A stretch of DNA of 47,451 nt. It comes from an uncultured bacterium. Lineage in GTDB: Bacteria > Krumholzibacteriota > Krumholzibacteriia > LZORAL124-64-63. The translations under genes were made by a program, and so were the position numbers. Location of the stretch: positions 1 through 47,451 of the forward strand of contig CAIWHK010000047.1 of the NCBI GenBank assembly GCA_903912525.1. The letters are read 5' to 3'. Under the pieces are notes generated by a model that ran no database searches, was not told the origin of the DNA, and was given only the letters and a program-made list of their open reading frames with translations. Positions 1-47,451 of this stretch are shown one piece after another; position 1 is the stretch's first letter; each line of letters starts with the position of its first letter.

Positions 1-148
1 CAGGCGCGAAGCGCCGAGGACTGTCCACGCCACACGTTTGTCTGGCGCCTTCGCTTCGCTCGGCTGGCGTTGTCGTTGAGGACATCGCGTGATAGGGTGG
101 CCCTTCATCGTGAAGCTGGAGGCGGCGGAAAGTAAACAGGAGTGACGG
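1..148. other. leader region, no gene seen
   Basis: I see no supported gene here. The stretch holds short GC-rich inverted segments (GGCGCGAAGCGCC near the left edge). It ends with a good ribosome binding site, AGGAG, six bases before the ATG at 149. It could be the 3' flank of a gene outside the window. Confidence 0.5.
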
Positions 149-1072
149 ATGAGTGGGAAGCGGCTGAAGGTGCTGGTCGACTTTGACGGGGTGTGGACGA
201 CCGTGGACGGGCAGGCCGCGGCGGTGGACGCGGCGCGCGGGGTGAAGCTGGCCGAGGCCAGCGGGATGCCGCTGGCGGACGTGCTGGCGTGCTGCGATGC
301 CGTTTCGGAAGCGATCGCGGCCGAGCCGCTGCAGCACGGGTGGCGACTGGACGGGCGCATCACGGCGTACGCGGACGAGGATCCGTTTTTGCGGCACAAC
401 GCGACGGCCAGCGGCATCGGCATCCTGGCGGACCGGGGACACGCGGGGTGCCGCGCGCTGCAGCAGGCGCTGGCGGCGAACGGCCACACCGAACTCAGCG
501 CACTGGGCTCGACCATCTTCATGGACGCCAGCCACGCCTACCTGGCCGACCACGGGCACGACCTGCTGCCGACGGCGCCGGCCGTGCTGCGGGCGCTGCT
601 CGAGGTGGCCGATGTCGTCTTCTGCACCAATTTCACGCCCGACGCGGTGGCCCGCAGCTGGGTGCCACGCGGGTTCAGCTTCACCGGCCCCGACGCCACA
701 CCCGGCCTGGCCCTGCGCGGCGAGGCCCGCAAGCAGGTGCTGACGAACGACCCGGCGCGCCCGGTGCCGTTCGGCGAGCGTCCCGTCGCAGTCGACCGCT
801 CGTTCTATCGCGCGGCGCTCGAGGCCGAGGCGCCCGACGTCGTGGTCGGCGACGTGTTCTCGCTGGACCTGGCCCTGCCGCTGACGATGCGGGCCGACGG
901 CCATCCCACCTGCCGCCCGCTGTGCCTGCTGGCCCGCACGCGGTTCTCGCCGGCGTGGTCGCTGGGCATGGCCCGCGGCGGCGCCGTGCCGGGGTTGCGG
1001 ATGCTCGAAACGCTGGATGACCTGGTGCCGCTGGTGCACGATCTCGCACAATCATCCCGCAAGGAGGGCTGA
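149..1072 (+). CDS. HAD-like hydrolase family protein
   Basis: A 307-residue cytoplasmic protein with no signal peptide. The N-terminus carries the HAD nucleophile motif VDFDGVWT, with Asp11 and Asp13 in the DxD positions. Later segments fit the other HAD motifs: a hydrophobic strand ending in CTNFT (motif II-like) and VVVGDVFSLDLALPL near residue 235 (motif IV-like). This suggests a phosphatase or related phosphoryl-transfer enzyme; the substrate cannot be read. The ATG start is supported by AGGAG six bases upstream. The stop lies two bases before the next ATG, so it is co-transcribed and probably translationally coupled with the isomerase-like gene. That hints at a role in sugar or sugar-phosphate metabolism, but this is inference. 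Confidence 0.7.
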   Translation: MSGKRLKVLVDFDGVWTTVDGQAAAVDAARGVKLAEASGMPLADVLACCDAVSEAIAAEPLQHGWRLDGRITAYADEDPFLRHNATASGIGILADRGHAGCRALQQALAANGHTELSALGSTIFMDASHAYLADHGHDLLPTAPAVLRALLEVADVVFCTNFTPDAVARSWVPRGFSFTGPDATPGLALRGEARKQVLTNDPARPVPFGERPVAVDRSFYRAALEAEAPDVVVGDVFSLDLALPLTMRADGHPTCRPLCLLARTRFSPAWSLGMARGGAVPGLRMLETLDDLVPLVHDLAQSSRKEG

Positions 1073-1074
1073 CC

Positions 1075-2325
1075 ATGCTGACGATCACGCCCGTCGCCTC
1101 GGAGTTCCTGCCCGCGAGCGCGCGGGACGCCCTGGTCGCCGCGTTTTCGGAGCGCTGGCGCGGCCTCGGCATCGGGCACCGCCTGGCCGCGGCCGGGCTG
1201 CCGGTGGCGCCGGGCGAGTTGCCGGTCCTGCTGATCCTGACCGGCGGCACCGAGCGCGCCGCCCTCGAGGCGCTCGGCGACGCAGCGTTGCCCGCGGTGC
1301 TGCTGGCCCACCCTTCGCAGAACTCGTTCCCTGCGTGCCTGGAGATCCTGGCGCGCCTGCAGCAGCTGGGCCGCCGCGGCGAGATCGTGTTCCTGGGCGA
1401 CGGCCCGGACGGCGATCGCGCGCTGCAGGAAGTCGCCGCCGCCGCGCACGCCCGGGCGATCCTGGGCGGCCGGCGGCTGGGCTGCATCGGCGAGCCCTCG
1501 GACTGGCTGGTGGCGAGCATGCCTTCGGCGGCCGCGGTGAAGCAGGCCTGGGGCGTCGACCTGGTCGACGTGCCGCTGGCCGAGGTGATGGAGGCGATGA
1601 AGGCGGTGCCCGCGAACGCGCCGCAGGTGGCGGACCTGGTCACCGACCTGGTGGGCGCCGCCGACGCGGTTGTGGAACCCACATCGGCCGACCTGGTGGC
1701 CGCCGCCACGGTCCTGCTCGCCCTGCGCGAAGTATGCCGACGCCACGACCTGCAGGCCTGCACCGTGCGCTGCTTCGACCTGGTCACGCAGCTGCGCACG
1801 ACCGGCTGTTACGCGCTCTCGCAATTGAACGACGAGGGCTTCATCGCCGGCTGTGAAGGTGACGTGCCCGCCGCGCTGACGATGATGTGGCTGCATGCGC
1901 TGGCCGGCGAGGTCCCGTTCGTGGCCAACCCGCAGCAGGTCGATGTGGCCAACAACCGCTTGTGGATCAGCCACTGCACCATCGGCCGCAGCCTGCTGGA
2001 CGGCTACCGCGTGCGCTCGCATTTCGAGTCGGGGCTGGGCGTGGCCATCGAGGGTCGCCTGCCGCAGCAGCCGGTCACGATCGCGCGGGTCGGCGGCGTC
2101 GACCTTCGTTCGGTGCTGGTCACCAATGGCCGCATCGTGGCGGGCGGGGATTCGCCGGACCGCTGCCGCACGCAGCTCGAGATCGAGGTCGACGCGGACC
2201 TGGGCGAACTGCTGCGCCGGCCGCTGGGGAATCATCACGTGATGATCCGCGGGCACTGGGCCGGCGCGTTGGCGGCCTATGGGCGGCTGTTCCTCCAGTG
2301 TCCTGAGTCCGGAGTTCGCGCCTGA
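1075..2325 (+). CDS. L-fucose/L-arabinose isomerase family protein
   Basis: A 416-residue protein resembling the L-fucose/L-arabinose isomerase fold, whose members interconvert aldoses and ketoses with a bound divalent metal. Supporting segments are NDEGF and CEGDVPAALTMMWLHALAG (Glu254 and Glu261 are candidate metal ligands), HCTIG (His300), a SHFESGLGVAIEG stretch and NHHVMIRGHW (His387/His388). It is shorter than true FucI (about 590) or AraA (about 500), so the substrate is uncertain. The ATG is preceded by AAGGAGG, which lies in the end of the upstream HAD gene. The last nine codons (CPESGVRA and stop) fall inside the left arm of the 161-bp inverted-repeat element at 2297-2457. The original C-terminus may therefore have been replaced when that element inserted. 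Confidence 0.75.
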   Translation: MLTITPVASEFLPASARDALVAAFSERWRGLGIGHRLAAAGLPVAPGELPVLLILTGGTERAALEALGDAALPAVLLAHPSQNSFPACLEILARLQQLGRRGEIVFLGDGPDGDRALQEVAAAAHARAILGGRRLGCIGEPSDWLVASMPSAAAVKQAWGVDLVDVPLAEVMEAMKAVPANAPQVADLVTDLVGAADAVVEPTSADLVAAATVLLALREVCRRHDLQACTVRCFDLVTQLRTTGCYALSQLNDEGFIAGCEGDVPAALTMMWLHALAGEVPFVANPQQVDVANNRLWISHCTIGRSLLDGYRVRSHFESGLGVAIEGRLPQQPVTIARVGGVDLRSVLVTNGRIVAGGDSPDRCRTQLEIEVDADLGELLRRPLGNHHVMIRGHWAGALAAYGRLFLQCPESGVRA

Positions 2326-2457
2326 ATTCGGTGGGACTGCGTGGTCCTGGCAAGGCGCGACGACGCCGGCGTACTTTGAGTACGTCAAGGAGGAGCAACG
2401 CCGCCAGGGCCGCGCAGGACCGCCGAATTCAGGCGCGAACTCCGGACTCAGGACACT
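2297..2457. repeat. 161-bp hairpin element with 35-bp perfect terminal inverted repeats
   Basis: The left arm 2297-2331 and right arm 2423-2457 are perfect reverse complements over 35 bases. The arms continue inward with partial complementarity for about 20 bases. The exact centre is a small palindrome (GTACT-TTG-AGTAC, 2371-2383), so the whole element folds on one axis. It sits between convergent genes and provides the stop codons of both: TGA at 2323-2325 on plus and TAG at 2456-2458 on minus, whose last base is just outside. It resembles a MITE or a REP-type imperfect-palindrome element and could also act as a bidirectional terminator. No transposase is present nearby. Confidence 0.8.
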
Positions 2458-3763
2458 AGCGCAGGAGCAGGCAGCGACGGCTGTCGCTCATGTCGCCCTG
2501 GCGCAGCCTCAGGATGTACGTCCCCGCCGGAAGCTGCTCGGCGTTCCACTCGAGGTTGTGCACGCCCGCCTCATAGCTGCCGACTTCGGTGTGCGCGACG
2601 CGCCGACCGGCGATGTCGTAGACATCCATCTCCACGGGACCGGACCTGCTCACGCTGAATTCGACCCGGGTGCGCCCCTGGAACGGGTTGGCGTAGGTGT
2701 TGACAATGGCGATCCCCTGGCCCGGCGCCACGATATCGCCGGGGACCGGGCTCGCATCCACGGGAATGGCAGCCGCAACGGCATTCGCCAGCTTCGTCCA
2801 ATTCGCCGCCGTGTCACGCAGGCCCACCCGCGCCTGCTCGACATGGACGAACCGGCCGGTCGCCGAGATCGCCGGGGTGCCGCACGGCTCCGAGCTGCCG
2901 TTCAGCAGGCGGCCCTGGGTGTTGTTCGTGGCCCAGAGGTCGCTGGCGCCCGGGTTCAGGTGGACGACGGCGGCGTCCAGGGTGCCGTCGATCGCCTCGA
3001 TGGCCGCGGCGACCGAAGCCGCATAGTCCGTCCCGGTGGGCCGCGAGATGGTGCCGTTGCTGATCACAAGGTCGGGGTCACCGGTGCCCTGGGCGAAGCC
3101 ATGGGCCTGCACGATGATCAGCGACGGGTCGTTGTCGAGCAACGCCTCGGTCGTGACCTGGTAGGTCGAATCCACCACGTGGGCCATGTCCGAGTAGCGG
3201 TAGGCTTCGTAGCCGTCGCTGCAGGCCGAGGTCGTGCCGTCGCACGGGGTATACGACGTGCCGTTGCAGCGATGCGTTCCCGAGATGAAGAACGCGCGCG
3301 CCGACGTCGTCCGGTACATGCGGATGCCTTGGTAGCCGGTGTTCGAGTCGTAGATGGGATGCGGGCTCTGGATCACCAGATGCTGCCGCTTCGGGGCCGT
3401 GTTGAAGACAAAGGTGCCCCAATACCGGGAAGTGGCCCCGGGGACCCTCTCCAGCACGACGTGGACAGGGTTGGGGATGATCGCCGTGTCGGTCCAGATC
3501 ACGACCTGGTAGCTCTTGGTCAGCGCGTCTGTGTGGGCCAGGGCATACTCGCCGGCCAGGATGTGGTCGACGATCTCGCGCCACAACTGGCGTGATGACA
3601 GGGCCGGCTGCAGGTAGTCCCCGCCGCCGACCGCCGTCGGCATGGTACCGATGATGGCGTCGATATGGGTCGCCAGGTCCCCGCTCTGGTAGACCTGGGC
3701 GTTGGTCCCCGTGGCCGCGAGCAGGAACAGCAGTGTGCCGATCACGACGCCGTACTTCTTCAC
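2456..3763 (-). CDS. secreted protein with C-terminal FlgD-like sorting domain
   Basis: A 435-residue protein with an N-terminal signal peptide (MKKYGVVIGTLLFLLAATGTNAQ). It has a roughly 300-residue globular region I cannot assign. The C-terminal FlgD-like beta domain of about 85 residues has NPFQGRTRVEFSVSRSG, a VYDIAGRRV strand and PAGTYILRLR. This domain type is used for secretion or surface attachment in FCB-related bacteria. The central region has several conserved-looking histidine motifs (QSPHPIYD, SGTHRC, VQAHGF, VVHLNPGA) that could be a metal site, loosely like N-formylglutamate amidohydrolase or poly-gamma-glutamate hydrolase folds. That resemblance is weak. The stop lies at the outer edge of the hairpin element, so the C-terminus may be slightly altered. 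It is separated from the beta-helix gene upstream by a strong hairpin. Confidence 0.7.
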   Translation of the reverse strand: MKKYGVVIGTLLFLLAATGTNAQVYQSGDLATHIDAIIGTMPTAVGGGDYLQPALSSRQLWREIVDHILAGEYALAHTDALTKSYQVVIWTDTAIIPNPVHVVLERVPGATSRYWGTFVFNTAPKRQHLVIQSPHPIYDSNTGYQGIRMYRTTSARAFFISGTHRCNGTSYTPCDGTTSACSDGYEAYRYSDMAHVVDSTYQVTTEALLDNDPSLIIVQAHGFAQGTGDPDLVISNGTISRPTGTDYAASVAAAIEAIDGTLDAAVVHLNPGASDLWATNNTQGRLLNGSSEPCGTPAISATGRFVHVEQARVGLRDTAANWTKLANAVAAAIPVDASPVPGDIVAPGQGIAIVNTYANPFQGRTRVEFSVSRSGPVEMDVYDIAGRRVAHTEVGSYEAGVHNLEWNAEQLPAGTYILRLRQGDMSDSRRCLLLR

Positions 3764-3806
3764 AACGGTCTCCTTGCCGGGGCGGCGCTGGCCCGCCGTT
3801 GTCGTG

Positions 3807-3845
3807 ATCGCCGGGCGCGGCCGTCGAGGGCCGCCGCCCGGCGAT
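3807..3845. terminator. GC-rich hairpin between secreted-protein genes
   Basis: ATCGCCGGGCG (3807-3817) pairs perfectly with CGCCCGGCGAT (3835-3845), and an inner CGGCC/GGCCG pair lengthens the stem. It lies between the stop at 3869 and the start at 3763 on the minus strand. There is no T-run after it, so it may be a weak terminator, an RNA-stability element or an attenuator rather than a classical intrinsic terminator. Confidence 0.45.
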
Positions 3846-3868
3846 CTCCATGTTGCCGATCCTGCACG

Positions 3869-4444
3869 CTACTTGAGCAGGACCATCTTGCGGACCAGGC
3901 TGGCGCCGTCCGCATCGAGCCGGTAGAAGTAGGTCCCGCTGGCGACCGGGTTGCCGTCGTCGTCCTGGCCCGTCCACACCTCGGCGTGCGTCCCGGCCGT
4001 CATCGCGCCGTCGACCAGCCGCGCCACCTGCCGGCCGGAGACGTCGAAGATGCCCAGGACCACGTGCCCGGCGCGCGGCAGGCTGAACTCGATCTTTGTC
4101 TGCGGGTTGAACGGGTTGGGCAGGTTCTGCGCCAGGCGCAGCGGCGACCGCTGGATCTCGATCGCCGCGGTCTCGAACAGCACCCAGGCCGAATCGCCGT
4201 CCTGGACCTCGACCCGGTAGCGATAGCTGGCGCCCGGCTCGCCGGTCGCGTCGCTGATCGCGAAGGAGTTGGCGCCGGTGGCGACGACGGCTGCTCCCAG
4301 AAGCAGCGTCTGCCCGCCGGCGCCGGTCGCACGATAGACCACGAAGTTCGCCGGGTCGGCCGGCCAGTTCGTGCTCCACGTGACGTCCACGATCGAACCG
4401 CGCAGGACCGCTGCCGCATTGGCCAGCAGGTTGGCCACGACACC
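3869..4444 (-). pseudogene. detached FnIII-like/FlgD C-terminal part of the beta-helix gene
   Basis: This frame continues in phase after the TAG stop of the gene at 4445-6376. Its first codons read GVVANLLANAAAVLRG. The intact paralogue ending at 9269 reads LGADGVVASLLRSSEVQAAG at the same place with no stop, so the TAG replaces a sense codon. The segment encodes a fibronectin-III-like module (VTWSTNW through FETAAIEIQ) and a FlgD-like sorting domain (LPNPFNPQTKIEFSLPRAG, VARLVDG, ASGTYFYRLDADGASLVRKM). A GTG at 4438 could start a 189-residue product, but there is no signal peptide, so alone it would stay in the cytoplasm. It is best read as the C-terminus of a broken or read-through gene. 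A sequencing or assembly error at 4445-4447 is also possible. Confidence 0.75.
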
Positions 4445-6376
4445 CTAGGCGCCGAGCGTCAACTGCGTGCAGGAGGACAGGCCCGCGGCCGATACGGTGT
4501 TCGCCGTGTCATCGAGCAGCGAGCCGACCTGCGCCCAGCCGCCGCCCTGGCCGGTGAACATGACGAGCGCGGGCTCCGGAATGCCGTTCAGCTCCGACTC
4601 GTCGTAGTGGAACACCGCGGTCGCATCCAGGCCGCTGTTGTTCGCGGCCGTGACGTCGAACAGGCGCAGGATGCCGTCGGACGCCGACTTGGCAGGAGCG
4701 GCCAGCGTCGTGCGCACGACGTCCGTCAGGCCCGGGGCAGCGCCGGCCGCCGTCAGGTCCAGCCCGATGCCGCCGAACGATTCGGCCGCCGACTGGGCCA
4801 CCGTCCGCGACGCGCGGACCGTGCCGATGACCGTCATGCCCGGCGACTCGACCAGCGTCGCGCCGGCGCCCAGCGTCACACCGTAGGCGCCTGTCGTCAG
4901 GTCGCTGCCCGAGATCGCGCAAGCGCCGCCGACCAGCAGGTCCGCGTTCAGCGCGACGCCCTGGTCACCCGAAAGCGTGAAGTTGCGCAGCACGCCCGCC
5001 GCTGCCGGGACTTCCGGCCCCGTCGTCACGGCTGCCGCGGTGCTCGAATAGCGCAGGTCGACCTGGCCGGCGAAGGCAGGCGCAGCCGCCAGCGTACCGG
5101 TCGCGCGCTGGATCAGCGCACCGTCGGCCATCGTCAGCACCGCATTGGCGTTGCTGTTGTCCAGCAGGCCGGTGGTCAGGTACAGGACCTTGCCGACCGT
5201 CAGCGTCTGCGGCGCCGCCGCCGTCAGCTGCAGGGTCGCCCCCGTGTCGACCTTGAGCGTGTCGCTGATGGCAAAGCTCCCGGTCAGGTCCCAGACCTTG
5301 GCGAATCCCGGTTCCAGGCTGATCTCGAGGCCGGCGTAGTTCATGCCGGTGACCGTCTGGGCGGAACCTTCGCGCGAATAGCGCACGGTGCCGTTGTTCG
5401 TGAACGCCGTCGGGAAGATCGTCGTCGTCGACTTCGTATCGAACAGGCCGCCGACGTCAAGCGTCACCACGGCGCTCGTTCCCCAGATGTCCGACGTCGT
5501 GTAGTGCTCCAGTTCGCCGCCGGACTTGAGGCGCAGGGCGCCGCAATCGAACAGCTTGGGCGACATGCTGGTGCTGGTGATGATCTTGCCGCCGCTCTCG
5601 ACGTCGATACCGGCCAGCGTGATCTTGTTGGTGCTCGAGTTCATGAACGTGGCCTTGCCGTACACCGTGAACTTGCCGACGGGGTACTGGGTCACGGGCG
5701 AAGCGAGGCTGCCACTGCGGATGTGGTGGGCGCCGCTGCCGACCAGGATGAACTCGCCGCCGCTGCGGATCGTCACGTTGGGCAGGTTGGACTGGCTGGT
5801 GCTGGTGCTGGTGTAGGCGCCGCTCGAGGCGAAGCGCCCCTCGATGTCGTCGTCGCCGGCCAGTTCGAAGGTGCCGTTGACGATCTCGAGGCTGTTCTGG
5901 ATGCCCAGCCGCATGTTGGTGCCGCCGGTCGTCACCTTGCCGCCGTCCTTGTCGATGATGACGTCGCGGAACGAGGTCGAGCCGCCGGAGGTGCTCCAGC
6001 CGCGCAGGGTCTGCACGGCCGGACCGGCGAACTTGATGGTGGCGCTTGTGGCCGACCAGCCCGCCGAAAACGCGATGTGCGACGTGCTGAACAGCGTGAA
6101 GTCGCCGTACACCGTCAGCAGGCTGCTGGCGTTCATCTTGATCAGGCCGGTCGCGGCGCCGAAGGTCACGCTCTTGCACGTGGCCGTCTGGGTGTCGACC
6201 GTGATCGTGTGGCCGGCGGCGATCAGGACGTCGTCGGCGCTCGTCGGCGCCTGGCCGCCGACCCACGTCGCGCCCGTGGCCCAACTGCCGCTGGCCGCGG
6301 ACGTGATCAGGGCCTGGGCTGCCACCGGCAATGTCGCCAGAAGCAGCACCAGCATCGTCACGAATGTTCTCTTCAT
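4445..6376 (-). CDS. secreted G8-like/beta-helix protein, truncated by in-frame TAG
   Basis: A 643-residue product with a signal peptide (MKRTFVTMLVLLLATLPVAAQA). A G8-like start follows (SGSWATGATWVGGQAPTSADDVLIAAGHTITVD), then many short beta-strand repeats rich in G, S and T, as in parallel beta-helix surface proteins. I chose the ATG at 6376 over upstream in-frame starts because GGAGG lies eight bases before it and the signal peptide begins there. The frame stops at TAG 4445-4447 and continues open to 3869 with the FnIII-like and FlgD sorting modules. As written, the protein would be exported without its sorting domain. It is very similar to the next gene (6439-8682), especially from SSTAAAVTTGPEVPAAAG onward, pointing to recent duplication. 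It lies 62 bases after that gene's stop, so they are probably one transcript. Confidence 0.8.
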   Translation of the reverse strand: MKRTFVTMLVLLLATLPVAAQALITSAASGSWATGATWVGGQAPTSADDVLIAAGHTITVDTQTATCKSVTFGAATGLIKMNASSLLTVYGDFTLFSTSHIAFSAGWSATSATIKFAGPAVQTLRGWSTSGGSTSFRDVIIDKDGGKVTTGGTNMRLGIQNSLEIVNGTFELAGDDDIEGRFASSGAYTSTSTSQSNLPNVTIRSGGEFILVGSGAHHIRSGSLASPVTQYPVGKFTVYGKATFMNSSTNKITLAGIDVESGGKIITSTSMSPKLFDCGALRLKSGGELEHYTTSDIWGTSAVVTLDVGGLFDTKSTTTIFPTAFTNNGTVRYSREGSAQTVTGMNYAGLEISLEPGFAKVWDLTGSFAISDTLKVDTGATLQLTAAAPQTLTVGKVLYLTTGLLDNSNANAVLTMADGALIQRATGTLAAAPAFAGQVDLRYSSTAAAVTTGPEVPAAAGVLRNFTLSGDQGVALNADLLVGGACAISGSDLTTGAYGVTLGAGATLVESPGMTVIGTVRASRTVAQSAAESFGGIGLDLTAAGAAPGLTDVVRTTLAAPAKSASDGILRLFDVTAANNSGLDATAVFHYDESELNGIPEPALVMFTGQGGGWAQVGSLLDDTANTVSAAGLSSCTQLTLGA

Positions 6377-6438
6377 CTTCGTTTCCTCCGAGCTCGCTGA
6401 CCTTGGACGTGATGCAGCCCCAGGGGCCATGTTTGTGT

Positions 6439-8682
6439 CTACCTCGCCAGGATCATCTTCCGCGACTGCACGGCGCCGTCGGCGGCCAGCCGGCAGAAGT
6501 ACACGCCGGAGGCCACGGACCGCCCGGCGTCGTCACGGCCCTGCCACACCAGGTCGTGGCGGCCGCTGTTCATCGTCCCGGACGCCAGCTTCTGCACCAG
6601 CTGGCCGCGCACGTCGTAGATCGCCACCTCGACGGGACCCGTCTTCGCCAGGTCGAACGTCACGTGGGTGGTCGGGTTGAACGGGTTGGGGAACAGCGAG
6701 ACGAAGCCGGTGTGCGCGGCGACAACGTCGCCGCCGACGCCGCTGACGTAGCCGGCGCGCAGCGTCAGGCGGGCCAGCGAGGCCTGTCCGGGAACCGTCA
6801 TGCTGTTGGCTGCCTCGTCCAGCACGCCGGTCACCTTGGTCCACGTCGTGCCGGCGGCCGGGGCCGTGAACGGATTCAGCGCGGACTCGGCCGTGCCGGC
6901 CAGTTCGGACTCGTCGTAGTGGAAGACCACCGTGGCGTTCAGCCCGGCGTTGTTCGCCGCCGCGACGGAGAAGGAACGCTCGATGCTGCTGGTGCCGTTG
7001 ACGTCCTGCGCCGACCCGGTGGTCCGCGTCACGGTCGTCACGCCGGGGGCCGCGCCGGCCGCCGTCAGGTCCAGCCCGATGCCGCCGAAGGTCTCGGCCG
7101 CCGACTGCGCCACCGTCCGCGTGGCCCGCACGGTGCCCAGCACCGTCGTGCCCGCCGACTCGACCAGCGTGGCGCCGGAGCCCAGCGTCACGCCGTAGGC
7201 GCCGGTGGTCAGGTCGCTGCCCGAGATCGTGCACGCGCCGCCGACCAGGAGGTCCGAACCCAGCGTCACGCCCTGGTCGCCCGAGAGCGTGAAGTTGCGC
7301 AGCACGCCCGCCGCCGCCGGCACTTCCGGCCCGGTCGTCACGGACGCCGCGGTGCTCGAGTAGCGCAGGTCGACCTGGCCGGCGAACGCGGGCGCCGCCG
7401 ACAGGCCGCCGACCGCGCGCTGGATCAGGGCGCCGTCAGCCAGCGTCAGCACCGCGTTGGGATTGGTGTTGTTCAGCTGGCCGGTCGTCAGGTAGAGGAA
7501 CCTGCCGACCGTCAGGGTCTGCGGCGCCGCCGCCGTCAAGTTCAGGGTCGCGGTGTTGTCGATCTTCAGCGTGTCGCTGACGGCGAAGTTGCCGGTCAGG
7601 TCGAGGATCTTGACGTTGTCGACATCGAAGCTGATCTCGAGGTTCGTGTAGTTCATGGCCACGACCGACTGGTCCGTCAGCCCGTCGCGCGAGTAGCGCA
7701 CCGTGCCGTTGTTGACGAAGCTCACCGGGAACAGCGTCGAGGCGGACTTCGTGTCGATCAGGCCGCCGGCGTCCAGCGTCATGGTCGCGCTGGCGCCCCA
7801 GATGTCGGACGTGGTGTAGTTTTCCAGCTCGCCGCCCGACTTGATGCGCACCGGGCCGCAGTCGAACTCGCCGCCGCCCATCTCCACGCTGGTGATGATC
7901 TTGCCGCCGCTCTCGACGTCGATGCCCGAGAACGTCATCCGGAAGGTGCTGGCGTCGACGAACGTGGCCTTGCCGTAGACGGTGAACCTGCCGATGGGCA
8001 GGTGGGTCGCGGTCGCCGAGGTGTAGCCGCTGCGGATGTGGTGGGCGCCGTCGCCGTCGACCATCGAGAACTCGGCGCCGGCGCGGACCGTCACGTTCGG
8101 CAGGGCCGCGTTGGTGAAGATGCCGCTCGAGGCCCAGCGGCCCTCGAGGTCGTCCTGCGCCGCGAGTTCGAAGATTCCCGCAACGATGTCCAGGCTGTTC
8201 TGGATGCCCAGGCGCATGCCAGTGCCGTCGGTGGTCACCATGCCGCCGGACTTGTCGACGATCACGTCGCGGAGGGACGTCGAGCCGCCGGTGGCGCTCC
8301 AGCCCCGCAGGGTCTGCACTTCCGGTCCGGTGAACTTGATGAAGGCATTGGTCGCCGACCAGCCCGCCGAGAACGCGATCTGCGTGTTGCTGAACAGCGT
8401 GATGTCTCCGTACACCGAAAGCAGCGCGTTCGGGTTCATGTCGATCAGCGCGTTGACGCCGCCGAAGGCGATGCTGTGGCAGACGGCCGTGCCGTCATCG
8501 ACCGAGACGGTGTGCCCGGCCCCGATCAGGACGTCGTCAGTGGCCGTCGGGGGCACGCCGCCCGACCAGGTGGCGCCGACGGTCCAGCTGCCGCTGGCCA
8601 CGGACGTGATCTGGGCGCTGGCGACCAACGGCAGGGCCATCGACGCGAGCAGGCAGAACAGGGTGATAGCGATCTTTCTCAT
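6439..8682 (-). CDS. secreted G8-like/beta-helix protein with FlgD-like sorting domain
   Basis: A 747-residue protein with a signal peptide (MRKIAITLFCLLASMALPLVASAQ), a G8-like N-terminal module (SGSWTVGATWSGGVPPTATDD) and a long beta-helix region. It ends in a FlgD-like sorting domain: FPNPFNPTTHVTFDLAKTG, IYDVRGQLVQKL, ASGVYFCRLAADG. I chose ATG 8682, with GGAGG nine bases upstream, over a TTG at 8928 because the 82 residues between lack homology to the paralogue and the signal peptide begins at 8682. It is the intact close relative of the TAG-split gene downstream. Surface attachment or secretion is expected; a polysaccharide- or polymer-binding role is only a guess. A sigma54 promoter (8972-8987) with an upstream activator-like site (9061-9077) precedes it, leaving a leader of roughly 280 bases. 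Confidence 0.82.
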   Translation of the reverse strand: MRKIAITLFCLLASMALPLVASAQITSVASGSWTVGATWSGGVPPTATDDVLIGAGHTVSVDDGTAVCHSIAFGGVNALIDMNPNALLSVYGDITLFSNTQIAFSAGWSATNAFIKFTGPEVQTLRGWSATGGSTSLRDVIVDKSGGMVTTDGTGMRLGIQNSLDIVAGIFELAAQDDLEGRWASSGIFTNAALPNVTVRAGAEFSMVDGDGAHHIRSGYTSATATHLPIGRFTVYGKATFVDASTFRMTFSGIDVESGGKIITSVEMGGGEFDCGPVRIKSGGELENYTTSDIWGASATMTLDAGGLIDTKSASTLFPVSFVNNGTVRYSRDGLTDQSVVAMNYTNLEISFDVDNVKILDLTGNFAVSDTLKIDNTATLNLTAAAPQTLTVGRFLYLTTGQLNNTNPNAVLTLADGALIQRAVGGLSAAPAFAGQVDLRYSSTAASVTTGPEVPAAAGVLRNFTLSGDQGVTLGSDLLVGGACTISGSDLTTGAYGVTLGSGATLVESAGTTVLGTVRATRTVAQSAAETFGGIGLDLTAAGAAPGVTTVTRTTGSAQDVNGTSSIERSFSVAAANNAGLNATVVFHYDESELAGTAESALNPFTAPAAGTTWTKVTGVLDEAANSMTVPGQASLARLTLRAGYVSGVGGDVVAAHTGFVSLFPNPFNPTTHVTFDLAKTGPVEVAIYDVRGQLVQKLASGTMNSGRHDLVWQGRDDAGRSVASGVYFCRLAADGAVQSRKMILAR

Positions 8683-8971
8683 CTTCCCCAACCTCCGGCG
8701 GACAGTCCCCCAAGGGACACCTTCAATGCGTCTGCGACCTTGCTCCACGTGACACGGGCTGTGCAGAAATCCTAGTCCGCCAGGCCCAGTTGAATCCGCG
8801 CATTCATCAACAAAAGGACCGCGCCTGGCAATGATAACACCCATCCACAATGTGCCCGAAACAATTGTTAATCCTTCAACAATTGTCCTGATTGCCGGCA
8901 GCGACCCTCGAATCCCGGTCAAAAGCAAGCTGGCGACCTCTGCCCGGACCTGGATTCTCGTCAGTAGGGAT

Positions 8972-8987
8972 TACAATCTCCGTGCCA
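8972..8987 (-). promoter_or_regulatory. sigma54 promoter for the 6439-8682 gene
   Basis: The minus strand reads TGGCACGGAGATTGTA. It matches the -24 TGGCACG element exactly. GG and the -12 GT are ten bases apart; the consensus dinucleotide is GC, so there is one deviation. It lies 83 bp from the centre of the activator-like site at 9061-9077. Confidence 0.65.
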
Positions 8988-9060
8988 GCGCTAGTTGTTC
9001 ATTCTTCACAAGTTAGGGAGTGATGTCAGGGGTTTATGGGCGGAATCGTCACAGTGCCGG

Positions 9061-9077
9061 TGTGCGATTACTGCACG
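9061..9077. promoter_or_regulatory. activator-like palindrome TGTGC-N7-GCACG
   Basis: TGTGCGATTACTGCACG matches the shared form TGTGC-N7-GCACA with one mismatch in the last base. It lies upstream of the sigma54 promoter at 8972-8987, at nearly the same distance (83 bp) as the site at 12930-12946 from its own promoter. Confidence 0.55.
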
Positions 9078-9189
9078 CGATTTCACTCCGGAAGGGGCGC
9101 CTCGCTTCCGGCGCGGACCGGCCTTCCGGCCCACGGTGCGGCGCCTGTTTGGGGGCACAAGGGCGGCAGTCGCCGGCGACCGGGCCCGC

Positions 9190-9230
9190 GACAAAAGAAA
9201 CCGCCCACCCGTCTGGCGACGGATGGGCGG
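9190..9230 (-). terminator. intrinsic terminator of the BPL_N/beta-helix gene
   Basis: CCGCCCACCCGTC (9201-9213) and GACGGATGGGCGG (9218-9230) form a 13-bp stem with one mismatch and a four-base loop. On the minus strand it is followed by TTTCTTTTG. It lies 39 bases past the stop at 9269. Confidence 0.8.
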
Positions 9231-9268
9231 CACCGTCGGCGCAGGCCGGCGGACGTTTGCGAAGGCCC

Positions 9269-12200
9269 CTACCGCACCAGAAGCATCTTCCTGACCAGGC
9301 TCCGACCCTCGGTCGTCATCCGGTAGAAGTACGTGCCGCTGGCGACCGGGCAGCCGGCGCGGTCCTGGCCGTTCCACTTCTCGATGTGGGCGCCCGCGCC
9401 CTGCACACCGTCCACCAGCCGGACGACCAGGCGACCGGCGATGTCGTAGACGTCGAGGGTCACGCGCCCGGTTGCCGGAACGCTGTAGGCGATGGTCGTC
9501 ATGGGATTGAACGGGTTGGGGTGGTTCTGGTCGAGGCTGAGCACCGGCCGCGGGATCTGCACGGGCTCGGTCTCGAACAACGTCCAGGTGCGGTCCGCGC
9601 GCTTCACGTCCACGCGGTACGTGCATGTGGTGCCCGGCACGCCGGCGGCGTCGACGATCCGGTAGCCGGAGTCGCCCGTCGCGACGACGGCGCTGCCCAG
9701 AAGCACGGGCGTCCGGGTCGCGCCGTCGAGGCGGTAGACCTGGAAGTCCGCGACGGGGATCGCCTCGGACAGGAACCACGAGATGTTGATCGACGCGCCC
9801 GCCGCCTGGACCTCGCTCGACCTGAGCAGGGAGGCGACGACGCCGTCGGCGCCCAGGACCAGCCGCGAGAACGCGTTGATGCCCGCGCTGGTGACCGTGT
9901 TGACGGGCGGGGCCGCCACCGAAGGCAGCGACGTCCAGCCGGGGCCGTTGGCGGCGTACATCACGAGCGAACCCTCGTTGATGCCGTTCAGTTCGGTCTC
10001 GTCGTAGTGGAAGACCACGGTGGCGTCCAGGCCGGCGTTGTTGGCCGGGTCGACCTGGAAGAAGCGCGTGATGCCGTCGTTGGCGCCCTTTTCCACGCTG
10101 GCGCCCGTGGTCCGCACGACCTGCGTCGCGCCCGGGGCCGCGCCGGCGGCGAGGATCTCCAGGCCGATGCCGCCGAAGGCCTCGTTCACCGACTGGCCCA
10201 CGGCCCGGGTCGCAGCCACGGTCCCGATCACGGTGGCGCCCGGCGCCTCGACCAGGCTCGCGCCCGACCCGAGGGTCAGGACATGGCTGCCGGTGAAGAT
10301 GCCGCTGCCGGCGGTCGTGCAGACGCCGCCGACCGTGATGTCCGTCGCCAGGTCCACGCCGCGGTCACCGGACACCGTGAAGTTGCGCAGCACACCCGCG
10401 ACACCGGGCATTTCCAGGCCCGTGGCCACGCGCGCCACGGTGCTGGTGTAGTCCACGTCGACCGCGCCCACGAACGCCGGGGCCCTGGTGATCGCGCCGG
10501 TGGCCACCGCGATGGTGCTGCCGTTGGCCATCGCCAGCGTCACGTCCGGGTCGCTGTGATCGACAGCACCCGAGGTCAGCCGCAGTTTGCCGCCGATGGT
10601 CAGCGTGCGGGCGACGTCGGCTGCGACGACCAGCTGCGCGGAGTAGCAGTTGTTGATCTCGCCGCTGACCGTGCGGTCGGCGCCCAGCGTCCAGATCTTG
10701 CGCGCCCCCGCGGTCGAGTTCCGCAATTCCAGGTTGCGGTAGTTCATGTCGAACACGACCTGGTCGCTGCTGGCGCGGCTGTAGACGAACGTGCCCTGAT
10801 TCACGGTCAGCGCGGGATACAAGGGCGCCGAACTGTTGGCCTCGATGGTCCCGCCGTCCAGCAGCGAGAGCTGGTTCGGCGTCGTCACGTTGGTGAACCA
10901 GTAGTTGGAGTTCAGCGAGTTGACGAAGGTGCCGCCCGACTTGATCGTGACGACGCCCGGGTTGAAGCAGTTGACGCCCATGTTGCCGCCGGCGCTGTAG
11001 TACGGCACCTGCAGCAGCCCGCCGGCCTCGACGTCGATGCCGCCGAAGTTGACGCGGTTCGTGGTCGACGAGGCGAGGTAGGCCTCGCCGAAGACCGTCA
11101 GCTTGCCGAACTTCGCGGTGTCATCGCCGACGAAGTTGCCGCGGCGGATGTGCGAGGACGAGCCCAGCATGCGGAAGATGCCGCCCGCCTGGACCGTGAT
11201 GGTCGGGCTCGTCGCGGTGCCGGACACCGTGCGGCCCTCGAGATCGTCGGAGCGGCCCAGTTCGAAGGTGCCGTTGATGATCTCCAGGCTGACGCCGATG
11301 CCCAGCTTCAGGTTCGACTCCAGGCCCGCGATGGGATTGGTCGTGAGCTTGCCGTTCGACTTGTCGACGACGATCTGCTGGAACCGGCAGGGATACGGCG
11401 TGGTGCTCGTGACGCCGAGGTTGGCGATGGTCTGGACGTCGGCGTCGCCGGTGAAGATCATGCGCGCCGTCGAGCCCCACAGGCTGCTGCCGGAGTAGAA
11501 CGGGTTGGTCGCCGTGTCGTAGATGGTGAAGCTGCCGTACACGCTCAGGTCGCGCGTCAGGCCCAGCCGGCCGGCGTTGTCCTGGAACGAGATGTCGAGG
11601 CAGCTGGACGCCACGTCGACGATGACCGTGTGCCCGCTGCCGATGACGACGTTGTCCTCGGCTCCCGGCACGACGCCGCCGACCCAGGTGCCCGTATCGC
11701 TCCAGTTGCCGCCGCGCGCGGACTGGATGGACGGCGGCGGCGGCACGATCGCGAAGGGCACGGTGTGCGTCAGGGTTCCATCGGACAGGGCCGTGACACG
11801 CAGGAGGCAGGCCGTGGAGGCCGTCGCGGGCACGGTCCAGTTGTACTTCGCGGTCACGCCGGACACCACCGGCTGCCAGGAGGCGCCGTTGTCGGGCGAG
11901 AACTCGATGGCGACGGGCTCGTTGGCGCCCTCGTTGATCCACTGGATGGCGTGGATGCTGCCGGCCTTCCAGGTCTCCAGTTCACGCGGTGCGGACACGG
12001 CCAGGAACGGGGCGGACGAGGCCACCCACTCGACGGCGTCGGCGACCATGTACTCGTAGCCCGGCGTGACCTCGGGATGGGGGCTGAAGGCGACCGCCCG
12101 GCCCTTGTAGTACGTGCTGAACGCGAACGCCGTCGCGCCGATCATCACGCCGGTGGGCGCGCCGTTCAGGGCGATCTCCGAGGCGAAGGCGCCGGCATCG

Positions 12201-12760
12201 ACGTAGGCGGGCATCGAGTCGATCTGCGCGGGAGCCATCAGCGCGCCCTGCCGGTACTCGATGACGACGGTGTCCTGGGCCAGGGAGAACATCTCGCGGC
12301 CGAAGCCGCTGAAGCGGACGTCGACCGGGCCGTCGCCGCGGTTCCAGTGCGCCTTGTCGATCACCTTGGCGTTCAGGAGGTTCAGCGACCACGCGTAGTC
12401 GCTCGACCCCAGGTAGGAGCCGGCGCAGATGCCCAGGTACCCGCCGCCGCGGCGCACGAACGCGCGCACGCTGTCGCGGCCGGCTTCCTCGAGCGAGGCC
12501 CCCTGCGCCGAGCCGCTGCCGCCCGGATGGATCAGGACGTCGAAGTTCGCCAGGATGCCCGCGCGGATGTCCGCGCCCATGACCGTGGTCACTGTGAACC
12601 TCGCCGGGTCGTTCAGCGGAGCCGCCACGTTGGGCCAGCCGGAGCCGACACCGTCGTCGATGTACATGGCGACCCTCAGGGGAGCACTCCACGCGAACGT
12701 GGACGTCAAGGCCGCCAGCAGCACGGCCAGCAGCGTAGTGCGCAGGTTCACACGGAACAT
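9269..12760 (-). CDS. secreted BPL_N (glutamine-amidotransferase-like) / beta-helix / FlgD-domain protein
   Basis: A 1163-residue protein. Order of parts: signal peptide (residues 1-26); a BPL_N domain (about 27-240) with LRVAMYIDDGVGSGWPNV, a GGGYLGICAGSYLGS nucleophile-elbow-like turn and FSPHPEVTPG; an Ig-like linker; a G8-like module (GGNWSDTGTWVGGVVPGAEDNV); a long beta-helix; an FnIII-like module; and a FlgD-like sorting domain (HPNPFNPMTTIAYSVPATG, ASGTYFYRMTTEG). BPL_N domains resemble class I glutamine amidotransferases. The Cys in GICAG is kept, so amidase-type chemistry on a surface substrate is possible, but no reaction can be assigned. GGGAG precedes the ATG. It is preceded by a strong sigma54 promoter (12839-12854) and an activator-like site, and followed by an intrinsic terminator, so it is probably monocistronic. 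Confidence 0.85.
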   Translation of the reverse strand: MFRVNLRTTLLAVLLAALTSTFAWSAPLRVAMYIDDGVGSGWPNVAAPLNDPARFTVTTVMGADIRAGILANFDVLIHPGGSGSAQGASLEEAGRDSVRAFVRRGGGYLGICAGSYLGSSDYAWSLNLLNAKVIDKAHWNRGDGPVDVRFSGFGREMFSLAQDTVVIEYRQGALMAPAQIDSMPAYVDAGAFASEIALNGAPTGVMIGATAFAFSTYYKGRAVAFSPHPEVTPGYEYMVADAVEWVASSAPFLAVSAPRELETWKAGSIHAIQWINEGANEPVAIEFSPDNGASWQPVVSGVTAKYNWTVPATASTACLLRVTALSDGTLTHTVPFAIVPPPPSIQSARGGNWSDTGTWVGGVVPGAEDNVVIGSGHTVIVDVASSCLDISFQDNAGRLGLTRDLSVYGSFTIYDTATNPFYSGSSLWGSTARMIFTGDADVQTIANLGVTSTTPYPCRFQQIVVDKSNGKLTTNPIAGLESNLKLGIGVSLEIINGTFELGRSDDLEGRTVSGTATSPTITVQAGGIFRMLGSSSHIRRGNFVGDDTAKFGKLTVFGEAYLASSTTNRVNFGGIDVEAGGLLQVPYYSAGGNMGVNCFNPGVVTIKSGGTFVNSLNSNYWFTNVTTPNQLSLLDGGTIEANSSAPLYPALTVNQGTFVYSRASSDQVVFDMNYRNLELRNSTAGARKIWTLGADRTVSGEINNCYSAQLVVAADVARTLTIGGKLRLTSGAVDHSDPDVTLAMANGSTIAVATGAITRAPAFVGAVDVDYTSTVARVATGLEMPGVAGVLRNFTVSGDRGVDLATDITVGGVCTTAGSGIFTGSHVLTLGSGASLVEAPGATVIGTVAATRAVGQSVNEAFGGIGLEILAAGAAPGATQVVRTTGASVEKGANDGITRFFQVDPANNAGLDATVVFHYDETELNGINEGSLVMYAANGPGWTSLPSVAAPPVNTVTSAGINAFSRLVLGADGVVASLLRSSEVQAAGASINISWFLSEAIPVADFQVYRLDGATRTPVLLGSAVVATGDSGYRIVDAAGVPGTTCTYRVDVKRADRTWTLFETEPVQIPRPVLSLDQNHPNPFNPMTTIAYSVPATGRVTLDVYDIAGRLVVRLVDGVQGAGAHIEKWNGQDRAGCPVASGTYFYRMTTEGRSLVRKMLLVR

Positions 12761-12838
12761 TGTTACTCTCCCTGTGGTGTTGATGGGTGGCGCGCCGGTA
12801 CAGCCACGGCTCCGCCCAGGTCAAGATGAAGGCGCATG

Positions 12839-12854
12839 AGCAATTGGCAAGCCA
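12839..12854 (-). promoter_or_regulatory. sigma54 promoter for the 9269-12760 gene
   Basis: The minus strand reads TGGCTTGCCAATTGCT: GG and GC are exactly ten bases apart and the -12 TTGCT is perfect. Transcription should start about 12 bases further, giving a leader of roughly 65 bases. The activator-like site centred at 12938 is 85 bp upstream. Confidence 0.75.
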
Positions 12855-12911
12855 CACTGAATCCATTGCATTTAAAAGACTTAGAGTATCACAACACGTA
12901 ATTTCTGTACG

Positions 12912-12946
12912 GAATCGACACAGCTCGAGTGTGTCGATTCAGCACA
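12912..12946. promoter_or_regulatory. activator-like site with overlapping 11-bp inverted repeat
   Basis: TGTGTCGATTCAGCACA (12930-12946) matches TGTGC-N7-GCACA with one mismatch. Overlapping it, GAATCGACACA (12912-12922) and TGTGTCGATTC (12930-12940) form a perfect inverted repeat with a seven-base spacer. Two overlapping dimer sites are possible. The promoter it would serve is at 12839-12854 on the minus strand. Confidence 0.6.
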
Positions 12947-13003
12947 GTTGCCGACCACGTTCCGGGGATGAAATGGAATGGAGGCCGCGGGCAGGACGAG
13001 GAT

Positions 13004-14074
13004 CTAACGCGTGCCCGCGCGGGCGTCGCGGACCGGTCGCCGGCACCAGAACAGCGCCCCCGCGATGAGCGCCAGCGCACCCAGCAGCAGTCGATGGTCA
13101 ACCCGGCGCACCACGTCCGGCCGGCCGGTGTCCCGGTAATCCCGGCCCGGCTCGGGATCCAGCCCGTACTGCATCGCCAGGTCCCGGATCGACAGCAGGT
13201 TGATGACGGGAACACCCTTCTCGTGCAAGCGCGTCGCTGCACCGCGCCCGGGACAGTTGCAGACGGAGCCCGCGGGCCAGCGCCCGGTCGGCAGGGACTC
13301 CGCGTGCGGGCAGCGGCCGAGCGCCGCCTGGCCGCCGCCGACGTTGACGACCGCCGCAAGGCGTGGCACATCCAGGAATGCGAGCCGCACCGCGAACGCT
13401 TCGTCGAGGTCGCGCGGAACCACCGCCGTGCGGGCATGCCGCGCCAGGGCCTCCTGCAGCCAGGCCCGCCCCTCGTCGTCCATCCCGCCGCCGTTGTCGC
13501 CCTCGCCCCCGAGCGTCACCAGTTCCTGCGTGGCGGACACCGCCCCCGCGGCGCGGGCCCAGTCCTCGATGTCGAGCCAGGTCGCCAGGCGGCCGTTGGC
13601 GCCGTACGTCGACGCGCCGAGCGACACCGCCACGTACGACTGCGCGCCCAGTTCCTGCGCGGCCGCCAGCGTGGCGATGGCCAACCCCGGGAACGAGCCC
13701 GAGGCGAGGATGCCGACCACATCCCCCGGCCCCACACCGGCGCCGTCGAGCAGGTCGACCATGACGGCGGCCCAGGCGGGATTCGTCGCCGCCTCCTTCG
13801 CCGACAGCGTGCCGAGCGTGGTGGTGATGGGCGTGTAGTCCTCGCCGATGAGCGCATGCCAGCGCACCGGTGACGGGTCGGCGGGCATCAACCCGCGCGC
13901 GCGCTTGACCGAATCGACCGCGGCGAAGGCCGCGCGGGTGCGGTCCTCGGCCCGGTGCATCGCTTCCTGCCGGGGATGGGGCACCTGCCGGAAGCCCCAC
14001 GACTGGACGGCGACCCAGCTCGCGGCCGCCACGGCGAACACGAGCAGCAGCCGGCGCACGCCCACAGTCCTCAC
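13004..14074 (-). CDS. pgsW: poly-gamma-glutamate system protein PgsW
   Basis: A 356-residue membrane-anchored protein with an N-terminal membrane segment (LLLVFAVAAASWVAVQSW), a large non-cytoplasmic domain (VVGILASGSFPGLAIATLAAAQELGAQ, YVAVSLGASTYGAN) and a C-terminal membrane segment (LLLGALALIAGALFW). Sequence and position directly after PgsC fit PgsW, a family known from Gram-negatives that carry PgsB-PgsC; its exact role is not established. I chose GTG 14074, whose GTGA overlaps the pgsC stop, with GGGAG eight bases upstream. The longer open frame upstream only shadows pgsC. No PgsA/CapA is present, so PgsW may be the extracytoplasmic partner of the synthase here. This is the last gene of the operon that starts near 21346. 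Confidence 0.82.
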   Translation of the reverse strand: MRTVGVRRLLLVFAVAAASWVAVQSWGFRQVPHPRQEAMHRAEDRTRAAFAAVDSVKRARGLMPADPSPVRWHALIGEDYTPITTTLGTLSAKEAATNPAWAAVMVDLLDGAGVGPGDVVGILASGSFPGLAIATLAAAQELGAQSYVAVSLGASTYGANGRLATWLDIEDWARAAGAVSATQELVTLGGEGDNGGGMDDEGRAWLQEALARHARTAVVPRDLDEAFAVRLAFLDVPRLAAVVNVGGGQAALGRCPHAESLPTGRWPAGSVCNCPGRGAATRLHEKGVPVINLLSIRDLAMQYGLDPEPGRDYRDTGRPDVVRRVDHRLLLGALALIAGALFWCRRPVRDARAGTR

Positions 14075-14514
14075 GACGTCGCTCCCCAGCCGAGCAGCAG
14101 GCCGATCAGCGCCGTCACCACCATCACGATCCCCACCGACAGCACGGTCGGCACGACCTTCTGGCGCACCATGTCGTTGGCGATCAGGCCGGGGATGACG
14201 AAGCCGATGGTGTGCGCCTCGAAGGTCATCGGCAGCGAGGGCGCCAGCGCGCGCTCGACGAGCCACTTGGCGGCGAAGCCCAGCAGCAGAGCCGTCAGCA
14301 GGCGGCGGCGCCCGTACAGGAACGTCCGCGACTCCAGGAACCTGACGGCGCCGTACACGGCGAACGCCAGCAGGACCGTCAGCGCCACGCGTCCGGGCTG
14401 CCGGATGAACAGCGCGAAGTAGGCGGGCGGCACGACGCCGCCGGGCGAGTACCCGGTCAGTTCGAAGTAGCAGAACCCGACCAGCAGGCCGACCAGGAAC
14501 AGGTCCCAGGACAT
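14071..14514 (-). CDS. pgsC: poly-gamma-glutamate synthase membrane subunit PgsC/CapC
   Basis: A 147-residue integral membrane protein of the length usual for PgsC. It begins MSWDLFLVGLLVGFCYFELTGYSPGG, which is the characteristic family start, and has about four membrane segments. It ends with the hydrophobic stretch VLSVGIVMVVTALIGLLLGWG. PgsC forms the membrane part of the ATP-dependent poly-gamma-glutamate synthase with PgsB. Its ATG overlaps the stop of pgsB (TGATG arrangement), and its own stop overlaps the pgsW GTG, so all three are likely translationally coupled and made in balanced amounts. Confidence 0.92.
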   Translation of the reverse strand: MSWDLFLVGLLVGFCYFELTGYSPGGVVPPAYFALFIRQPGRVALTVLLAFAVYGAVRFLESRTFLYGRRRLLTALLLGFAAKWLVERALAPSLPMTFEAHTIGFVIPGLIANDMVRQKVVPTVLSVGIVMVVTALIGLLLGWGATS

Positions 14515-15650
14515 CAGGCCACCTCTCCCGCCTCTTTCGCGCGCAGCGCCAGGCCCAGGCCCCGCGCGTTCCCCATGCCGACCAGCACCGGGCATGCCAT
14601 GTCGGGCGGCGCAGCCACGGGCCCGGCCAGCAGGGCCAGCGAAGCGCGCGCGCCGTGGATATCGTGGACCTTCACCCCGCTGCGGCGCAACAACGCGCGC
14701 GCGGCATGCCGGTGCGAGCCGGTGACGTACACCGCCTCCACGTCGTCGCGCCCGGCAATCCAGGTGCAGAACCGGCGCGTACGCAGGGGCCGGTCGGCGC
14801 GCGTCGCCAGGACCACCGACCACCGGCGCTCGGCGCCCAGCGCGGCGCGCCAGCCTTCCCACAGGGCGGCCAGCGACTCGGTGTCGTTGGCCGAGAATGC
14901 ATCCAGGAGCACGGCCTCGCCCTGCTGCCACGCCACGCGCCGCGGCCTGCCCTCCATCGGCCGGGCCGCCGCCACCATCGCTTCCAGCGCGGCCGCGGAC
15001 GACCAACCGAGCGCCGCGAGCACCTCGTCAGCCAGCAGCACGAGTTCGCGCTGCACCGGCGCCAGCGAAGCGAGCGCGTCGTCAGGTTCCGCCGCCGCCG
15101 GCGTCCTGGCGTCTTCCACGCGCGGCAACAGCGCAACGAGGGCGGAATCACGCGTCACGACGCGGCTCTGCGCAGGCAGCGAGTCGAGGTAGGCCCGACG
15201 CTGCAGCACCGGATCGTCGCCGAGCGTCTCCTGGTGGTCGTCGCGCACGTTGACCAGCGCGATGACCGACGGCAGCAGCAGCCGCGCCTCGGCCTTCATG
15301 AGCTCGGGGGTGATGGTCATCGCCTCGACCACCAGGCAGCGCACCCCGCCGCGCCGGCACTTCCGCAGCAGCCAGCCCTGCTCGGCCAGGCGCGCGCCGG
15401 CGCGCCGCCGGATCACTTCGTCCCCGCCCGGCAGCAGCAGCGTCGGCACGTCACCGGTGATCTTGCCCCAGGTGGCGGGCTCGGCCACGCGCGCGCCCGC
15501 CGTCAGGATGCGCACCAGGCTCGACTTGCCGCGGGTGCCGGTCACCATGATGCGAACGGGCACGCTCTCGCGTGCCCGTCGCAGGGATCGTTGTTCGAAG
15601 AGCAGGAAGGCCACCCAGGCCGCCGTCAGCAGCACGGCCCAGGGAATCAT
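14514..15650 (-). CDS. pgsB: poly-gamma-glutamate synthase ATP-dependent ligase PgsB/CapB
   Basis: A 378-residue Mur-ligase-like amide ligase that adds glutamate to the growing gamma-linked chain using ATP. A short N-terminal hydrophobic anchor (IPWAVLLTAAWVAFLLFEQ) is followed by the nucleotide-binding loop GTRGKSS at residues 38-44. Other family segments are CLVVEAMTITPELM, NVRDDHQETLG and LLDAFSANDTES. Length is close to the usual 390. It begins 18 bases after the gamma-glutamyltransferase stop and overlaps pgsC. Whether the polymer is L-, D- or mixed glutamate cannot be read from PgsB; the exported racemase in the neighbouring operon suggests D-glutamate matters. Confidence 0.92.
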   Translation of the reverse strand: MIPWAVLLTAAWVAFLLFEQRSLRRARESVPVRIMVTGTRGKSSLVRILTAGARVAEPATWGKITGDVPTLLLPGGDEVIRRRAGARLAEQGWLLRKCRRGGVRCLVVEAMTITPELMKAEARLLLPSVIALVNVRDDHQETLGDDPVLQRRAYLDSLPAQSRVVTRDSALVALLPRVEDARTPAAAEPDDALASLAPVQRELVLLADEVLAALGWSSAAALEAMVAAARPMEGRPRRVAWQQGEAVLLDAFSANDTESLAALWEGWRAALGAERRWSVVLATRADRPLRTRRFCTWIAGRDDVEAVYVTGSHRHAARALLRRSGVKVHDIHGARASLALLAGPVAAPPDMACPVLVGMGNARGLGLALRAKEAGEVA

Positions 15651-15668
15651 CCCGATGCCGTCCGGACT

Positions 15669-17612
15669 CTAGTCACCGGGCACCGTCTCCAGGGTCTTGG
15701 CATCGAGGACCGACGCCGAGCCGCCGCGGCGCTTGTCCGCCGAACCGACGAAGCCGGTGCCGTCCTCCTTGAAGGCCGCGATCTGGACACCGCCGAAATA
15801 CAGGTCCATGTCGCCCAGGACGCGGACATCGTGGCCCTGTCGCTTCAATTCCTCGACGATCGCCGGCGCCACGCGCGACTCGATGTACAGGTGCTCGTCG
15901 AACTTCTGGGCGAAGAAGCGGGGCGCCTCGTTCGCGGCCTCCACGTCCATGCCGAAGTCGATGATGTTGACCATCACCAGCGCCACCGTGGCGATGATGC
16001 GCCCGGCGCCGGGCGAACCCAGCGACATCAGGGGACGCCCGTCGCGGAACACGAGCGTCGGCGTGATCGACGACCGCGGCCGCTTGTTCGGGCCGATGAG
16101 GTTGGCCGGCGATGCGGTCGAGAAGTTGACGCGGCCGTTGTTCAACAGGATCCCGTTGACCATCGTCTTCGACCCGAAGAAGTTCCCCAGGGTCTGGGTC
16201 AGCGACACCATGTTGCTGTCCGCGTCGATGACCGACAGGTGCGTCGTCGAGCCGCCGTCGAAGTCGTCGTCCTTCTTGCCCTCGCCGGGTTCACGCCTGG
16301 GCGCGGTGCCGGGGGCGGCGGTCGGGGCCGATGTGTCCTTGCCCTCCTTGCGCCGGTTCCAGCGGTCGAACGGGTCGTCGGCCTGGCGCGCCGAACCGGG
16401 ATCCTCGTCCTTGTCGTCGTCCCACTGCAGGCGACCCGGGCGCACTGCGGACGTCGGCGCCGCGGCGGCCGGCGACAGGTTCTCGAACTTGGCCGGGAAC
16501 CCGTAAGGCACGTCCTTGCTGGCGCGGGGCTCGGCGCGGTACGGGTTGATCTCGGCGAACCGCGCCGCCGCGTACTGCTTGGAAATCAGGCCGTTGGCAG
16601 GGACGGTCATGAAGCGCGGATCGCCCAGGTACTGGCTGCGATCCGCGTAGGTGCGCCGGAAGATCTCGGCCATCATGTGGATGTCGCGCGCCGAACTCGA
16701 GAAATGGTCCCTCGACTCGAACTGCACGTGCTCCATCATGTTGAGGATCTCCAGCAGCGTCGCCCCCGAATGCGGGGCCGGCGCCGTTACGACCTCCACG
16801 CCACGATAGGTGCCGCGCAGCGGCTCGCTCAGCGTCGGCTTGAAGGCCGCCAGGTCCGCCAGCGTCATCACGCCGCCGGCCGCGGTGACGCCCTCGACCA
16901 ACCGCTCGGCGGTCTCGCCCTTGTAGAACCCGTCCGGCCCCTGGGCCGCGACCAGTTCCAGCACATGGGCCAGCTCGGGCTGCTGCAGCAGCTCGCCCTC
17001 CATCTTCGGGAACCCGTTGTTCATGAAGATCGCGGCCAGCGGCGGCCGCGCGGCCAGCGCATCCATGTTGTCCAGCAGCAGGCCGGCAAGCGTCGGGTCG
17101 ACGGGGAAGCCCTCGCCGGCGTAGCGGATCGCCGGGCCCAGCACCACCGGCAGCGGCAGGGTCCCGTAGTCGCGCAGCGCCTGGCACAGGCCCGCCACCG
17201 CGCCGGGCACCAGGGCCGACTTGGCGGTGTCGCGCTCCCGGCTGGCCGAGAACGAGATCGAGGCGGGATCCTGCGGCGCCTGCGGGTAGTAGTTGATGTA
17301 CACCGTCCGGCGCTGGTCGTGCAGGTAGATCAGCATGCCGCCGCCGCCGCCGATGCCCGAGCCGTCGGGCTCGACGACGCCGATCGCGAAGGCCGCCGCG
17401 ACCGCGGCGTCGACGGCGTTGCCGCCGCGGGAGAGCATCTCGTTGGCCGCCTCGGTCGCGAGCGGGTGCGCCGTGGCGGCGACGCCGCCCGCACCGGCGG
17501 CCAGCGCCGTGGACCACACGAAGGCCAGGATCAGGAACAGGAGTCCCGCCCAGGCGGTCCGGCGGAACCGGCCGCGAAGCCGCTGATGGAGCCCGGCAGT
17601 CGGATGCATCAC
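15669..17612 (-). CDS. ggt: gamma-glutamyltransferase (PgsD/CapD-like), membrane anchored
   Basis: A 647-residue N-terminal-nucleophile hydrolase that cleaves or transfers gamma-glutamyl bonds. A signal/anchor segment (WAGLLFLILAFVWSTALAAG) places it outside the inner membrane. The large-subunit part has HPLATEAANEMLSRGGNAVDAAVAAAFA and GIGGGGGMLIYL. Autocleavage is expected before Thr456 in STTHLSV, followed by GSPGAGRII in the small subunit. Unusually, an insert of about 75 charged and proline-rich residues (roughly 375-450, with DDDKDEDPG and GKKDDDFDGG) sits just before the cleavage site. In capsule systems CapD trims or anchors the polymer; here it may depolymerise or transpeptidate poly-gamma-glutamate. 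The start overlaps the DUF6305 gene stop by four bases. Confidence 0.9.
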   Translation of the reverse strand: MMHPTAGLHQRLRGRFRRTAWAGLLFLILAFVWSTALAAGAGGVAATAHPLATEAANEMLSRGGNAVDAAVAAAFAIGVVEPDGSGIGGGGGMLIYLHDQRRTVYINYYPQAPQDPASISFSASRERDTAKSALVPGAVAGLCQALRDYGTLPLPVVLGPAIRYAGEGFPVDPTLAGLLLDNMDALAARPPLAAIFMNNGFPKMEGELLQQPELAHVLELVAAQGPDGFYKGETAERLVEGVTAAGGVMTLADLAAFKPTLSEPLRGTYRGVEVVTAPAPHSGATLLEILNMMEHVQFESRDHFSSSARDIHMMAEIFRRTYADRSQYLGDPRFMTVPANGLISKQYAAARFAEINPYRAEPRASKDVPYGFPAKFENLSPAAAAPTSAVRPGRLQWDDDKDEDPGSARQADDPFDRWNRRKEGKDTSAPTAAPGTAPRREPGEGKKDDDFDGGSTTHLSVIDADSNMVSLTQTLGNFFGSKTMVNGILLNNGRVNFSTASPANLIGPNKRPRSSITPTLVFRDGRPLMSLGSPGAGRIIATVALVMVNIIDFGMDVEAANEAPRFFAQKFDEHLYIESRVAPAIVEELKRQGHDVRVLGDMDLYFGGVQIAAFKEDGTGFVGSADKRRGGSASVLDAKTLETVPGD

Positions 17613-18160
17613 TTCGCGATCACCTCTTCCAGCGGCTTCATGGCCTCGGCCATGTTCTTGACCGGCTTCAGCGGGATCATGGAGCCGGCGCAGGCCTGAG
17701 TAAAGAAGCCGTCCTCGTCACCCTGGTCCACGATGATAACAGTCGCGGACGCCTCGGCCACGAGCTTGTTGAAATCGTCCGACTGCACGCCGCGCCGGGC
17801 CTTGCCGCCCAGGTGCACCGTCAGCACGGGAATGCCCGCCGCCTTGGCCGCGGCCAGCAGGTTCCTGACCCGCGCCAGTTCGTCCTCGCGGCTGACGCCG
17901 GCCGAGCCCAGGCCCTTTGAACTGTAGCCCGGCACCACCATCAGGGTCTTGAAGCCCTTGAGGTCGGCGGCCGTCGCCGTCACTTTCGAGGTGTAGGTGA
18001 CCTTCAGGCGGTCGAGCAGGACGCCGGCCAGCTTGACGTCCACGCTCTGGCCCGCGGTCGTCAGGAGGATCGGCTGCTGGAACTTGGTCTCGGCCGCGGA
18101 GGCCGACAGCGCGGCCAGCGATGCAATCACGATCGCCAGCAGGAGGAGCTTCTTCATCAT
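17609..18160 (-). CDS. exported DUF6305 family protein
   Basis: A 183-residue protein with a signal peptide (KKLLLLAIVIASLAALSASAAE). The body has segments I associate with DUF6305: FQQPILLTTAGQSVDVKL, DLKGFKTLMVVPGYSSKGLG, VLTVHLGGKARRG and VDQGDEDGFF. The function of the family is unknown. The fold looks like a small Rossmann-like alpha/beta domain that could bind a small ligand in the periplasm. It sits between the porin and gamma-glutamyltransferase genes, overlapping the latter by four bases, so it is probably a periplasmic partner of the gamma-glutamyl system. AGGA lies seven bases before the ATG. Family assignment is from memory of the motif pattern. Confidence 0.7.
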   Translation of the reverse strand: MMKKLLLLAIVIASLAALSASAAETKFQQPILLTTAGQSVDVKLAGVLLDRLKVTYTSKVTATAADLKGFKTLMVVPGYSSKGLGSAGVSREDELARVRNLLAAAKAAGIPVLTVHLGGKARRGVQSDDFNKLVAEASATVIIVDQGDEDGFFTQACAGSMIPLKPVKNMAEAMKPLEEVIAK

Positions 18161-18213
18161 GTTGTCTTCCTACCCTTGTTCTTGGTGGCCCCGCGCCGGC
18201 GGGGATGCCGGAC

Positions 18214-19500
18214 TTAGAACTGCACCCTGAACTCGAACATCAACCGGTTGGCCGTGACCTTGTCCTCGATCTGGGAGATGTTGCCGTCCCCGTTCTGGTC
18301 GAAGTCGCCGCCGTTGGGGATGCGCCTGAAGTAGCGACCCTGGACCGAGACGTTGTCGTTGATGTCGTAGTAGAGCTTCACGCCGAACTCGTCGTCGGGC
18401 TCGGTGTAGTTGTCGTTGTTCACGTAGTCGGCGACGGTGACGTACTGGAGCTGGATCCGCGACTTCGGCAGGAACGTCGGGCTGACATAGACCCGGCCGT
18501 ACCAGACCCGGCTGCCCTCGACCTGCTTGTCGTGGTTGGGGTAGTCGCCGCCGATGTTGCCGTTGGCGTACCCCGTGCGATCGCCCCACCACCACGAGGG
18601 ATAGTAGGGGCTGAACATCTCCTCGTCGGCGGTCGCCGCATCGTCGCCCTGGTAGGCGGCCGTGCGGATCTCGGCCTTGGCCGAGCGGACGTGCGGCATC
18701 GACCAACCGTAGCTGACGCCGGCCATGTAGCCGATCCCGCCCTTGTCCGGCAGCCCGGCCGGCGTGTTCCAGGTCTGCTGCGCGATTTCCGCGAAGTACA
18801 GCAGCTTGGGCAGGACGATGTTCCCGGACGCGCCGGCGCCGACGATGATGTTGTCATTGAAATCGCCGCGCTTCTTCTCGTAGACCGTGTAGGCCAGCAG
18901 CGTGTGCTCCTTCAGCGCGTACTGCGCCTGCGCCACGTACAACTGGTCGCTCTGCGGCTCGGGATAGAAACCGTCGGGCGTCAGCGCCTGCTCGGTGACG
19001 GCGCCGAACACGCCGAGCGTCCAGGCATCGCGGGCGAAGTCGACGCGGATCCCGTCGTAGTCGTCGATCTGGTAGTAGCTCTCGCCCAGGGTCAGGCCGC
19101 TGCCCAACTCGTAGTGCTGCCGGCCGAAGCGAACGCGGGCCATGTCGAACCCCAGGATGTCCGGCTGCGTGAACTCGCCGTAGATCTGGCTGATCCCGAA
19201 CCGGATGCCGCCGAGCCCGGCCAGCGAACGCGACGGGTAGACCGGGTTGTCGCTGATCGTCACGAGGTCCGTCCGGAACCGGCCGTTGGTGCCGAGCGGG
19301 GCCAGCGCCGACAGCTGGCCCATGAACCGCATGTACTCGAGGTTCTCGCGGTTGTCCCGGTCGCCCGAGAACGACTCCCAGTAGTTGCGCGTCATGAAGT
19401 CGCCGCTCAACTGGAACTGGGCTCGGGCCGCAGTCGCGGCGAGCGACAGGGCCGCCGCGACCAGGACCATGAGACGGTTGCTGTGCTTGGACATCTGCAT
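18214..19500 (-). CDS. outer-membrane porin-like beta-barrel protein
   Basis: A 428-residue protein with a signal peptide (RLMVLVAAALSLAATAARAQ). Alternating amphipathic strands run throughout, and it ends in a terminal aromatic strand (NRLMFEFRVQF) typical of barrels inserted by the BAM complex. The pattern (FGRQHYELGSGLTLGESYYQIDDYDGIRVDF) resembles the alginate-export/AlgE-like porin group. I start it at ATG 19500, where a signal peptide begins and GGAG lies just upstream; the upstream residues in the longer frame look non-coding. It follows the lipoprotein gene by about ten bases. In context it is the likely outer-membrane channel for export or uptake of poly-gamma-glutamate or its fragments. 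An acidic EF-hand-like stretch, FDQNGDGNISQIED, lies near the C-terminus. Confidence 0.8.
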   Translation of the reverse strand: MQMSKHSNRLMVLVAAALSLAATAARAQFQLSGDFMTRNYWESFSGDRDNRENLEYMRFMGQLSALAPLGTNGRFRTDLVTISDNPVYPSRSLAGLGGIRFGISQIYGEFTQPDILGFDMARVRFGRQHYELGSGLTLGESYYQIDDYDGIRVDFARDAWTLGVFGAVTEQALTPDGFYPEPQSDQLYVAQAQYALKEHTLLAYTVYEKKRGDFNDNIIVGAGASGNIVLPKLLYFAEIAQQTWNTPAGLPDKGGIGYMAGVSYGWSMPHVRSAKAEIRTAAYQGDDAATADEEMFSPYYPSWWWGDRTGYANGNIGGDYPNHDKQVEGSRVWYGRVYVSPTFLPKSRIQLQYVTVADYVNNDNYTEPDDEFGVKLYYDINDNVSVQGRYFRRIPNGGDFDQNGDGNISQIEDKVTANRLMFEFRVQF

Positions 19501-19510
19501 TCCTGCTCCC

Positions 19511-21346
19511 CTAGTTCTGGCTGAAGGCCAGGCCGGTCGGTGTTGCGGTCCCCCTGCCGGGTACCTCGACGGTCCTGAGGACCGTGCCGTCCGGCGCAAC
19601 CTGGAAGATGTAGTCGAAATCGCCGGTGCTGTTGACGATCCAGAAACTCACGCCGTCCCACGTCATGCCCGTGGCGAAACGGTTGGTGGTTGTACCGGCG
19701 GGCGGAATGGGCGTCGTGAAGACCGTGGTCCAGGTGGATGACCCGGGATTCCACATCAGGACCGTGTCGGCGTCCTTGTCGTTGGCGTACAGGGCGCCGT
19801 TCGCCCACGCCGTGCCGCGGACGCCGACGCTGGGCGCGGCGATGGTCTCCAGGACCGAGCCGTCGTCCGTGCTCAGGCGGTAGACCGAGAGCGAGCCGTC
19901 GTTGGGCACCCACAGGTCCGTGCCGTCGAAGGCCATGTCGCGCACGGTGCCGGCGCCGGCGGGCGGCGCCTGGAAGCTCGCGGTGACCGACAGGACGCCG
20001 CCCGTGGTGTCGATGGCGGCGATGAAGTCGTCGGTGCCGGCCGCGGCCAGCCACAGGCGCGTGCCGTCGAAGGCCAGGCCCTGCACCGAGCCGCCCGGGG
20101 CGATCGTGGCCGTCGAATACGAGGCGACGAAGGTCCCGTCGTTGATCGAATAGCGGTAAAGCAGCCGCGCGCCGCTGTCCACGAGCCACAGGAACCCTGT
20201 GGACGGGTCGACATCGACGACATGGAACAGCCCGGCGCCGACGCCGCTCTTCCCATCGGAATTGGTCACCGTGACGTCGCGCGCACCGAGGTCGGCGTCC
20301 GCATCGATCGAGATGTAGGCCGTCAGCGACATCGAGTTCGCCACGGTCAGGGAGTCGACGACGACGCCGACGCCGAAGGACGCCGTCAGTCCGTCACGGA
20401 ACCCGGACCCGGTGACCGTGACGGTCTTGCGGGCCCGCGGACCGCCGGTATTGGGCGCCACCTGCACGACCACGGGCGCCGCGGGCACGCTCAGGTCGGC
20501 GGCGGCCCAGACCAGCGCGCCCATCTGGGCGTACGGCGGGTCGAACTGCTGCAGGACGGCGCCGGCCGAATCCATCCGGAACAGGTAGTCGGCGAAGCCG
20601 CTGCTGTTGGTCGACCAGAAGTCCTGCCCGTCGAAGGTCAGGCCCACCGGGTAGACGTAGTTCGCGCCACGCGCGCCGACCGGCGCGGGGACCCCGGGGT
20701 GGAAGACCGCCCGAGCGGTCTCGAAGACGTGGACGGTGTCGTCGTCCTTGTCCGTGTAGTAGCAGCCCGCGACGATTCCGGACCCGTAGACGTCCGCGTT
20801 CGCGCCCACGTAGCACAGGCCGCGGGGCTCGCTGCTCGGCAGCGGGTACTGGGCAAGGATGGCCCCGTCGGCCGGGTTGAGCTTGTACAGCGTGGGCGGC
20901 ACGGTATACGTCGTCGAGCCGCTGTTGAGCGCCCACAGGTACTGCCCGTCCCAGGTGATGTCGCGCACCGTGCCCTGACCCGCCGGCGGTGCGGCCAGCG
21001 TCCGCAGGACGACGGCGCCATCGGCGCCCGCAAGGTCGAGCTGCAGGATGGCGTCCTCGTCGCCGGAGATCGCGACCCACAGCGCAGCGCCGTCGAAGGT
21101 CACGCCCTGCAGCGCGGTCTCGGTGGTGAAGTCGGCGAACGGCCAGGCGTGGCGTTCGGCCAGGTTGCGGTCCAGCATCACCAGGCGCTGGGATTCGTTG
21201 TCGACGAGGTAGAAGTACCCGCCCCTGGGCTGGATGCCGGCCTCCTCGTCACCATCGGCCAAGAAGAAGTTGCAGCCGCCGAGGACGGCGATGCACGCCG
21301 CCAGCAGCGGAACCAGGCCAACCCGTCTCCTGAGATTCGCGATCAT
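19511..21346 (-). CDS. beta-propeller lipoprotein with central IPT/TIG domain
   Basis: A 611-residue predicted lipoprotein: the signal peptide ends in the lipobox LGGC with Cys near residue 25. Two sets of propeller-blade repeats follow (GVTFDGAALWVAISGDEDAI, VRDITWDGQYLWALN, GLAFDGTRLWLAAAGTDDFI, VRDMAFDGTDLWVPNDGS). They flank an IPT/TIG-like Ig domain (PNTGGPRARKTVTVTGSGF through VTVTNSDGKSG, about residues 290-370). This architecture suits extracellular ligand or polymer binding. It is the first gene of the Pgs operon, about ten bases ahead of the porin, so porin plus surface lipoprotein may form a binding and transport pair. A sigma54 promoter (21505-21520) lies upstream with a leader of roughly 145 bases. 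Confidence 0.8.
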   Translation of the reverse strand: MIANLRRRVGLVPLLAACIAVLGGCNFFLADGDEEAGIQPRGGYFYLVDNESQRLVMLDRNLAERHAWPFADFTTETALQGVTFDGAALWVAISGDEDAILQLDLAGADGAVVLRTLAAPPAGQGTVRDITWDGQYLWALNSGSTTYTVPPTLYKLNPADGAILAQYPLPSSEPRGLCYVGANADVYGSGIVAGCYYTDKDDDTVHVFETARAVFHPGVPAPVGARGANYVYPVGLTFDGQDFWSTNSSGFADYLFRMDSAGAVLQQFDPPYAQMGALVWAAADLSVPAAPVVVQVAPNTGGPRARKTVTVTGSGFRDGLTASFGVGVVVDSLTVANSMSLTAYISIDADADLGARDVTVTNSDGKSGVGAGLFHVVDVDPSTGFLWLVDSGARLLYRYSINDGTFVASYSTATIAPGGSVQGLAFDGTRLWLAAAGTDDFIAAIDTTGGVLSVTASFQAPPAGAGTVRDMAFDGTDLWVPNDGSLSVYRLSTDDGSVLETIAAPSVGVRGTAWANGALYANDKDADTVLMWNPGSSTWTTVFTTPIPPAGTTTNRFATGMTWDGVSFWIVNSTGDFDYIFQVAPDGTVLRTVEVPGRGTATPTGLAFSQN

Positions 21347-21504
21347 CGATCTCCCCTTGGTCGTTCGACCGCCCGCCGTCCCGTGGCCGGCAGCCCGGCA
21401 GTCGTCATCACGCCGCCGCGCAGGACCTCACCGCCGCCGCACGTCCCGGTGCCCGTCCGCAGACAGGCACCGGAAACGACCCGACGGGCCAGTGTGTCCC
21501 AGAT

Positions 21505-21520
21505 AACAAGGTCCATGCCA
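21505..21520 (-). promoter_or_regulatory. candidate sigma54 promoter of the Pgs operon
   Basis: The minus strand reads TGGCATGGACCTTGTT. GG and the -12 GT are ten bases apart. The -12 dinucleotide deviates from GC, as it does at 8972-8987. Its GG lies 60 bp from the centre of the palindrome at 21570-21586, the same spacing as in the permease promoter. The spacing agreement raises my confidence despite the imperfect -12 element. Confidence 0.6.
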
Positions 21521-21551
21521 CGGCCCACGCGTTGCAATCAAAGCATTTGCA

Positions 21552-21580
21552 TTGGTGGAAAGCCAGAAGTGTGCTAATAT
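21552..21580 (+). promoter_or_regulatory. candidate sigma70 promoter of the two-component genes
   Basis: TTGGTG (21552-21557), a 17-base spacer and TAATAT (21575-21580), with TG one base upstream of the -10 element (extended -10). The -10 element lies inside the palindrome at 21570-21586. A regulator bound there would block this promoter while being placed to activate the divergent sigma54 promoter. Confidence 0.5.
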
Positions 21581-21586
21581 CGCACA
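21570..21586. promoter_or_regulatory. activator-like palindrome TGTGC-N7-GCACA
   Basis: TGTGCTAATATCGCACA has perfect five-base half sites with a seven-base centre. It lies in the divergent region between the Pgs operon and the histidine kinase gene, 60 bp upstream of the sigma54-like promoter at 21505-21520. Confidence 0.7.
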
Positions 21587-21592
21587 GTCGGG

Positions 21593-23229
21593 TTGGGGCC
21601 AATCCGGACGTTGGACCGCGCTTCGGCGCCACGGGAACGGGCTGTCTTGCATCGCATTGGAACGAAAACACGCTCAGCCTTCCGCAGGCCGCTGACGCTG
21701 GTGGGCGCGCTGCTGGTGGTGCTCGCGGCCGCCGGCCTGCTCTCCGTCCGGGCCCTGCACCACTGGCGCAACGACGTCATCCGGAACAATCTCGCGTTCA
21801 CGAGCGTCGCGGCGGCGGACATGGCCGCGCGTGCCGAGGCGCAGTGGCGGCAATGGCCGGTCCTGGGCCTGAGCGGGGACGTTCCCGTCGTCGACCTGAC
21901 GCCTGAGGACCTTGATCGCAGCCTCAAGGCGATCGCCAACGACGTCTTCTCGTCCGGCCACGCGCTCAAGGGCGGGTTCTGGGTGATCCAGATCGACGAG
22001 TTCACGGGCTACGCCGACCCGTGGTCCCCGCCGCCGGCGCCCGCGTTCGGCCCCCCGCCGCGCTCGTATCCCGTCATCCTCAAGCAGGTCCGGGACTCGC
22101 TGGCGAAGGGCGCGCCCCTCGTCGAACTGCACGAGTTCAACTCGGTGTCCGTCAGCAAGACCGTCTTCACCCTGGCCACGCACCCGGTCCGTCGCGATGG
22201 GCGCGTCGTGGCGGTGGCCTGGGTCCGCATCCACATCGAGAAAGAGCTGCCGGCCGCGAAGCTCACGCCGTTCCTCAACCTGGCCGGGCTGGTCACCCTC
22301 GCGGCCTTCGTGGCCGCGCTGCTGACCACCATGGTCCAGCGACGCGAGATCCACAGCCTGAACGAGAACCTGCGGCTCATCGAGCGCGACCCCTCGCTGC
22401 GCCTGGACCAGCGCAAGGGGATGTTCGGCAGCATCCGCTACGCCATCAACCAGGTGCTCGTCTCGCTCGAGAAGGAAAGCCGGCACCGGCAGGCGCTGGA
22501 AGCGCAGCTGCACCAGCAGGACAAGATGGCCGCGCTGGGCAACCTGCTGGCGGGCGTCGCCCACGAGATCAAGACGCCCCTGGCCATCGTCAAGACCCGG
22601 GTGCAGATCTGGCAGCGCGACCTTGACCGGTACAGCCAGGAAAACGACGTGCCCCCGCCGCTGCAGAACGAATCGATGCAGCTGGTGCTGACCGAGATCG
22701 ACCGCCTGTCGGGGCTGCTGAAGAAGCTGCTCTACTTCTCGCGGCCGGTCAGGCAGGACCAGATGAAGCCCGTCGACATCAACGACCTGGTCCGCCACAC
22801 GGTGCTGTTCGCCAAGCCGCGCATCGTCCAGCGGCGCGTCGACCTGGACCTGAGGCTGGCGGCGGCGAGCGGACAGGTCCTGGGCGATGCGGATTCGCTG
22901 CACCAGGCGTTCCTGAACATCCTGACCAACTCGCTGGACCACGTCGAGGAAGGCGGCCTGATCGCGATCGCCAGCCGCCTCGACCGCGACACCCGGCAGG
23001 TCGTCCTCGACTTCACCGACAACGGTCCCGGGCTGTCGCCGGAGGTCCGCGCGCAGGCGTTCAACCCGTTCTTCACGACCAGGCACGGCGGCTCGGGGCT
23101 GGGCCTGTCGATCACCTACGAGATCATCACGGCGCACCGCGGCACGATCGAATTCGTCGATCCGGAGACGTCGCCGGGCGCCCACTGCCGCATCTTCCTG
23201 CCCCTCGACAAGGCCCCGGCGGAGGAATC

Positions 23230-23233
<4 letters not shown>
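21593..23233 (+). CDS. membrane sensor histidine kinase
   Basis: Up to 546 residues. A membrane segment (LTLVGALLVVLAAAGLLSV), a periplasmic sensor of about 165 residues (Cache/PAS-like in size, unassigned) and a second membrane segment (FLNLAGLVTLAAFVAALLTTMV) are followed by a linker. The HisKA box is VAHEIKTPLAIVK (His324 counting from 21593), and the HATPase domain has NILTNSLDHVEEGG, DFTDNGPGL and GGSGLGLSIT. It should autophosphorylate in response to an extracytoplasmic signal, plausibly glutamate or gamma-glutamyl peptides, and pass phosphate to the overlapping regulator. The start is uncertain: TTG 21593 lies only a few bases after the predicted transcription start, so TTG 21611 or 21647 may be the real one. 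Its stop overlaps the regulator ATG by four bases. Confidence 0.88.
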
Positions 23234-24600
<1,367 letters not shown>

Positions 24601-24628
24601 CGGACCTGTGACCCAACCGGGCAACAGG

Positions 24629-24647
24629 GTGTGCTGAATCAGCACAC
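24629..24647. promoter_or_regulatory. perfect 19-bp palindrome, upstream activator site
   Basis: GTGTGCTGAATCAGCACAC is a perfect nine-one-nine palindrome and the strongest copy of the TGTGC-N7-GCACA motif. It lies just after the regulator gene stop and 60 bp upstream of the -24 element of the permease operon promoter. Confidence 0.8.
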
Positions 24648-24696
24648 TTCGAGCCCCTGGTACGGGCTATTTCGCTGATATTCCACAAGTTACGCA

Positions 24697-24712
24697 TGGC
24701 ACGCCCTTTGCC
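24697..24712 (+). promoter_or_regulatory. sigma54 promoter of the permease-racemase operon
   Basis: TGGCACGCCCTTTGCC matches the consensus closely: TGGCACG at -24, TTGC at -12, GG and GC exactly ten bases apart. The start point should lie near 24723, giving a leader of about 36 bases to the GTG at 24759. Confidence 0.88.
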
Positions 24713-24758
24713 TTAGACCTCGGGACAAGGCCCTCAACGTTTCCGAGGAGTGGACCCC

Positions 24759-26036
24759 GTGCTCGCACCGCTTTGGCTCCTGCTGATCATGCTGGTCGTC
24801 TTCGTGGCCTGCATCGTCCTGGCGCGCCTGCCCAACGGGCTGGCCCTGGTCCTGGCCGCCATTGCCGGCTCGCTGGCCGCCGGCCAGGGCGTGCCGATGC
24901 ACCACATGGTCGAGGGCGCGTTCGCCTACATCGACCCGATCCTGCTGATCGCCACGGCGATGGTGTTCATGGCGTCGCTCGAGGACTCGGGCGCGCTGGG
25001 CAGCATCAGTCGCAGCCTGATGATCGGCCTGCACCGGCAACCGGTGCTGCTGATCATGGGCATGACGATCTTCATCATGTTCCCCGGCATGATCACCGGC
25101 CAGTCGACCGCCACGGTGCTGACGACGGGCGCCATCTCGGCGCCGGTGCTGGTGGCGCTGGGCATCCCGCGCGCCAAGGTGGGCGCGATGATCGCGATGT
25201 CCGCGGTTTACGGCATGATCGCCCCGCCCATCAGCCTGCCGACGATGATCATCGGCAGCGGCGTCGACATGCCCTACACGGGCTTCGAGATCCCGCTGCT
25301 CATCGCGACGCTGCCCCTGGCCTTCGCCGTGAACCTGGCGCTGGCCTGGCCGCACCTGCGGCGCATCGACCTGCAGGCGGTCCTGCCCGGGCTGGGCGAG
25401 GACCACGCCAAGCGCTACGGCTTCCGCCTGTTCCTGCCCTTGGTGATCGTCGGCGGCCTGCTGGCGGCCATCCGCATGATCCCGGCCGTTTCGGCCTCGG
25501 TGGGCGTGGCGCTGGTGTTCATGATCGGCGCCCTGGCCGGCGCCGTGACCGGCCGCCGTTTCAACCTGGCCCGCTCGGCGCAGCGGTCGCTGCGGCAGGC
25601 CCTGCCGGTGCTGGGCATCCTCGTGGGCGTGGGCGCCTTCATCCAGGTCCTGACGCTGGTGGGCGTGCGCGGCATGATGGTCGTCGAGGCGCTGGCGCTG
25701 CCCTCGTTCTGGAAGTACGTCGGCGTGGCCGTGATGATGCCGCTGTTCGGCGCCGTCTCGTGCTTCGGCTCGGCCTCGGTGCTGGGCGTGCCGTTCCTGC
25801 TGTCGTTCCTCGGGCACAACGAGATCGTCGTCGGCGCCGCGCTGTCGATGTTCGCGGGCCTCGGCGACCTGGTGCCCCCGACCGCGCTGGCCAGCTACAT
25901 GGCCGCCCAGGTCGTGGGCGAGCCGAAGTACCTGCGCGTCGCGAAGTACACGGCAATTCCCGGCATCATCACCATCCTGTGGGCCATCGGGATGATCCTG
26001 CTGGCCAACCCGATTGCGCGCATCATTCCCCGTTGA
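24759..26036 (+). CDS. TRAP-type (DctM-like) transporter large permease
   Basis: A 425-residue inner-membrane protein with about 12 hydrophobic segments of the DctM/ion-transporter type. Two re-entrant-like motifs recur in the halves: GMIAPPISLPTMIIGSG and GLGDLVPPTALASYMAAQ. TRAP systems take up organic acids, including glutamate, by Na+-driven transport with a periplasmic binding protein. I prefer GTG 24759, with GAGGAG eight bases upstream, over GTG 24750, which lies inside that ribosome binding site. No DctP-type binding protein and no normal DctQ small subunit are encoded here; a 49-residue membrane protein follows instead. The operon context suggests uptake of glutamate or gamma-glutamyl peptides; the substrate is inferred. 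Confidence 0.83.
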   Translation: MLAPLWLLLIMLVVFVACIVLARLPNGLALVLAAIAGSLAAGQGVPMHHMVEGAFAYIDPILLIATAMVFMASLEDSGALGSISRSLMIGLHRQPVLLIMGMTIFIMFPGMITGQSTATVLTTGAISAPVLVALGIPRAKVGAMIAMSAVYGMIAPPISLPTMIIGSGVDMPYTGFEIPLLIATLPLAFAVNLALAWPHLRRIDLQAVLPGLGEDHAKRYGFRLFLPLVIVGGLLAAIRMIPAVSASVGVALVFMIGALAGAVTGRRFNLARSAQRSLRQALPVLGILVGVGAFIQVLTLVGVRGMMVVEALALPSFWKYVGVAVMMPLFGAVSCFGSASVLGVPFLLSFLGHNEIVVGAALSMFAGLGDLVPPTALASYMAAQVVGEPKYLRVAKYTAIPGIITILWAIGMILLANPIARIIPR

Positions 26037-26046
26037 GGAGGACGCC

Positions 26047-26196
26047 TTGCTGCAGACCTGGATCTACCAAGCCATCGTCCTTCTGCTCTGCGTCTTCCTG
26101 GTCTGGGAGATCATCCATGAGCGGAAGTTGGCGCGGCAGCTGACCGCGGCGGTCGTGCTGGTCCCGATGGTGCTTCGTCTGTTGATGATCAAGTAG
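26047..26196 (+). CDS. 49-residue small membrane protein
   Basis: TTG start at 26047, preceded by GAGGAGG with a five-base gap, 10 bases after the permease stop. The product has two hydrophobic segments (WIYQAIVLLLCVFLVWEII and LTAAVVLVPMVLRLLMI) around a charged middle (HERKLARQ), like a helical hairpin. It occupies the operon position where a TRAP small subunit (DctQ, usually about 160 residues with four membrane segments) would be expected, so it may be a minimal accessory subunit of the permease. It does not resemble a DctQ fragment that I can recognise. The strong ribosome binding site and tight spacing make it a real gene. Confidence 0.7.
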   Translation: MLQTWIYQAIVLLLCVFLVWEIIHERKLARQLTAAVVLVPMVLRLLMIK

Positions 26197-26206
26197 GAGT
26201 GTGTCC

Positions 26207-27352
26207 ATGGCCCGCCCGTCGTTCCGCGCCTCGAGGCAAACGCTGATCGCCGCCGGCACCCTGCTGGCCGTCGCGCTGGTCGTGGCGTTCTCGTCCCGCG
26301 CGTTCATCGAGCAGCACAAGGTCGAGGCGCTGCATCCGTCGCCGGCGCTGAAGCGGGTGTTCCCGCTCAGCGAGATCAACCCGAACCTGAAGGGCACGCC
26401 CGGCGACACCGACGTCTACATGTACGAAGGCCCGGGCAAGGGCGGCTCGCTGCTGGTCATCGGCGGCTCGCACGCGTCGGAGATCGCCGGCACCATGACC
26501 GTCGCGCTGCTGGTGGAGACCCTGAAGGTCGACGCCGGCACGGTCTTCCTGATCCCCCACGCCAACGCCAGCGCGATGACGCACGACGAGCCCCAGGAAG
26601 CCCATCCCCGGCACGTCTTCTTCGACACGCCGGGCGGCCGGCGCGCCTTCCGGCTGGGCGCGCGCTTCACCAACCCGGTGCACCAGTGGCCCGACCCGAT
26701 CACCTACGCGCAGCCCGGCTCGGGCACGATGCTGGCGGGCGCCGAGACGCGCAACCTGAACCGCGCCTTCCCCGGCGTCGAGAACGGCAACCTGACCGAG
26801 CGCATCGCCTGGGGCATCACCGAACTGATCCGCCGCGAAGGCATCGACCTGTCGTTCGACATCCACGAGTCGTCGCCGGAATACCCGGTGATCAATGCCA
26901 TCGTGGCCTCGGAGACCAGCCAGGACGTCGCCTCGTACGCGGCGATCTCGCTGCAGTCGGACGGCTGGGAGTTCGCGCTCGAGCCGTCGCCGCCCAACTT
27001 CCACGGCCTGAGCCACCGCGAGTGGACCGACCACACGAAGACCCGGCCGATCCTGCTGGAAACCGCCAGCGCGGTGATGGGCCGCCTGCGCGGGCCCACC
27101 AACGCCGACCTGGCGACCATCGGCAAGGACCCGCAGTACGTCAAGGCCGCGAAGATCGGCGCCATCAGCGTGCCCTTCGACGAGAACGGGATCTCCATCG
27201 AGGTGCGCGTCGCGCGCGACCTGGCCGCCATCGCGGCGATCGTCAGCGCGTTCAACGACCTGGTGCCGGACCGCGCCATCCTGGTGGGCGGCTGGCCCGA
27301 TCCCAAGGAACTGGTCGAGCACAAGCTGGGCGACTATTTGGCGGCGCCGTAG
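26207..27352 (+). CDS. succinylglutamate desuccinylase/aspartoacylase (AstE) family zinc hydrolase
   Basis: A 381-residue protein of the M14-like AstE/AspA group. A hydrophobic N-terminus (TLIAAGTLLAVALVVAF) suggests a membrane anchor with the enzyme outside. Zinc ligands are His89 and Glu92 in GGSHASEIAGT and a later His in SFDIHESS; the RPILLETASA segment may hold the catalytic Glu. Family members remove acyl or amide groups from glutamate or aspartate derivatives, or act as carboxypeptidases. Here the likely role is releasing glutamate from gamma-glutamyl chains or peptides (inference). The ATG at 26207 has AGGAG seven bases upstream. Its position after the permease and before the glutamate racemase supports a glutamate theme. 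Confidence 0.82.
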   Translation: MARPSFRASRQTLIAAGTLLAVALVVAFSSRAFIEQHKVEALHPSPALKRVFPLSEINPNLKGTPGDTDVYMYEGPGKGGSLLVIGGSHASEIAGTMTVALLVETLKVDAGTVFLIPHANASAMTHDEPQEAHPRHVFFDTPGGRRAFRLGARFTNPVHQWPDPITYAQPGSGTMLAGAETRNLNRAFPGVENGNLTERIAWGITELIRREGIDLSFDIHESSPEYPVINAIVASETSQDVASYAAISLQSDGWEFALEPSPPNFHGLSHREWTDHTKTRPILLETASAVMGRLRGPTNADLATIGKDPQYVKAAKIGAISVPFDENGISIEVRVARDLAAIAAIVSAFNDLVPDRAILVGGWPDPKELVEHKLGDYLAAP

Positions 27353-27380
27353 GGCGGGTCGCGGGTAACGGGGGCTTTGC

Positions 27381-28418
27381 ATGCGGTATCCGGTGATCGC
27401 GGGCCTGGTCCTTCTGGCGCTGGCTTGCGTGGGGCAGCCTGCAGCATGGGCTGCCGCCGCCGCTGCTGACCGCCCGCATCTCACGGTCGCGGTAACGGAT
27501 TCGGGCCTCGGCGGCCTGTCCGTGGTCGCCGCCGCCGAACGCAGCCTGCGCGAAGCCGGCGTCACCGCCGACATCGACCTCGTCTTCGGCAACGCCCTGT
27601 TCGACGCCGACAGCGGCTACAACAGCCTTCCCTCCCGCGACGCCAAGGTGGCGATGTTCGACCGCGCACTGGCCGGCCTGGCCGCCGAGTGCCGGCCCGA
27701 CCTGGTCGTCATCGCCTGCAATACTCTGTCCGTTCTTTATAAAGACACTGCGTTCGCCGCGCGTGGAGCCGTGCCGGTCATCGACATCGTGGACTGCGGC
27801 GTCGACCTGATCGCCTCTCGGCTACCGACCGGCGGACCGGGCGCGGTCATCGTGCTGGGCACCGAGACGACCGTCGGCGAAGGCACGCACAAGGCCGCGC
27901 TGGTCGCGCGAGGCTATGGCGCAGAGCGCATCATCACGCAGGCCTGCCCGCAGCTGGCGTCGTGCATCGAGTCGGGATTCGACAGCGAAGAGACGACGTT
28001 CCTGGTCGATGCGTATGTCTCGGATGCGACGGCCGGTTTCGGCGACGCCGTTCCGGCGCCGCTGTACGTCAGCCTGAACTGCACGCATTTCGGGTATGCG
28101 CTGGCGGCGTGGCAGGCAGCGTTCGCGGCGCGCGGCATCGCGGTGGACGGGGTGCTGGACCCGAATCAGTCTTTGGCCGATGAGGCGCGTGGGTGGCTGC
28201 GGGCGCATGGGGTCGCGGATGCGCGGGATGGCGCCGGGGCCGGCAGGGTGAGCGTGCGCGTCGTGTCGATGCCGGAGATCGCGCCGGGGGCCATCGCGTC
28301 GATCTCGCGGTGGCTGCAGGCGGTTTCGCCGGCGACGGCCGAAGCGCTGCGGGGATATGAGCGGCGGGTGGGTTTGTTTTCGACGGGTGATTTGTGGCCG
28401 GGCGCTGGGGCGCGGTGA
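27381..28418 (+). CDS. exported glutamate (Asp/Glu) racemase
   Basis: A 345-residue MurI-like racemase that interconverts L- and D-glutamate. All core motifs are present: VTDSGLGGLSV, ACNTLSVLYK with catalytic Cys113, and LNCTHFGYAL with Cys234 and His236. Unusually it starts with a clear signal peptide (MRYPVIAGLVLLALACVGQP through AWA), which predicts periplasmic or extracellular location, whereas MurI is cytoplasmic. It is therefore unlikely to be the housekeeping peptidoglycan enzyme. It follows the AstE-like gene by 28 bases with no terminator, so it is the last gene of the sigma54 operon. Likely job: isomerising free glutamate released from, or destined for, a D-glutamate-containing gamma-polymer. 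Confidence 0.88.
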   Translation: MRYPVIAGLVLLALACVGQPAAWAAAAAADRPHLTVAVTDSGLGGLSVVAAAERSLREAGVTADIDLVFGNALFDADSGYNSLPSRDAKVAMFDRALAGLAAECRPDLVVIACNTLSVLYKDTAFAARGAVPVIDIVDCGVDLIASRLPTGGPGAVIVLGTETTVGEGTHKAALVARGYGAERIITQACPQLASCIESGFDSEETTFLVDAYVSDATAGFGDAVPAPLYVSLNCTHFGYALAAWQAAFAARGIAVDGVLDPNQSLADEARGWLRAHGVADARDGAGAGRVSVRVVSMPEIAPGAIASISRWLQAVSPATAEALRGYERRVGLFSTGDLWPGAGAR

Positions 28419-28422
28419 GGAG

Positions 28423-28436
28423 TTGCGCCGGCGCAA
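28423..28436. repeat. TTGCGCCGGCGCAA palindrome, copy 1
   Basis: A perfect 14-bp palindrome four bases after the racemase stop codon. It is the first of six copies in the window and lies 49 bases from copy 2. Confidence 0.8.
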
Positions 28437-28471
28437 GTGCGGGCGGCGCAAGTATCACGCGTTCGGGAGAG

Positions 28472-28485
28472 TTGCGCCGGCGCAA
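28472..28485. repeat. TTGCGCCGGCGCAA palindrome, copy 2
   Basis: A perfect 14-bp palindrome within the short gap between the racemase and the convergent AbiEii-like gene, 17 bases before the latter's stop codon on the minus strand. Confidence 0.8.
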
Positions 28486-28502
28486 GGCCCACAACAGACC
28501 AC

Positions 28503-29402
28503 TCACAGTGCTCCAGGAGATCTCCAACCCCCGTCCGCAGACCACATGAGTAGGAAAGCGCGGCCCTCGGCGATGCTTGTGGCGACGGGCGCCAGGAAAG
28601 CGTCGAGATCTGCGGCTACTTCCAGAAACTCGCGCGGCGCATCGTCCCGCCCCAGACGACGGCGGAACGCATCCCACTGCGCTTGCCTTGCCTGCGCCGC
28701 CAGTGCGCGGAACTGCAGGAGTTCCGTCGGCATGGCCGTGCGCCGGCGATCGAAGGTCCTTCGAATGGCCTCCGCCAGGATGTCGCCGGCAAAAGCGCAT
28801 TGTCGCGACAACAGCCAGACATCGTAGTAGTCCTTCATCCGGCTGTTCAGGACGTCCAGCTTGACCATGATCTGGAACTTCTCCGCGATGGTCGTTTCGC
28901 GACCGTAGCACCACAGGCTTGGCATCGGATGGTCGAGCAGGACTGGGAATGCCATTCTCTTCGCTGGTGGATGAACTGCGTCGCCGAATCCGATATCAAC
29001 CTGGACCACGAAGCGCGCGGTTGTCAGTCGTCCAGGCACGCGCACCCGAAATCCCCCGTATTCGGCATTCCCCTGGATGCGATCGATTCGCATGTCACCC
29101 GGCTGGAACACGAGACCATCGGCCGGAACCGCCACACCGATGATGGACCTCATCCGTCGGTCGATTTCGGCAATGTTGTCCGGCGCCCGGCCCAGCATGT
29201 CGATGTCCATGGTGGGACGCTGCCCCGGAGACTGCCAAACCCGAAGCATGAGCGCCCCCTTCAGGACGAACGCGTCCGCGCTCGGCGAGCAGGACAATCG
29301 ATAGAGAAACCGCTCCATCGCGAAGTATTGCAGAACTTCCGCGAAGGGGCGCTTTTCGTCACGGGCAAGTGTCAACAGTCGTTGGCGAACCGAAGCCGCC
29401 AC
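28503..29402 (-). CDS. abiEii: AbiEii-type nucleotidyltransferase toxin
   Basis: About 300 residues. Toxin half of a type IV AbiE toxin-antitoxin system; known members are DUF1814 nucleotidyltransferases that modify RNA such as tRNA and cause growth arrest or phage abortive infection. Motifs: FVLKGALMLRVW, the metal-binding RPTMDIDMLG and a later KFQIMVKLDVLNSRMKDYYD. The start is uncertain. GTG 29402 gives the usual N-terminus (AASVRQRLLTLARDE). CTG 29420 overlaps the antitoxin stop (CTGA) with GAGG upstream, and a TTG at 29465 is also in frame. The base composition looks lower in GC than the neighbours, consistent with transfer. The antitoxin precedes it directly. Confidence 0.87.
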   Translation of the reverse strand: MAASVRQRLLTLARDEKRPFAEVLQYFAMERFLYRLSCSPSADAFVLKGALMLRVWQSPGQRPTMDIDMLGRAPDNIAEIDRRMRSIIGVAVPADGLVFQPGDMRIDRIQGNAEYGGFRVRVPGRLTTARFVVQVDIGFGDAVHPPAKRMAFPVLLDHPMPSLWCYGRETTIAEKFQIMVKLDVLNSRMKDYYDVWLLSRQCAFAGDILAEAIRRTFDRRRTAMPTELLQFRALAAQARQAQWDAFRRRLGRDDAPREFLEVAADLDAFLAPVATSIAEGRAFLLMWSADGGWRSPGAL

Positions 29403-29416
29403 GTTCCCGGCTGGAT

Positions 29417-30007
29417 TCAGAAGGTTACCTCGAGATAGGGCCTCATCACCTTCTCGACGCGGCAAACGGCGGCGAATCGCAGCAGTTCACCGACTTTCGC
29501 ATCATCGCGCGCGCCGAGCAGCTTCAGGGCCTCCAGGACAACATCCATGCCTACGCGGTTGCGGAACTTGAAGCAGTCGGCCAGGGTCTTGGCTGGGCTG
29601 TAGACCTTCACCGGCACGCGGTCGATGATGTGCGTCTCGATGCCGGACTCGTACGCCGCGCTCGAGAACCGATGCACATCGACGGGCGGGAAGTCGATGG
29701 TCGGCGCGCGCGCGGGGCGCGGTATCGCGATCGACACGGCATGCGGCACCTGCGTGGTCAGTTCGTGGAAGGCCAGCGCGGATGTGAGGCAGACAACGGC
29801 CCCGGGGCAGCGGAGGCCAACCGTGACCAGGTCTGGCCGGCTGATCAGCGGCAGCGCGGTCAGGCGGTAGACGCCGCGGCTCACGCACTCGATGAGGCCG
29901 CGATCCCGCAGACCGTACAGTTCGCGGCGCGTCAGGCCGAGTCGAAGGGCCTCGGACATGCGCAGCGTGCCACCGTGGCGAGTGAATATGTCTTCAGCAC
30001 GGGGCAT
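29417..30007 (-). CDS. abiEi: AbiEi-type antitoxin
   Basis: A 196-residue antitoxin of the AbiEi family. The N-terminal winged-helix domain (EDIFTRHGGTLRMSEALRLGLTRRELYGLRDRGLIECVSRGVYRL) should bind its own promoter. The C-terminal domain (KVYSPAKTLADCFKFRNRVGMDVVLEALK) is typical of this group and counteracts the toxin. ATG 30007 has GGAGG six bases upstream. In studied AbiE systems the antitoxin represses the operon; an inverted repeat, CAGAT-N6-ATCTG (30033-30048), upstream is a candidate operator. The pair is flanked by copies of the 14-bp palindrome. Confidence 0.9.
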   Translation of the reverse strand: MPRAEDIFTRHGGTLRMSEALRLGLTRRELYGLRDRGLIECVSRGVYRLTALPLISRPDLVTVGLRCPGAVVCLTSALAFHELTTQVPHAVSIAIPRPARAPTIDFPPVDVHRFSSAAYESGIETHIIDRVPVKVYSPAKTLADCFKFRNRVGMDVVLEALKLLGARDDAKVGELLRFAAVCRVEKVMRPYLEVTF

Positions 30008-30032
30008 CGGGCGCCTCCAAACAAAATGTCAC

Positions 30033-30048
30033 CAGATACTTACATCTG
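30033..30048. promoter_or_regulatory. candidate AbiEi operator
   Basis: CAGAT (30033-30037) and ATCTG (30044-30048) form an inverted repeat in the A+T-rich region just upstream of abiEi. This is where negative autoregulation by AbiEi is known to occur in related systems. Confidence 0.4.
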
Positions 30049-30157
30049 CATACATATTGTTCGGATGGCGTCGTCGTGGCTACAGCGAAATCAGGGAAGC
30101 GCCACGCATGCGGCAACGCCGCCCATGTAACATATTGACACGCAACACATTGCGTAC

Positions 30158-30171
30158 TTTCGCCGGCGCAA
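30158..30171. repeat. palindrome copy 3 (one mismatch)
   Basis: TTTCGCCGGCGCAA differs from the 14-bp palindrome in one base. It lies five bases past the stop of the AmpG-like gene and on the promoter side of the AbiE pair. Confidence 0.6.
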
Positions 30172-30176
30172 CTCCC

Positions 30177-31481
30177 CTACGCCTTCTTCTCCTCCTCCAC
30201 CACCACCCGCGGCAGCCAGGGCAGCGTCAGCAACCCCGGCACCCCCAGCGCCAGCACCAGCAGGAAGAAGTGCCGATACCCGATGGCTTCCTGGATCTTC
30301 CCGCTCACCATCCCCGGCAGCATCATGCCCAGCGCCATGAACCCCGTCGCGATGGCGTAGTGCGAGGTGCGGTGCTCGCCCTTCGACAGGCGCATCAGCA
30401 CGACCATGAACGCGGTGGTGCCCAGCCCGTAGCCCAGCTGCTCGATGGCCACCAGCGGGAAGGCCAGCGCCGGGCCCGGCTGCGCGTAGGCCATGTAGAG
30501 GTAGGCCGCGTGCGGGATGTTGAGCGTCAGCGCCAGCGGCCACAGCATGCGGCGCAGGCCGAACTTGGCGATGAGCCAGCCGCCCGAGATGCCGCCCAGC
30601 ACCAGGCAGCCCAGGCCGACGGTGCCGTAGGCCAGGCCCACCTGCTGCGTGGTGAAGCCGAGGCCGCCGTCGGCGCGCGCGTCCAGCAGGAAGGGCGCCG
30701 CCAGCTTCAGCAGCAGGGCCTCGCCCAGGCGGTAGAGCAGGATGAAGCCGAGGATGACCGCCACGCGCGGCTGCCGGAACCAGTCGATGATGATGGTGAA
30801 CCAGGCGGCGCGCGGCGCGGCGGTCTGGCGGGCGGTGGCTTCGAGGGCGCGTGCCTCGCGCGTGTCGGCGTCCGGGCGGGGCAGCGCATACGTGTGCCAC
30901 AGCCAGAGCAGCGCGTAGAGACCGGCGGCCAGCGCGAAGGCGGCGGTCCAGGCCGCGGGTATGGATGACAGGCGCGTCTCCCAACGGCCGGCCAGCGTGA
31001 CCAGCAGGCCCGAGCCGAAGATCATCGCCGCGCGGTAGAACATCGTGCGCACGCCGACGAACCAGGCCTGCTGCTGGGGCTGCAGCGCGTAGAGATAGAA
31101 TCCGTCGGCCGCGACGTCGTGCGTGGCCGAGACGAAGGCCGCCACCGCGAACATCACCATCGTGACCGGCAGGAACGCCGGCAGGTGCAGCGCCGCGGCC
31201 ACACCCGCCAGGCAGACGGCCATCAGCAGCTGCGTGCCGAGGATCCAGCCGCGCTTGGTGCCGTGCGTGTCGACCAGCGGCCCCCACAGCATCTTGATGA
31301 CCCAGGGCAGGTACAGCCAGCTGGTCATGAAGGCGATGGTGGCATTGTCCACCTGCAGGCGCTTGTAGACGATGACCGAGACGGTGTTGATCAGGATGTA
31401 GGGCACGCCCTCGGCGAAGTAGAGGGTGGGCACGAAAGTCCAGGGTGATTGTAGTCCTGGAGAGCGGAATCGGTTGGACAC
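30177..31481 (-). CDS. AmpG-like MFS transporter
   Basis: A 434-residue inner-membrane protein with about 12 membrane segments, similar to the PAT/AmpG group. Segments include SPWTFVPTLYFAEGVPYILI at the N-terminus, WLYLPWVIKMLWGPLVD after the third helix, DVAADGFYLYAL in mid-protein and MRLSKGEHRTSHYAIATGF toward the C-terminus. AmpG proteins import muropeptides released from peptidoglycan for recycling. The GTG start at 31481 is preceded by GGGAGG six bases away. It is divergent from a HAD phosphatase gene. A recycling role would fit a cell that also handles gamma-glutamyl linkages, but nothing links its regulation to the sigma54 operons. Confidence 0.8.
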   Translation of the reverse strand: MSNRFRSPGLQSPWTFVPTLYFAEGVPYILINTVSVIVYKRLQVDNATIAFMTSWLYLPWVIKMLWGPLVDTHGTKRGWILGTQLLMAVCLAGVAAALHLPAFLPVTMVMFAVAAFVSATHDVAADGFYLYALQPQQQAWFVGVRTMFYRAAMIFGSGLLVTLAGRWETRLSSIPAAWTAAFALAAGLYALLWLWHTYALPRPDADTREARALEATARQTAAPRAAWFTIIIDWFRQPRVAVILGFILLYRLGEALLLKLAAPFLLDARADGGLGFTTQQVGLAYGTVGLGCLVLGGISGGWLIAKFGLRRMLWPLALTLNIPHAAYLYMAYAQPGPALAFPLVAIEQLGYGLGTTAFMVVLMRLSKGEHRTSHYAIATGFMALGMMLPGMVSGKIQEAIGYRHFFLLVLALGVPGLLTLPWLPRVVVEEEKKA

Positions 31482-31579
31482 GCGGGCCTCCCTGCCTTTC
31501 CTTGGTGGGGCTCATCTTGGCGGGAACCTGCCCCCCACGCAATCTGAATGTGACCGCCCCGCGGCCAGGAAGCGACACC

Positions 31580-32224
31580 ATGCCGATCCTCGTGACCGAC
31601 TTCGACGGGACCTTCACCCGGCGCGACTTCTTCGACCTGATCCTCGAGCGGTTCGACCCGCCCGGCGCCCAGGCCCTGTGGGATCGCTTTCTGGCCGGCG
31701 AGCTGACGACGTTCGAGGGCATCTCCGGCGTCTTGGGGGCCCTGCGCACGGACCAGGCCGGCGTGGACGCGCTGGTCGCGGCGATGGACCCTCCCCCGGG
31801 CGCGCCCGAGGCGGCGCGCAGGCTGCAGTCCGCCGGCTGGGAGATCGTCGTGGCCTCGGCGGGATGCGGGTGGTACATCGAGCGTGTGCTGGCGGGGCTC
31901 GGATTGTCATTCACCATCTTCGCCAACCCGGGCTGGTTCGCGCCCGAGCGCGGCGTGGTGATGGAGCGCGCTGTGGGCTCGCCCTATATCCATCCCGCGC
32001 TGGGCATCGACAAGGCGGCGGTGGTGCGCGATGCGCTGGAGCGCGACAGCATCGTCGCGTTTGCGGGCGACAGCTGGCTGACCGACGGGCCGCCGGCGCT
32101 GCTCGTGCCTGCGGAGCGGCGCTTCGCGACCGGGCAGCTCGCGAAACGGCTGGCGGCCGAAGGGTCAGCGTGCCGGCCGTTCGCGGCGTGGACGGAGATC
32201 GCCGGCGTCCTGCTCGACTGGTAG
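31580..32224 (+). CDS. HAD phosphatase (phosphoserine-phosphatase/MtnX-like)
   Basis: A 214-residue cytoplasmic HAD hydrolase. The nucleophile motif is VTDFDGTFTRRDFFD at the N-terminus. A cap-like helical segment follows. Motif II is IVVASAGCGWYIE and motif IV is FAGDSWLTDGPPALLVPAERRFA. This arrangement fits the phosphoserine phosphatase or MtnX-like subgroup; the substrate is unknown. I start it at ATG 31580, with AGGA nine bases upstream, because the longer frame overlaps the divergent AmpG-like gene and lacks family sequence. Confidence 0.8.
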   Translation: MPILVTDFDGTFTRRDFFDLILERFDPPGAQALWDRFLAGELTTFEGISGVLGALRTDQAGVDALVAAMDPPPGAPEAARRLQSAGWEIVVASAGCGWYIERVLAGLGLSFTIFANPGWFAPERGVVMERAVGSPYIHPALGIDKAAVVRDALERDSIVAFAGDSWLTDGPPALLVPAERRFATGQLAKRLAAEGSACRPFAAWTEIAGVLLDW

Positions 32225-32254
32225 GCGCCCCCTGTTTCCCCGCACAGGATACCG

Positions 32255-32283
32255 CTGACACCGCTGCCGCCTCATGCGATAAT
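32255..32283 (+). promoter_or_regulatory. sigma70-type promoter of the lipoprotein gene
   Basis: CTGACA (32255-32260), exactly 17 bases, then GATAAT (32278-32283): each box differs from consensus at one position. It lies about 48 bases before the ATG at 32331, which follows a GGGGGAGG ribosome binding site. Confidence 0.65.
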
Positions 32284-32330
32284 GCCCCGGCGGCTCGGGG
32301 AGCCGCGGTCCTGGTCGAAGGGGGAGGCGC

Positions 32331-33383
32331 ATGGGTGGGGTCACGTCCGGATCATCATGTCGACTGCTGGTTCTCTTCTGCCTGCTCGCACTGCTGGCCG
32401 GATGCGGCGGCGATTCGCCGTCGGGCCCGCAACGCAACGACGGCGACGGCATCGCCGCCATCGCGATCTCGCCGGGCAACCTCACCTACACGCCGGGAAC
32501 CGCGGCCTGCGACATCCAGGTGGACAACGCGGTGGCGACGATGTCGTTCACGGTGACGCTGGCCACGGCCACGGACTCGCTCACCATCGCCGGCGTGCCC
32601 GCGAACGCCGGCCAGGTCATCGAAGTCCCGCTGGCGGTCGGCACCAACCCGGTCGCCATCGTGGCGCGCGCGGCCGACGGGGACACGACCGGGGCGTGCA
32701 CTGTGACCGTCCTGCGCCTGGCCGCGGCGGGCCAGGAGACGCTCAACTACCTGATTCTGTCCGGGGGGAATCTCTCGCCGGGCTTCCATCCGGCGTCCAC
32801 CGCCTACACCGTCGAGCTGAACAACGGCACAACCTCGGTCGTCGTGACGCCCTACGCGCGGGCCGGCACGTCGGCCCTGATCACCGTGAACGGCGCCGTC
32901 GTGGCGTCGGGCGGGCACTCGGCCGCCATCCCGGTGGCCGACGGGGCGAACGCCATCACCGTGGTCGTCACCGCCGAGGACGGCGTCACGACGAAGACGT
33001 ATGACATCGTCGCCAACCGCCTGGCCGCCGGGGTTGTCAGCAGCAGCTGCGCCGCGGCGGGCATCACCTGCTACGGAGGCTATCCGCTGCAGTACTTCCC
33101 GCTGACGCCGGCCTTCGATCCGGAGGTCACGACGTACACCGTCCAGCGCCCCAACGGTTCCCCGTACGGCAACGACTTCACGATCGCGTTCACGGCGGCC
33201 AACGACGTCGCGTCGATCCGGACGTACATGCCCATGGGCGGCGAGTACGTGCAGCAGGGCTCGTCCACGTGCGGCATGAGCGGCATCGACCTGGGCTCCA
33301 GCTGGACGTTCCGCTTCGGCGTCACGGCCCCGGACGGCTCGGCGACGCGAACGTACGATGTGACCGTCAGCATCGTGGACTAG
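32331..33383 (+). CDS. lipoprotein with cadherin-like beta-sandwich repeats
   Basis: A 350-residue predicted lipoprotein. The signal peptide ends in LLALLAGCGGDSPSG (lipobox LAGC). Repeated modules of about 85-90 residues fit the cadherin-like beta-sandwich family (PF12733-type): LSPGFHPASTAYTVELNNGT, ITVVVTAEDGVTTKTYDIV, then a third unit with FDPEVTTYTVQRPNG and FGVTAPDGSATRTYDVTV. Such proteins are surface or periplasmic adhesins or scaffolds; no specific ligand can be named. It has its own sigma70-type promoter and is followed by a palindrome copy and a convergent terminator hairpin. Confidence 0.78.
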   Translation: MGGVTSGSSCRLLVLFCLLALLAGCGGDSPSGPQRNDGDGIAAIAISPGNLTYTPGTAACDIQVDNAVATMSFTVTLATATDSLTIAGVPANAGQVIEVPLAVGTNPVAIVARAADGDTTGACTVTVLRLAAAGQETLNYLILSGGNLSPGFHPASTAYTVELNNGTTSVVVTPYARAGTSALITVNGAVVASGGHSAAIPVADGANAITVVVTAEDGVTTKTYDIVANRLAAGVVSSSCAAAGITCYGGYPLQYFPLTPAFDPEVTTYTVQRPNGSPYGNDFTIAFTAANDVASIRTYMPMGGEYVQQGSSTCGMSGIDLGSSWTFRFGVTAPDGSATRTYDVTVSIVD

Positions 33384-33395
33384 CGCCGCCGGCAC

Positions 33396-33409
33396 TTGCG
33401 CCGGCGCAA
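33396..33409. repeat. TTGCGCCGGCGCAA palindrome, copy 4
   Basis: A perfect 14-bp palindrome starting 13 bases after the lipoprotein stop codon and ahead of the terminator hairpin at 33430. Confidence 0.8.
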
Positions 33410-33429
33410 CAGGCGCGGCGACGCATGAA

Positions 33430-33464
33430 GAAGCCCCGCCACCCTTTCCGGGCGGCGGGGCTTC
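33430..33464. terminator. bidirectional terminator hairpin
   Basis: GAAGCCCCGCC (33430-33440) pairs perfectly with GGCGGGGCTTC (33454-33464) across a 13-base loop. It lies between the convergent ends of the lipoprotein gene (33383) and the secreted protein gene (33493), so it probably serves both. The T-runs are short. Confidence 0.65.
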
Positions 33465-33492
33465 GTTCCATCAGGCAACGGGCACACCCTCG

Positions 33493-34059
33493 TCAGCGGA
33501 ACAGCGCCTTGACCGCGCCGAACGTCGACTGTTCGCCGGCCACGACATCCGACCAGTTGAAGGCGACCTCGCGAATCTCCAACCGCGGGCTGGGATTCAG
33601 CGACAGCACCACCAGGTCGACCCGCTTCACGTTCTCGACGACCGGGAACGGGTAGATGGCCGGCGCGGTCGAGCCGATCGGCCCGACGAACACGGGCGAA
33701 CTGCCGATGAGCGCGCTGGACGCGTCGAAGAAATCCAGGCGGAACTGCGAGATGCCCTCGCTGGCGACGTTGACGTCGTTCCACAGCACGAAGTCGCCGA
33801 GCGCCTGCGGCGTCGCGAAGTCCAGGTGGATCGTGCCGATGATGCCCGGGTTCACGGCGAAGCCGTTGAACCAGCCGGGCGCCGTCAGGAGGCCGTCGCA
33901 GATCTGGTTGATCGTGAAGCCGCCCTGGCTGGGGATCGTGGTCGAGGCCGTGATCTGGCCGGGGCCCATGACCATGGCGCCGGACGGCGCGGCCAGCAGG
34001 GCCAGGCTCAGGAGCAGCGCGGGAAGCAGGGCGCGCCGGGACGCTGAGATGTGAATCAT
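33493..34059 (-). CDS. secreted discoidin-like (galactose-binding fold) protein
   Basis: A 188-residue protein with a signal peptide (RRALLPALLLSLALLAAPSGA). It has one beta-sandwich domain resembling F5/8-type or related carbohydrate-binding folds: ICDGLLTAPGWFNGF, IHLDFATPQALGDFVLWND, ISQFRLDFFDASSALIG, and a final EIREVAFNW strand. No catalytic residues are apparent. I start it at ATG 34059, with a G-rich ribosome binding site nine bases upstream; the 14 residues before it in the longer frame precede the signal peptide. Function is unknown beyond likely ligand binding outside the cell. Confidence 0.7.
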   Translation of the reverse strand: MIHISASRRALLPALLLSLALLAAPSGAMVMGPGQITASTTIPSQGGFTINQICDGLLTAPGWFNGFAVNPGIIGTIHLDFATPQALGDFVLWNDVNVASEGISQFRLDFFDASSALIGSSPVFVGPIGSTAPAIYPFPVVENVKRVDLVVLSLNPSPRLEIREVAFNWSDVVAGEQSTFGAVKALFR

Positions 34060-34116
34060 GTTGTCGAACCCCCCAGATTCTCGAGTGAGTGGTTTGTGCA
34101 TACCGGTTGCGGTCGT

Positions 34117-34638
34117 TCAGCGATAGCTCGCCTTGAGGTCGCCCCATGCGGTGGCCTCGGCCGGCACGGCGTCCGAGACGACGCGGATGGATGCGGTCAT
34201 GTCGATGCCCATTGCCGAAAAGGGGCCGACGATCGGCCCGGTCACCGTGACCGGCACGCCCGCCTGCCAGTCGTACATGAACGACACCGCGCCGATGTAC
34301 TGCTGCGGGTTCGGGAATCCCTCGTCATCGACGACCTGCAGGATGACCGACACCAGCGGCGTGTTCCCCCCACCGGGCGTGATCGGCAGCGAACAGCTGA
34401 ACGACGACCAGCTCGGGTTGATGGTGCCGTTGATGATCGGCGTCGTCGTGACCAGCGAACCGTCGACCCAGACGAAGACCATGGGATCGGGATCGCCCTC
34501 GAAGATGCCGTCGGTGTCGGGCACGTGCCCGTGGATGTTCTCGACGAAGATCGTGACGGCCGCCGCCGCGGGACCGGCGACGAGCGCCAGCAGCAGCGAC
34601 AGGGACAGGCTGGCGAACAGACGTGAGCGAAGCGTCAT
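34117..34638 (-). CDS. secreted C2-like domain protein
   Basis: A 173-residue protein with a signal peptide (LFASLSLSLLLALVAGPAAAA) and a single C2-like domain. The calcium-loop pattern DTDGIFEGDPDPMVFVWVDG is followed by TTPIINGTINPSWSSF, matching the C2 consensus of DPYV...NPxW. C2 domains bind Ca2+ and membranes or act as structural modules; a secreted bacterial copy is less common. The ATG at 34638 is preceded by GGGGGAA. The long upstream frame is a shadow of the kinase gene. A T-rich patch and a palindrome copy lie upstream. Confidence 0.7.
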   Translation of the reverse strand: MTLRSRLFASLSLSLLLALVAGPAAAAVTIFVENIHGHVPDTDGIFEGDPDPMVFVWVDGSLVTTTPIINGTINPSWSSFSCSLPITPGGGNTPLVSVILQVVDDEGFPNPQQYIGAVSFMYDWQAGVPVTVTGPIVGPFSAMGIDMTASIRVVSDAVPAEATAWGDLKASYR

Positions 34639-34761
34639 GGCGAGTTCCCCCGGGATCAGGATGAAGCGTTGGACCGCCACGGCAGAGGTTCCGGTCGGCC
34701 GTGCGTCCAAATAGCATACCATTTTTGTTTTGTTTTTGTGGCCAAAAAATGGCGGGGTGAG

Positions 34762-34775
34762 TTGCGCCGGCGCAA
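34762..34775. repeat. TTGCGCCGGCGCAA palindrome, copy 5
   Basis: A perfect 14-bp palindrome, 57 bases past the stop of the kinase gene at 34833 on the minus strand. On that strand it is followed by a CCATTTTTTGG run, so it may be part of a terminator. Confidence 0.75.
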
Positions 34776-34832
34776 GTCGTTGAAACGCTGCCCTCAACAC
34801 CAGAACGCGGCAAGCGCATGCCGACGCTGGGT

Positions 34833-36614
34833 TCACTCCGGATTGGTCAGCACGATCTCGCGCACCCAGACCCCCGTGACGCCGGTTTCGCGACCGGCAA
34901 GGGCCCGAAAACGCGCCAACGGAGACCCCGCCTCGACACCCGCGACCGGCGACGACGACGACGGCGACGACGACGGCGAAAGTCCACCCACCCCGCGCAG
35001 CCGCGCGATCGCGGCCGCCGGCGCTGCGGCGTCTTCCACGGGACGTCCCGCCACCGGCTTGCCCAGTCCCGCGACCGATCCCTCGAGCTCGGCCACCGGC
35101 TCGGGGCTGGCGACGATCAGGAATGTCTCGCGTCCGCCGGCGCTGGTCACGGTCCAGGCCACCTCGCCGCCGTCCATCCTGCCGGGCAGTTCGACGGCGT
35201 CGTCGGCCGGCAGCGGGTTGCTCGCGGCGAATCCCGGCTGCGGGAACAGCAGGTAGGCCTCGCCGCGGTCGTCGGCGTTCAGCACGTAGACCCACAGTTT
35301 TCGCGAGGCGCGCCAGCGCAGCGACAGCCGGTCGCCGGGCGACACGCGGTCGCCGGTGGCCACGGACGTCGGCGCGCCGGCGCCGTGGCGCAACAGGGAG
35401 GCCTCGACGGCATAGGCGCCGGCAGGCATCGTCTCGGGTCGCCACGGACCGGTTCTCGACGCGGCCAGGATGACGAGTGACGCCACCGCGACCACGGCCA
35501 TACCGACCAGCACGGCGGCGCGTCGCCGCGACCGGGGACGCGGCGGCTCAACGGCGCCGACCCGACCGTCGAATCCGGGCCCGCGCAGCGGCGCCACGGC
35601 CTCGAGCGCCGCGGCAAACGCCTGCGCAGTGGTGCAGCGCAGCGCCGCGGTGGGCGCGATCGCCCGCTCGACCGTCTCGACCAGGGCCTGCGGCAGCCCC
35701 GCGCGCTTCTCGGCAAGCGATGGCCGCGGGCCCGCCTCGGCGGCCGCGCGCAGCTCTTCGAGGGATCCCTCGGGGAAGGGATGCGCGCCCGCCAGCGCGT
35801 ACCACACGAGCAGGCCGAGCGCATACACGTCGGTGCGCACGTCCGGGCCGCCGCCCAGCAGCAGTTCGGGCGCCATGTACATCGGCGAGCCGGCGATGCC
35901 CTTGGGCTTCGGCGTCGCATCGCCCAATGAAGGCAACGGGTGGCCCAGCCCGAAATCGGCCAGCACCCAGCGTCCGTCCGCGTCGCGGACGACGTTCGCG
36001 GGCTTGACGTCCCGGTGCAGCAACCCTGCGGCATGCACGGCGGACAGGGCGCCGCCGATCTCGCGGCCCAGGCGGACAGCTTCGGCGGGTGCGAGCGGCC
36101 CCGACGCGGCGATCGCGTTCTCGAGCGTCTCGCCGCGCACCAGTTCCATCCGCAACCCGATGCGGCCGTCGTGCACATCGATGCCGTGCACGGTCACGAC
36201 ATGCGGATGGCGCACGCGGGCCAGCGCCCGGCCCTCGGCCAGCAGCAGTGCTCGCTCGGCCTCCGCCCCGCCTCCCGCGCCCCCGGGCCGGACCAGCTTG
36301 AGGGCGACCTCGCGCCTGAGTTGCGGATCCCAGGCGCGCCACACATCGGCGCTGGAGCCGACACCCAGTCGCTCGAGCAGCAGCAGGTCGCCCCAACGCA
36401 GCGCCTCTTGGTCCGCGTCGACAGGGTCCGCCCCGACCGGGGACGTGCGCTGCAGGCCGCGGTTGTAGTTGCCGATGCGGTCGAGGTCACGCAGGGCCTC
36501 GACCACGGCGCGCTCGGTCGGGTCGATGTCGCGCACGACCGCATCCCAGTCGATGCTGTCGCCGTCGGACACCGAGCCGAGAAGGTCGTCGATCTGCTCG
36601 CGGTCAGGCTTCAT
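34833..36614 (-). CDS. Ser/Thr protein kinase with C-terminal DUF4384-like domain
   Basis: A 593-residue membrane kinase. After an N-terminal helical lead, the kinase domain shows RLGVGSSADVWRAWD and VALKLVR (glycine loop and Lys), HRDVKPANV (catalytic loop) and LADFGLG (DFG). All catalytic residues are kept. A single membrane segment (RRAAVLVGMAVVAVASLVILAAS) leads to an outside domain matching DUF4384: SPGDRLSLRWRASRKLWVYV, NADDRGEAYLLFPQPGF, GGRETFLIVASPEP. DUF4384 domains are often linked to CHAT proteins. ATG 36614 has GGAGGAG upstream and overlaps the sigma gene by 11 bases. The C-terminus has a DDDDGDDDGESPPT-type low-complexity region when read on the plus strand; in the protein it reads SPSSSPSSSSP. 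Confidence 0.88.
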   Translation of the reverse strand: MKPDREQIDDLLGSVSDGDSIDWDAVVRDIDPTERAVVEALRDLDRIGNYNRGLQRTSPVGADPVDADQEALRWGDLLLLERLGVGSSADVWRAWDPQLRREVALKLVRPGGAGGGAEAERALLLAEGRALARVRHPHVVTVHGIDVHDGRIGLRMELVRGETLENAIAASGPLAPAEAVRLGREIGGALSAVHAAGLLHRDVKPANVVRDADGRWVLADFGLGHPLPSLGDATPKPKGIAGSPMYMAPELLLGGGPDVRTDVYALGLLVWYALAGAHPFPEGSLEELRAAAEAGPRPSLAEKRAGLPQALVETVERAIAPTAALRCTTAQAFAAALEAVAPLRGPGFDGRVGAVEPPRPRSRRRAAVLVGMAVVAVASLVILAASRTGPWRPETMPAGAYAVEASLLRHGAGAPTSVATGDRVSPGDRLSLRWRASRKLWVYVLNADDRGEAYLLFPQPGFAASNPLPADDAVELPGRMDGGEVAWTVTSAGGRETFLIVASPEPVAELEGSVAGLGKPVAGRPVEDAAAPAAAIARLRGVGGLSPSSSPSSSSPVAGVEAGSPLARFRALAGRETGVTGVWVREIVLTNPE

Positions 36615-37203
36615 GTCCCATCTCCTCCGCCAGCCGGCGCAGGGCCCGCTGCACCGCCATGCGCACGGCATCGCGGCTCGCCCGACCGGTCATGGCGGCG
36701 ATCTCGCCATAGTCGAAATCCAGCTCCAGGCGCAGGTGCAGCAGTTCCTGGTCCGCGGGTCCCAGCGCGGCCAGCCCGCGTTCGTAACGCGCCAGCGCCG
36801 CACTGCCGATGGCCGCTTCCAGGGGGGATGGAGCCGGATCCGGCATGTCCTCGGGGAACTCCCCGGGGCCCGGGCGCCGAGCCGACCACCGCACCTGGTC
36901 CCTGATACGATTGAGGACGGCTTGGCGAACATAGGCCTGGAAACCGCCGGGGCCGCGGACCTCGATATGGTCGAGGCCCTGCACGGTGCGCAGCAGCGTC
37001 TCCTGCACCAGGTCGGACGTGTCCAGCAGCGAGCGCGCGTGATGCGGCAGGCGGCCGCTGGCCCAGCGCTGCAACCGCGGCAGGTACCGCGCCAGCAGCG
37101 CCTCGCTCGCGCGCGCGTCGCCGCCCTTGGCCTGCAGGAGCAGCTCACTGGTCGCCAGCAGCGAGATGTCGTTGTTGGGCTGCTGCCCCGGATGTTGTGA
37201 CAC
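36604..37203 (-). CDS. ECF-type RNA polymerase sigma factor
   Basis: A 199-residue sigma70-family ECF protein. Region 2 appears as LLARYLPRLQRWASGRLP through SLLDTSDLVQETLLRTVQGLDHIE, and region 4 as ALGPADQELLHLRLELDFDYGEIAAMTGRASRDAVRMAVQRALRRL. GTG 37203 is preferred because GGGAGG lies eight bases upstream; an upstream in-frame GTG at 37212 abuts that site. It sits between the CHAT gene (31-base gap) and the kinase gene (11-base overlap), so all three are one operon. No separate anti-sigma gene is present, so the kinase or CHAT protein may control its activity. Confidence 0.88.
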   Translation of the reverse strand: MSQHPGQQPNNDISLLATSELLLQAKGGDARASEALLARYLPRLQRWASGRLPHHARSLLDTSDLVQETLLRTVQGLDHIEVRGPGGFQAYVRQAVLNRIRDQVRWSARRPGPGEFPEDMPDPAPSPLEAAIGSAALARYERGLAALGPADQELLHLRLELDFDYGEIAAMTGRASRDAVRMAVQRALRRLAEEMGHEA

Positions 37204-37234
37204 GTCTTCCACCTCCCTTCCCGAACCGTCCGCT

Positions 37235-40200
37235 TCAGTCGCCGGAAGGCGTGAACGCGGCCCACGCGAACGGATGCGTATCGAGCCCCGCCGCCCGCCG
37301 CGCGGCGATCACGTCGCACGACGCGCGCCGCATGGCTTCGCCGGCGCTCGTGACGCCGGCCGCCCGGGCAGCGTAAAGCCGCGCCATCAACGCGACGGTC
37401 GCGTCGTCGTCGATGGGCCACAGGCTCGCGATCACCGCATGGGCGCCGGCCAGGTGGAAGGCCCGCGTCAGGCCCAGGCGCCCTTCGCGCGCCCACGTGT
37501 CGGCCACACCCGACTCGCACGCCGACAGCACGACCCAGTCGACCCCGCGCAGGTCCAGGGTGGCGACTTCCTCCGCCGTCAGCAGGCCCTCGTTCTCGTC
37601 GCCGTCGAGCTCGCCGGCGCGATCGGCGCCCGACAGCGCCAGCACGGCGCGGCGGCCCAGCCAGGGCGACGGCCCCGACTCAGACTTCGCAGCCGGCACG
37701 GACGCCAGGCCGCCCACGCCGCGCATCCCGGGCGGGTTCAGGGCGCAGTCGTCGTCCAGCAGCACCGCGTGCGTTGCCAGGTGCAGCAGGCTGCGTCCGG
37801 GCGCCGCGGCCTTGAACGCGGCCTCGGTGGCCGCGCCGCCGCGCAGCAGCATCTCGTCGCCGCCGTGCACGCGCGCGATCTCATCGATCTCGCGGCCTGT
37901 GCCCGGCAGGGGCGGGAACGCCAGCGGGCGATCGCTGCCGCAGGCGCGCAGCACCGACCGCGTCGACACGCCCACCGGCTTCGGGGCGCCTTCGCGGACC
38001 GCCGCCTGGTCGAAGGCGACGTCGCCCAGCGCCAGGAGGGTCCCGGCTTCAGGAGGCGCCGGCGCGGCCAGCAGGTCGCGCTCGGCGGCCAGCACGTGGA
38101 TGGTCGGGCCCGACTCGACGAGGTAACGGTTGCGCCCATCCGGCAGCGCGCCCCACGGCAGCTGCGTCAGCGGGCCTTCGGCGACCAGGTGCACGTCGCG
38201 CGCGCCCTTGGCCAGGGGAGCGACGCGATCCCAGGTGAGCGCGCGCACGCGCTTTCCCGCGTCACGGCATGTCCGTTCGGCCGCCGCCGCGGCGCCCGCG
38301 GCCGGGGCGCGCCCGCAGGCCGCCAGCCACGCGGACAACGCATCGTTGATCGCGGCGACCGGGCCCAGGTCGCGCACGCGGGCCGGCCCGTCTGATCGCA
38401 GGACGAACGCGAGCATGTGCGGCTGTTGCCCGGGCCGGGATGCGCTCGCAAAGGCGACCAGCGCCTCGTCGGCGCCCAACGCCGCCTTCAGGTCCGCCAG
38501 CCCGATGTCGGCACGCGCGCCATCAGCCGCCGTGCGCGGAGCCACCGCAGCCCAGCGCCGTCCGGCGTCGTCGGCTGCGGCCTGGAGTTCCGCCAACTGC
38601 TGCTCATCCTGGCCCGAAGCGCCGCCGGCTTGCCGCACCTGCAGCTGGGCCAGCTTGCGTTCGGCCTGCGTCCAGGCAGCGTGGGCGGCGCGCAGGCCCG
38701 CGTCGCGGCCGGCGACCAGGGGCGGGCGCCGCCGCGTTGCCTCCGCGGCCACCAGGCCGCGCCAGCGGATCAGTTCGTCCCACGTCGCGGCGGCATCCGC
38801 GGCGCCCGCCGTCGGCGCCAGGGCCAGCAGCGCATCCAGCGGCTGGTTGCGTTCGGCGGCCAGCGCCAGGCCCTCGCGCTCGGACAGGGCGCGGACATCG
38901 CGCACGAGCAGCGACCGGGACAGGCGCGCGCCGGCCAGCGCCAGGCGGCGCGCCTTGTTGTCGTCGCCGCTGCGCGCCGCCGCGGCGCTGCGCTCGGCCA
39001 GGGCCTCGACTTCCACCTTCGAGCCGCGCAGCCCGTGCGCATCGAGGTCGTCTTCGATGGCGCGGTCGAGGCGAACAACGGCCGCGTGGGCGCCCAGGCG
39101 CGACTGCAGGCTCAGCTGCCGGGTCCTGAGCGTCACCACGGAGGTCCAGAACGGCTCGGCCAGCGCCAGCTCGTTGGCTTCGGCGGCCTCGGCCTCGGCC
39201 AGCGCGGCGCGCGGATCCGTTTCGGCCAGCATCTCGGCCAGGCCGGCGCGCGCCTCGGTGACGCCGTCGACGTGCACCGAACCGTCGCCGGCCCCGTTGC
39301 GCGCAAGGAGCGCGCGGTACCCGGCGACCGCCGCCGTGGTGTCCCCCAGGGCCGCGTTCGCGTTGGCCAGCAGGACCTGCGCCCACAGCGTCTGCTCGTG
39401 GTCGGGCCCGAGGTTCTGCAGGTAGACGGGGATCACCTGCTCGATGACCCGCTTCGCGCGCGCGAAGTCGCCGATCTCCATCAACGCGATCACCAGGTTG
39501 CCGCGGTGGAGGGCCAGGTCCGACGCGCTGTAGCCGGGCGTCGACTCGGCGATCGCCACGGCCTTCAGGCCGAGGTCCACGGCGCGGGCGAGCTGGCCGT
39601 TGCGGTAGGCGAACGCGCACGCGCGCTGCAGGCCGAGCGTGTTGGCGGGATGTTCGGAGCCGAGCTGGCGCGCGTACTCGCCCATCGCCGCGTCCAGTTC
39701 GGCGCGCGCGCCGTCGATGTCGCCGAGCTTTTCCAGCTGCGAGGCGATCTGCGCGTGGAAGTCGCCGAGGCGCCGGTCGCGCGGCAGGTCGAGGCGCTCG
39801 CGCACGGCCAGGCCCGCCCGCGCCGCCACCAGCGCCGAGTCCGGCCGGCCCAGCATCATGAAGGAGTTGCCCAGGCGATACCACGACTCGGACACGTCGC
39901 GATGCTCATCGCCGAGCCGGAAGCGGCGCAGCGCCAGCGCGCGGCGCGCATGCCCCAGGGCTTCCTCGCGGGCGCCGGTGTCCGTCAGGATCAGGGCCAG
40001 GGCATCGCGTACCAGCGCGCGCTGCAGGTCGGCCTCGGGCGTCGCCGGCAGTTCCAGGGCCAGGGCGCGCCGCGCGCTGCGCACGGCCACCGAGTCGGCG
40101 AACGAGCGCTGGACGGCCCGCGCGCGCGCCACCGTCACCAGCGCCGAGGCCAGTTGCATCCGGTCGGGCGATGCCGACGCGTCGAGGCCGGCAACCGCGA

Positions 40201-40393
40201 GCGATGCGAGGCTGTCCGCTTCGCCGACGCGCCGCTGGTCGAGCGCGGCGGTCGCGCGCTCGAGCAGCGCACCGATATTTGGGGCGGCCTTGCGGGCAGC
40301 CGGGCGAGTAGCCGGGCGGTCGGCGGCGCCGGCGGCGCCGGCCGTGAAGGCGGCGAGCGTGAACGCGAGCACTATCGTCTTGCGTGCGGTCAT
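37235..40393 (-). CDS. exported TPR-CHAT protease-like protein
   Basis: A 1052-residue protein. A signal peptide (TIVLAFTLAAFTAGAAGAAD) is followed by about 600 residues of TPR-like helical repeats (GHARRALALRRFRLGDEHRDV, RVIEQVIPVYLQNLGPDHEQT). The C-terminal CHAT domain, a caspase-like clan CD cysteine peptidase fold, has the catalytic His875 in LLHLATHAVLL and Cys959 in WVVLSACESGVAD. Later segments include AHAVIASLWPIDDDATVALM and HPFAWAAFTPSGD. Both catalytic residues are present. Export would be unusual, since many CHAT proteins act in the cytoplasm; the signal peptide is clear. It is the first gene of the operon with an ECF sigma factor and a DUF4384 kinase. Confidence 0.88.
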   Translation of the reverse strand: MTARKTIVLAFTLAAFTAGAAGAADRPATRPAARKAAPNIGALLERATAALDQRRVGEADSLASLAVAGLDASASPDRMQLASALVTVARARAVQRSFADSVAVRSARRALALELPATPEADLQRALVRDALALILTDTGAREEALGHARRALALRRFRLGDEHRDVSESWYRLGNSFMMLGRPDSALVAARAGLAVRERLDLPRDRRLGDFHAQIASQLEKLGDIDGARAELDAAMGEYARQLGSEHPANTLGLQRACAFAYRNGQLARAVDLGLKAVAIAESTPGYSASDLALHRGNLVIALMEIGDFARAKRVIEQVIPVYLQNLGPDHEQTLWAQVLLANANAALGDTTAAVAGYRALLARNGAGDGSVHVDGVTEARAGLAEMLAETDPRAALAEAEAAEANELALAEPFWTSVVTLRTRQLSLQSRLGAHAAVVRLDRAIEDDLDAHGLRGSKVEVEALAERSAAAARSGDDNKARRLALAGARLSRSLLVRDVRALSEREGLALAAERNQPLDALLALAPTAGAADAAATWDELIRWRGLVAAEATRRRPPLVAGRDAGLRAAHAAWTQAERKLAQLQVRQAGGASGQDEQQLAELQAAADDAGRRWAAVAPRTAADGARADIGLADLKAALGADEALVAFASASRPGQQPHMLAFVLRSDGPARVRDLGPVAAINDALSAWLAACGRAPAAGAAAAAERTCRDAGKRVRALTWDRVAPLAKGARDVHLVAEGPLTQLPWGALPDGRNRYLVESGPTIHVLAAERDLLAAPAPPEAGTLLALGDVAFDQAAVREGAPKPVGVSTRSVLRACGSDRPLAFPPLPGTGREIDEIARVHGGDEMLLRGGAATEAAFKAAAPGRSLLHLATHAVLLDDDCALNPPGMRGVGGLASVPAAKSESGPSPWLGRRAVLALSGADRAGELDGDENEGLLTAEEVATLDLRGVDWVVLSACESGVADTWAREGRLGLTRAFHLAGAHAVIASLWPIDDDATVALMARLYAARAAGVTSAGEAMRRASCDVIAARRAAGLDTHPFAWAAFTPSGD

Positions 40394-40611
40394 TCGTCAG
40401 CGACTCCCTGGTCAAAGCGATGCGGCCGCAACGCTTTCATCGCAACTGTCAGTGCCGCAATAAGTTGAAAAGAAAACGGCACCGGGCGGCACCGCTGCTT
40501 TCCATTATGATACCACTTTTCCGCGATAGTGGATAAAAATGATAATCTTTCGCAAGACGGGAAAACGAGACGGCGGGACAAGCTGGCAACACCGCCGGTC
40601 GCGCCCCTGTC
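40394..40611. other. A+T-rich promoter region of the CHAT operon
   Basis: There is no gene here. A locally A+T-rich stretch (40500-40555) contains an inverted repeat CCACT...AGTGG. On the minus strand it reads TGGTATCAT, a possible extended -10 element for the CHAT operon. The left part is the downstream flank of the ABC permease gene. Confidence 0.4.
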
Positions 40612-42018
40612 CTAGGCCATCCGCACCCACCGCACCAGCGTCCGGAAGCTGGGCGGCTTCCCGGTCATCAGCAACCCGATGCGGAACACCTTCGACGCGA
40701 ACCACAACGCCCCCACCGCGCCGACGGCCGCCACCAGCACGCTCAGCCAGGTCTGCCACAGCGGCGGCGGCGAACTGGAACTCATCCGCAGCAGCATCGC
40801 GTAGAGGTTGACCGGCGGCAGGAAGCTCATCGCCACGGCCAGCGCGCCGTCCGGGTGACGGGTGATGGGCAGCCAGAGCAGCCAGGGCAGCATGTTGATC
40901 ATCATGACGGGGCTCATCAGCGTGCCGGCCTCGCTGACGTCGTTGACCGCGGCGCCGATCGCGCCCATCAGGCCCGCCATCATCGCGTACGACAGGATGT
41001 AGAACACGACCAGCCAGGCCAGCAGGGACGGATCGACCAGGTCGAGCACGGCGAACGAAGCGAGCGCCGCCAGCCCCATCGCCGCGTAGATCCCGAGCAT
41101 CACCAGGCCGACGCCCATCTGCGCCAGGATCTTGCCCGACATCAGTTCCATCGGCGAGGCGGCCGCCAGCAGCACCTCGACCACGCGGCTGGACTTGTCC
41201 TCGACGGTGTTGGTCATCAGCTGCGAGCCCGTCGACATGACCGACATCAGCAGCAGCGCCATGAAGCCGGCGGGCACCAGCAGGTTCAGCGCCTCGTTCG
41301 ATTTCCGTTCGCCCTCTGGCGTCACAACGCGGGTGGCGGCGCCGCTGACTTCCGTCATGGCGGCCACGCGCTGCGGTTCCAGGCCCGCCGCCTCGACGCG
41401 GGCCTCGACCAGCGTCCGCGACAACGCGCCGCGCAGTTCATCCTGCAGGCGATCGTCCAGCTTCGGCGGCACATAGAGGTCGTAGGCGCCGTAGATACCG
41501 CCGTCCGCGGCGGCGACGGCGTTCCCGTGGATGACGATGACGGCCAGGGGCGCGCTGGTGTCGGCCGCGGCGTCGCGGGTGCGCGCGGCCAGGCGCGCCT
41601 TCCAGTCGTCGAGCGATGCGGCCTCGGCATCCGTCAACCGCAGCGCGGGCGCCTCGCCCATCGCCGTGCGCAGGGCCTGGTCCATGGCGACGGACGCCGC
41701 CGCCCCGCCCACGGCCTGGGCGCCGGCCGGCAGGCGGGTCGCCACTTCCTCGCGCAACCGGGCGCCTGCTTCCAGCCGCCGGCGGCCCAGCTCGGCGGGC
41801 GACAGTTCGCGCCCCAGTCGCGGGGCGATCGCGCCGGTGGGGTCGATCACCGCGATGGTGCCCACGACGCGCGGCGCGCGCTCGTCCATCATGCGCGGCA
41901 TGACGAAGGCCATCAGGCCGATGATGGCCGGCAACACCAGCACGCCGACGACGAAGCTGCGGGTCATCACCGTGGCGACGAACTCGCGCCGAGCCACCCA
42001 GCCGACCTTGTTCAGCAT
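40612..42018 (-). CDS. ABC-2 type transporter permease
   Basis: A 468-residue membrane subunit of an ABC exporter, of the NatB-like group. The start MLNKVGWVARREFVATVMTR is typical. One membrane segment follows (VVGVLVLPAIIGLMAFVM), then a large extracytoplasmic domain of about 200 residues and five or more C-terminal membrane segments (FMALLLMSVMSTGSQLMTN, KILAQMGVGLVMLGIYAAMG). EDKSSRVVEVLLAAASPMELM is the conserved coupling-region motif. I chose ATG 42018, with GGAGG nine bases upstream, over ATG 42054. It overlaps or abuts the ATPase gene, so the two form one exporter. Substrate unknown; relatives export sodium or lipids. Confidence 0.83.
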   Translation of the reverse strand: MLNKVGWVARREFVATVMTRSFVVGVLVLPAIIGLMAFVMPRMMDERAPRVVGTIAVIDPTGAIAPRLGRELSPAELGRRRLEAGARLREEVATRLPAGAQAVGGAAASVAMDQALRTAMGEAPALRLTDAEAASLDDWKARLAARTRDAAADTSAPLAVIVIHGNAVAAADGGIYGAYDLYVPPKLDDRLQDELRGALSRTLVEARVEAAGLEPQRVAAMTEVSGAATRVVTPEGERKSNEALNLLVPAGFMALLLMSVMSTGSQLMTNTVEDKSSRVVEVLLAAASPMELMSGKILAQMGVGLVMLGIYAAMGLAALASFAVLDLVDPSLLAWLVVFYILSYAMMAGLMGAIGAAVNDVSEAGTLMSPVMMINMLPWLLWLPITRHPDGALAVAMSFLPPVNLYAMLLRMSSSSPPPLWQTWLSVLVAAVGAVGALWFASKVFRIGLLMTGKPPSFRTLVRWVRMA

Positions 42019-42043
42019 GACACGCGGCCTCCGCCTGCCCTGG

Positions 42044-42967
42044 TCATTCGACATGCGCGCGCTCCCGGGTCACGATCTTCACGAACACGTCCTCCAGGGT
42101 GACGCGCCGCAGCTCGACGCGGCGACTCGGCAGGGCGGCGGCGACCGCGGGCAACATTGCGGCCGCGTCGGCGCCCGGTTGCAGCGTCACCCGCACCTCG
42201 GGGCCGTCTCGTTCGGCCACGGCCACGAACGGCAGGGCCCGCAGCGGCGCCAGGTCGGGTTCGCTGTCCAGCGGCTCGCAGACGACCTGCCGGACATCCT
42301 CGTGGGCGCGGATCGCCGCCAGCGAATCGTCCAGCACCTTGCGGCCGCGGTCGATCATGACGATCCGGTCGCACAGCTGCTCAGCCTGGGCCATCTGGTG
42401 GGTCGAAAACAGGATGGTGGCGCCGCGGGCGTGCTGCTCCAGGAACAGGTCGCGCAGCAGCCGCGTGCTGACCGGGTCCAGCCCGCTGAACGGTTCGTCC
42501 AGGATCAGCAGCTGCGGCTCGTTGAGCACCGCGGCCACGAACTGCACCTTCTGCTGCATGCCCTTGGACAGCTCTTCGCACTTCTTGTCGGCGACGCCGC
42601 CCAGGTCCACGCGCTCGAGCCACGTCGCGACACGTCGGTCCAGCTCATCACCGGGTACGTTCTTGAGGTGCCCCATGAATCTCAGGAAGGCCCCGACCTT
42701 CATCTTGCGGTAGAGGCCGCGCTCTTCGGGCAGGTAGCCGACCCGGTCCTTGGCGTCCAGCGCGCGCCGGCAGCCGAGAACTTCCAGCTCGCCGCGGTCG
42801 GGAAACTGGATGGCCATGATCATGCGGATCGTCGTGGTCTTGCCCGCGCCGTTGGGGCCGATGAAGCCGCACAACGAGCCGCGGGGCACGTCCAGGTCGA
42901 GGTCGGTGACCGCTTCGGTGGCCCCGAAGGTCTTGGTCACCGCACGCAGGCGCACGGCTGGTTCCAT
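42044..42967 (-). CDS. ABC transporter ATP-binding protein
   Basis: A 307-residue nucleotide-binding subunit. Walker A is GPNGAGKTT, the Q-loop region is VGYLPEERGLYRKM, the signature-like motif is ELSKGMQQKVQF, Walker B is LLILDEPFSGLDP and the H-loop is LFSTHQMAQAE. YLPEERGLY is characteristic of the NatA-like/DUF4162 group, and the C-terminal tail fits that group. I start it at ATG 42967, with GAGGAA upstream; the preceding 33 codons in the frame have no family match. It partners the permease encoded next. Confidence 0.9.
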   Translation of the reverse strand: MEPAVRLRAVTKTFGATEAVTDLDLDVPRGSLCGFIGPNGAGKTTTIRMIMAIQFPDRGELEVLGCRRALDAKDRVGYLPEERGLYRKMKVGAFLRFMGHLKNVPGDELDRRVATWLERVDLGGVADKKCEELSKGMQQKVQFVAAVLNEPQLLILDEPFSGLDPVSTRLLRDLFLEQHARGATILFSTHQMAQAEQLCDRIVMIDRGRKVLDDSLAAIRAHEDVRQVVCEPLDSEPDLAPLRALPFVAVAERDGPEVRVTLQPGADAAAMLPAVAAALPSRRVELRRVTLEDVFVKIVTRERAHVE

Positions 42968-43231
42968 GGCGGGGGGTTCCTCGTTTGCGTTGTTGGCGCT
43001 CGTCGTGGCGGGCGCGACGACTGGAGCCGCCTGACAATAGTGACACGCCCCTCCCCCGCCCGTCAATCCACCCCCGTATTTGGCGGCCGGGCCGGCCTGC
43101 CGTGGCAGGGTTTTGCAGAAGACCTTCGTGCACCGGGCGATCGGGAAGACTGAACGGAATGAAGGTGTCTTTTCGGTCGTTTTCCGGAGTAATTTTGTAG
43201 CCGTTCACCAAGTGGTTGATACCATGTTGCC

Positions 43232-43843
43232 ATGGCCAATTCACCGACACCCTCCGACGCCGCCGCGCGCACCCACCAGGTGACGCTGGCGCTGCATGCC
43301 GCGCGCGCCGGCGACCCCTCGGCATTGAACGAGGCATTCCAACTCGTCTACGACGAGGTGCGCGCCATTGCCCATGCCCGGGTGGCGCGCGCAGGTGGCG
43401 GCTCCACGCTCGACACCACCGCCGTCGTCCACGAGGCGTATCTCAAGTTGGCGCGCCACGGCGAGATGGCCTGGGAAGATCGGCAGCATTTCCTGGCCGT
43501 CGCTTCGACCGCCATGCGCCAGGTCCTGCTGGACCACGCGCGCCGGCACCTGAGCGCCAGGCGCGGCGGCGGCGCCGCCCACGTGCCGCTGACGGACATC
43601 GACGCGGCGGTCGAAAGCCAGGCACGCGACATCCTGGCGCTGGACGCGGCCCTGTCGCGCCTGGCCGCACTTGACCCCCAGTTGGCGCACCTGGTCGAGC
43701 TTCGCTATTTCGGCGGCCTGACCATCGAAGAGACCGCCCTGGCGCTGGCTGTCAGCGACGCCACCGTCAAGCGGGCCTGGCGACGGGCGCGCGCCTTCCT
43801 TCACCGCGAACTCGTCGGCGCCGACGCGCCCGGGAAGCCATGA
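43232..43843 (+). CDS. ECF sigma factor (TIGR02999-like)
   Basis: A 203-residue sigma factor of the ECF group often paired with Ser/Thr kinases. Region 2: LNEAFQLVYDEVRAIAHARV, LDTTAVVHEAYLKLARH, WEDRQHFLAVASTAMRQVLLDHAR. Region 4: LAALDPQLAHLVELRYFGGLTIEETALALAVSDATVKRAWRRARAFL. It overlaps the kinase gene by four bases (ATGA), so expression is coupled. No ribosome binding site is obvious before ATG 43232, so translation may be weak or the start may differ. This is a separate sigma/kinase pair from the one at 34833-37203. Confidence 0.88.
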   Translation: MANSPTPSDAAARTHQVTLALHAARAGDPSALNEAFQLVYDEVRAIAHARVARAGGGSTLDTTAVVHEAYLKLARHGEMAWEDRQHFLAVASTAMRQVLLDHARRHLSARRGGGAAHVPLTDIDAAVESQARDILALDAALSRLAALDPQLAHLVELRYFGGLTIEETALALAVSDATVKRAWRRARAFLHRELVGADAPGKP

Positions 43844-46467
43844 GCACGGACGATCCCGCCCGCTGGCGTCGCCTCGACGCCATCCTGGACGAACTCCTGT
43901 CGATGCCGTCGGGGAAACGCGCCCGGCGCCTGACCGAACTCACGGCGGGCGATCGTGAATTGCGTGACGAGGTCGAGGACCTGCTTCGGCGCGACGAGAT
44001 CGACGACACGCTGCTGGACCACGCCGCCTCCGAGCACTTCAACGCCCTGTTGGGAGCCGCGGGCCAGGCGCTGTCGGCGGCCCCGGCCCTGGCGGACCTG
44101 GCCGGTCGACAGGTCGGGCCTTTCCAGATCGTGGGCCGCCTCGGCGAAGGTGGCATGGGCGTCGTCTTCGAGGCCCGGCAGACCCACCCCGACCGCGCGG
44201 TGGCCCTCAAGGTGCTTCGCTCCGGTGTCTTCGCGGGTTCACAGCAACTGCGCCTGTTCCGGCGCGAGGCCGAAAGCCTGGGCCGGCTCAACCACCCGGG
44301 CATTGCCGCCATCCACGATGCCGGGCGCACCGAGGACGGCCTGCACTGGTTCGCCATGGAGCGGGTGGAAGGACAGACCCTTGACGCCTGGCTGCGCGCG
44401 CGGCCGCCGGCGGTCACGCGCGCGGAGATCCTGGCGCGCGTGACGGTCTGCCTGGCGATCTGCGACGCGATCTCGCACGCCCACCAGCGCGGCGTCGTCC
44501 ACCTGGACCTGAAGCCGACGAACGTCATGGTCCTGGCGCCTGCCGACGCGGGCGAACCACCGGCGGTGAAGGTGCTCGACTTCGGCATCGCCCGTTTCAT
44601 CGAGGGCGAGGCGGGGCCGACCACCGGCGGCACCGGAGCGCGCAGCTTCCTGGGCACGCTGGCCTACATGAGCCCCGAGCAGGCCGACGGCGACGCGCGC
44701 GACCTCGACGTGCGCAGCGACCTCTACTCGCTCGGCGTCCTGTTCTACGAGATGCTCACCGGCAACCTGCCCATCGACGTGCGCGGCCTGGCCCTTCCCG
44801 AGGCCGTGCGGCTGATCCGGGAGCGCGGACCGGCGCGGCCGGCGGAATCCTGCCGCCTGGCGCGGGGCGACCTGGAGACCGTCGTCCTGAAGGCGCTGGC
44901 CAAGGACCCCTCGCAGCGGTACCAGAGTGTCGCGGCGTTCGCCGAAGACATCCGCCGCTGGCGGGACAACCTGCCGATCTTCGGCCGCCCTTCCAGCACC
45001 GCCTACCAGTTGCGGAAGATCGTCGTGCGGCACCGGGCCGTGATCGCCTTTGCCGCGGCATTGCTTCTGACCCTGGTAGCCGCGGTCGGCGGCACCACCT
45101 TCGGTCTTGTGAGGGCCCGTCGGGCCGAGGCCGTCGCGCGCGCCGAGACGGCCACCGCCGAGAAAACGGCGGCCTTCCTGGAATCGGTGTTCCGGGTGTC
45201 GGACCCCGGCGAATCCCGCGGCAGCGCGGTGACCGCTCGCGAGTTGCTCGACCATGCGGTCGCCGACGTCGACACGCAGCTCGTCGACCAGCCGCGGGTG
45301 CGCGGGCGGCTGCTGGCGTCGATGGGCAATGCGTACCGACAGCTCGGCCTGTACCAGGAGTCGCGCCCGCTGCTCGAGGAAGCGGTGAAGCTCGAGCGCG
45401 AGGCTCTCGGTCCCGACGATCCGCGCCTCGCGCGCAGCCACTATGCGCTGGCCGGCCTGCTGCGGCGGCTGGGCGAATTCGACGCGGCGCGCGTGCACTA
45501 CCAGGAGGCGCTGGCGATACGCGAGCGGGGCGGCACTCCGGACGACACGGCGGTCAGCCTGACCGGGCTGGCGAACCTCGAGGTGGACGTGGGCCACACT
45601 GTCGAGGCGAGCGAACTCTACCGCCGCGCGCTGGCCATCACCGCGAACCACTCGGGCAGCGACTCGCCGCGCTATGCCTCGCTGCTCTCGGGGCTGGCGT
45701 TGGCTCAGTGGCGTCTGGGAGAGGCCGACTCGGCCCGCGCCATGCTCGAGCGCGTTGTCACCATCCAGCGGCGGCACCTGGAGCCGGACGACCTGGACCT
45801 GGCCTGGAGCCTGACCGTGCTGAGCACGTTCTACGCGGAAGGGGCCCAGCGGGCGCAGGCCCGCGCGCTGTGCGAGGAGGCGCTGGCCGTGCAGGAACGC
45901 GCCCTCGGTCCCGAGCACACGGACGTGGCCGAGACGCTCGACACCCTGGCGAATCTCCGGCGCGGGGATCGCGAATACGGCCAGGCGCTGGCGTTGCACG
46001 AGCGCGCGCTGGCCATCTGGGAAAAGGCGGTCGGCGCCGATCATCCGACCTACGCCATGGTGCTCGACAACCGCGCCCGCGACCTGGCCAGCCTGGGCCG
46101 CCTGGCCGAAGCGATGCCCGACGCGGAGCGTGCCCGCAGCATCCTGTCCAAAACGCTCGAGGCCAACCACCCGTCGCGGGCCTACAACCTGGTGAACCTG
46201 GCCGTCATCTATCGCGATGCCGGGCAGCCTGCGCGGGCGCGAATGGCACTCGATGAGGCATTGGCCATCCGGACGGCGGCCTACGGCGACGACAGCGTCC
46301 AGGTCCTGGAAGTCGTCATCGAGTTGGGACGGGTCAGCCGGCTGCAGGGCAGGTCGGACGAAGCGCGGCGGCACTATGAGCGGGCGCTGAAGATCACCGA
46401 GATCCAGGACGAGACCGAAGAGGTGAAGACCTCGCTCCGTGCCGAGTTGGCTGCCGTCGACTCGTGA
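43840..46467 (+). CDS. Ser/Thr protein kinase with TPR repeats
   Basis: An 875-residue membrane kinase. The kinase domain has GRLGEGGMGVVFEARQ and VALKVLR, a catalytic loop HLDLKPTNV (HLD instead of HRD, common in bacterial kinases), LDFGIARF and GTLAYMSPEQADG. One membrane segment (VIAFAAALLLTLVAAVGGTTF) separates it from about 400 residues of TPR repeats (LLEEAVKLEREALGPDDPRLA, LCEEALAVQERALGPEHTDVA, LHERALAIWEKAVGADHPTYA). TPRs outside the membrane probably bind peptides or proteins, and the kinase likely controls the co-encoded sigma factor. Its 3' end overlaps the run-on end of the broken FlgD-domain frame on the minus strand. Confidence 0.9.
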   Translation: MSTDDPARWRRLDAILDELLSMPSGKRARRLTELTAGDRELRDEVEDLLRRDEIDDTLLDHAASEHFNALLGAAGQALSAAPALADLAGRQVGPFQIVGRLGEGGMGVVFEARQTHPDRAVALKVLRSGVFAGSQQLRLFRREAESLGRLNHPGIAAIHDAGRTEDGLHWFAMERVEGQTLDAWLRARPPAVTRAEILARVTVCLAICDAISHAHQRGVVHLDLKPTNVMVLAPADAGEPPAVKVLDFGIARFIEGEAGPTTGGTGARSFLGTLAYMSPEQADGDARDLDVRSDLYSLGVLFYEMLTGNLPIDVRGLALPEAVRLIRERGPARPAESCRLARGDLETVVLKALAKDPSQRYQSVAAFAEDIRRWRDNLPIFGRPSSTAYQLRKIVVRHRAVIAFAAALLLTLVAAVGGTTFGLVRARRAEAVARAETATAEKTAAFLESVFRVSDPGESRGSAVTARELLDHAVADVDTQLVDQPRVRGRLLASMGNAYRQLGLYQESRPLLEEAVKLEREALGPDDPRLARSHYALAGLLRRLGEFDAARVHYQEALAIRERGGTPDDTAVSLTGLANLEVDVGHTVEASELYRRALAITANHSGSDSPRYASLLSGLALAQWRLGEADSARAMLERVVTIQRRHLEPDDLDLAWSLTVLSTFYAEGAQRAQARALCEEALAVQERALGPEHTDVAETLDTLANLRRGDREYGQALALHERALAIWEKAVGADHPTYAMVLDNRARDLASLGRLAEAMPDAERARSILSKTLEANHPSRAYNLVNLAVIYRDAGQPARARMALDEALAIRTAAYGDDSVQVLEVVIELGRVSRLQGRSDEARRHYERALKITEIQDETEEVKTSLRAELAAVDS

Positions 46468-46882
46468 GCGCCCTGCTTGATGAGCACCAGCTTGGCTGCG
46501 GTCACCTGACGGTCGGCCACCAGGCGAGCCAGATAGACGCCGGCGGCGACCGGACGACCCACGTCATCCTTCCCGTCCCAGCGCACCGTGTGGTCGCCGG
46601 CGGGCAGCACGCGGTGCGTCAGCGCGCGTACAGGCCGGCTGCGCAGGTCATGGACCGTCAGTCGCACGTCGCCCGCCGCCTCGATGTGGAAGGCCAGGGT
46701 CGTCGCGGGATTGAAGGGGTTGGGCGACACCGTCAGGAGCGGCCGCACAGCAGTCGGCGTGCCCGCCACCGGGGATGACCCCAGGCGTAGCGGGCGGCGC
46801 GGGCCGGCAGGGCGGTGGCCAGGCAAAGGACCACAGTGAGCGCGCAGGCGGCGACCCGCCGAAAGTTAAGGTGCGGCACCAT
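46374..46882 (-). pseudogene. frameshifted remnant: signal peptide plus FlgD-like sorting domain
   Basis: On the minus strand, ATG 46882 begins a clear signal peptide (MVPHLNFRRVAACALTVV through LPARAARYAWG) that runs into a stop about 50 codons on. A different frame, open from about 46826 to 46374, encodes a FlgD-like sorting domain: LLTVSPNPFNPATTLAFHIEA, LTVHDLRSRPVRALTHRVL, GRPVAAGVYLARLVADR, AAKLVLIKQ. A single-base indel between roughly 46760 and 46826 would join them. Even joined, only a signal peptide and a sorting domain remain, with no passenger. The frame runs about 30 codons past the usual LVLIK end into the kinase gene, so the native stop is lost. It is best read as decayed remains of a larger secreted-protein gene; a sequencing error is possible. 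Confidence 0.65.
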
Positions 46883-46992
46883 CTAGCGAAGACAGCCTTG
46901 GAAACCTGGCGGCTGATAATCGACAATTGCCGTCCCGACTATACGATCGCGGTTCTCGTTTTCATCAAGTAAATCGTTCGGCCGCGCGCCAC

Positions 46993-47006
46993 TTGCGCCG
47001 GCGCAA
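46993..47006. repeat. TTGCGCCGGCGCAA palindrome, copy 6
   Basis: A perfect 14-bp palindrome between the FlgD-domain remnant and the pckA terminator. It is the farthest of the six copies. Confidence 0.8.
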
Positions 47007-47050
47007 TTCGTCGACGAAGTCGCCACCCGTACCTGCAGGCCGTGACAAGC

Positions 47051-47076
47051 GAAAGCCCGGGCAAGCCCGGGCTTTC
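47051..47076. terminator. terminator hairpin after pckA
   Basis: GAAAGCCCGGG (47051-47061) and CCCGGGCTTTC (47066-47076) form a perfect 11-bp stem with a four-base loop, about 50 bases past the pckA stop on the minus strand. Confidence 0.75.
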
Positions 47077-47123
47077 GTCTTCGTCCACGGCCACCTGTCG
47101 GCCGGCAATGGTCCAAGCGTTCC

Positions 47124-47450
47124 CTATTTCTCGACGTCCTTCAACCGCCGCGGCCCCGCCTTCACGATCTCGGCCGGGCAGCCGTCCAGGAACAGCTTGA
47201 AGTTCTCGCGGAAGCGGGCCGCCAGGGCGTCGTAGCGGCGCCAGTAGTCGTCCTTGTCGCCCCAGCTGGTCGACGGATCGAGCACTTCCTCGGGCACGTC
47301 GGGGCACGTCAACGGCACCTCGAACCCGAACAGCTTGTCCTGCCGGTACTTCACCTTGTCGAGCTTGCCCTCGAGCGCCGCGTTCAGCAGCCCGCGGGTG
47401 TGCTTGATCGAGATGCGCTTGCCGATGCCGAACGGGCCGCCGGTCCAGCC
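47124..47450 (-). CDS. pckA: phosphoenolpyruvate carboxykinase (ATP), C-terminal part
   Basis: The last 108 codons of an ATP-dependent PEP carboxykinase, which converts oxaloacetate to PEP in gluconeogenesis. Segments match the family C-terminus: GWTGGPFGIGKRISIKHTRG, LLNAALEGKLDKVKYRQDKL, FGFEVPLTCPDVPEEVLDPS, and ARFRENFKLFLDG near the stop. The gene continues beyond the right edge of the window, so the catalytic core is not seen here. A strong hairpin follows the stop. Confidence 0.92.
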   Translation of the reverse strand, partial: GWTGGPFGIGKRISIKHTRGLLNAALEGKLDKVKYRQDKLFGFEVPLTCPDVPEEVLDPSTSWGDKDDYWRRYDALAARFRENFKLFLDGCPAEIVKAGPRRLKDVEK

Positions 47451-47451
47451 G

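What the first reader, a model, noticed from the sequence alone, without database searches (positions are those of the whole stretch)
27381..28418. Glutamate racemase with a signal peptide
All MurI-type active-site motifs are present (Cys113, Cys234, His236) but the protein begins with a clear export signal. MurI normally works in the cytoplasm for peptidoglycan. An exported copy next to a gamma-glutamyl system suggests racemisation of extracytoplasmic glutamate.
Basis: partly seen in the sequence, partly recalled or inferred. Interest (0 to 1): 0.75.

Follow-up and report, generated by a model that had tools for sequence, protein, structure and literature searches.

The report
Exported glutamate racemase of polyglutamate cluster
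This gene encodes a relative of the enzyme that flips glutamate between its two mirror-image forms, but it carries an export signal and sits in a conserved gene cluster for making and trimming the polymer poly-gamma-glutamate, so glutamate handedness is probably adjusted outside the cytoplasm rather than only inside it.

Summary
ORF 27381-28418(+) encodes 345 aa with an export-type N-terminus and the MurI catalytic set (D40, S41, C113, N114, T115, C234, H236), invariant in 32 family members. AlphaFold2 and Foldseek give the glutamate racemase fold. It is not MurI itself: it scores 42.8 bits against a 146.65 cut-off and belongs to a distinct subfamily (invariant N71, Y80-N81, L116). The genome has a separate ordinary cytoplasmic MurI. 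The "gamma-glutamyl system" is a poly-gamma-glutamate (PGA) cluster: PgsB-PgsC-PgsW, gamma-glutamyltransferase (GGT), DUF6305, porin-like, beta-propeller, histidine kinase, sigma54 regulator, DctM-like permease, small membrane protein, AstE/AspA-like peptidase, racemase. It recurs in another genus and in the phylum of an Ignavibacteriales genome. The racemase family occurs in 12 of 14 genomes with the marker DUF6305 and 8 of 461 without it; genomes with the other PgsW type have none (0 of 26). Best reading: a periplasmic racemase that equilibrates D- and L-glutamate freed from PGA by the cluster's hydrolases before uptake. Epimerisation of PGA chains is the most novel reading not excluded. Substrate, activity and export are inferred, not measured.

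The parts
27381..28418 (+). Exported MurI-like racemase, 345 aa (catalytic Cys113, Cys234; Asp40, Ser41, His236)
27381..27455 (+). Signal-peptide-like N-terminus, residues 1-25 (exact cleavage site is a guess)
   Evidence: hydrophobicity; dN/dS
26201..27352 (+). AstE/AspA-like (M14-type) zinc acyl-amino-acid hydrolase with N-terminal membrane anchor; HxxE (H91, E94) and H222 invariant in the three copies aligned
   Evidence: Pfam PF24827 30.4 bits over cut-off 25
26047..26196 (+). Small 49-aa membrane protein, conserved between DctM-like and AstE-like genes
24750..26036 (+). DctM-like permease, no DctP/DctQ gene recognised beside it
   Evidence: PF06808 43.8 bits
23230..24600 (+). Sigma54-dependent response regulator
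21593..23233 (+). Sensor histidine kinase
19511..21346 (-). Secreted/lipoprotein-like beta-propeller protein, syntenic in other clusters
18214..19500 (-). Porin-like outer-membrane protein (by character of sequence; no family match), syntenic in other clusters
17609..18160 (-). DUF6305 protein with signal peptide; marker of the racemase-bearing PGA clusters
   Evidence: PF19823 153.7 bits
15669..17612 (-). Gamma-glutamyltransferase with signal peptide and autoprocessing Thr456
   Evidence: TIGR00066 417 bits over cut-off
14514..15650 (-). PgsB/CapB-like poly-gamma-glutamate ligase
   Evidence: TIGR04012 146.9 bits, E=7e-43, below cut-off 222.7
14071..14517 (-). PgsC/CapC
   Evidence: TIGR04011 99.6 bits over cut-off; PF14102
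13004..14077 (-). PgsW-like poly-gamma-glutamate system protein
   Evidence: TIGR04332 244 bits over cut-off 100

Best explanation
The gene encodes an exported, cofactor-independent (two-cysteine) amino-acid racemase that is a standard component of one subtype of Gram-negative poly-gamma-glutamate (PGA) system. PgsB/C/W make PGA at the inner membrane. The exported hydrolases (GGT and the membrane-anchored AstE/AspA-like peptidase) trim or depolymerise it and release glutamate in the periplasm. The racemase equilibrates D- and L-glutamate there, so that whichever enantiomer the stereospecific permease (DctM-like plus small protein) or hydrolase handles can be taken from both. The histidine kinase and sigma54 regulator control the module. 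Shown by sequence: subfamily, fold, catalytic residues, export-type N-terminus, gene content and its recurrence across phyla, and a separate MurI. Inferred: periplasmic location, glutamate as substrate, direction of flux, role in PGA turnover and uptake rather than synthesis.
For: (1) Catalytic set intact and invariant; MurI fold. (2) Export-type N-terminus in 9 of the 10 relatives with readable N-termini that lie in a cluster or in a cluster-bearing genome, across two phylum groups. (3) PgsB, PgsC, PgsW, GGT, DUF6305 in the window, with the same set in Ignavibacteriales L008, G044, G333 and G392. (4) Co-occurrence: racemase family in 12 of 14 DUF6305-positive genomes against 8 of 461 negative (p=5e-17, genomes treated as independent). 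(5) It tracks the hydrolase/permease type of PGA locus, 11 of 12, and is absent, 0 of 26, from genomes with the other PgsW type; two examples of the latter examined have no GGT, AstE or DctM nearby. (6) G246 keeps racemase, permease, AstE, DUF6305 and GGT but has no PgsC or PgsW anywhere, which fits a degradation/uptake module separable from synthesis. (7) The invariant D40-S41 pair and H236 correspond to the MurI residues that serve the substrate amine and catalytic cysteine (established MurI knowledge); MurI-type catalysis is thought to use a protonated alpha-amine (PMC8142540), so a free-amine substrate is favoured.
Against: No assay; no trained signal-peptide prediction. The family-specific N71/Y80-N81 loop could mean a different substrate. 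Acidobacteria carry exported relatives without PgsC/PgsW, so the family is not tied to PGA. Cytoplasmic-type relatives exist in other contexts. Catalytic thiols in an oxidising periplasm are unusual. A cytoplasmic racemase could serve PGA turnover equally well, so the need for an exported one is not explained. G318 has the cluster without a racemase relative. G246 may simply be incomplete.
Confidence: 0.55

Rival explanations
1. PGA epimerase: the enzyme inverts glutamate residues in the exported chain (at the free-amine end or internally), setting the D/L ratio after export, as periplasmic C5-epimerases do for alginate.
For: Exported and regularly present in PGA clusters. PGA residues keep a free alpha-carboxylate. 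The side-chain loop differs from MurI in every family member (N71, Y80-N81), as might be needed for a gamma-amide. Superfamily precedent for a residue inside a peptide: OpaE (PMC12661438). Review PMC3815933 states that the ligases cannot isomerise, so post-export inversion would be a new source of D-Glu.
Against: MurI-type chemistry is thought to need a protonated alpha-amine (PMC8142540), lacking at internal residues. Conserved D40-S41 suit a free amine. OpaE belongs to the hydantoin/allantoin branch, not MurI. G246 has the racemase without PgsC or PgsW.
Confidence: 0.15
2. D-glutamate supplier: it makes D-Glu outside the cytoplasm from L-Glu for uptake into PGA synthesis, or for peptidoglycan editing or signalling, rather than for turnover.
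For: Same cluster and export evidence; exported racemases that make D-amino acids are known in a different fold (BsrV; PMC7890096, listed).
Against: A canonical cytoplasmic MurI exists in every cluster genome tested, so cytoplasmic D-Glu is already available.
Confidence: 0.12
3. Exported racemase of another substrate (aspartate, pyroglutamate, another gamma-glutamyl acid).
For: Score far below the MurI cut-off; altered side-chain loop; exported relatives in PGA-less Acidobacteria.
Against: Structure and profile are closer to glutamate than aspartate racemases. One Acidobacteria genome (G087) has two family members and no canonical MurI match, as if the family can make D-Glu; that genome may be incomplete.
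Confidence: 0.12
4. Start codon misjudged: translation starts at the in-frame GTG (about 27426) and the enzyme is cytoplasmic.
For: An in-frame GTG lies inside the hydrophobic stretch; the upstream ribosome-binding site is weak.
Against: The N-terminus is conserved under purifying selection and remote homologues independently have signal peptides or lipoboxes.
Confidence: 0.06

Closest known systems
MurI / RacE glutamate racemase (TIGR00067; PDB 3out, 1b73, 1zuw)
   Same: Fold, two catalytic cysteines, DSG, CNT, GT..T and CTH motifs
   Different: Export-type N-terminus; 42.8 bits against cut-off 146.65; invariant N71, Y80-N81, L116; longer C-terminus; sits in a PGA cluster while a separate MurI exists in the genome
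Bacillus Pgs/Cap PGA systems (PgsBCA(E), CapD)
   Same: PgsB, PgsC and a GGT-family enzyme; stereochemistry of glutamate is part of the biology (PMC3815933)
   Different: PgsW-type, with DctM-like permease, AstE-like peptidase, DUF6305, porin-like protein and two-component system; racemase exported, whereas D-Glu in PGA is described as coming from free D-Glu in the cell
Fusobacterium nucleatum PGA (Candela 2009, cited in PMC3815933)
   Same: PGA in a Gram-negative organism
   Different: Its locus was not compared here
BsrV broad-spectrum racemase of Vibrio cholerae (PMC7890096)
   Same: Bacterial racemase linked to cell-wall D-amino acids; periplasmic from general knowledge
   Different: PLP-dependent, unrelated fold, different substrates (general knowledge)
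OpaE and the nocardioazine stereoisomerase, Asp/Glu-racemase-superfamily enzymes (PMC12661438, PMC10156859)
   Same: Superfamily; OpaE acts on an amide-linked residue
   Different: Natural-product tailoring enzymes; OpaE is in the allantoin-hydantoin subfamily

Membership tests
MurI glutamate racemase equivalog (TIGR00067) | Score over the curated cut-off of 146.65 bits | tested here: not met
   42.8 bits, E=4e-11; the genome's other copy scores 211
MurI glutamate racemase equivalog (TIGR00067) | Two catalytic cysteines with Asp/Ser, Asn-Thr and His partners | tested here: met
   D40 S41 C113 N114 T115 C234 H236 invariant in 32 members
MurI glutamate racemase equivalog (TIGR00067) | PYG substrate loop | tested here: not met
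   G-Y-N in most members, N71 invariant upstream; exact register of this loop is uncertain
MurI glutamate racemase equivalog (TIGR00067) | Supplies D-Glu for peptidoglycan in the cytoplasm | tested here: inconclusive
   Indirect evidence against: separate canonical MurI in the genome and an export-type N-terminus; role not assayed
Asp/Glu racemase superfamily (PF01177) | Family profile match and fold | tested here: met
   9 of 13 close relatives match PF01177 at E<=1, best 5e-12; L008 copy 43.5 bits over cut-off 31; the window copy itself has no match; fold met
Asp/Glu racemase superfamily (PF01177) | Racemase/epimerase activity | not testable with these tools
   needs assay
Poly-gamma-glutamate synthesis locus | PgsB ligase | tested here: inconclusive
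   TIGR04012 E=7e-43 but 146.9 bits, under cut-off 222.7
Poly-gamma-glutamate synthesis locus | PgsC/CapC | tested here: met
   TIGR04011 and PF14102 over cut-off
Poly-gamma-glutamate synthesis locus | PgsW-type poly-gamma-glutamate system protein | tested here: met
   TIGR04332 244 bits, cut-off 100
Poly-gamma-glutamate synthesis locus | The organism makes PGA | not testable with these tools
   needs culture or heterologous expression
Exported protein (Sec signal peptide) | n-, h-, c-regions with AxA or lipobox | tested here: inconclusive
   Features present; no trained predictor run

The most novel reading that the evidence does not exclude
A periplasmic PGA epimerase: the polymer is made with one configuration and this MurI-derived enzyme inverts residues (ends or interior) after export, so the stereochemistry of a bacterial polyamide would be set outside the cytoplasm, as for alginate.
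Probability: 0.15. Interest if true: 0.87.

Novelty: new variant of a known kind. Interest (0 to 1): 0.62.

Why it matters
Glutamate racemase is regarded as a cytoplasmic peptidoglycan enzyme, and D-glutamate in PGA is thought to come only from free D-Glu in the cell (PMC3815933). An exported racemase that is a regular part of a conserved PGA cluster would mean stereochemistry can be controlled in the periplasm, and it makes the question of how PGA chirality is set or undone testable with one enzyme and a defined cluster. It also marks a second Gram-negative PGA system type (DUF6305/GGT/AstE/DctM/racemase) distinct from the simpler PgsB-C-W type. The six phrases searched for a periplasmic, exported, secreted or extracellular glutamate or aspartate racemase occur in no paper of the library; that library holds open-licence papers only.

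Tried and rejected
Plasmid collection: no relatives. Peptidoglycan-recycling reading (AmpG-like permease at 30177-31481): the AmpG-like gene was found next to the racemase only in the window's genus, so it is not a stable partner. Only-murI reading: rejected. AlphaFold model of the AstE-like peptidase from 3 sequences was unusable (pLDDT 33.7) and was not interpreted. Secreted protein at 2456-3763 as a PghP-like PGA hydrolase: no Pfam or PDB match beyond a C-terminal sorting/FlgD-like domain, left open. Race-family tree: deep forks unresolved, so no claim that the exported PGA members form one clade. Long branches in the PgsW tree make positions inside the racemase-bearing half unsure; only the 100/100 split of the 26 racemase-less proteins was used.

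Full report
OBSERVATION. The ORF lies exactly where stated (27381-28418, +, ATG, 345 aa). It is related to glutamate racemase (TIGR00067 E=4e-11; solved MurI chains E=5e-9, and 2e-14 with a 13-sequence profile). The AlphaFold2 model (mean pLDDT 88.3, pTM 0.86) has only glutamate racemases as its 46 best PDB matches (3out: TM 0.79 by target length, 20% identity), with aspartate racemases behind. Asp40, Ser41, Cys113, Asn114, Thr115, Thr161, Thr164, Cys234 and His236 are invariant in 32 family members; Thr235 is Thr or Ser.

EXPORT. The N-terminus reads MRYPVIAGLVLLALACVGQPAAWAAAAAADRPH before the racemase domain starts at about residue 34. Its best hydrophobic 12-mer averages 2.97 on the Kyte-Doolittle scale. 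Against the closest relative with an intact N-terminus (L006) dN is 0.064 and dS 0.371 over the first 31 codons, so the segment is translated and constrained (few codons). Among relatives in a PGA cluster or in a cluster-bearing genome, 9 of 10 with readable N-termini have a signal-peptide- or lipobox-like start (window, L006, L008, L062, L064, L067, L074, L080, L081). The tenth, L071, has a hydrophobic stretch upstream of its only recognised start codon; L007 has a frameshift there and was not counted. Relatives in other contexts are mixed: 11 exported-type, 11 cytoplasmic-type. This is a hydrophobicity reading, not a trained prediction.

NOT MurI. The genome has a normal MurI at C9:237095-237835 (211 bits, over cut-off), without extension. 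Ten other genomes with the cluster also have a canonical MurI. The window protein scores 42.8 against a cut-off of 146.65 and has family-specific invariant residues (N71, Y80-N81, L116), the first three in the region of MurI's GD...PYG loop. From established MurI structures this loop helps bind the side-chain carboxylate; I did not test that here, and the alignment register of the loop is uncertain.

SURROUNDINGS. Upstream on the same strand are a histidine kinase, a sigma54 response regulator, a DctM-like permease, a 49-aa membrane protein and an AstE/AspA-like zinc hydrolase with a membrane anchor. Divergently, on the minus strand, are a beta-propeller protein, a porin-like protein, DUF6305, a gamma-glutamyltransferase with its autoprocessing Thr456, and PgsB, PgsC and PgsW. 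PgsC, PgsW and GGT are over their curated cut-offs; PgsB is strong (E=7e-43) but below its cut-off. This is a poly-gamma-glutamate locus.

CONSERVATION OF THE CLUSTER. In the Ignavibacteriales MAG L008 the racemase faces regulator and kinase, and divergently from the kinase run DctM-AstE-DUF6305-GGT-PgsB-PgsC-PgsW. G044, another genus of the window's family, has the full set with the racemase on the opposite strand between two AstE copies. G333 and G392 have the set with a racemase about 12 and 17 kb from PgsW. G183 and G306 carry the racemase beside kinase, regulator, propeller and porin, with PgsW 33 kb away or on another contig. G035 has all markers, but on separate contigs.

CO-OCCURRENCE. 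Two whole-genome samples were searched: 80 genomes of the window's phylum and 395 of the phylum of G082. DUF6305 is in 6 and 8 genomes over its cut-off. The racemase family is in 5 of the 6 and 7 of the 8, against 0 of 74 and 8 of 387 without DUF6305. Pooled, 12 of 14 against 8 of 461, Fisher p=5e-17. In one of the 12 (G238) the racemase is cytoplasmic-type and on another contig. PgsW proteins split into a high-scoring type (26 genomes, no racemase) and a low-scoring type (12 genomes, 11 with the racemase); p=1e-8, or 1e-7 with the window's genus counted once. The 26 lie behind one branch with 100/100 support. The p-values treat genomes as independent and so overstate certainty, but the pattern repeats in two phylum groups. 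Two high-type loci examined have PgsB-C-W without GGT, AstE, DUF6305 or DctM within the 18-19 kb fetched.

MECHANISM. The racemase goes with the hydrolase-permease module rather than with PGA synthesis as such. G246 has racemase, kinase, regulator, permease, AstE-like, DUF6305 and GGT genes but no PgsC or PgsW anywhere, although that assembly may be incomplete. GGT and AstE/AspA-type enzymes act on gamma-glutamyl and N-acyl-glutamate or N-acyl-aspartate bonds, which is the bond type of PGA (family knowledge). The simplest reading is that they free glutamate in the periplasm, the racemase equilibrates the enantiomers, and the permease takes one up. A cofactor-independent racemase needs no PLP outside the cytoplasm and would run both ways, flux being set by uptake. 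These steps are inference.

CHAIN EPIMERISATION. The PGA review states that amide ligases do not isomerise residues, so D-Glu in PGA must come from free D-Glu in the cell (PMC3815933). An exported racemase could break that rule if it acted on chains. Against it, MurI-type chemistry is thought to use a protonated alpha-amine (PMC8142540), present at a chain end but not inside. For it, OpaE of the same superfamily inverts a residue in a peptide (PMC12661438). I give it 0.15.

LIMITS. No activity, location or PGA production was measured. Most genomes used are unnamed or metagenome assemblies, many fragmentary. The exported family also occurs in Acidobacteria without PgsC or PgsW, so PGA cannot be its only context. 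The literature library holds open-licence papers only; within it no paper uses any of six phrases for an exported glutamate or aspartate racemase and none mentions DUF6305.

VERDICT. Observation confirmed; interpretation partly supported and extended: an exported MurI-like racemase that is a regular part of a subtype of PGA gene cluster not described in the papers searched.

Noticed in passing
window 28503-30007 (-): AbiEii toxin (PF08843) and AbiEi-like antitoxin genes lie between the racemase and the AmpG-like gene; in L006 the AmpG-like gene follows the racemase directly, so the pair looks inserted.
   Followed up: partly
window 30177-31481 (-): AmpG-family-like MFS permease (TIGR00901 206 bits, under its cut-off of 350), seen beside the racemase only in the window's genus.
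   Followed up: partly
window 2456-12760 (-): Run of large secreted proteins with FlgD_ig/type IX-like C-terminal sorting domains, one with G8 and one with a BPL_N domain; similar-looking proteins lie beside clusters in L080 and L090 (resemblance by eye; BPL_N shared with L080).
   Followed up: partly
window 2456-3763 (-): Secreted protein whose motifs (SGTHRC, QAHGF, EQAR) recall N-formylglutamate amidohydrolase or PGA hydrolase, with a look-alike in L090 at 3081-6581; no family match.
   Followed up: no
L008:8924-9841, L067:14460-15260, L071:10361-11134, L089:5985-6779, L092:5211-6032: N-formylglutamate amidohydrolase-like protein (PF05013 in L008) recurs in or near the PGA clusters of the G082 phylum group: a further candidate PGA hydrolase.
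   Followed up: partly
L010, L011, L013: Acidobacteria with two family members each, one cytoplasmic-type and one exported-type, 1-8 kb apart. G087 (L013) shows no canonical MurI match, so the cytoplasmic member may be its glutamate racemase, if the assembly is complete.
   Followed up: partly
window 17609-18160 (-): DUF6305 has no paper in the library and marks this PGA cluster type almost perfectly (14 of 475 genomes).
   Followed up: yes
L025, L027, L028, L030, L035, L039: High-type PgsW proteins with open frames of 675-692 aa, possibly fusions with another domain.
   Followed up: no
L007:8690-10026: Apparent frameshifts in the AstE-like gene and the racemase N-terminus in this assembly; not interpreted.
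   Followed up: no

Follow-up and report, generated by a model that had tools for sequence, protein, structure and literature searches.

A TPR-CHAT protein, an ECF sigma factor and a DUF4384 kinase in a recurring gene module with a possible role in envelope signalling

The three-gene locus

The window, which is the whole 47,451-nucleotide stretch of DNA analysed (contig CAIWHK010000047.1, from an uncultured Krumholzibacteriota bacterium), carries three genes at contig positions 34,833-40,393, all on the minus strand: a 1052-residue TPR-CHAT protein of caspase fold (37235..40393), a 202-residue ECF sigma factor (36604..37212), and a 593-residue Ser/Thr kinase with a transmembrane helix and a DUF4384 domain (34833..36614). 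The CHAT and sigma genes are spaced 22 bp apart. The kinase reading frame is open to 36671, but the ATG at 36614 is the likelier start, and with this start the kinase gene overlaps the sigma gene by 11 bases. A terminator-like hairpin (40475..40496, minus strand) lies in the gap that separates the CHAT gene from the ABC-transporter genes upstream; it is weak and at chance level, the scan of the region finding two hairpins with 1.8 expected in shuffled sequence. No Rfam match was found within 34000-41000, and a sigma-70 promoter scan of the region found none. In phmmer searches of the fetched loci, the upstream ABC ATPase had no matches beyond isolated ABC ATPase frames, and the ABC membrane subunit matched the window alone. 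That the three-gene arrangement exceeds chance follows from its recurrence in other genomes, described below.

The CHAT domain (residues 724-1052; 37238..38224, minus strand) scores 178.8 bits against a Pfam cut-off of 24 (E 2e-52), with TPR repeats N-terminal to it. The structure model, which consists largely of TPR-type helices and has low confidence in the active-site loops, matches human separase and Csx29 in fold (Foldseek; 8eey_B). The predicted catalytic residues, His875 in HLATHA (codon 37769..37771) and Cys959 in LSACESG (codon 37517..37519), lie precisely where the initial annotation placed them, and the three genes that it described are confirmed. Its description of an intact active site extends to relatives: both residues are aligned in 12 of 12 sequences in a first alignment and in 21 of 22 in a second, the remaining sequence (L240) ending at a contig end. 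Active-site loss in some kinase-linked CHAT proteins was considered and rejected as a pattern artefact, the alignment having both residues in those 21. Conservation of His and Cys across divergent members argues for catalysis, and the window protein, with its domain above cut-off and both residues present, is a predicted CHAT peptidase. The same conservation counts against a quite improbable alternative, in which the protein is a non-cleaving co-receptor that offers a ligand to DUF4384 through its TPR part, with a caspase fold that serves for binding alone, a reading favored by the bulk of TPR-type helices in the model and by the constancy of DUF4384 as partner in both operon versions.

Residues 1-24 (40322..40393, minus strand), MTARKTIVLAFTLAAFTAGAAGAA followed by D, resemble a Sec signal peptide, with a charged start, a hydrophobic core and an AxA motif. 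A home-made export rule was passed by 11 of 14 CHAT proteins linked to kinases, by 12 of 12 linked to anti-sigma-like proteins and by none of 81 sigma factors, although it is unspecific, as 598 of 3509 other open frames pass too. Judged from these signals, the CHAT protein is probably exported.

The kinase protein matches both Pkinase (E 3e-33) and DUF4384 (E 1e-11) above the Pfam cut-offs, and Lys106, Glu127, His200, Asp202, Asn207 and Asp220 are invariant in an alignment of 18 kinases. Its single transmembrane helix (residues 363-386; 35457..35528, minus strand), supported by the structure model, hydropathy and charge, has six Lys/Arg before it and two after, which argues for a kinase domain inside and DUF4384 (35097..35342, minus strand) outside. 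The DUF4384 assignment draws on Pfam and on homology to a domain of the anti-sigma-like proteins introduced below. Together with the CHAT N-terminus, this charge pattern agrees with the topology proposed in the initial annotation, which would set the CHAT protein outside, the kinase across the membrane and the sigma factor inside. In the kinase ectodomain (residues about 395-593), Arg540 is near-invariant; it lies in a low-confidence model loop (517-566) C-terminal to DUF4384 and is a candidate position for a cut by CHAT.

The sigma factor is recognized above cut-off by Pfam Sigma70_ECF and Sigma70_r2 and by NCBIfam sigma70-ECF; against TIGR02999 it scores 24.4 bits, below the cut-off of 126.15. 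In region 2.2 the motif D64-T65-S66-D67 (37012..37023, minus strand) replaces DAED and contains a candidate phosphosite. Threonine occupies the second position of this motif in 20 of 20 sigma factors linked to DUF4384 kinases, versus 0 of 13 linked to anti-sigma-like proteins, a signature that fits activation by phosphorylation.

Recurrence and optional linkage

The module, usually ordered sigma-kinase-CHAT, recurs in Krumholzibacteriota families other than that of the window, as well as in Eisenbacteria and Planctomycetes. Full triads occur in three Eisenbacteria loci (L145, L233 and L234) and one Planctomycetes locus (L242), and two further Planctomycetes loci (L240 and L244) have a DUF4384 kinase followed by CHAT; the DUF4384 domains of L242 and L240 fall below the Pfam cut-off. 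Gene labels in these loci come from profiles trained in successive rounds on the fetched loci themselves, and only some of the labels were checked against Pfam. The window's own order, CHAT first, was found in no other kinase-type locus. In Chthoniobacterales, a 2045-residue protein combines kinase, a transmembrane-like stretch and CHAT (HLATHG/LSACETG) in one chain.

Among 20 sigma-anchored places, window included, a kinase gene lies directly downstream in 19, and the kinase carries DUF4384 in 14. CHAT adjoins eight of these 14 DUF4384 kinases versus none of the six remaining places. In nine genomes, 11 of 18 DUF4384 kinases have a CHAT gene within 5 kb, versus 1 of 146 kinases without DUF4384, among the matches listed (150 of 236 kinase matches); both anti-sigma-like DUF4384 genes have one at that distance too, and 0 of 12 other DUF4384 genes do. 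The linkage of CHAT to DUF4384 kinases has a Fisher p of 9e-12, a value that ignores kinship among genomes. With the triad recurring in several phyla besides, a chance neighborhood of the three genes is extremely improbable, even though the parts are separate in G001, the nearest relative and the only one of the same genus with the sigma factor, where CHAT stands apart from the sigma-kinase pair. Neither of two other genomes, G002 and G003, gave a match to CHAT or to the sigma-kinase pair at the cut-offs used.

Linkage of the module is nonetheless optional. Six of the 14 sigma-linked DUF4384-kinase pairs, the G001 pair included, have no CHAT nearby (one, L210, is cut by a contig end), and of the 34 close CHAT relatives that were fetched, 20 lack a sigma factor plus DUF4384 partner in the retrieved stretch, a number that contig ends explain in part. 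The operon linkage put forward in the initial annotation thus recurs in other genomes but is not obligatory; the absence of conservation that the annotation named as its refutation is not what the genomes show. These exceptions favor a reading in which the CHAT protein is an output: a DUF4384-sensing kinase would activate the sigma factor, the autoregulated operon would make an exported CHAT protease against stress, and linkage would reflect co-regulation. CHAT genes without sigma or kinase among the fetched loci, sigma-kinase-DUF4384 pairs without nearby CHAT, and a gene order that differs between loci all point this way. Against it, CHAT tracks DUF4384 rather than sigma-linked kinases generally, as the counts above indicate, it accompanies DUF4384 on anti-sigma-like proteins too, and a kinase-CHAT fusion exists. 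We judge the output reading somewhat unlikely.

Exchange of kinase and anti-sigma-like partners

Operons of this kind in the window's own family mostly have, in the kinase's slot, a membrane protein with an anti-sigma-like N-terminus and a DUF4384 domain. The outer domain of these proteins is DUF4384 (hhalign probability 98.5, E 3.5e-15). The N-terminus of one of them (L115) resembles zf-HC2 (E 0.004) and an NCBIfam anti-sigma model (E 2.8e-6), both under cut-off, and Cys pairs occur in this region in some members only. The initial annotation's view that the system has no classical anti-sigma factor is accordingly true of the window, while sister operons fill the slot with this anti-sigma-like DUF4384 protein.

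The CHAT tree forces at least three changes between kinase and anti-sigma partners. CHAT proteins from a kinase locus (L036) and an anti-sigma-like locus (L042) share one clade with support 100/99, and the window CHAT groups with the kinase-linked Eisenbacteria CHAT of L233 (100/98) and two G001 fragments. An origin of the window operon by kinase insertion into a local CHAT-sigma-anti-sigma operon was considered and rejected, the window CHAT lying outside the family's main anti-sigma-linked clade. The proximity of CHAT to DUF4384 kinases and the exchange of partners on the tree together suggest that CHAT tracks the outer DUF4384 domain and that the inner, sigma-controlling half is interchangeable.

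Sister loci of this kind would operate by release of the sigma factor, and Csx29 cuts Csx30 to relieve sigma inhibition, as described in PMC10028731. By extension, and as the initial annotation implied, the window kinase might hold the sigma factor until it is freed when CHAT cuts the kinase, with phosphorylation in a secondary role. The partner here, however, is a kinase with all its catalytic residues, and the window sigma factor has the Thr signature absent from anti-sigma-linked sigma factors, so that we regard release of this kind as very unlikely.

A proposed envelope-signalling system

With moderate confidence, we propose a modular envelope-signalling system. Outside the cytoplasm, the exported TPR-CHAT protein and the outer DUF4384 domain would together make up a switch; this switch would drive the kinase, and the kinase would activate the sigma factor. 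The TPR repeats would probably bind the signal (damaged, misplaced or foreign protein); CHAT would then act on DUF4384 by cleavage or binding; the altered state of DUF4384 would switch on the kinase; the kinase would phosphorylate its operon-partner sigma factor at or beside the DTSD motif; and the phosphorylated sigma factor would join RNA polymerase. In sister loci, outer parts of the same kind belong to an anti-sigma-like protein, which would release its sigma factor instead. A more specific and rather less likely form of the proposal is that the CHAT protease cuts the DUF4384 ectodomain of the Hanks-type kinase, leading to sigma phosphorylation. On this view DUF4384 would generally serve caspase-fold proteases as a docking site or substrate, and the inner module joined to it could be a kinase, an anti-sigma or the protease, one taking the place of another. 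The initial annotation's interpretation is, overall, partly supported.

The recurrence of the module, with a kinase that can give way to a likely sigma inhibitor, points to a modular envelope alarm whose caspase-like protein cooperates with a membrane receptor. Such a system would unite three separate threads, namely kinase-activated ECF sigma factors, CHAT proteins near ECF sigma factors, and DUF4384 on caspase-like proteins. It would assign DUF4384 a function open to testing, that of a partner for caspase-fold proteases, and it suggests that evolution swaps anti-sigma for kinase, or the reverse, while the outer switch stays constant.

Comparison with known systems

The pairs EcfP-PknT and EcfK-PknS (ECF43 with a Hanks-type kinase), as described in PMC8999054 and PMC13147305, resemble the window in having adjoining sigma and membrane-kinase genes with no anti-sigma factor, a Thr in the sigma2.2 motif, and a kinase with an extracytoplasmic domain; by these accounts, kinases phosphorylate ECF43 sigma factors within sigma2.2. 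The window likewise has its kinase gene immediately beside the sigma gene, and Ser/Thr occurs in its sigma2.2 motif, at the place of the acidic residues that contact RNA polymerase. It differs in its DTSD sequence and a TIGR02999 score under cut-off, in its DUF4384 sensor and in its linked, apparently exported CHAT protein. Both Asp residues of DAED are retained, in contrast to EcfP, and because these acidic residues are not lost, the window sigma factor is not filed as ECF43. The conserved Thr lies one position before the EcfP phosphosite, adjacent to it rather than at the same site. ECF54 sigma factors, compared by description only, share with the window CHAT-domain proteins in the gene context and a proposal of proteolytic control; the description in PMC8999054, so far as it goes, mentions no kinase or DUF4384, and its example is an actinobacterium.

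Craspase (Cas7-11-Csx29-Csx30-CASP-sigma) also links a TPR-CHAT fold (8eey_B) to an ECF sigma factor, and the window does encode a TPR-CHAT protein with a His-Cys dyad. Craspase is CRISPR-guided, whereas the window CHAT protein looks exported and has a kinase as partner. A search with PF03787 for the Cas7-11 (RAMP) effector gave no matches in this genome (a 72-contig draft), with the control positive in 4 of 14. The window system is not a Craspase. The precedent drawn from it in the initial annotation holds as analogy, but no RAMP was found in the draft genome and the kinase differs from the sigma-sequestering Csx30.

In DegS-RseA-RpoE, as outlined in PMC10028731, an outer protease acts through a membrane regulator on an ECF sigma factor, much as is proposed for the anti-sigma-like sister loci; here the protease fold is caspase-like, and the window version employs a kinase. 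According to PMC7475262 and PMC6426788, orthocaspases can carry DUF4384, and the domain "often" accompanies N-terminal kinase domains; in such orthocaspases the caspase fold is coupled to DUF4384, as in the window, within one chain; cleavage after positively charged residues is described for orthocaspases in PMC6426788. The window has two chains, with a TPR-CHAT protein as the caspase-fold partner. The closest animal parallel is the protease-activated receptors.

Organization and conservation of the operon

The source genome is a 4.29 Mb draft in 72 contigs, the window being contig C47. On its minus strand the first gene of a three-gene operon encodes the TPR-CHAT protein (37235-40393); the ECF sigma gene lies 22 bp beyond it (36604-37212), and the gene for the kinase-TM-DUF4384 protein (34833-36614) overlaps the sigma gene by 11 bases. 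The catalytic positions proposed for CHAT in the initial annotation, His875 and Cys959, are borne out by the window sequence. Two further CHAT genes occur in this genome. A small secreted-looking C2-domain protein encoded 221 bp past the kinase gene (34117-34611, minus strand) is a possible target or operon member. A second sigma-kinase pair lies on the plus strand (43232-46467); its ECF sigma exceeds the TIGR02999 cut-off and has a DTTA motif that resembles QTTA, the ECF43 consensus, and the sigma gene overlaps that for a TM kinase with TPR repeats.

A search of 80 genomes of the phylum with the window sigma (E up to 1e-22) found 20 places, the window's own counted, in 11 genomes. Inspection of all 20 neighbourhoods shows that in 19 the gene immediately following the sigma encodes a kinase; in the exception, locus L213, the contig stops 645 bases past the sigma. 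The sigma-linked kinase bears DUF4384 in 14 of the 20 (that of L106 is truncated where its contig stops). CHAT adjoins eight of these 14 pairs (window, L202, L204, L205, L207, L209, L212 and L036, the last with CHAT convergent), a count that includes among the 14 one pair, L210, whose contig stops inside the kinase gene or at its edge so that linkage could not be judged. These eight are not independent, because all come from four genomes. CHAT is near none of the other six of the 20 places.

A CHAT profile search of the 80 genomes returned 38 rows, read as 36 genes, in 23 genomes; 34 genes were examined, leaving out G012:C538 and G017:C66. Eight precede a sigma and a kinase-free TM-DUF4384 protein of 265-299 aa (L037, L038, L040, L042, L043, L044, L045, L214), five lie alongside sigma and kinase-DUF4384 (window, L036, L205, L207, L212), one (L041) lies with a sigma right before a contig end, and for 20 of the 34 neither partner pair occurs in the fetched stretch.

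The three-gene neighbourhood put forward in the initial annotation is conserved in part, holding for the eight CHAT-linked sigma-kinase pairs and coming apart in the same-genus relative G001. There, CHAT fragments 76-77% identical to the window's stand at contig ends with neither sigma nor kinase in adjoining sequence, and no CHAT occurs in the 606 bases preceding the sigma-kinase pair or in the 6.8 kb that follow. The operon is therefore not fixed even within the genus, which keeps viable an alternative that we consider rather unlikely, namely that CHAT is an output of the sigma-controlled operon and not an input to the kinase. Both ends of contig C101 of G001 (L048) are outward-facing copies of the CHAT-protein N-terminus, and contigs C23 and C72 terminate in CHAT C-termini, probably because the assembly broke at a CHAT gene present in duplicate.

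CHAT tracks DUF4384, with an exchangeable inner module

Linkage within 5 kb was compared in nine genomes, eight of the 11 sigma-bearing ones plus an Eisenbacteria genome. CHAT lies near 11 of 18 kinase-DUF4384 genes (8 of 14 without the Eisenbacteria genome, which was reached via CHAT), near both of the two DUF4384 genes of the anti-sigma-like type and near none of the 12 other DUF4384 genes. Among the kinase matches listed, it lies near 1 of the 146 that lack DUF4384 (of 236 matches, 150 were used and four bearing DUF4384 removed from them). For the two kinase classes Fisher p is 8.9e-12, relatedness ignored. DUF4384 itself occurs in 35 of 38 family genomes, often within a frame of about 600 aa; one in genome G000 (C32:246234-246467) belongs to a 632-aa protein (L119) that looks secreted and has no CHAT nearby, and in L117 it is joined with a transglutaminase-elicitor domain.

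The DUF4384 regions of kinase-free partners and kinases align with an hhalign probability of 98.5 (E 3.5e-15, 105 columns). The N-termini of the former appear anti-sigma-like by location and, weakly, by sequence; that of L115 gives sub-threshold matches to an NCBIfam anti-sigma model (E 2.8e-6) and to zf-HC2 (E 0.004), and Cys pairs are present in L042, L058, L114 and L115 and absent in the others. On a 54-row tree of CHAT sequences, kinase and anti-sigma partner labels each require four changes, at least three forced by well-supported branches, versus 9.2-9.3 when shuffled, with none of 500 shuffles as low as observed; partners therefore cluster yet interchange. Kinase-linked CHATs occupy several separate regions, and one clade with 100/99 support unites L036 (kinase), L042 (anti-sigma-like) and L039.

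A scan of 80 loci from named genomes extended the arrangement to other phyla. Sigma, kinase-DUF4384 and CHAT are consecutive in L145 (Eisenbacteria) and L159 (Planctomycetia), and kinase-DUF4384 precedes CHAT in L175 (Pirellulaceae). Whole-genome follow-up of the Eisenbacteria genome found two further sigma-kinase-CHAT operons (L233, L234), a pair without CHAT (L235), and a sigma with TM-DUF4384 and convergent CHAT (L236); the planctomycete genome adds L240 (kinase-DUF4384 then CHAT) and L243 (DUF4384 then CHAT). In L150 (Chthoniobacterales; 1310-7447), a single 2045-aa frame holds kinase (19-280) and an intact-looking CHAT domain (1701-2025) that has both of its catalytic motifs, and a TM-like stretch near 310-330 between them would place CHAT across the membrane from the kinase.

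Predicted topology and folds

Among CHATs, a simple sequence-based signal rule accepts 11 of the 14 linked to kinases and all 12 linked to anti-sigma-like proteins, compared with none of 81 sigmas and one of 41 kinases. The rule is not specific, since it accepts 598 of 3509 other open frames as well. The CHATs of L058, L114 and L115 have a hydrophobic, anchor-like C-terminal stretch beyond the CHAT domain.

The window CHAT model (mean pLDDT 77.7, pTM 0.68) matches, among solved structures, human separase (best E 3.2e-11) and Csx29 (8eey_B) at E 1.1e-9 (TM 0.50 by target length); by this prediction the protein has TPR-caspase-fold protease architecture, although the loops surrounding the active site are modelled at low confidence. 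In the kinase model (pLDDT 75.0, pTM 0.50) a helical N-terminal segment (about residues 3-57) is followed by the kinase, a single TM helix (363-386), a largely beta DUF4384 region and, beyond it, a poorly ordered loop (517-566). Residues 1-57 (window 36444-36614), a helical extension with a DGxxxDW motif present in most sigma-linked kinases, DUF4384 or not, are a candidate sigma-docking piece.

Proposed mechanism and known systems

Linkage, kept residues, partner exchange and a sigma signature are direct observations. CHAT follows DUF4384 regardless of the inner module, and orthocaspases are described as carrying DUF4384 (PMC7475262, PMC6426788), so that on the simplest reading DUF4384 would pair with caspase-fold proteins and the message would be relayed inward by the kinase or anti-sigma. 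CHAT may contact and cleave DUF4384, and a signal may thereby lead to phosphorylation.

The signature is a Thr at position 2 of the sigma2.2 DAED motif. With duplicate loci removed, it occurs in all 20 sigmas that precede a kinase-DUF4384 gene, a count inflated by relatedness since many were found via similarity to the window sigma, and in 6 of 8 beside other kinases. None of 13 sigmas that precede TM-DUF4384 proteins has it (one more is gapped), and 4 of 43 remaining sigmas do.

Our literature search found no publication on CHAT with kinase-DUF4384 and sigma; earlier mention, for example in the main ECF classification, is possible. ECF54 has CHAT proteins in its gene context, with proteolysis proposed (PMC8999054), and Csx29 of Craspase cleaves the sigma inhibitor Csx30 (PMC10028731). 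EcfP has the motif STTA, its second Thr being phosphorylated (PMC8999054), and EcfK has a second phosphorylation site in the linker (PMC13147305). Control of the window sigma through sigma2.2 is plausible from its sequence: in comparison with EcfP it has a phosphorylatable Thr-Ser pair, yet it retains both Asp residues of DAED.
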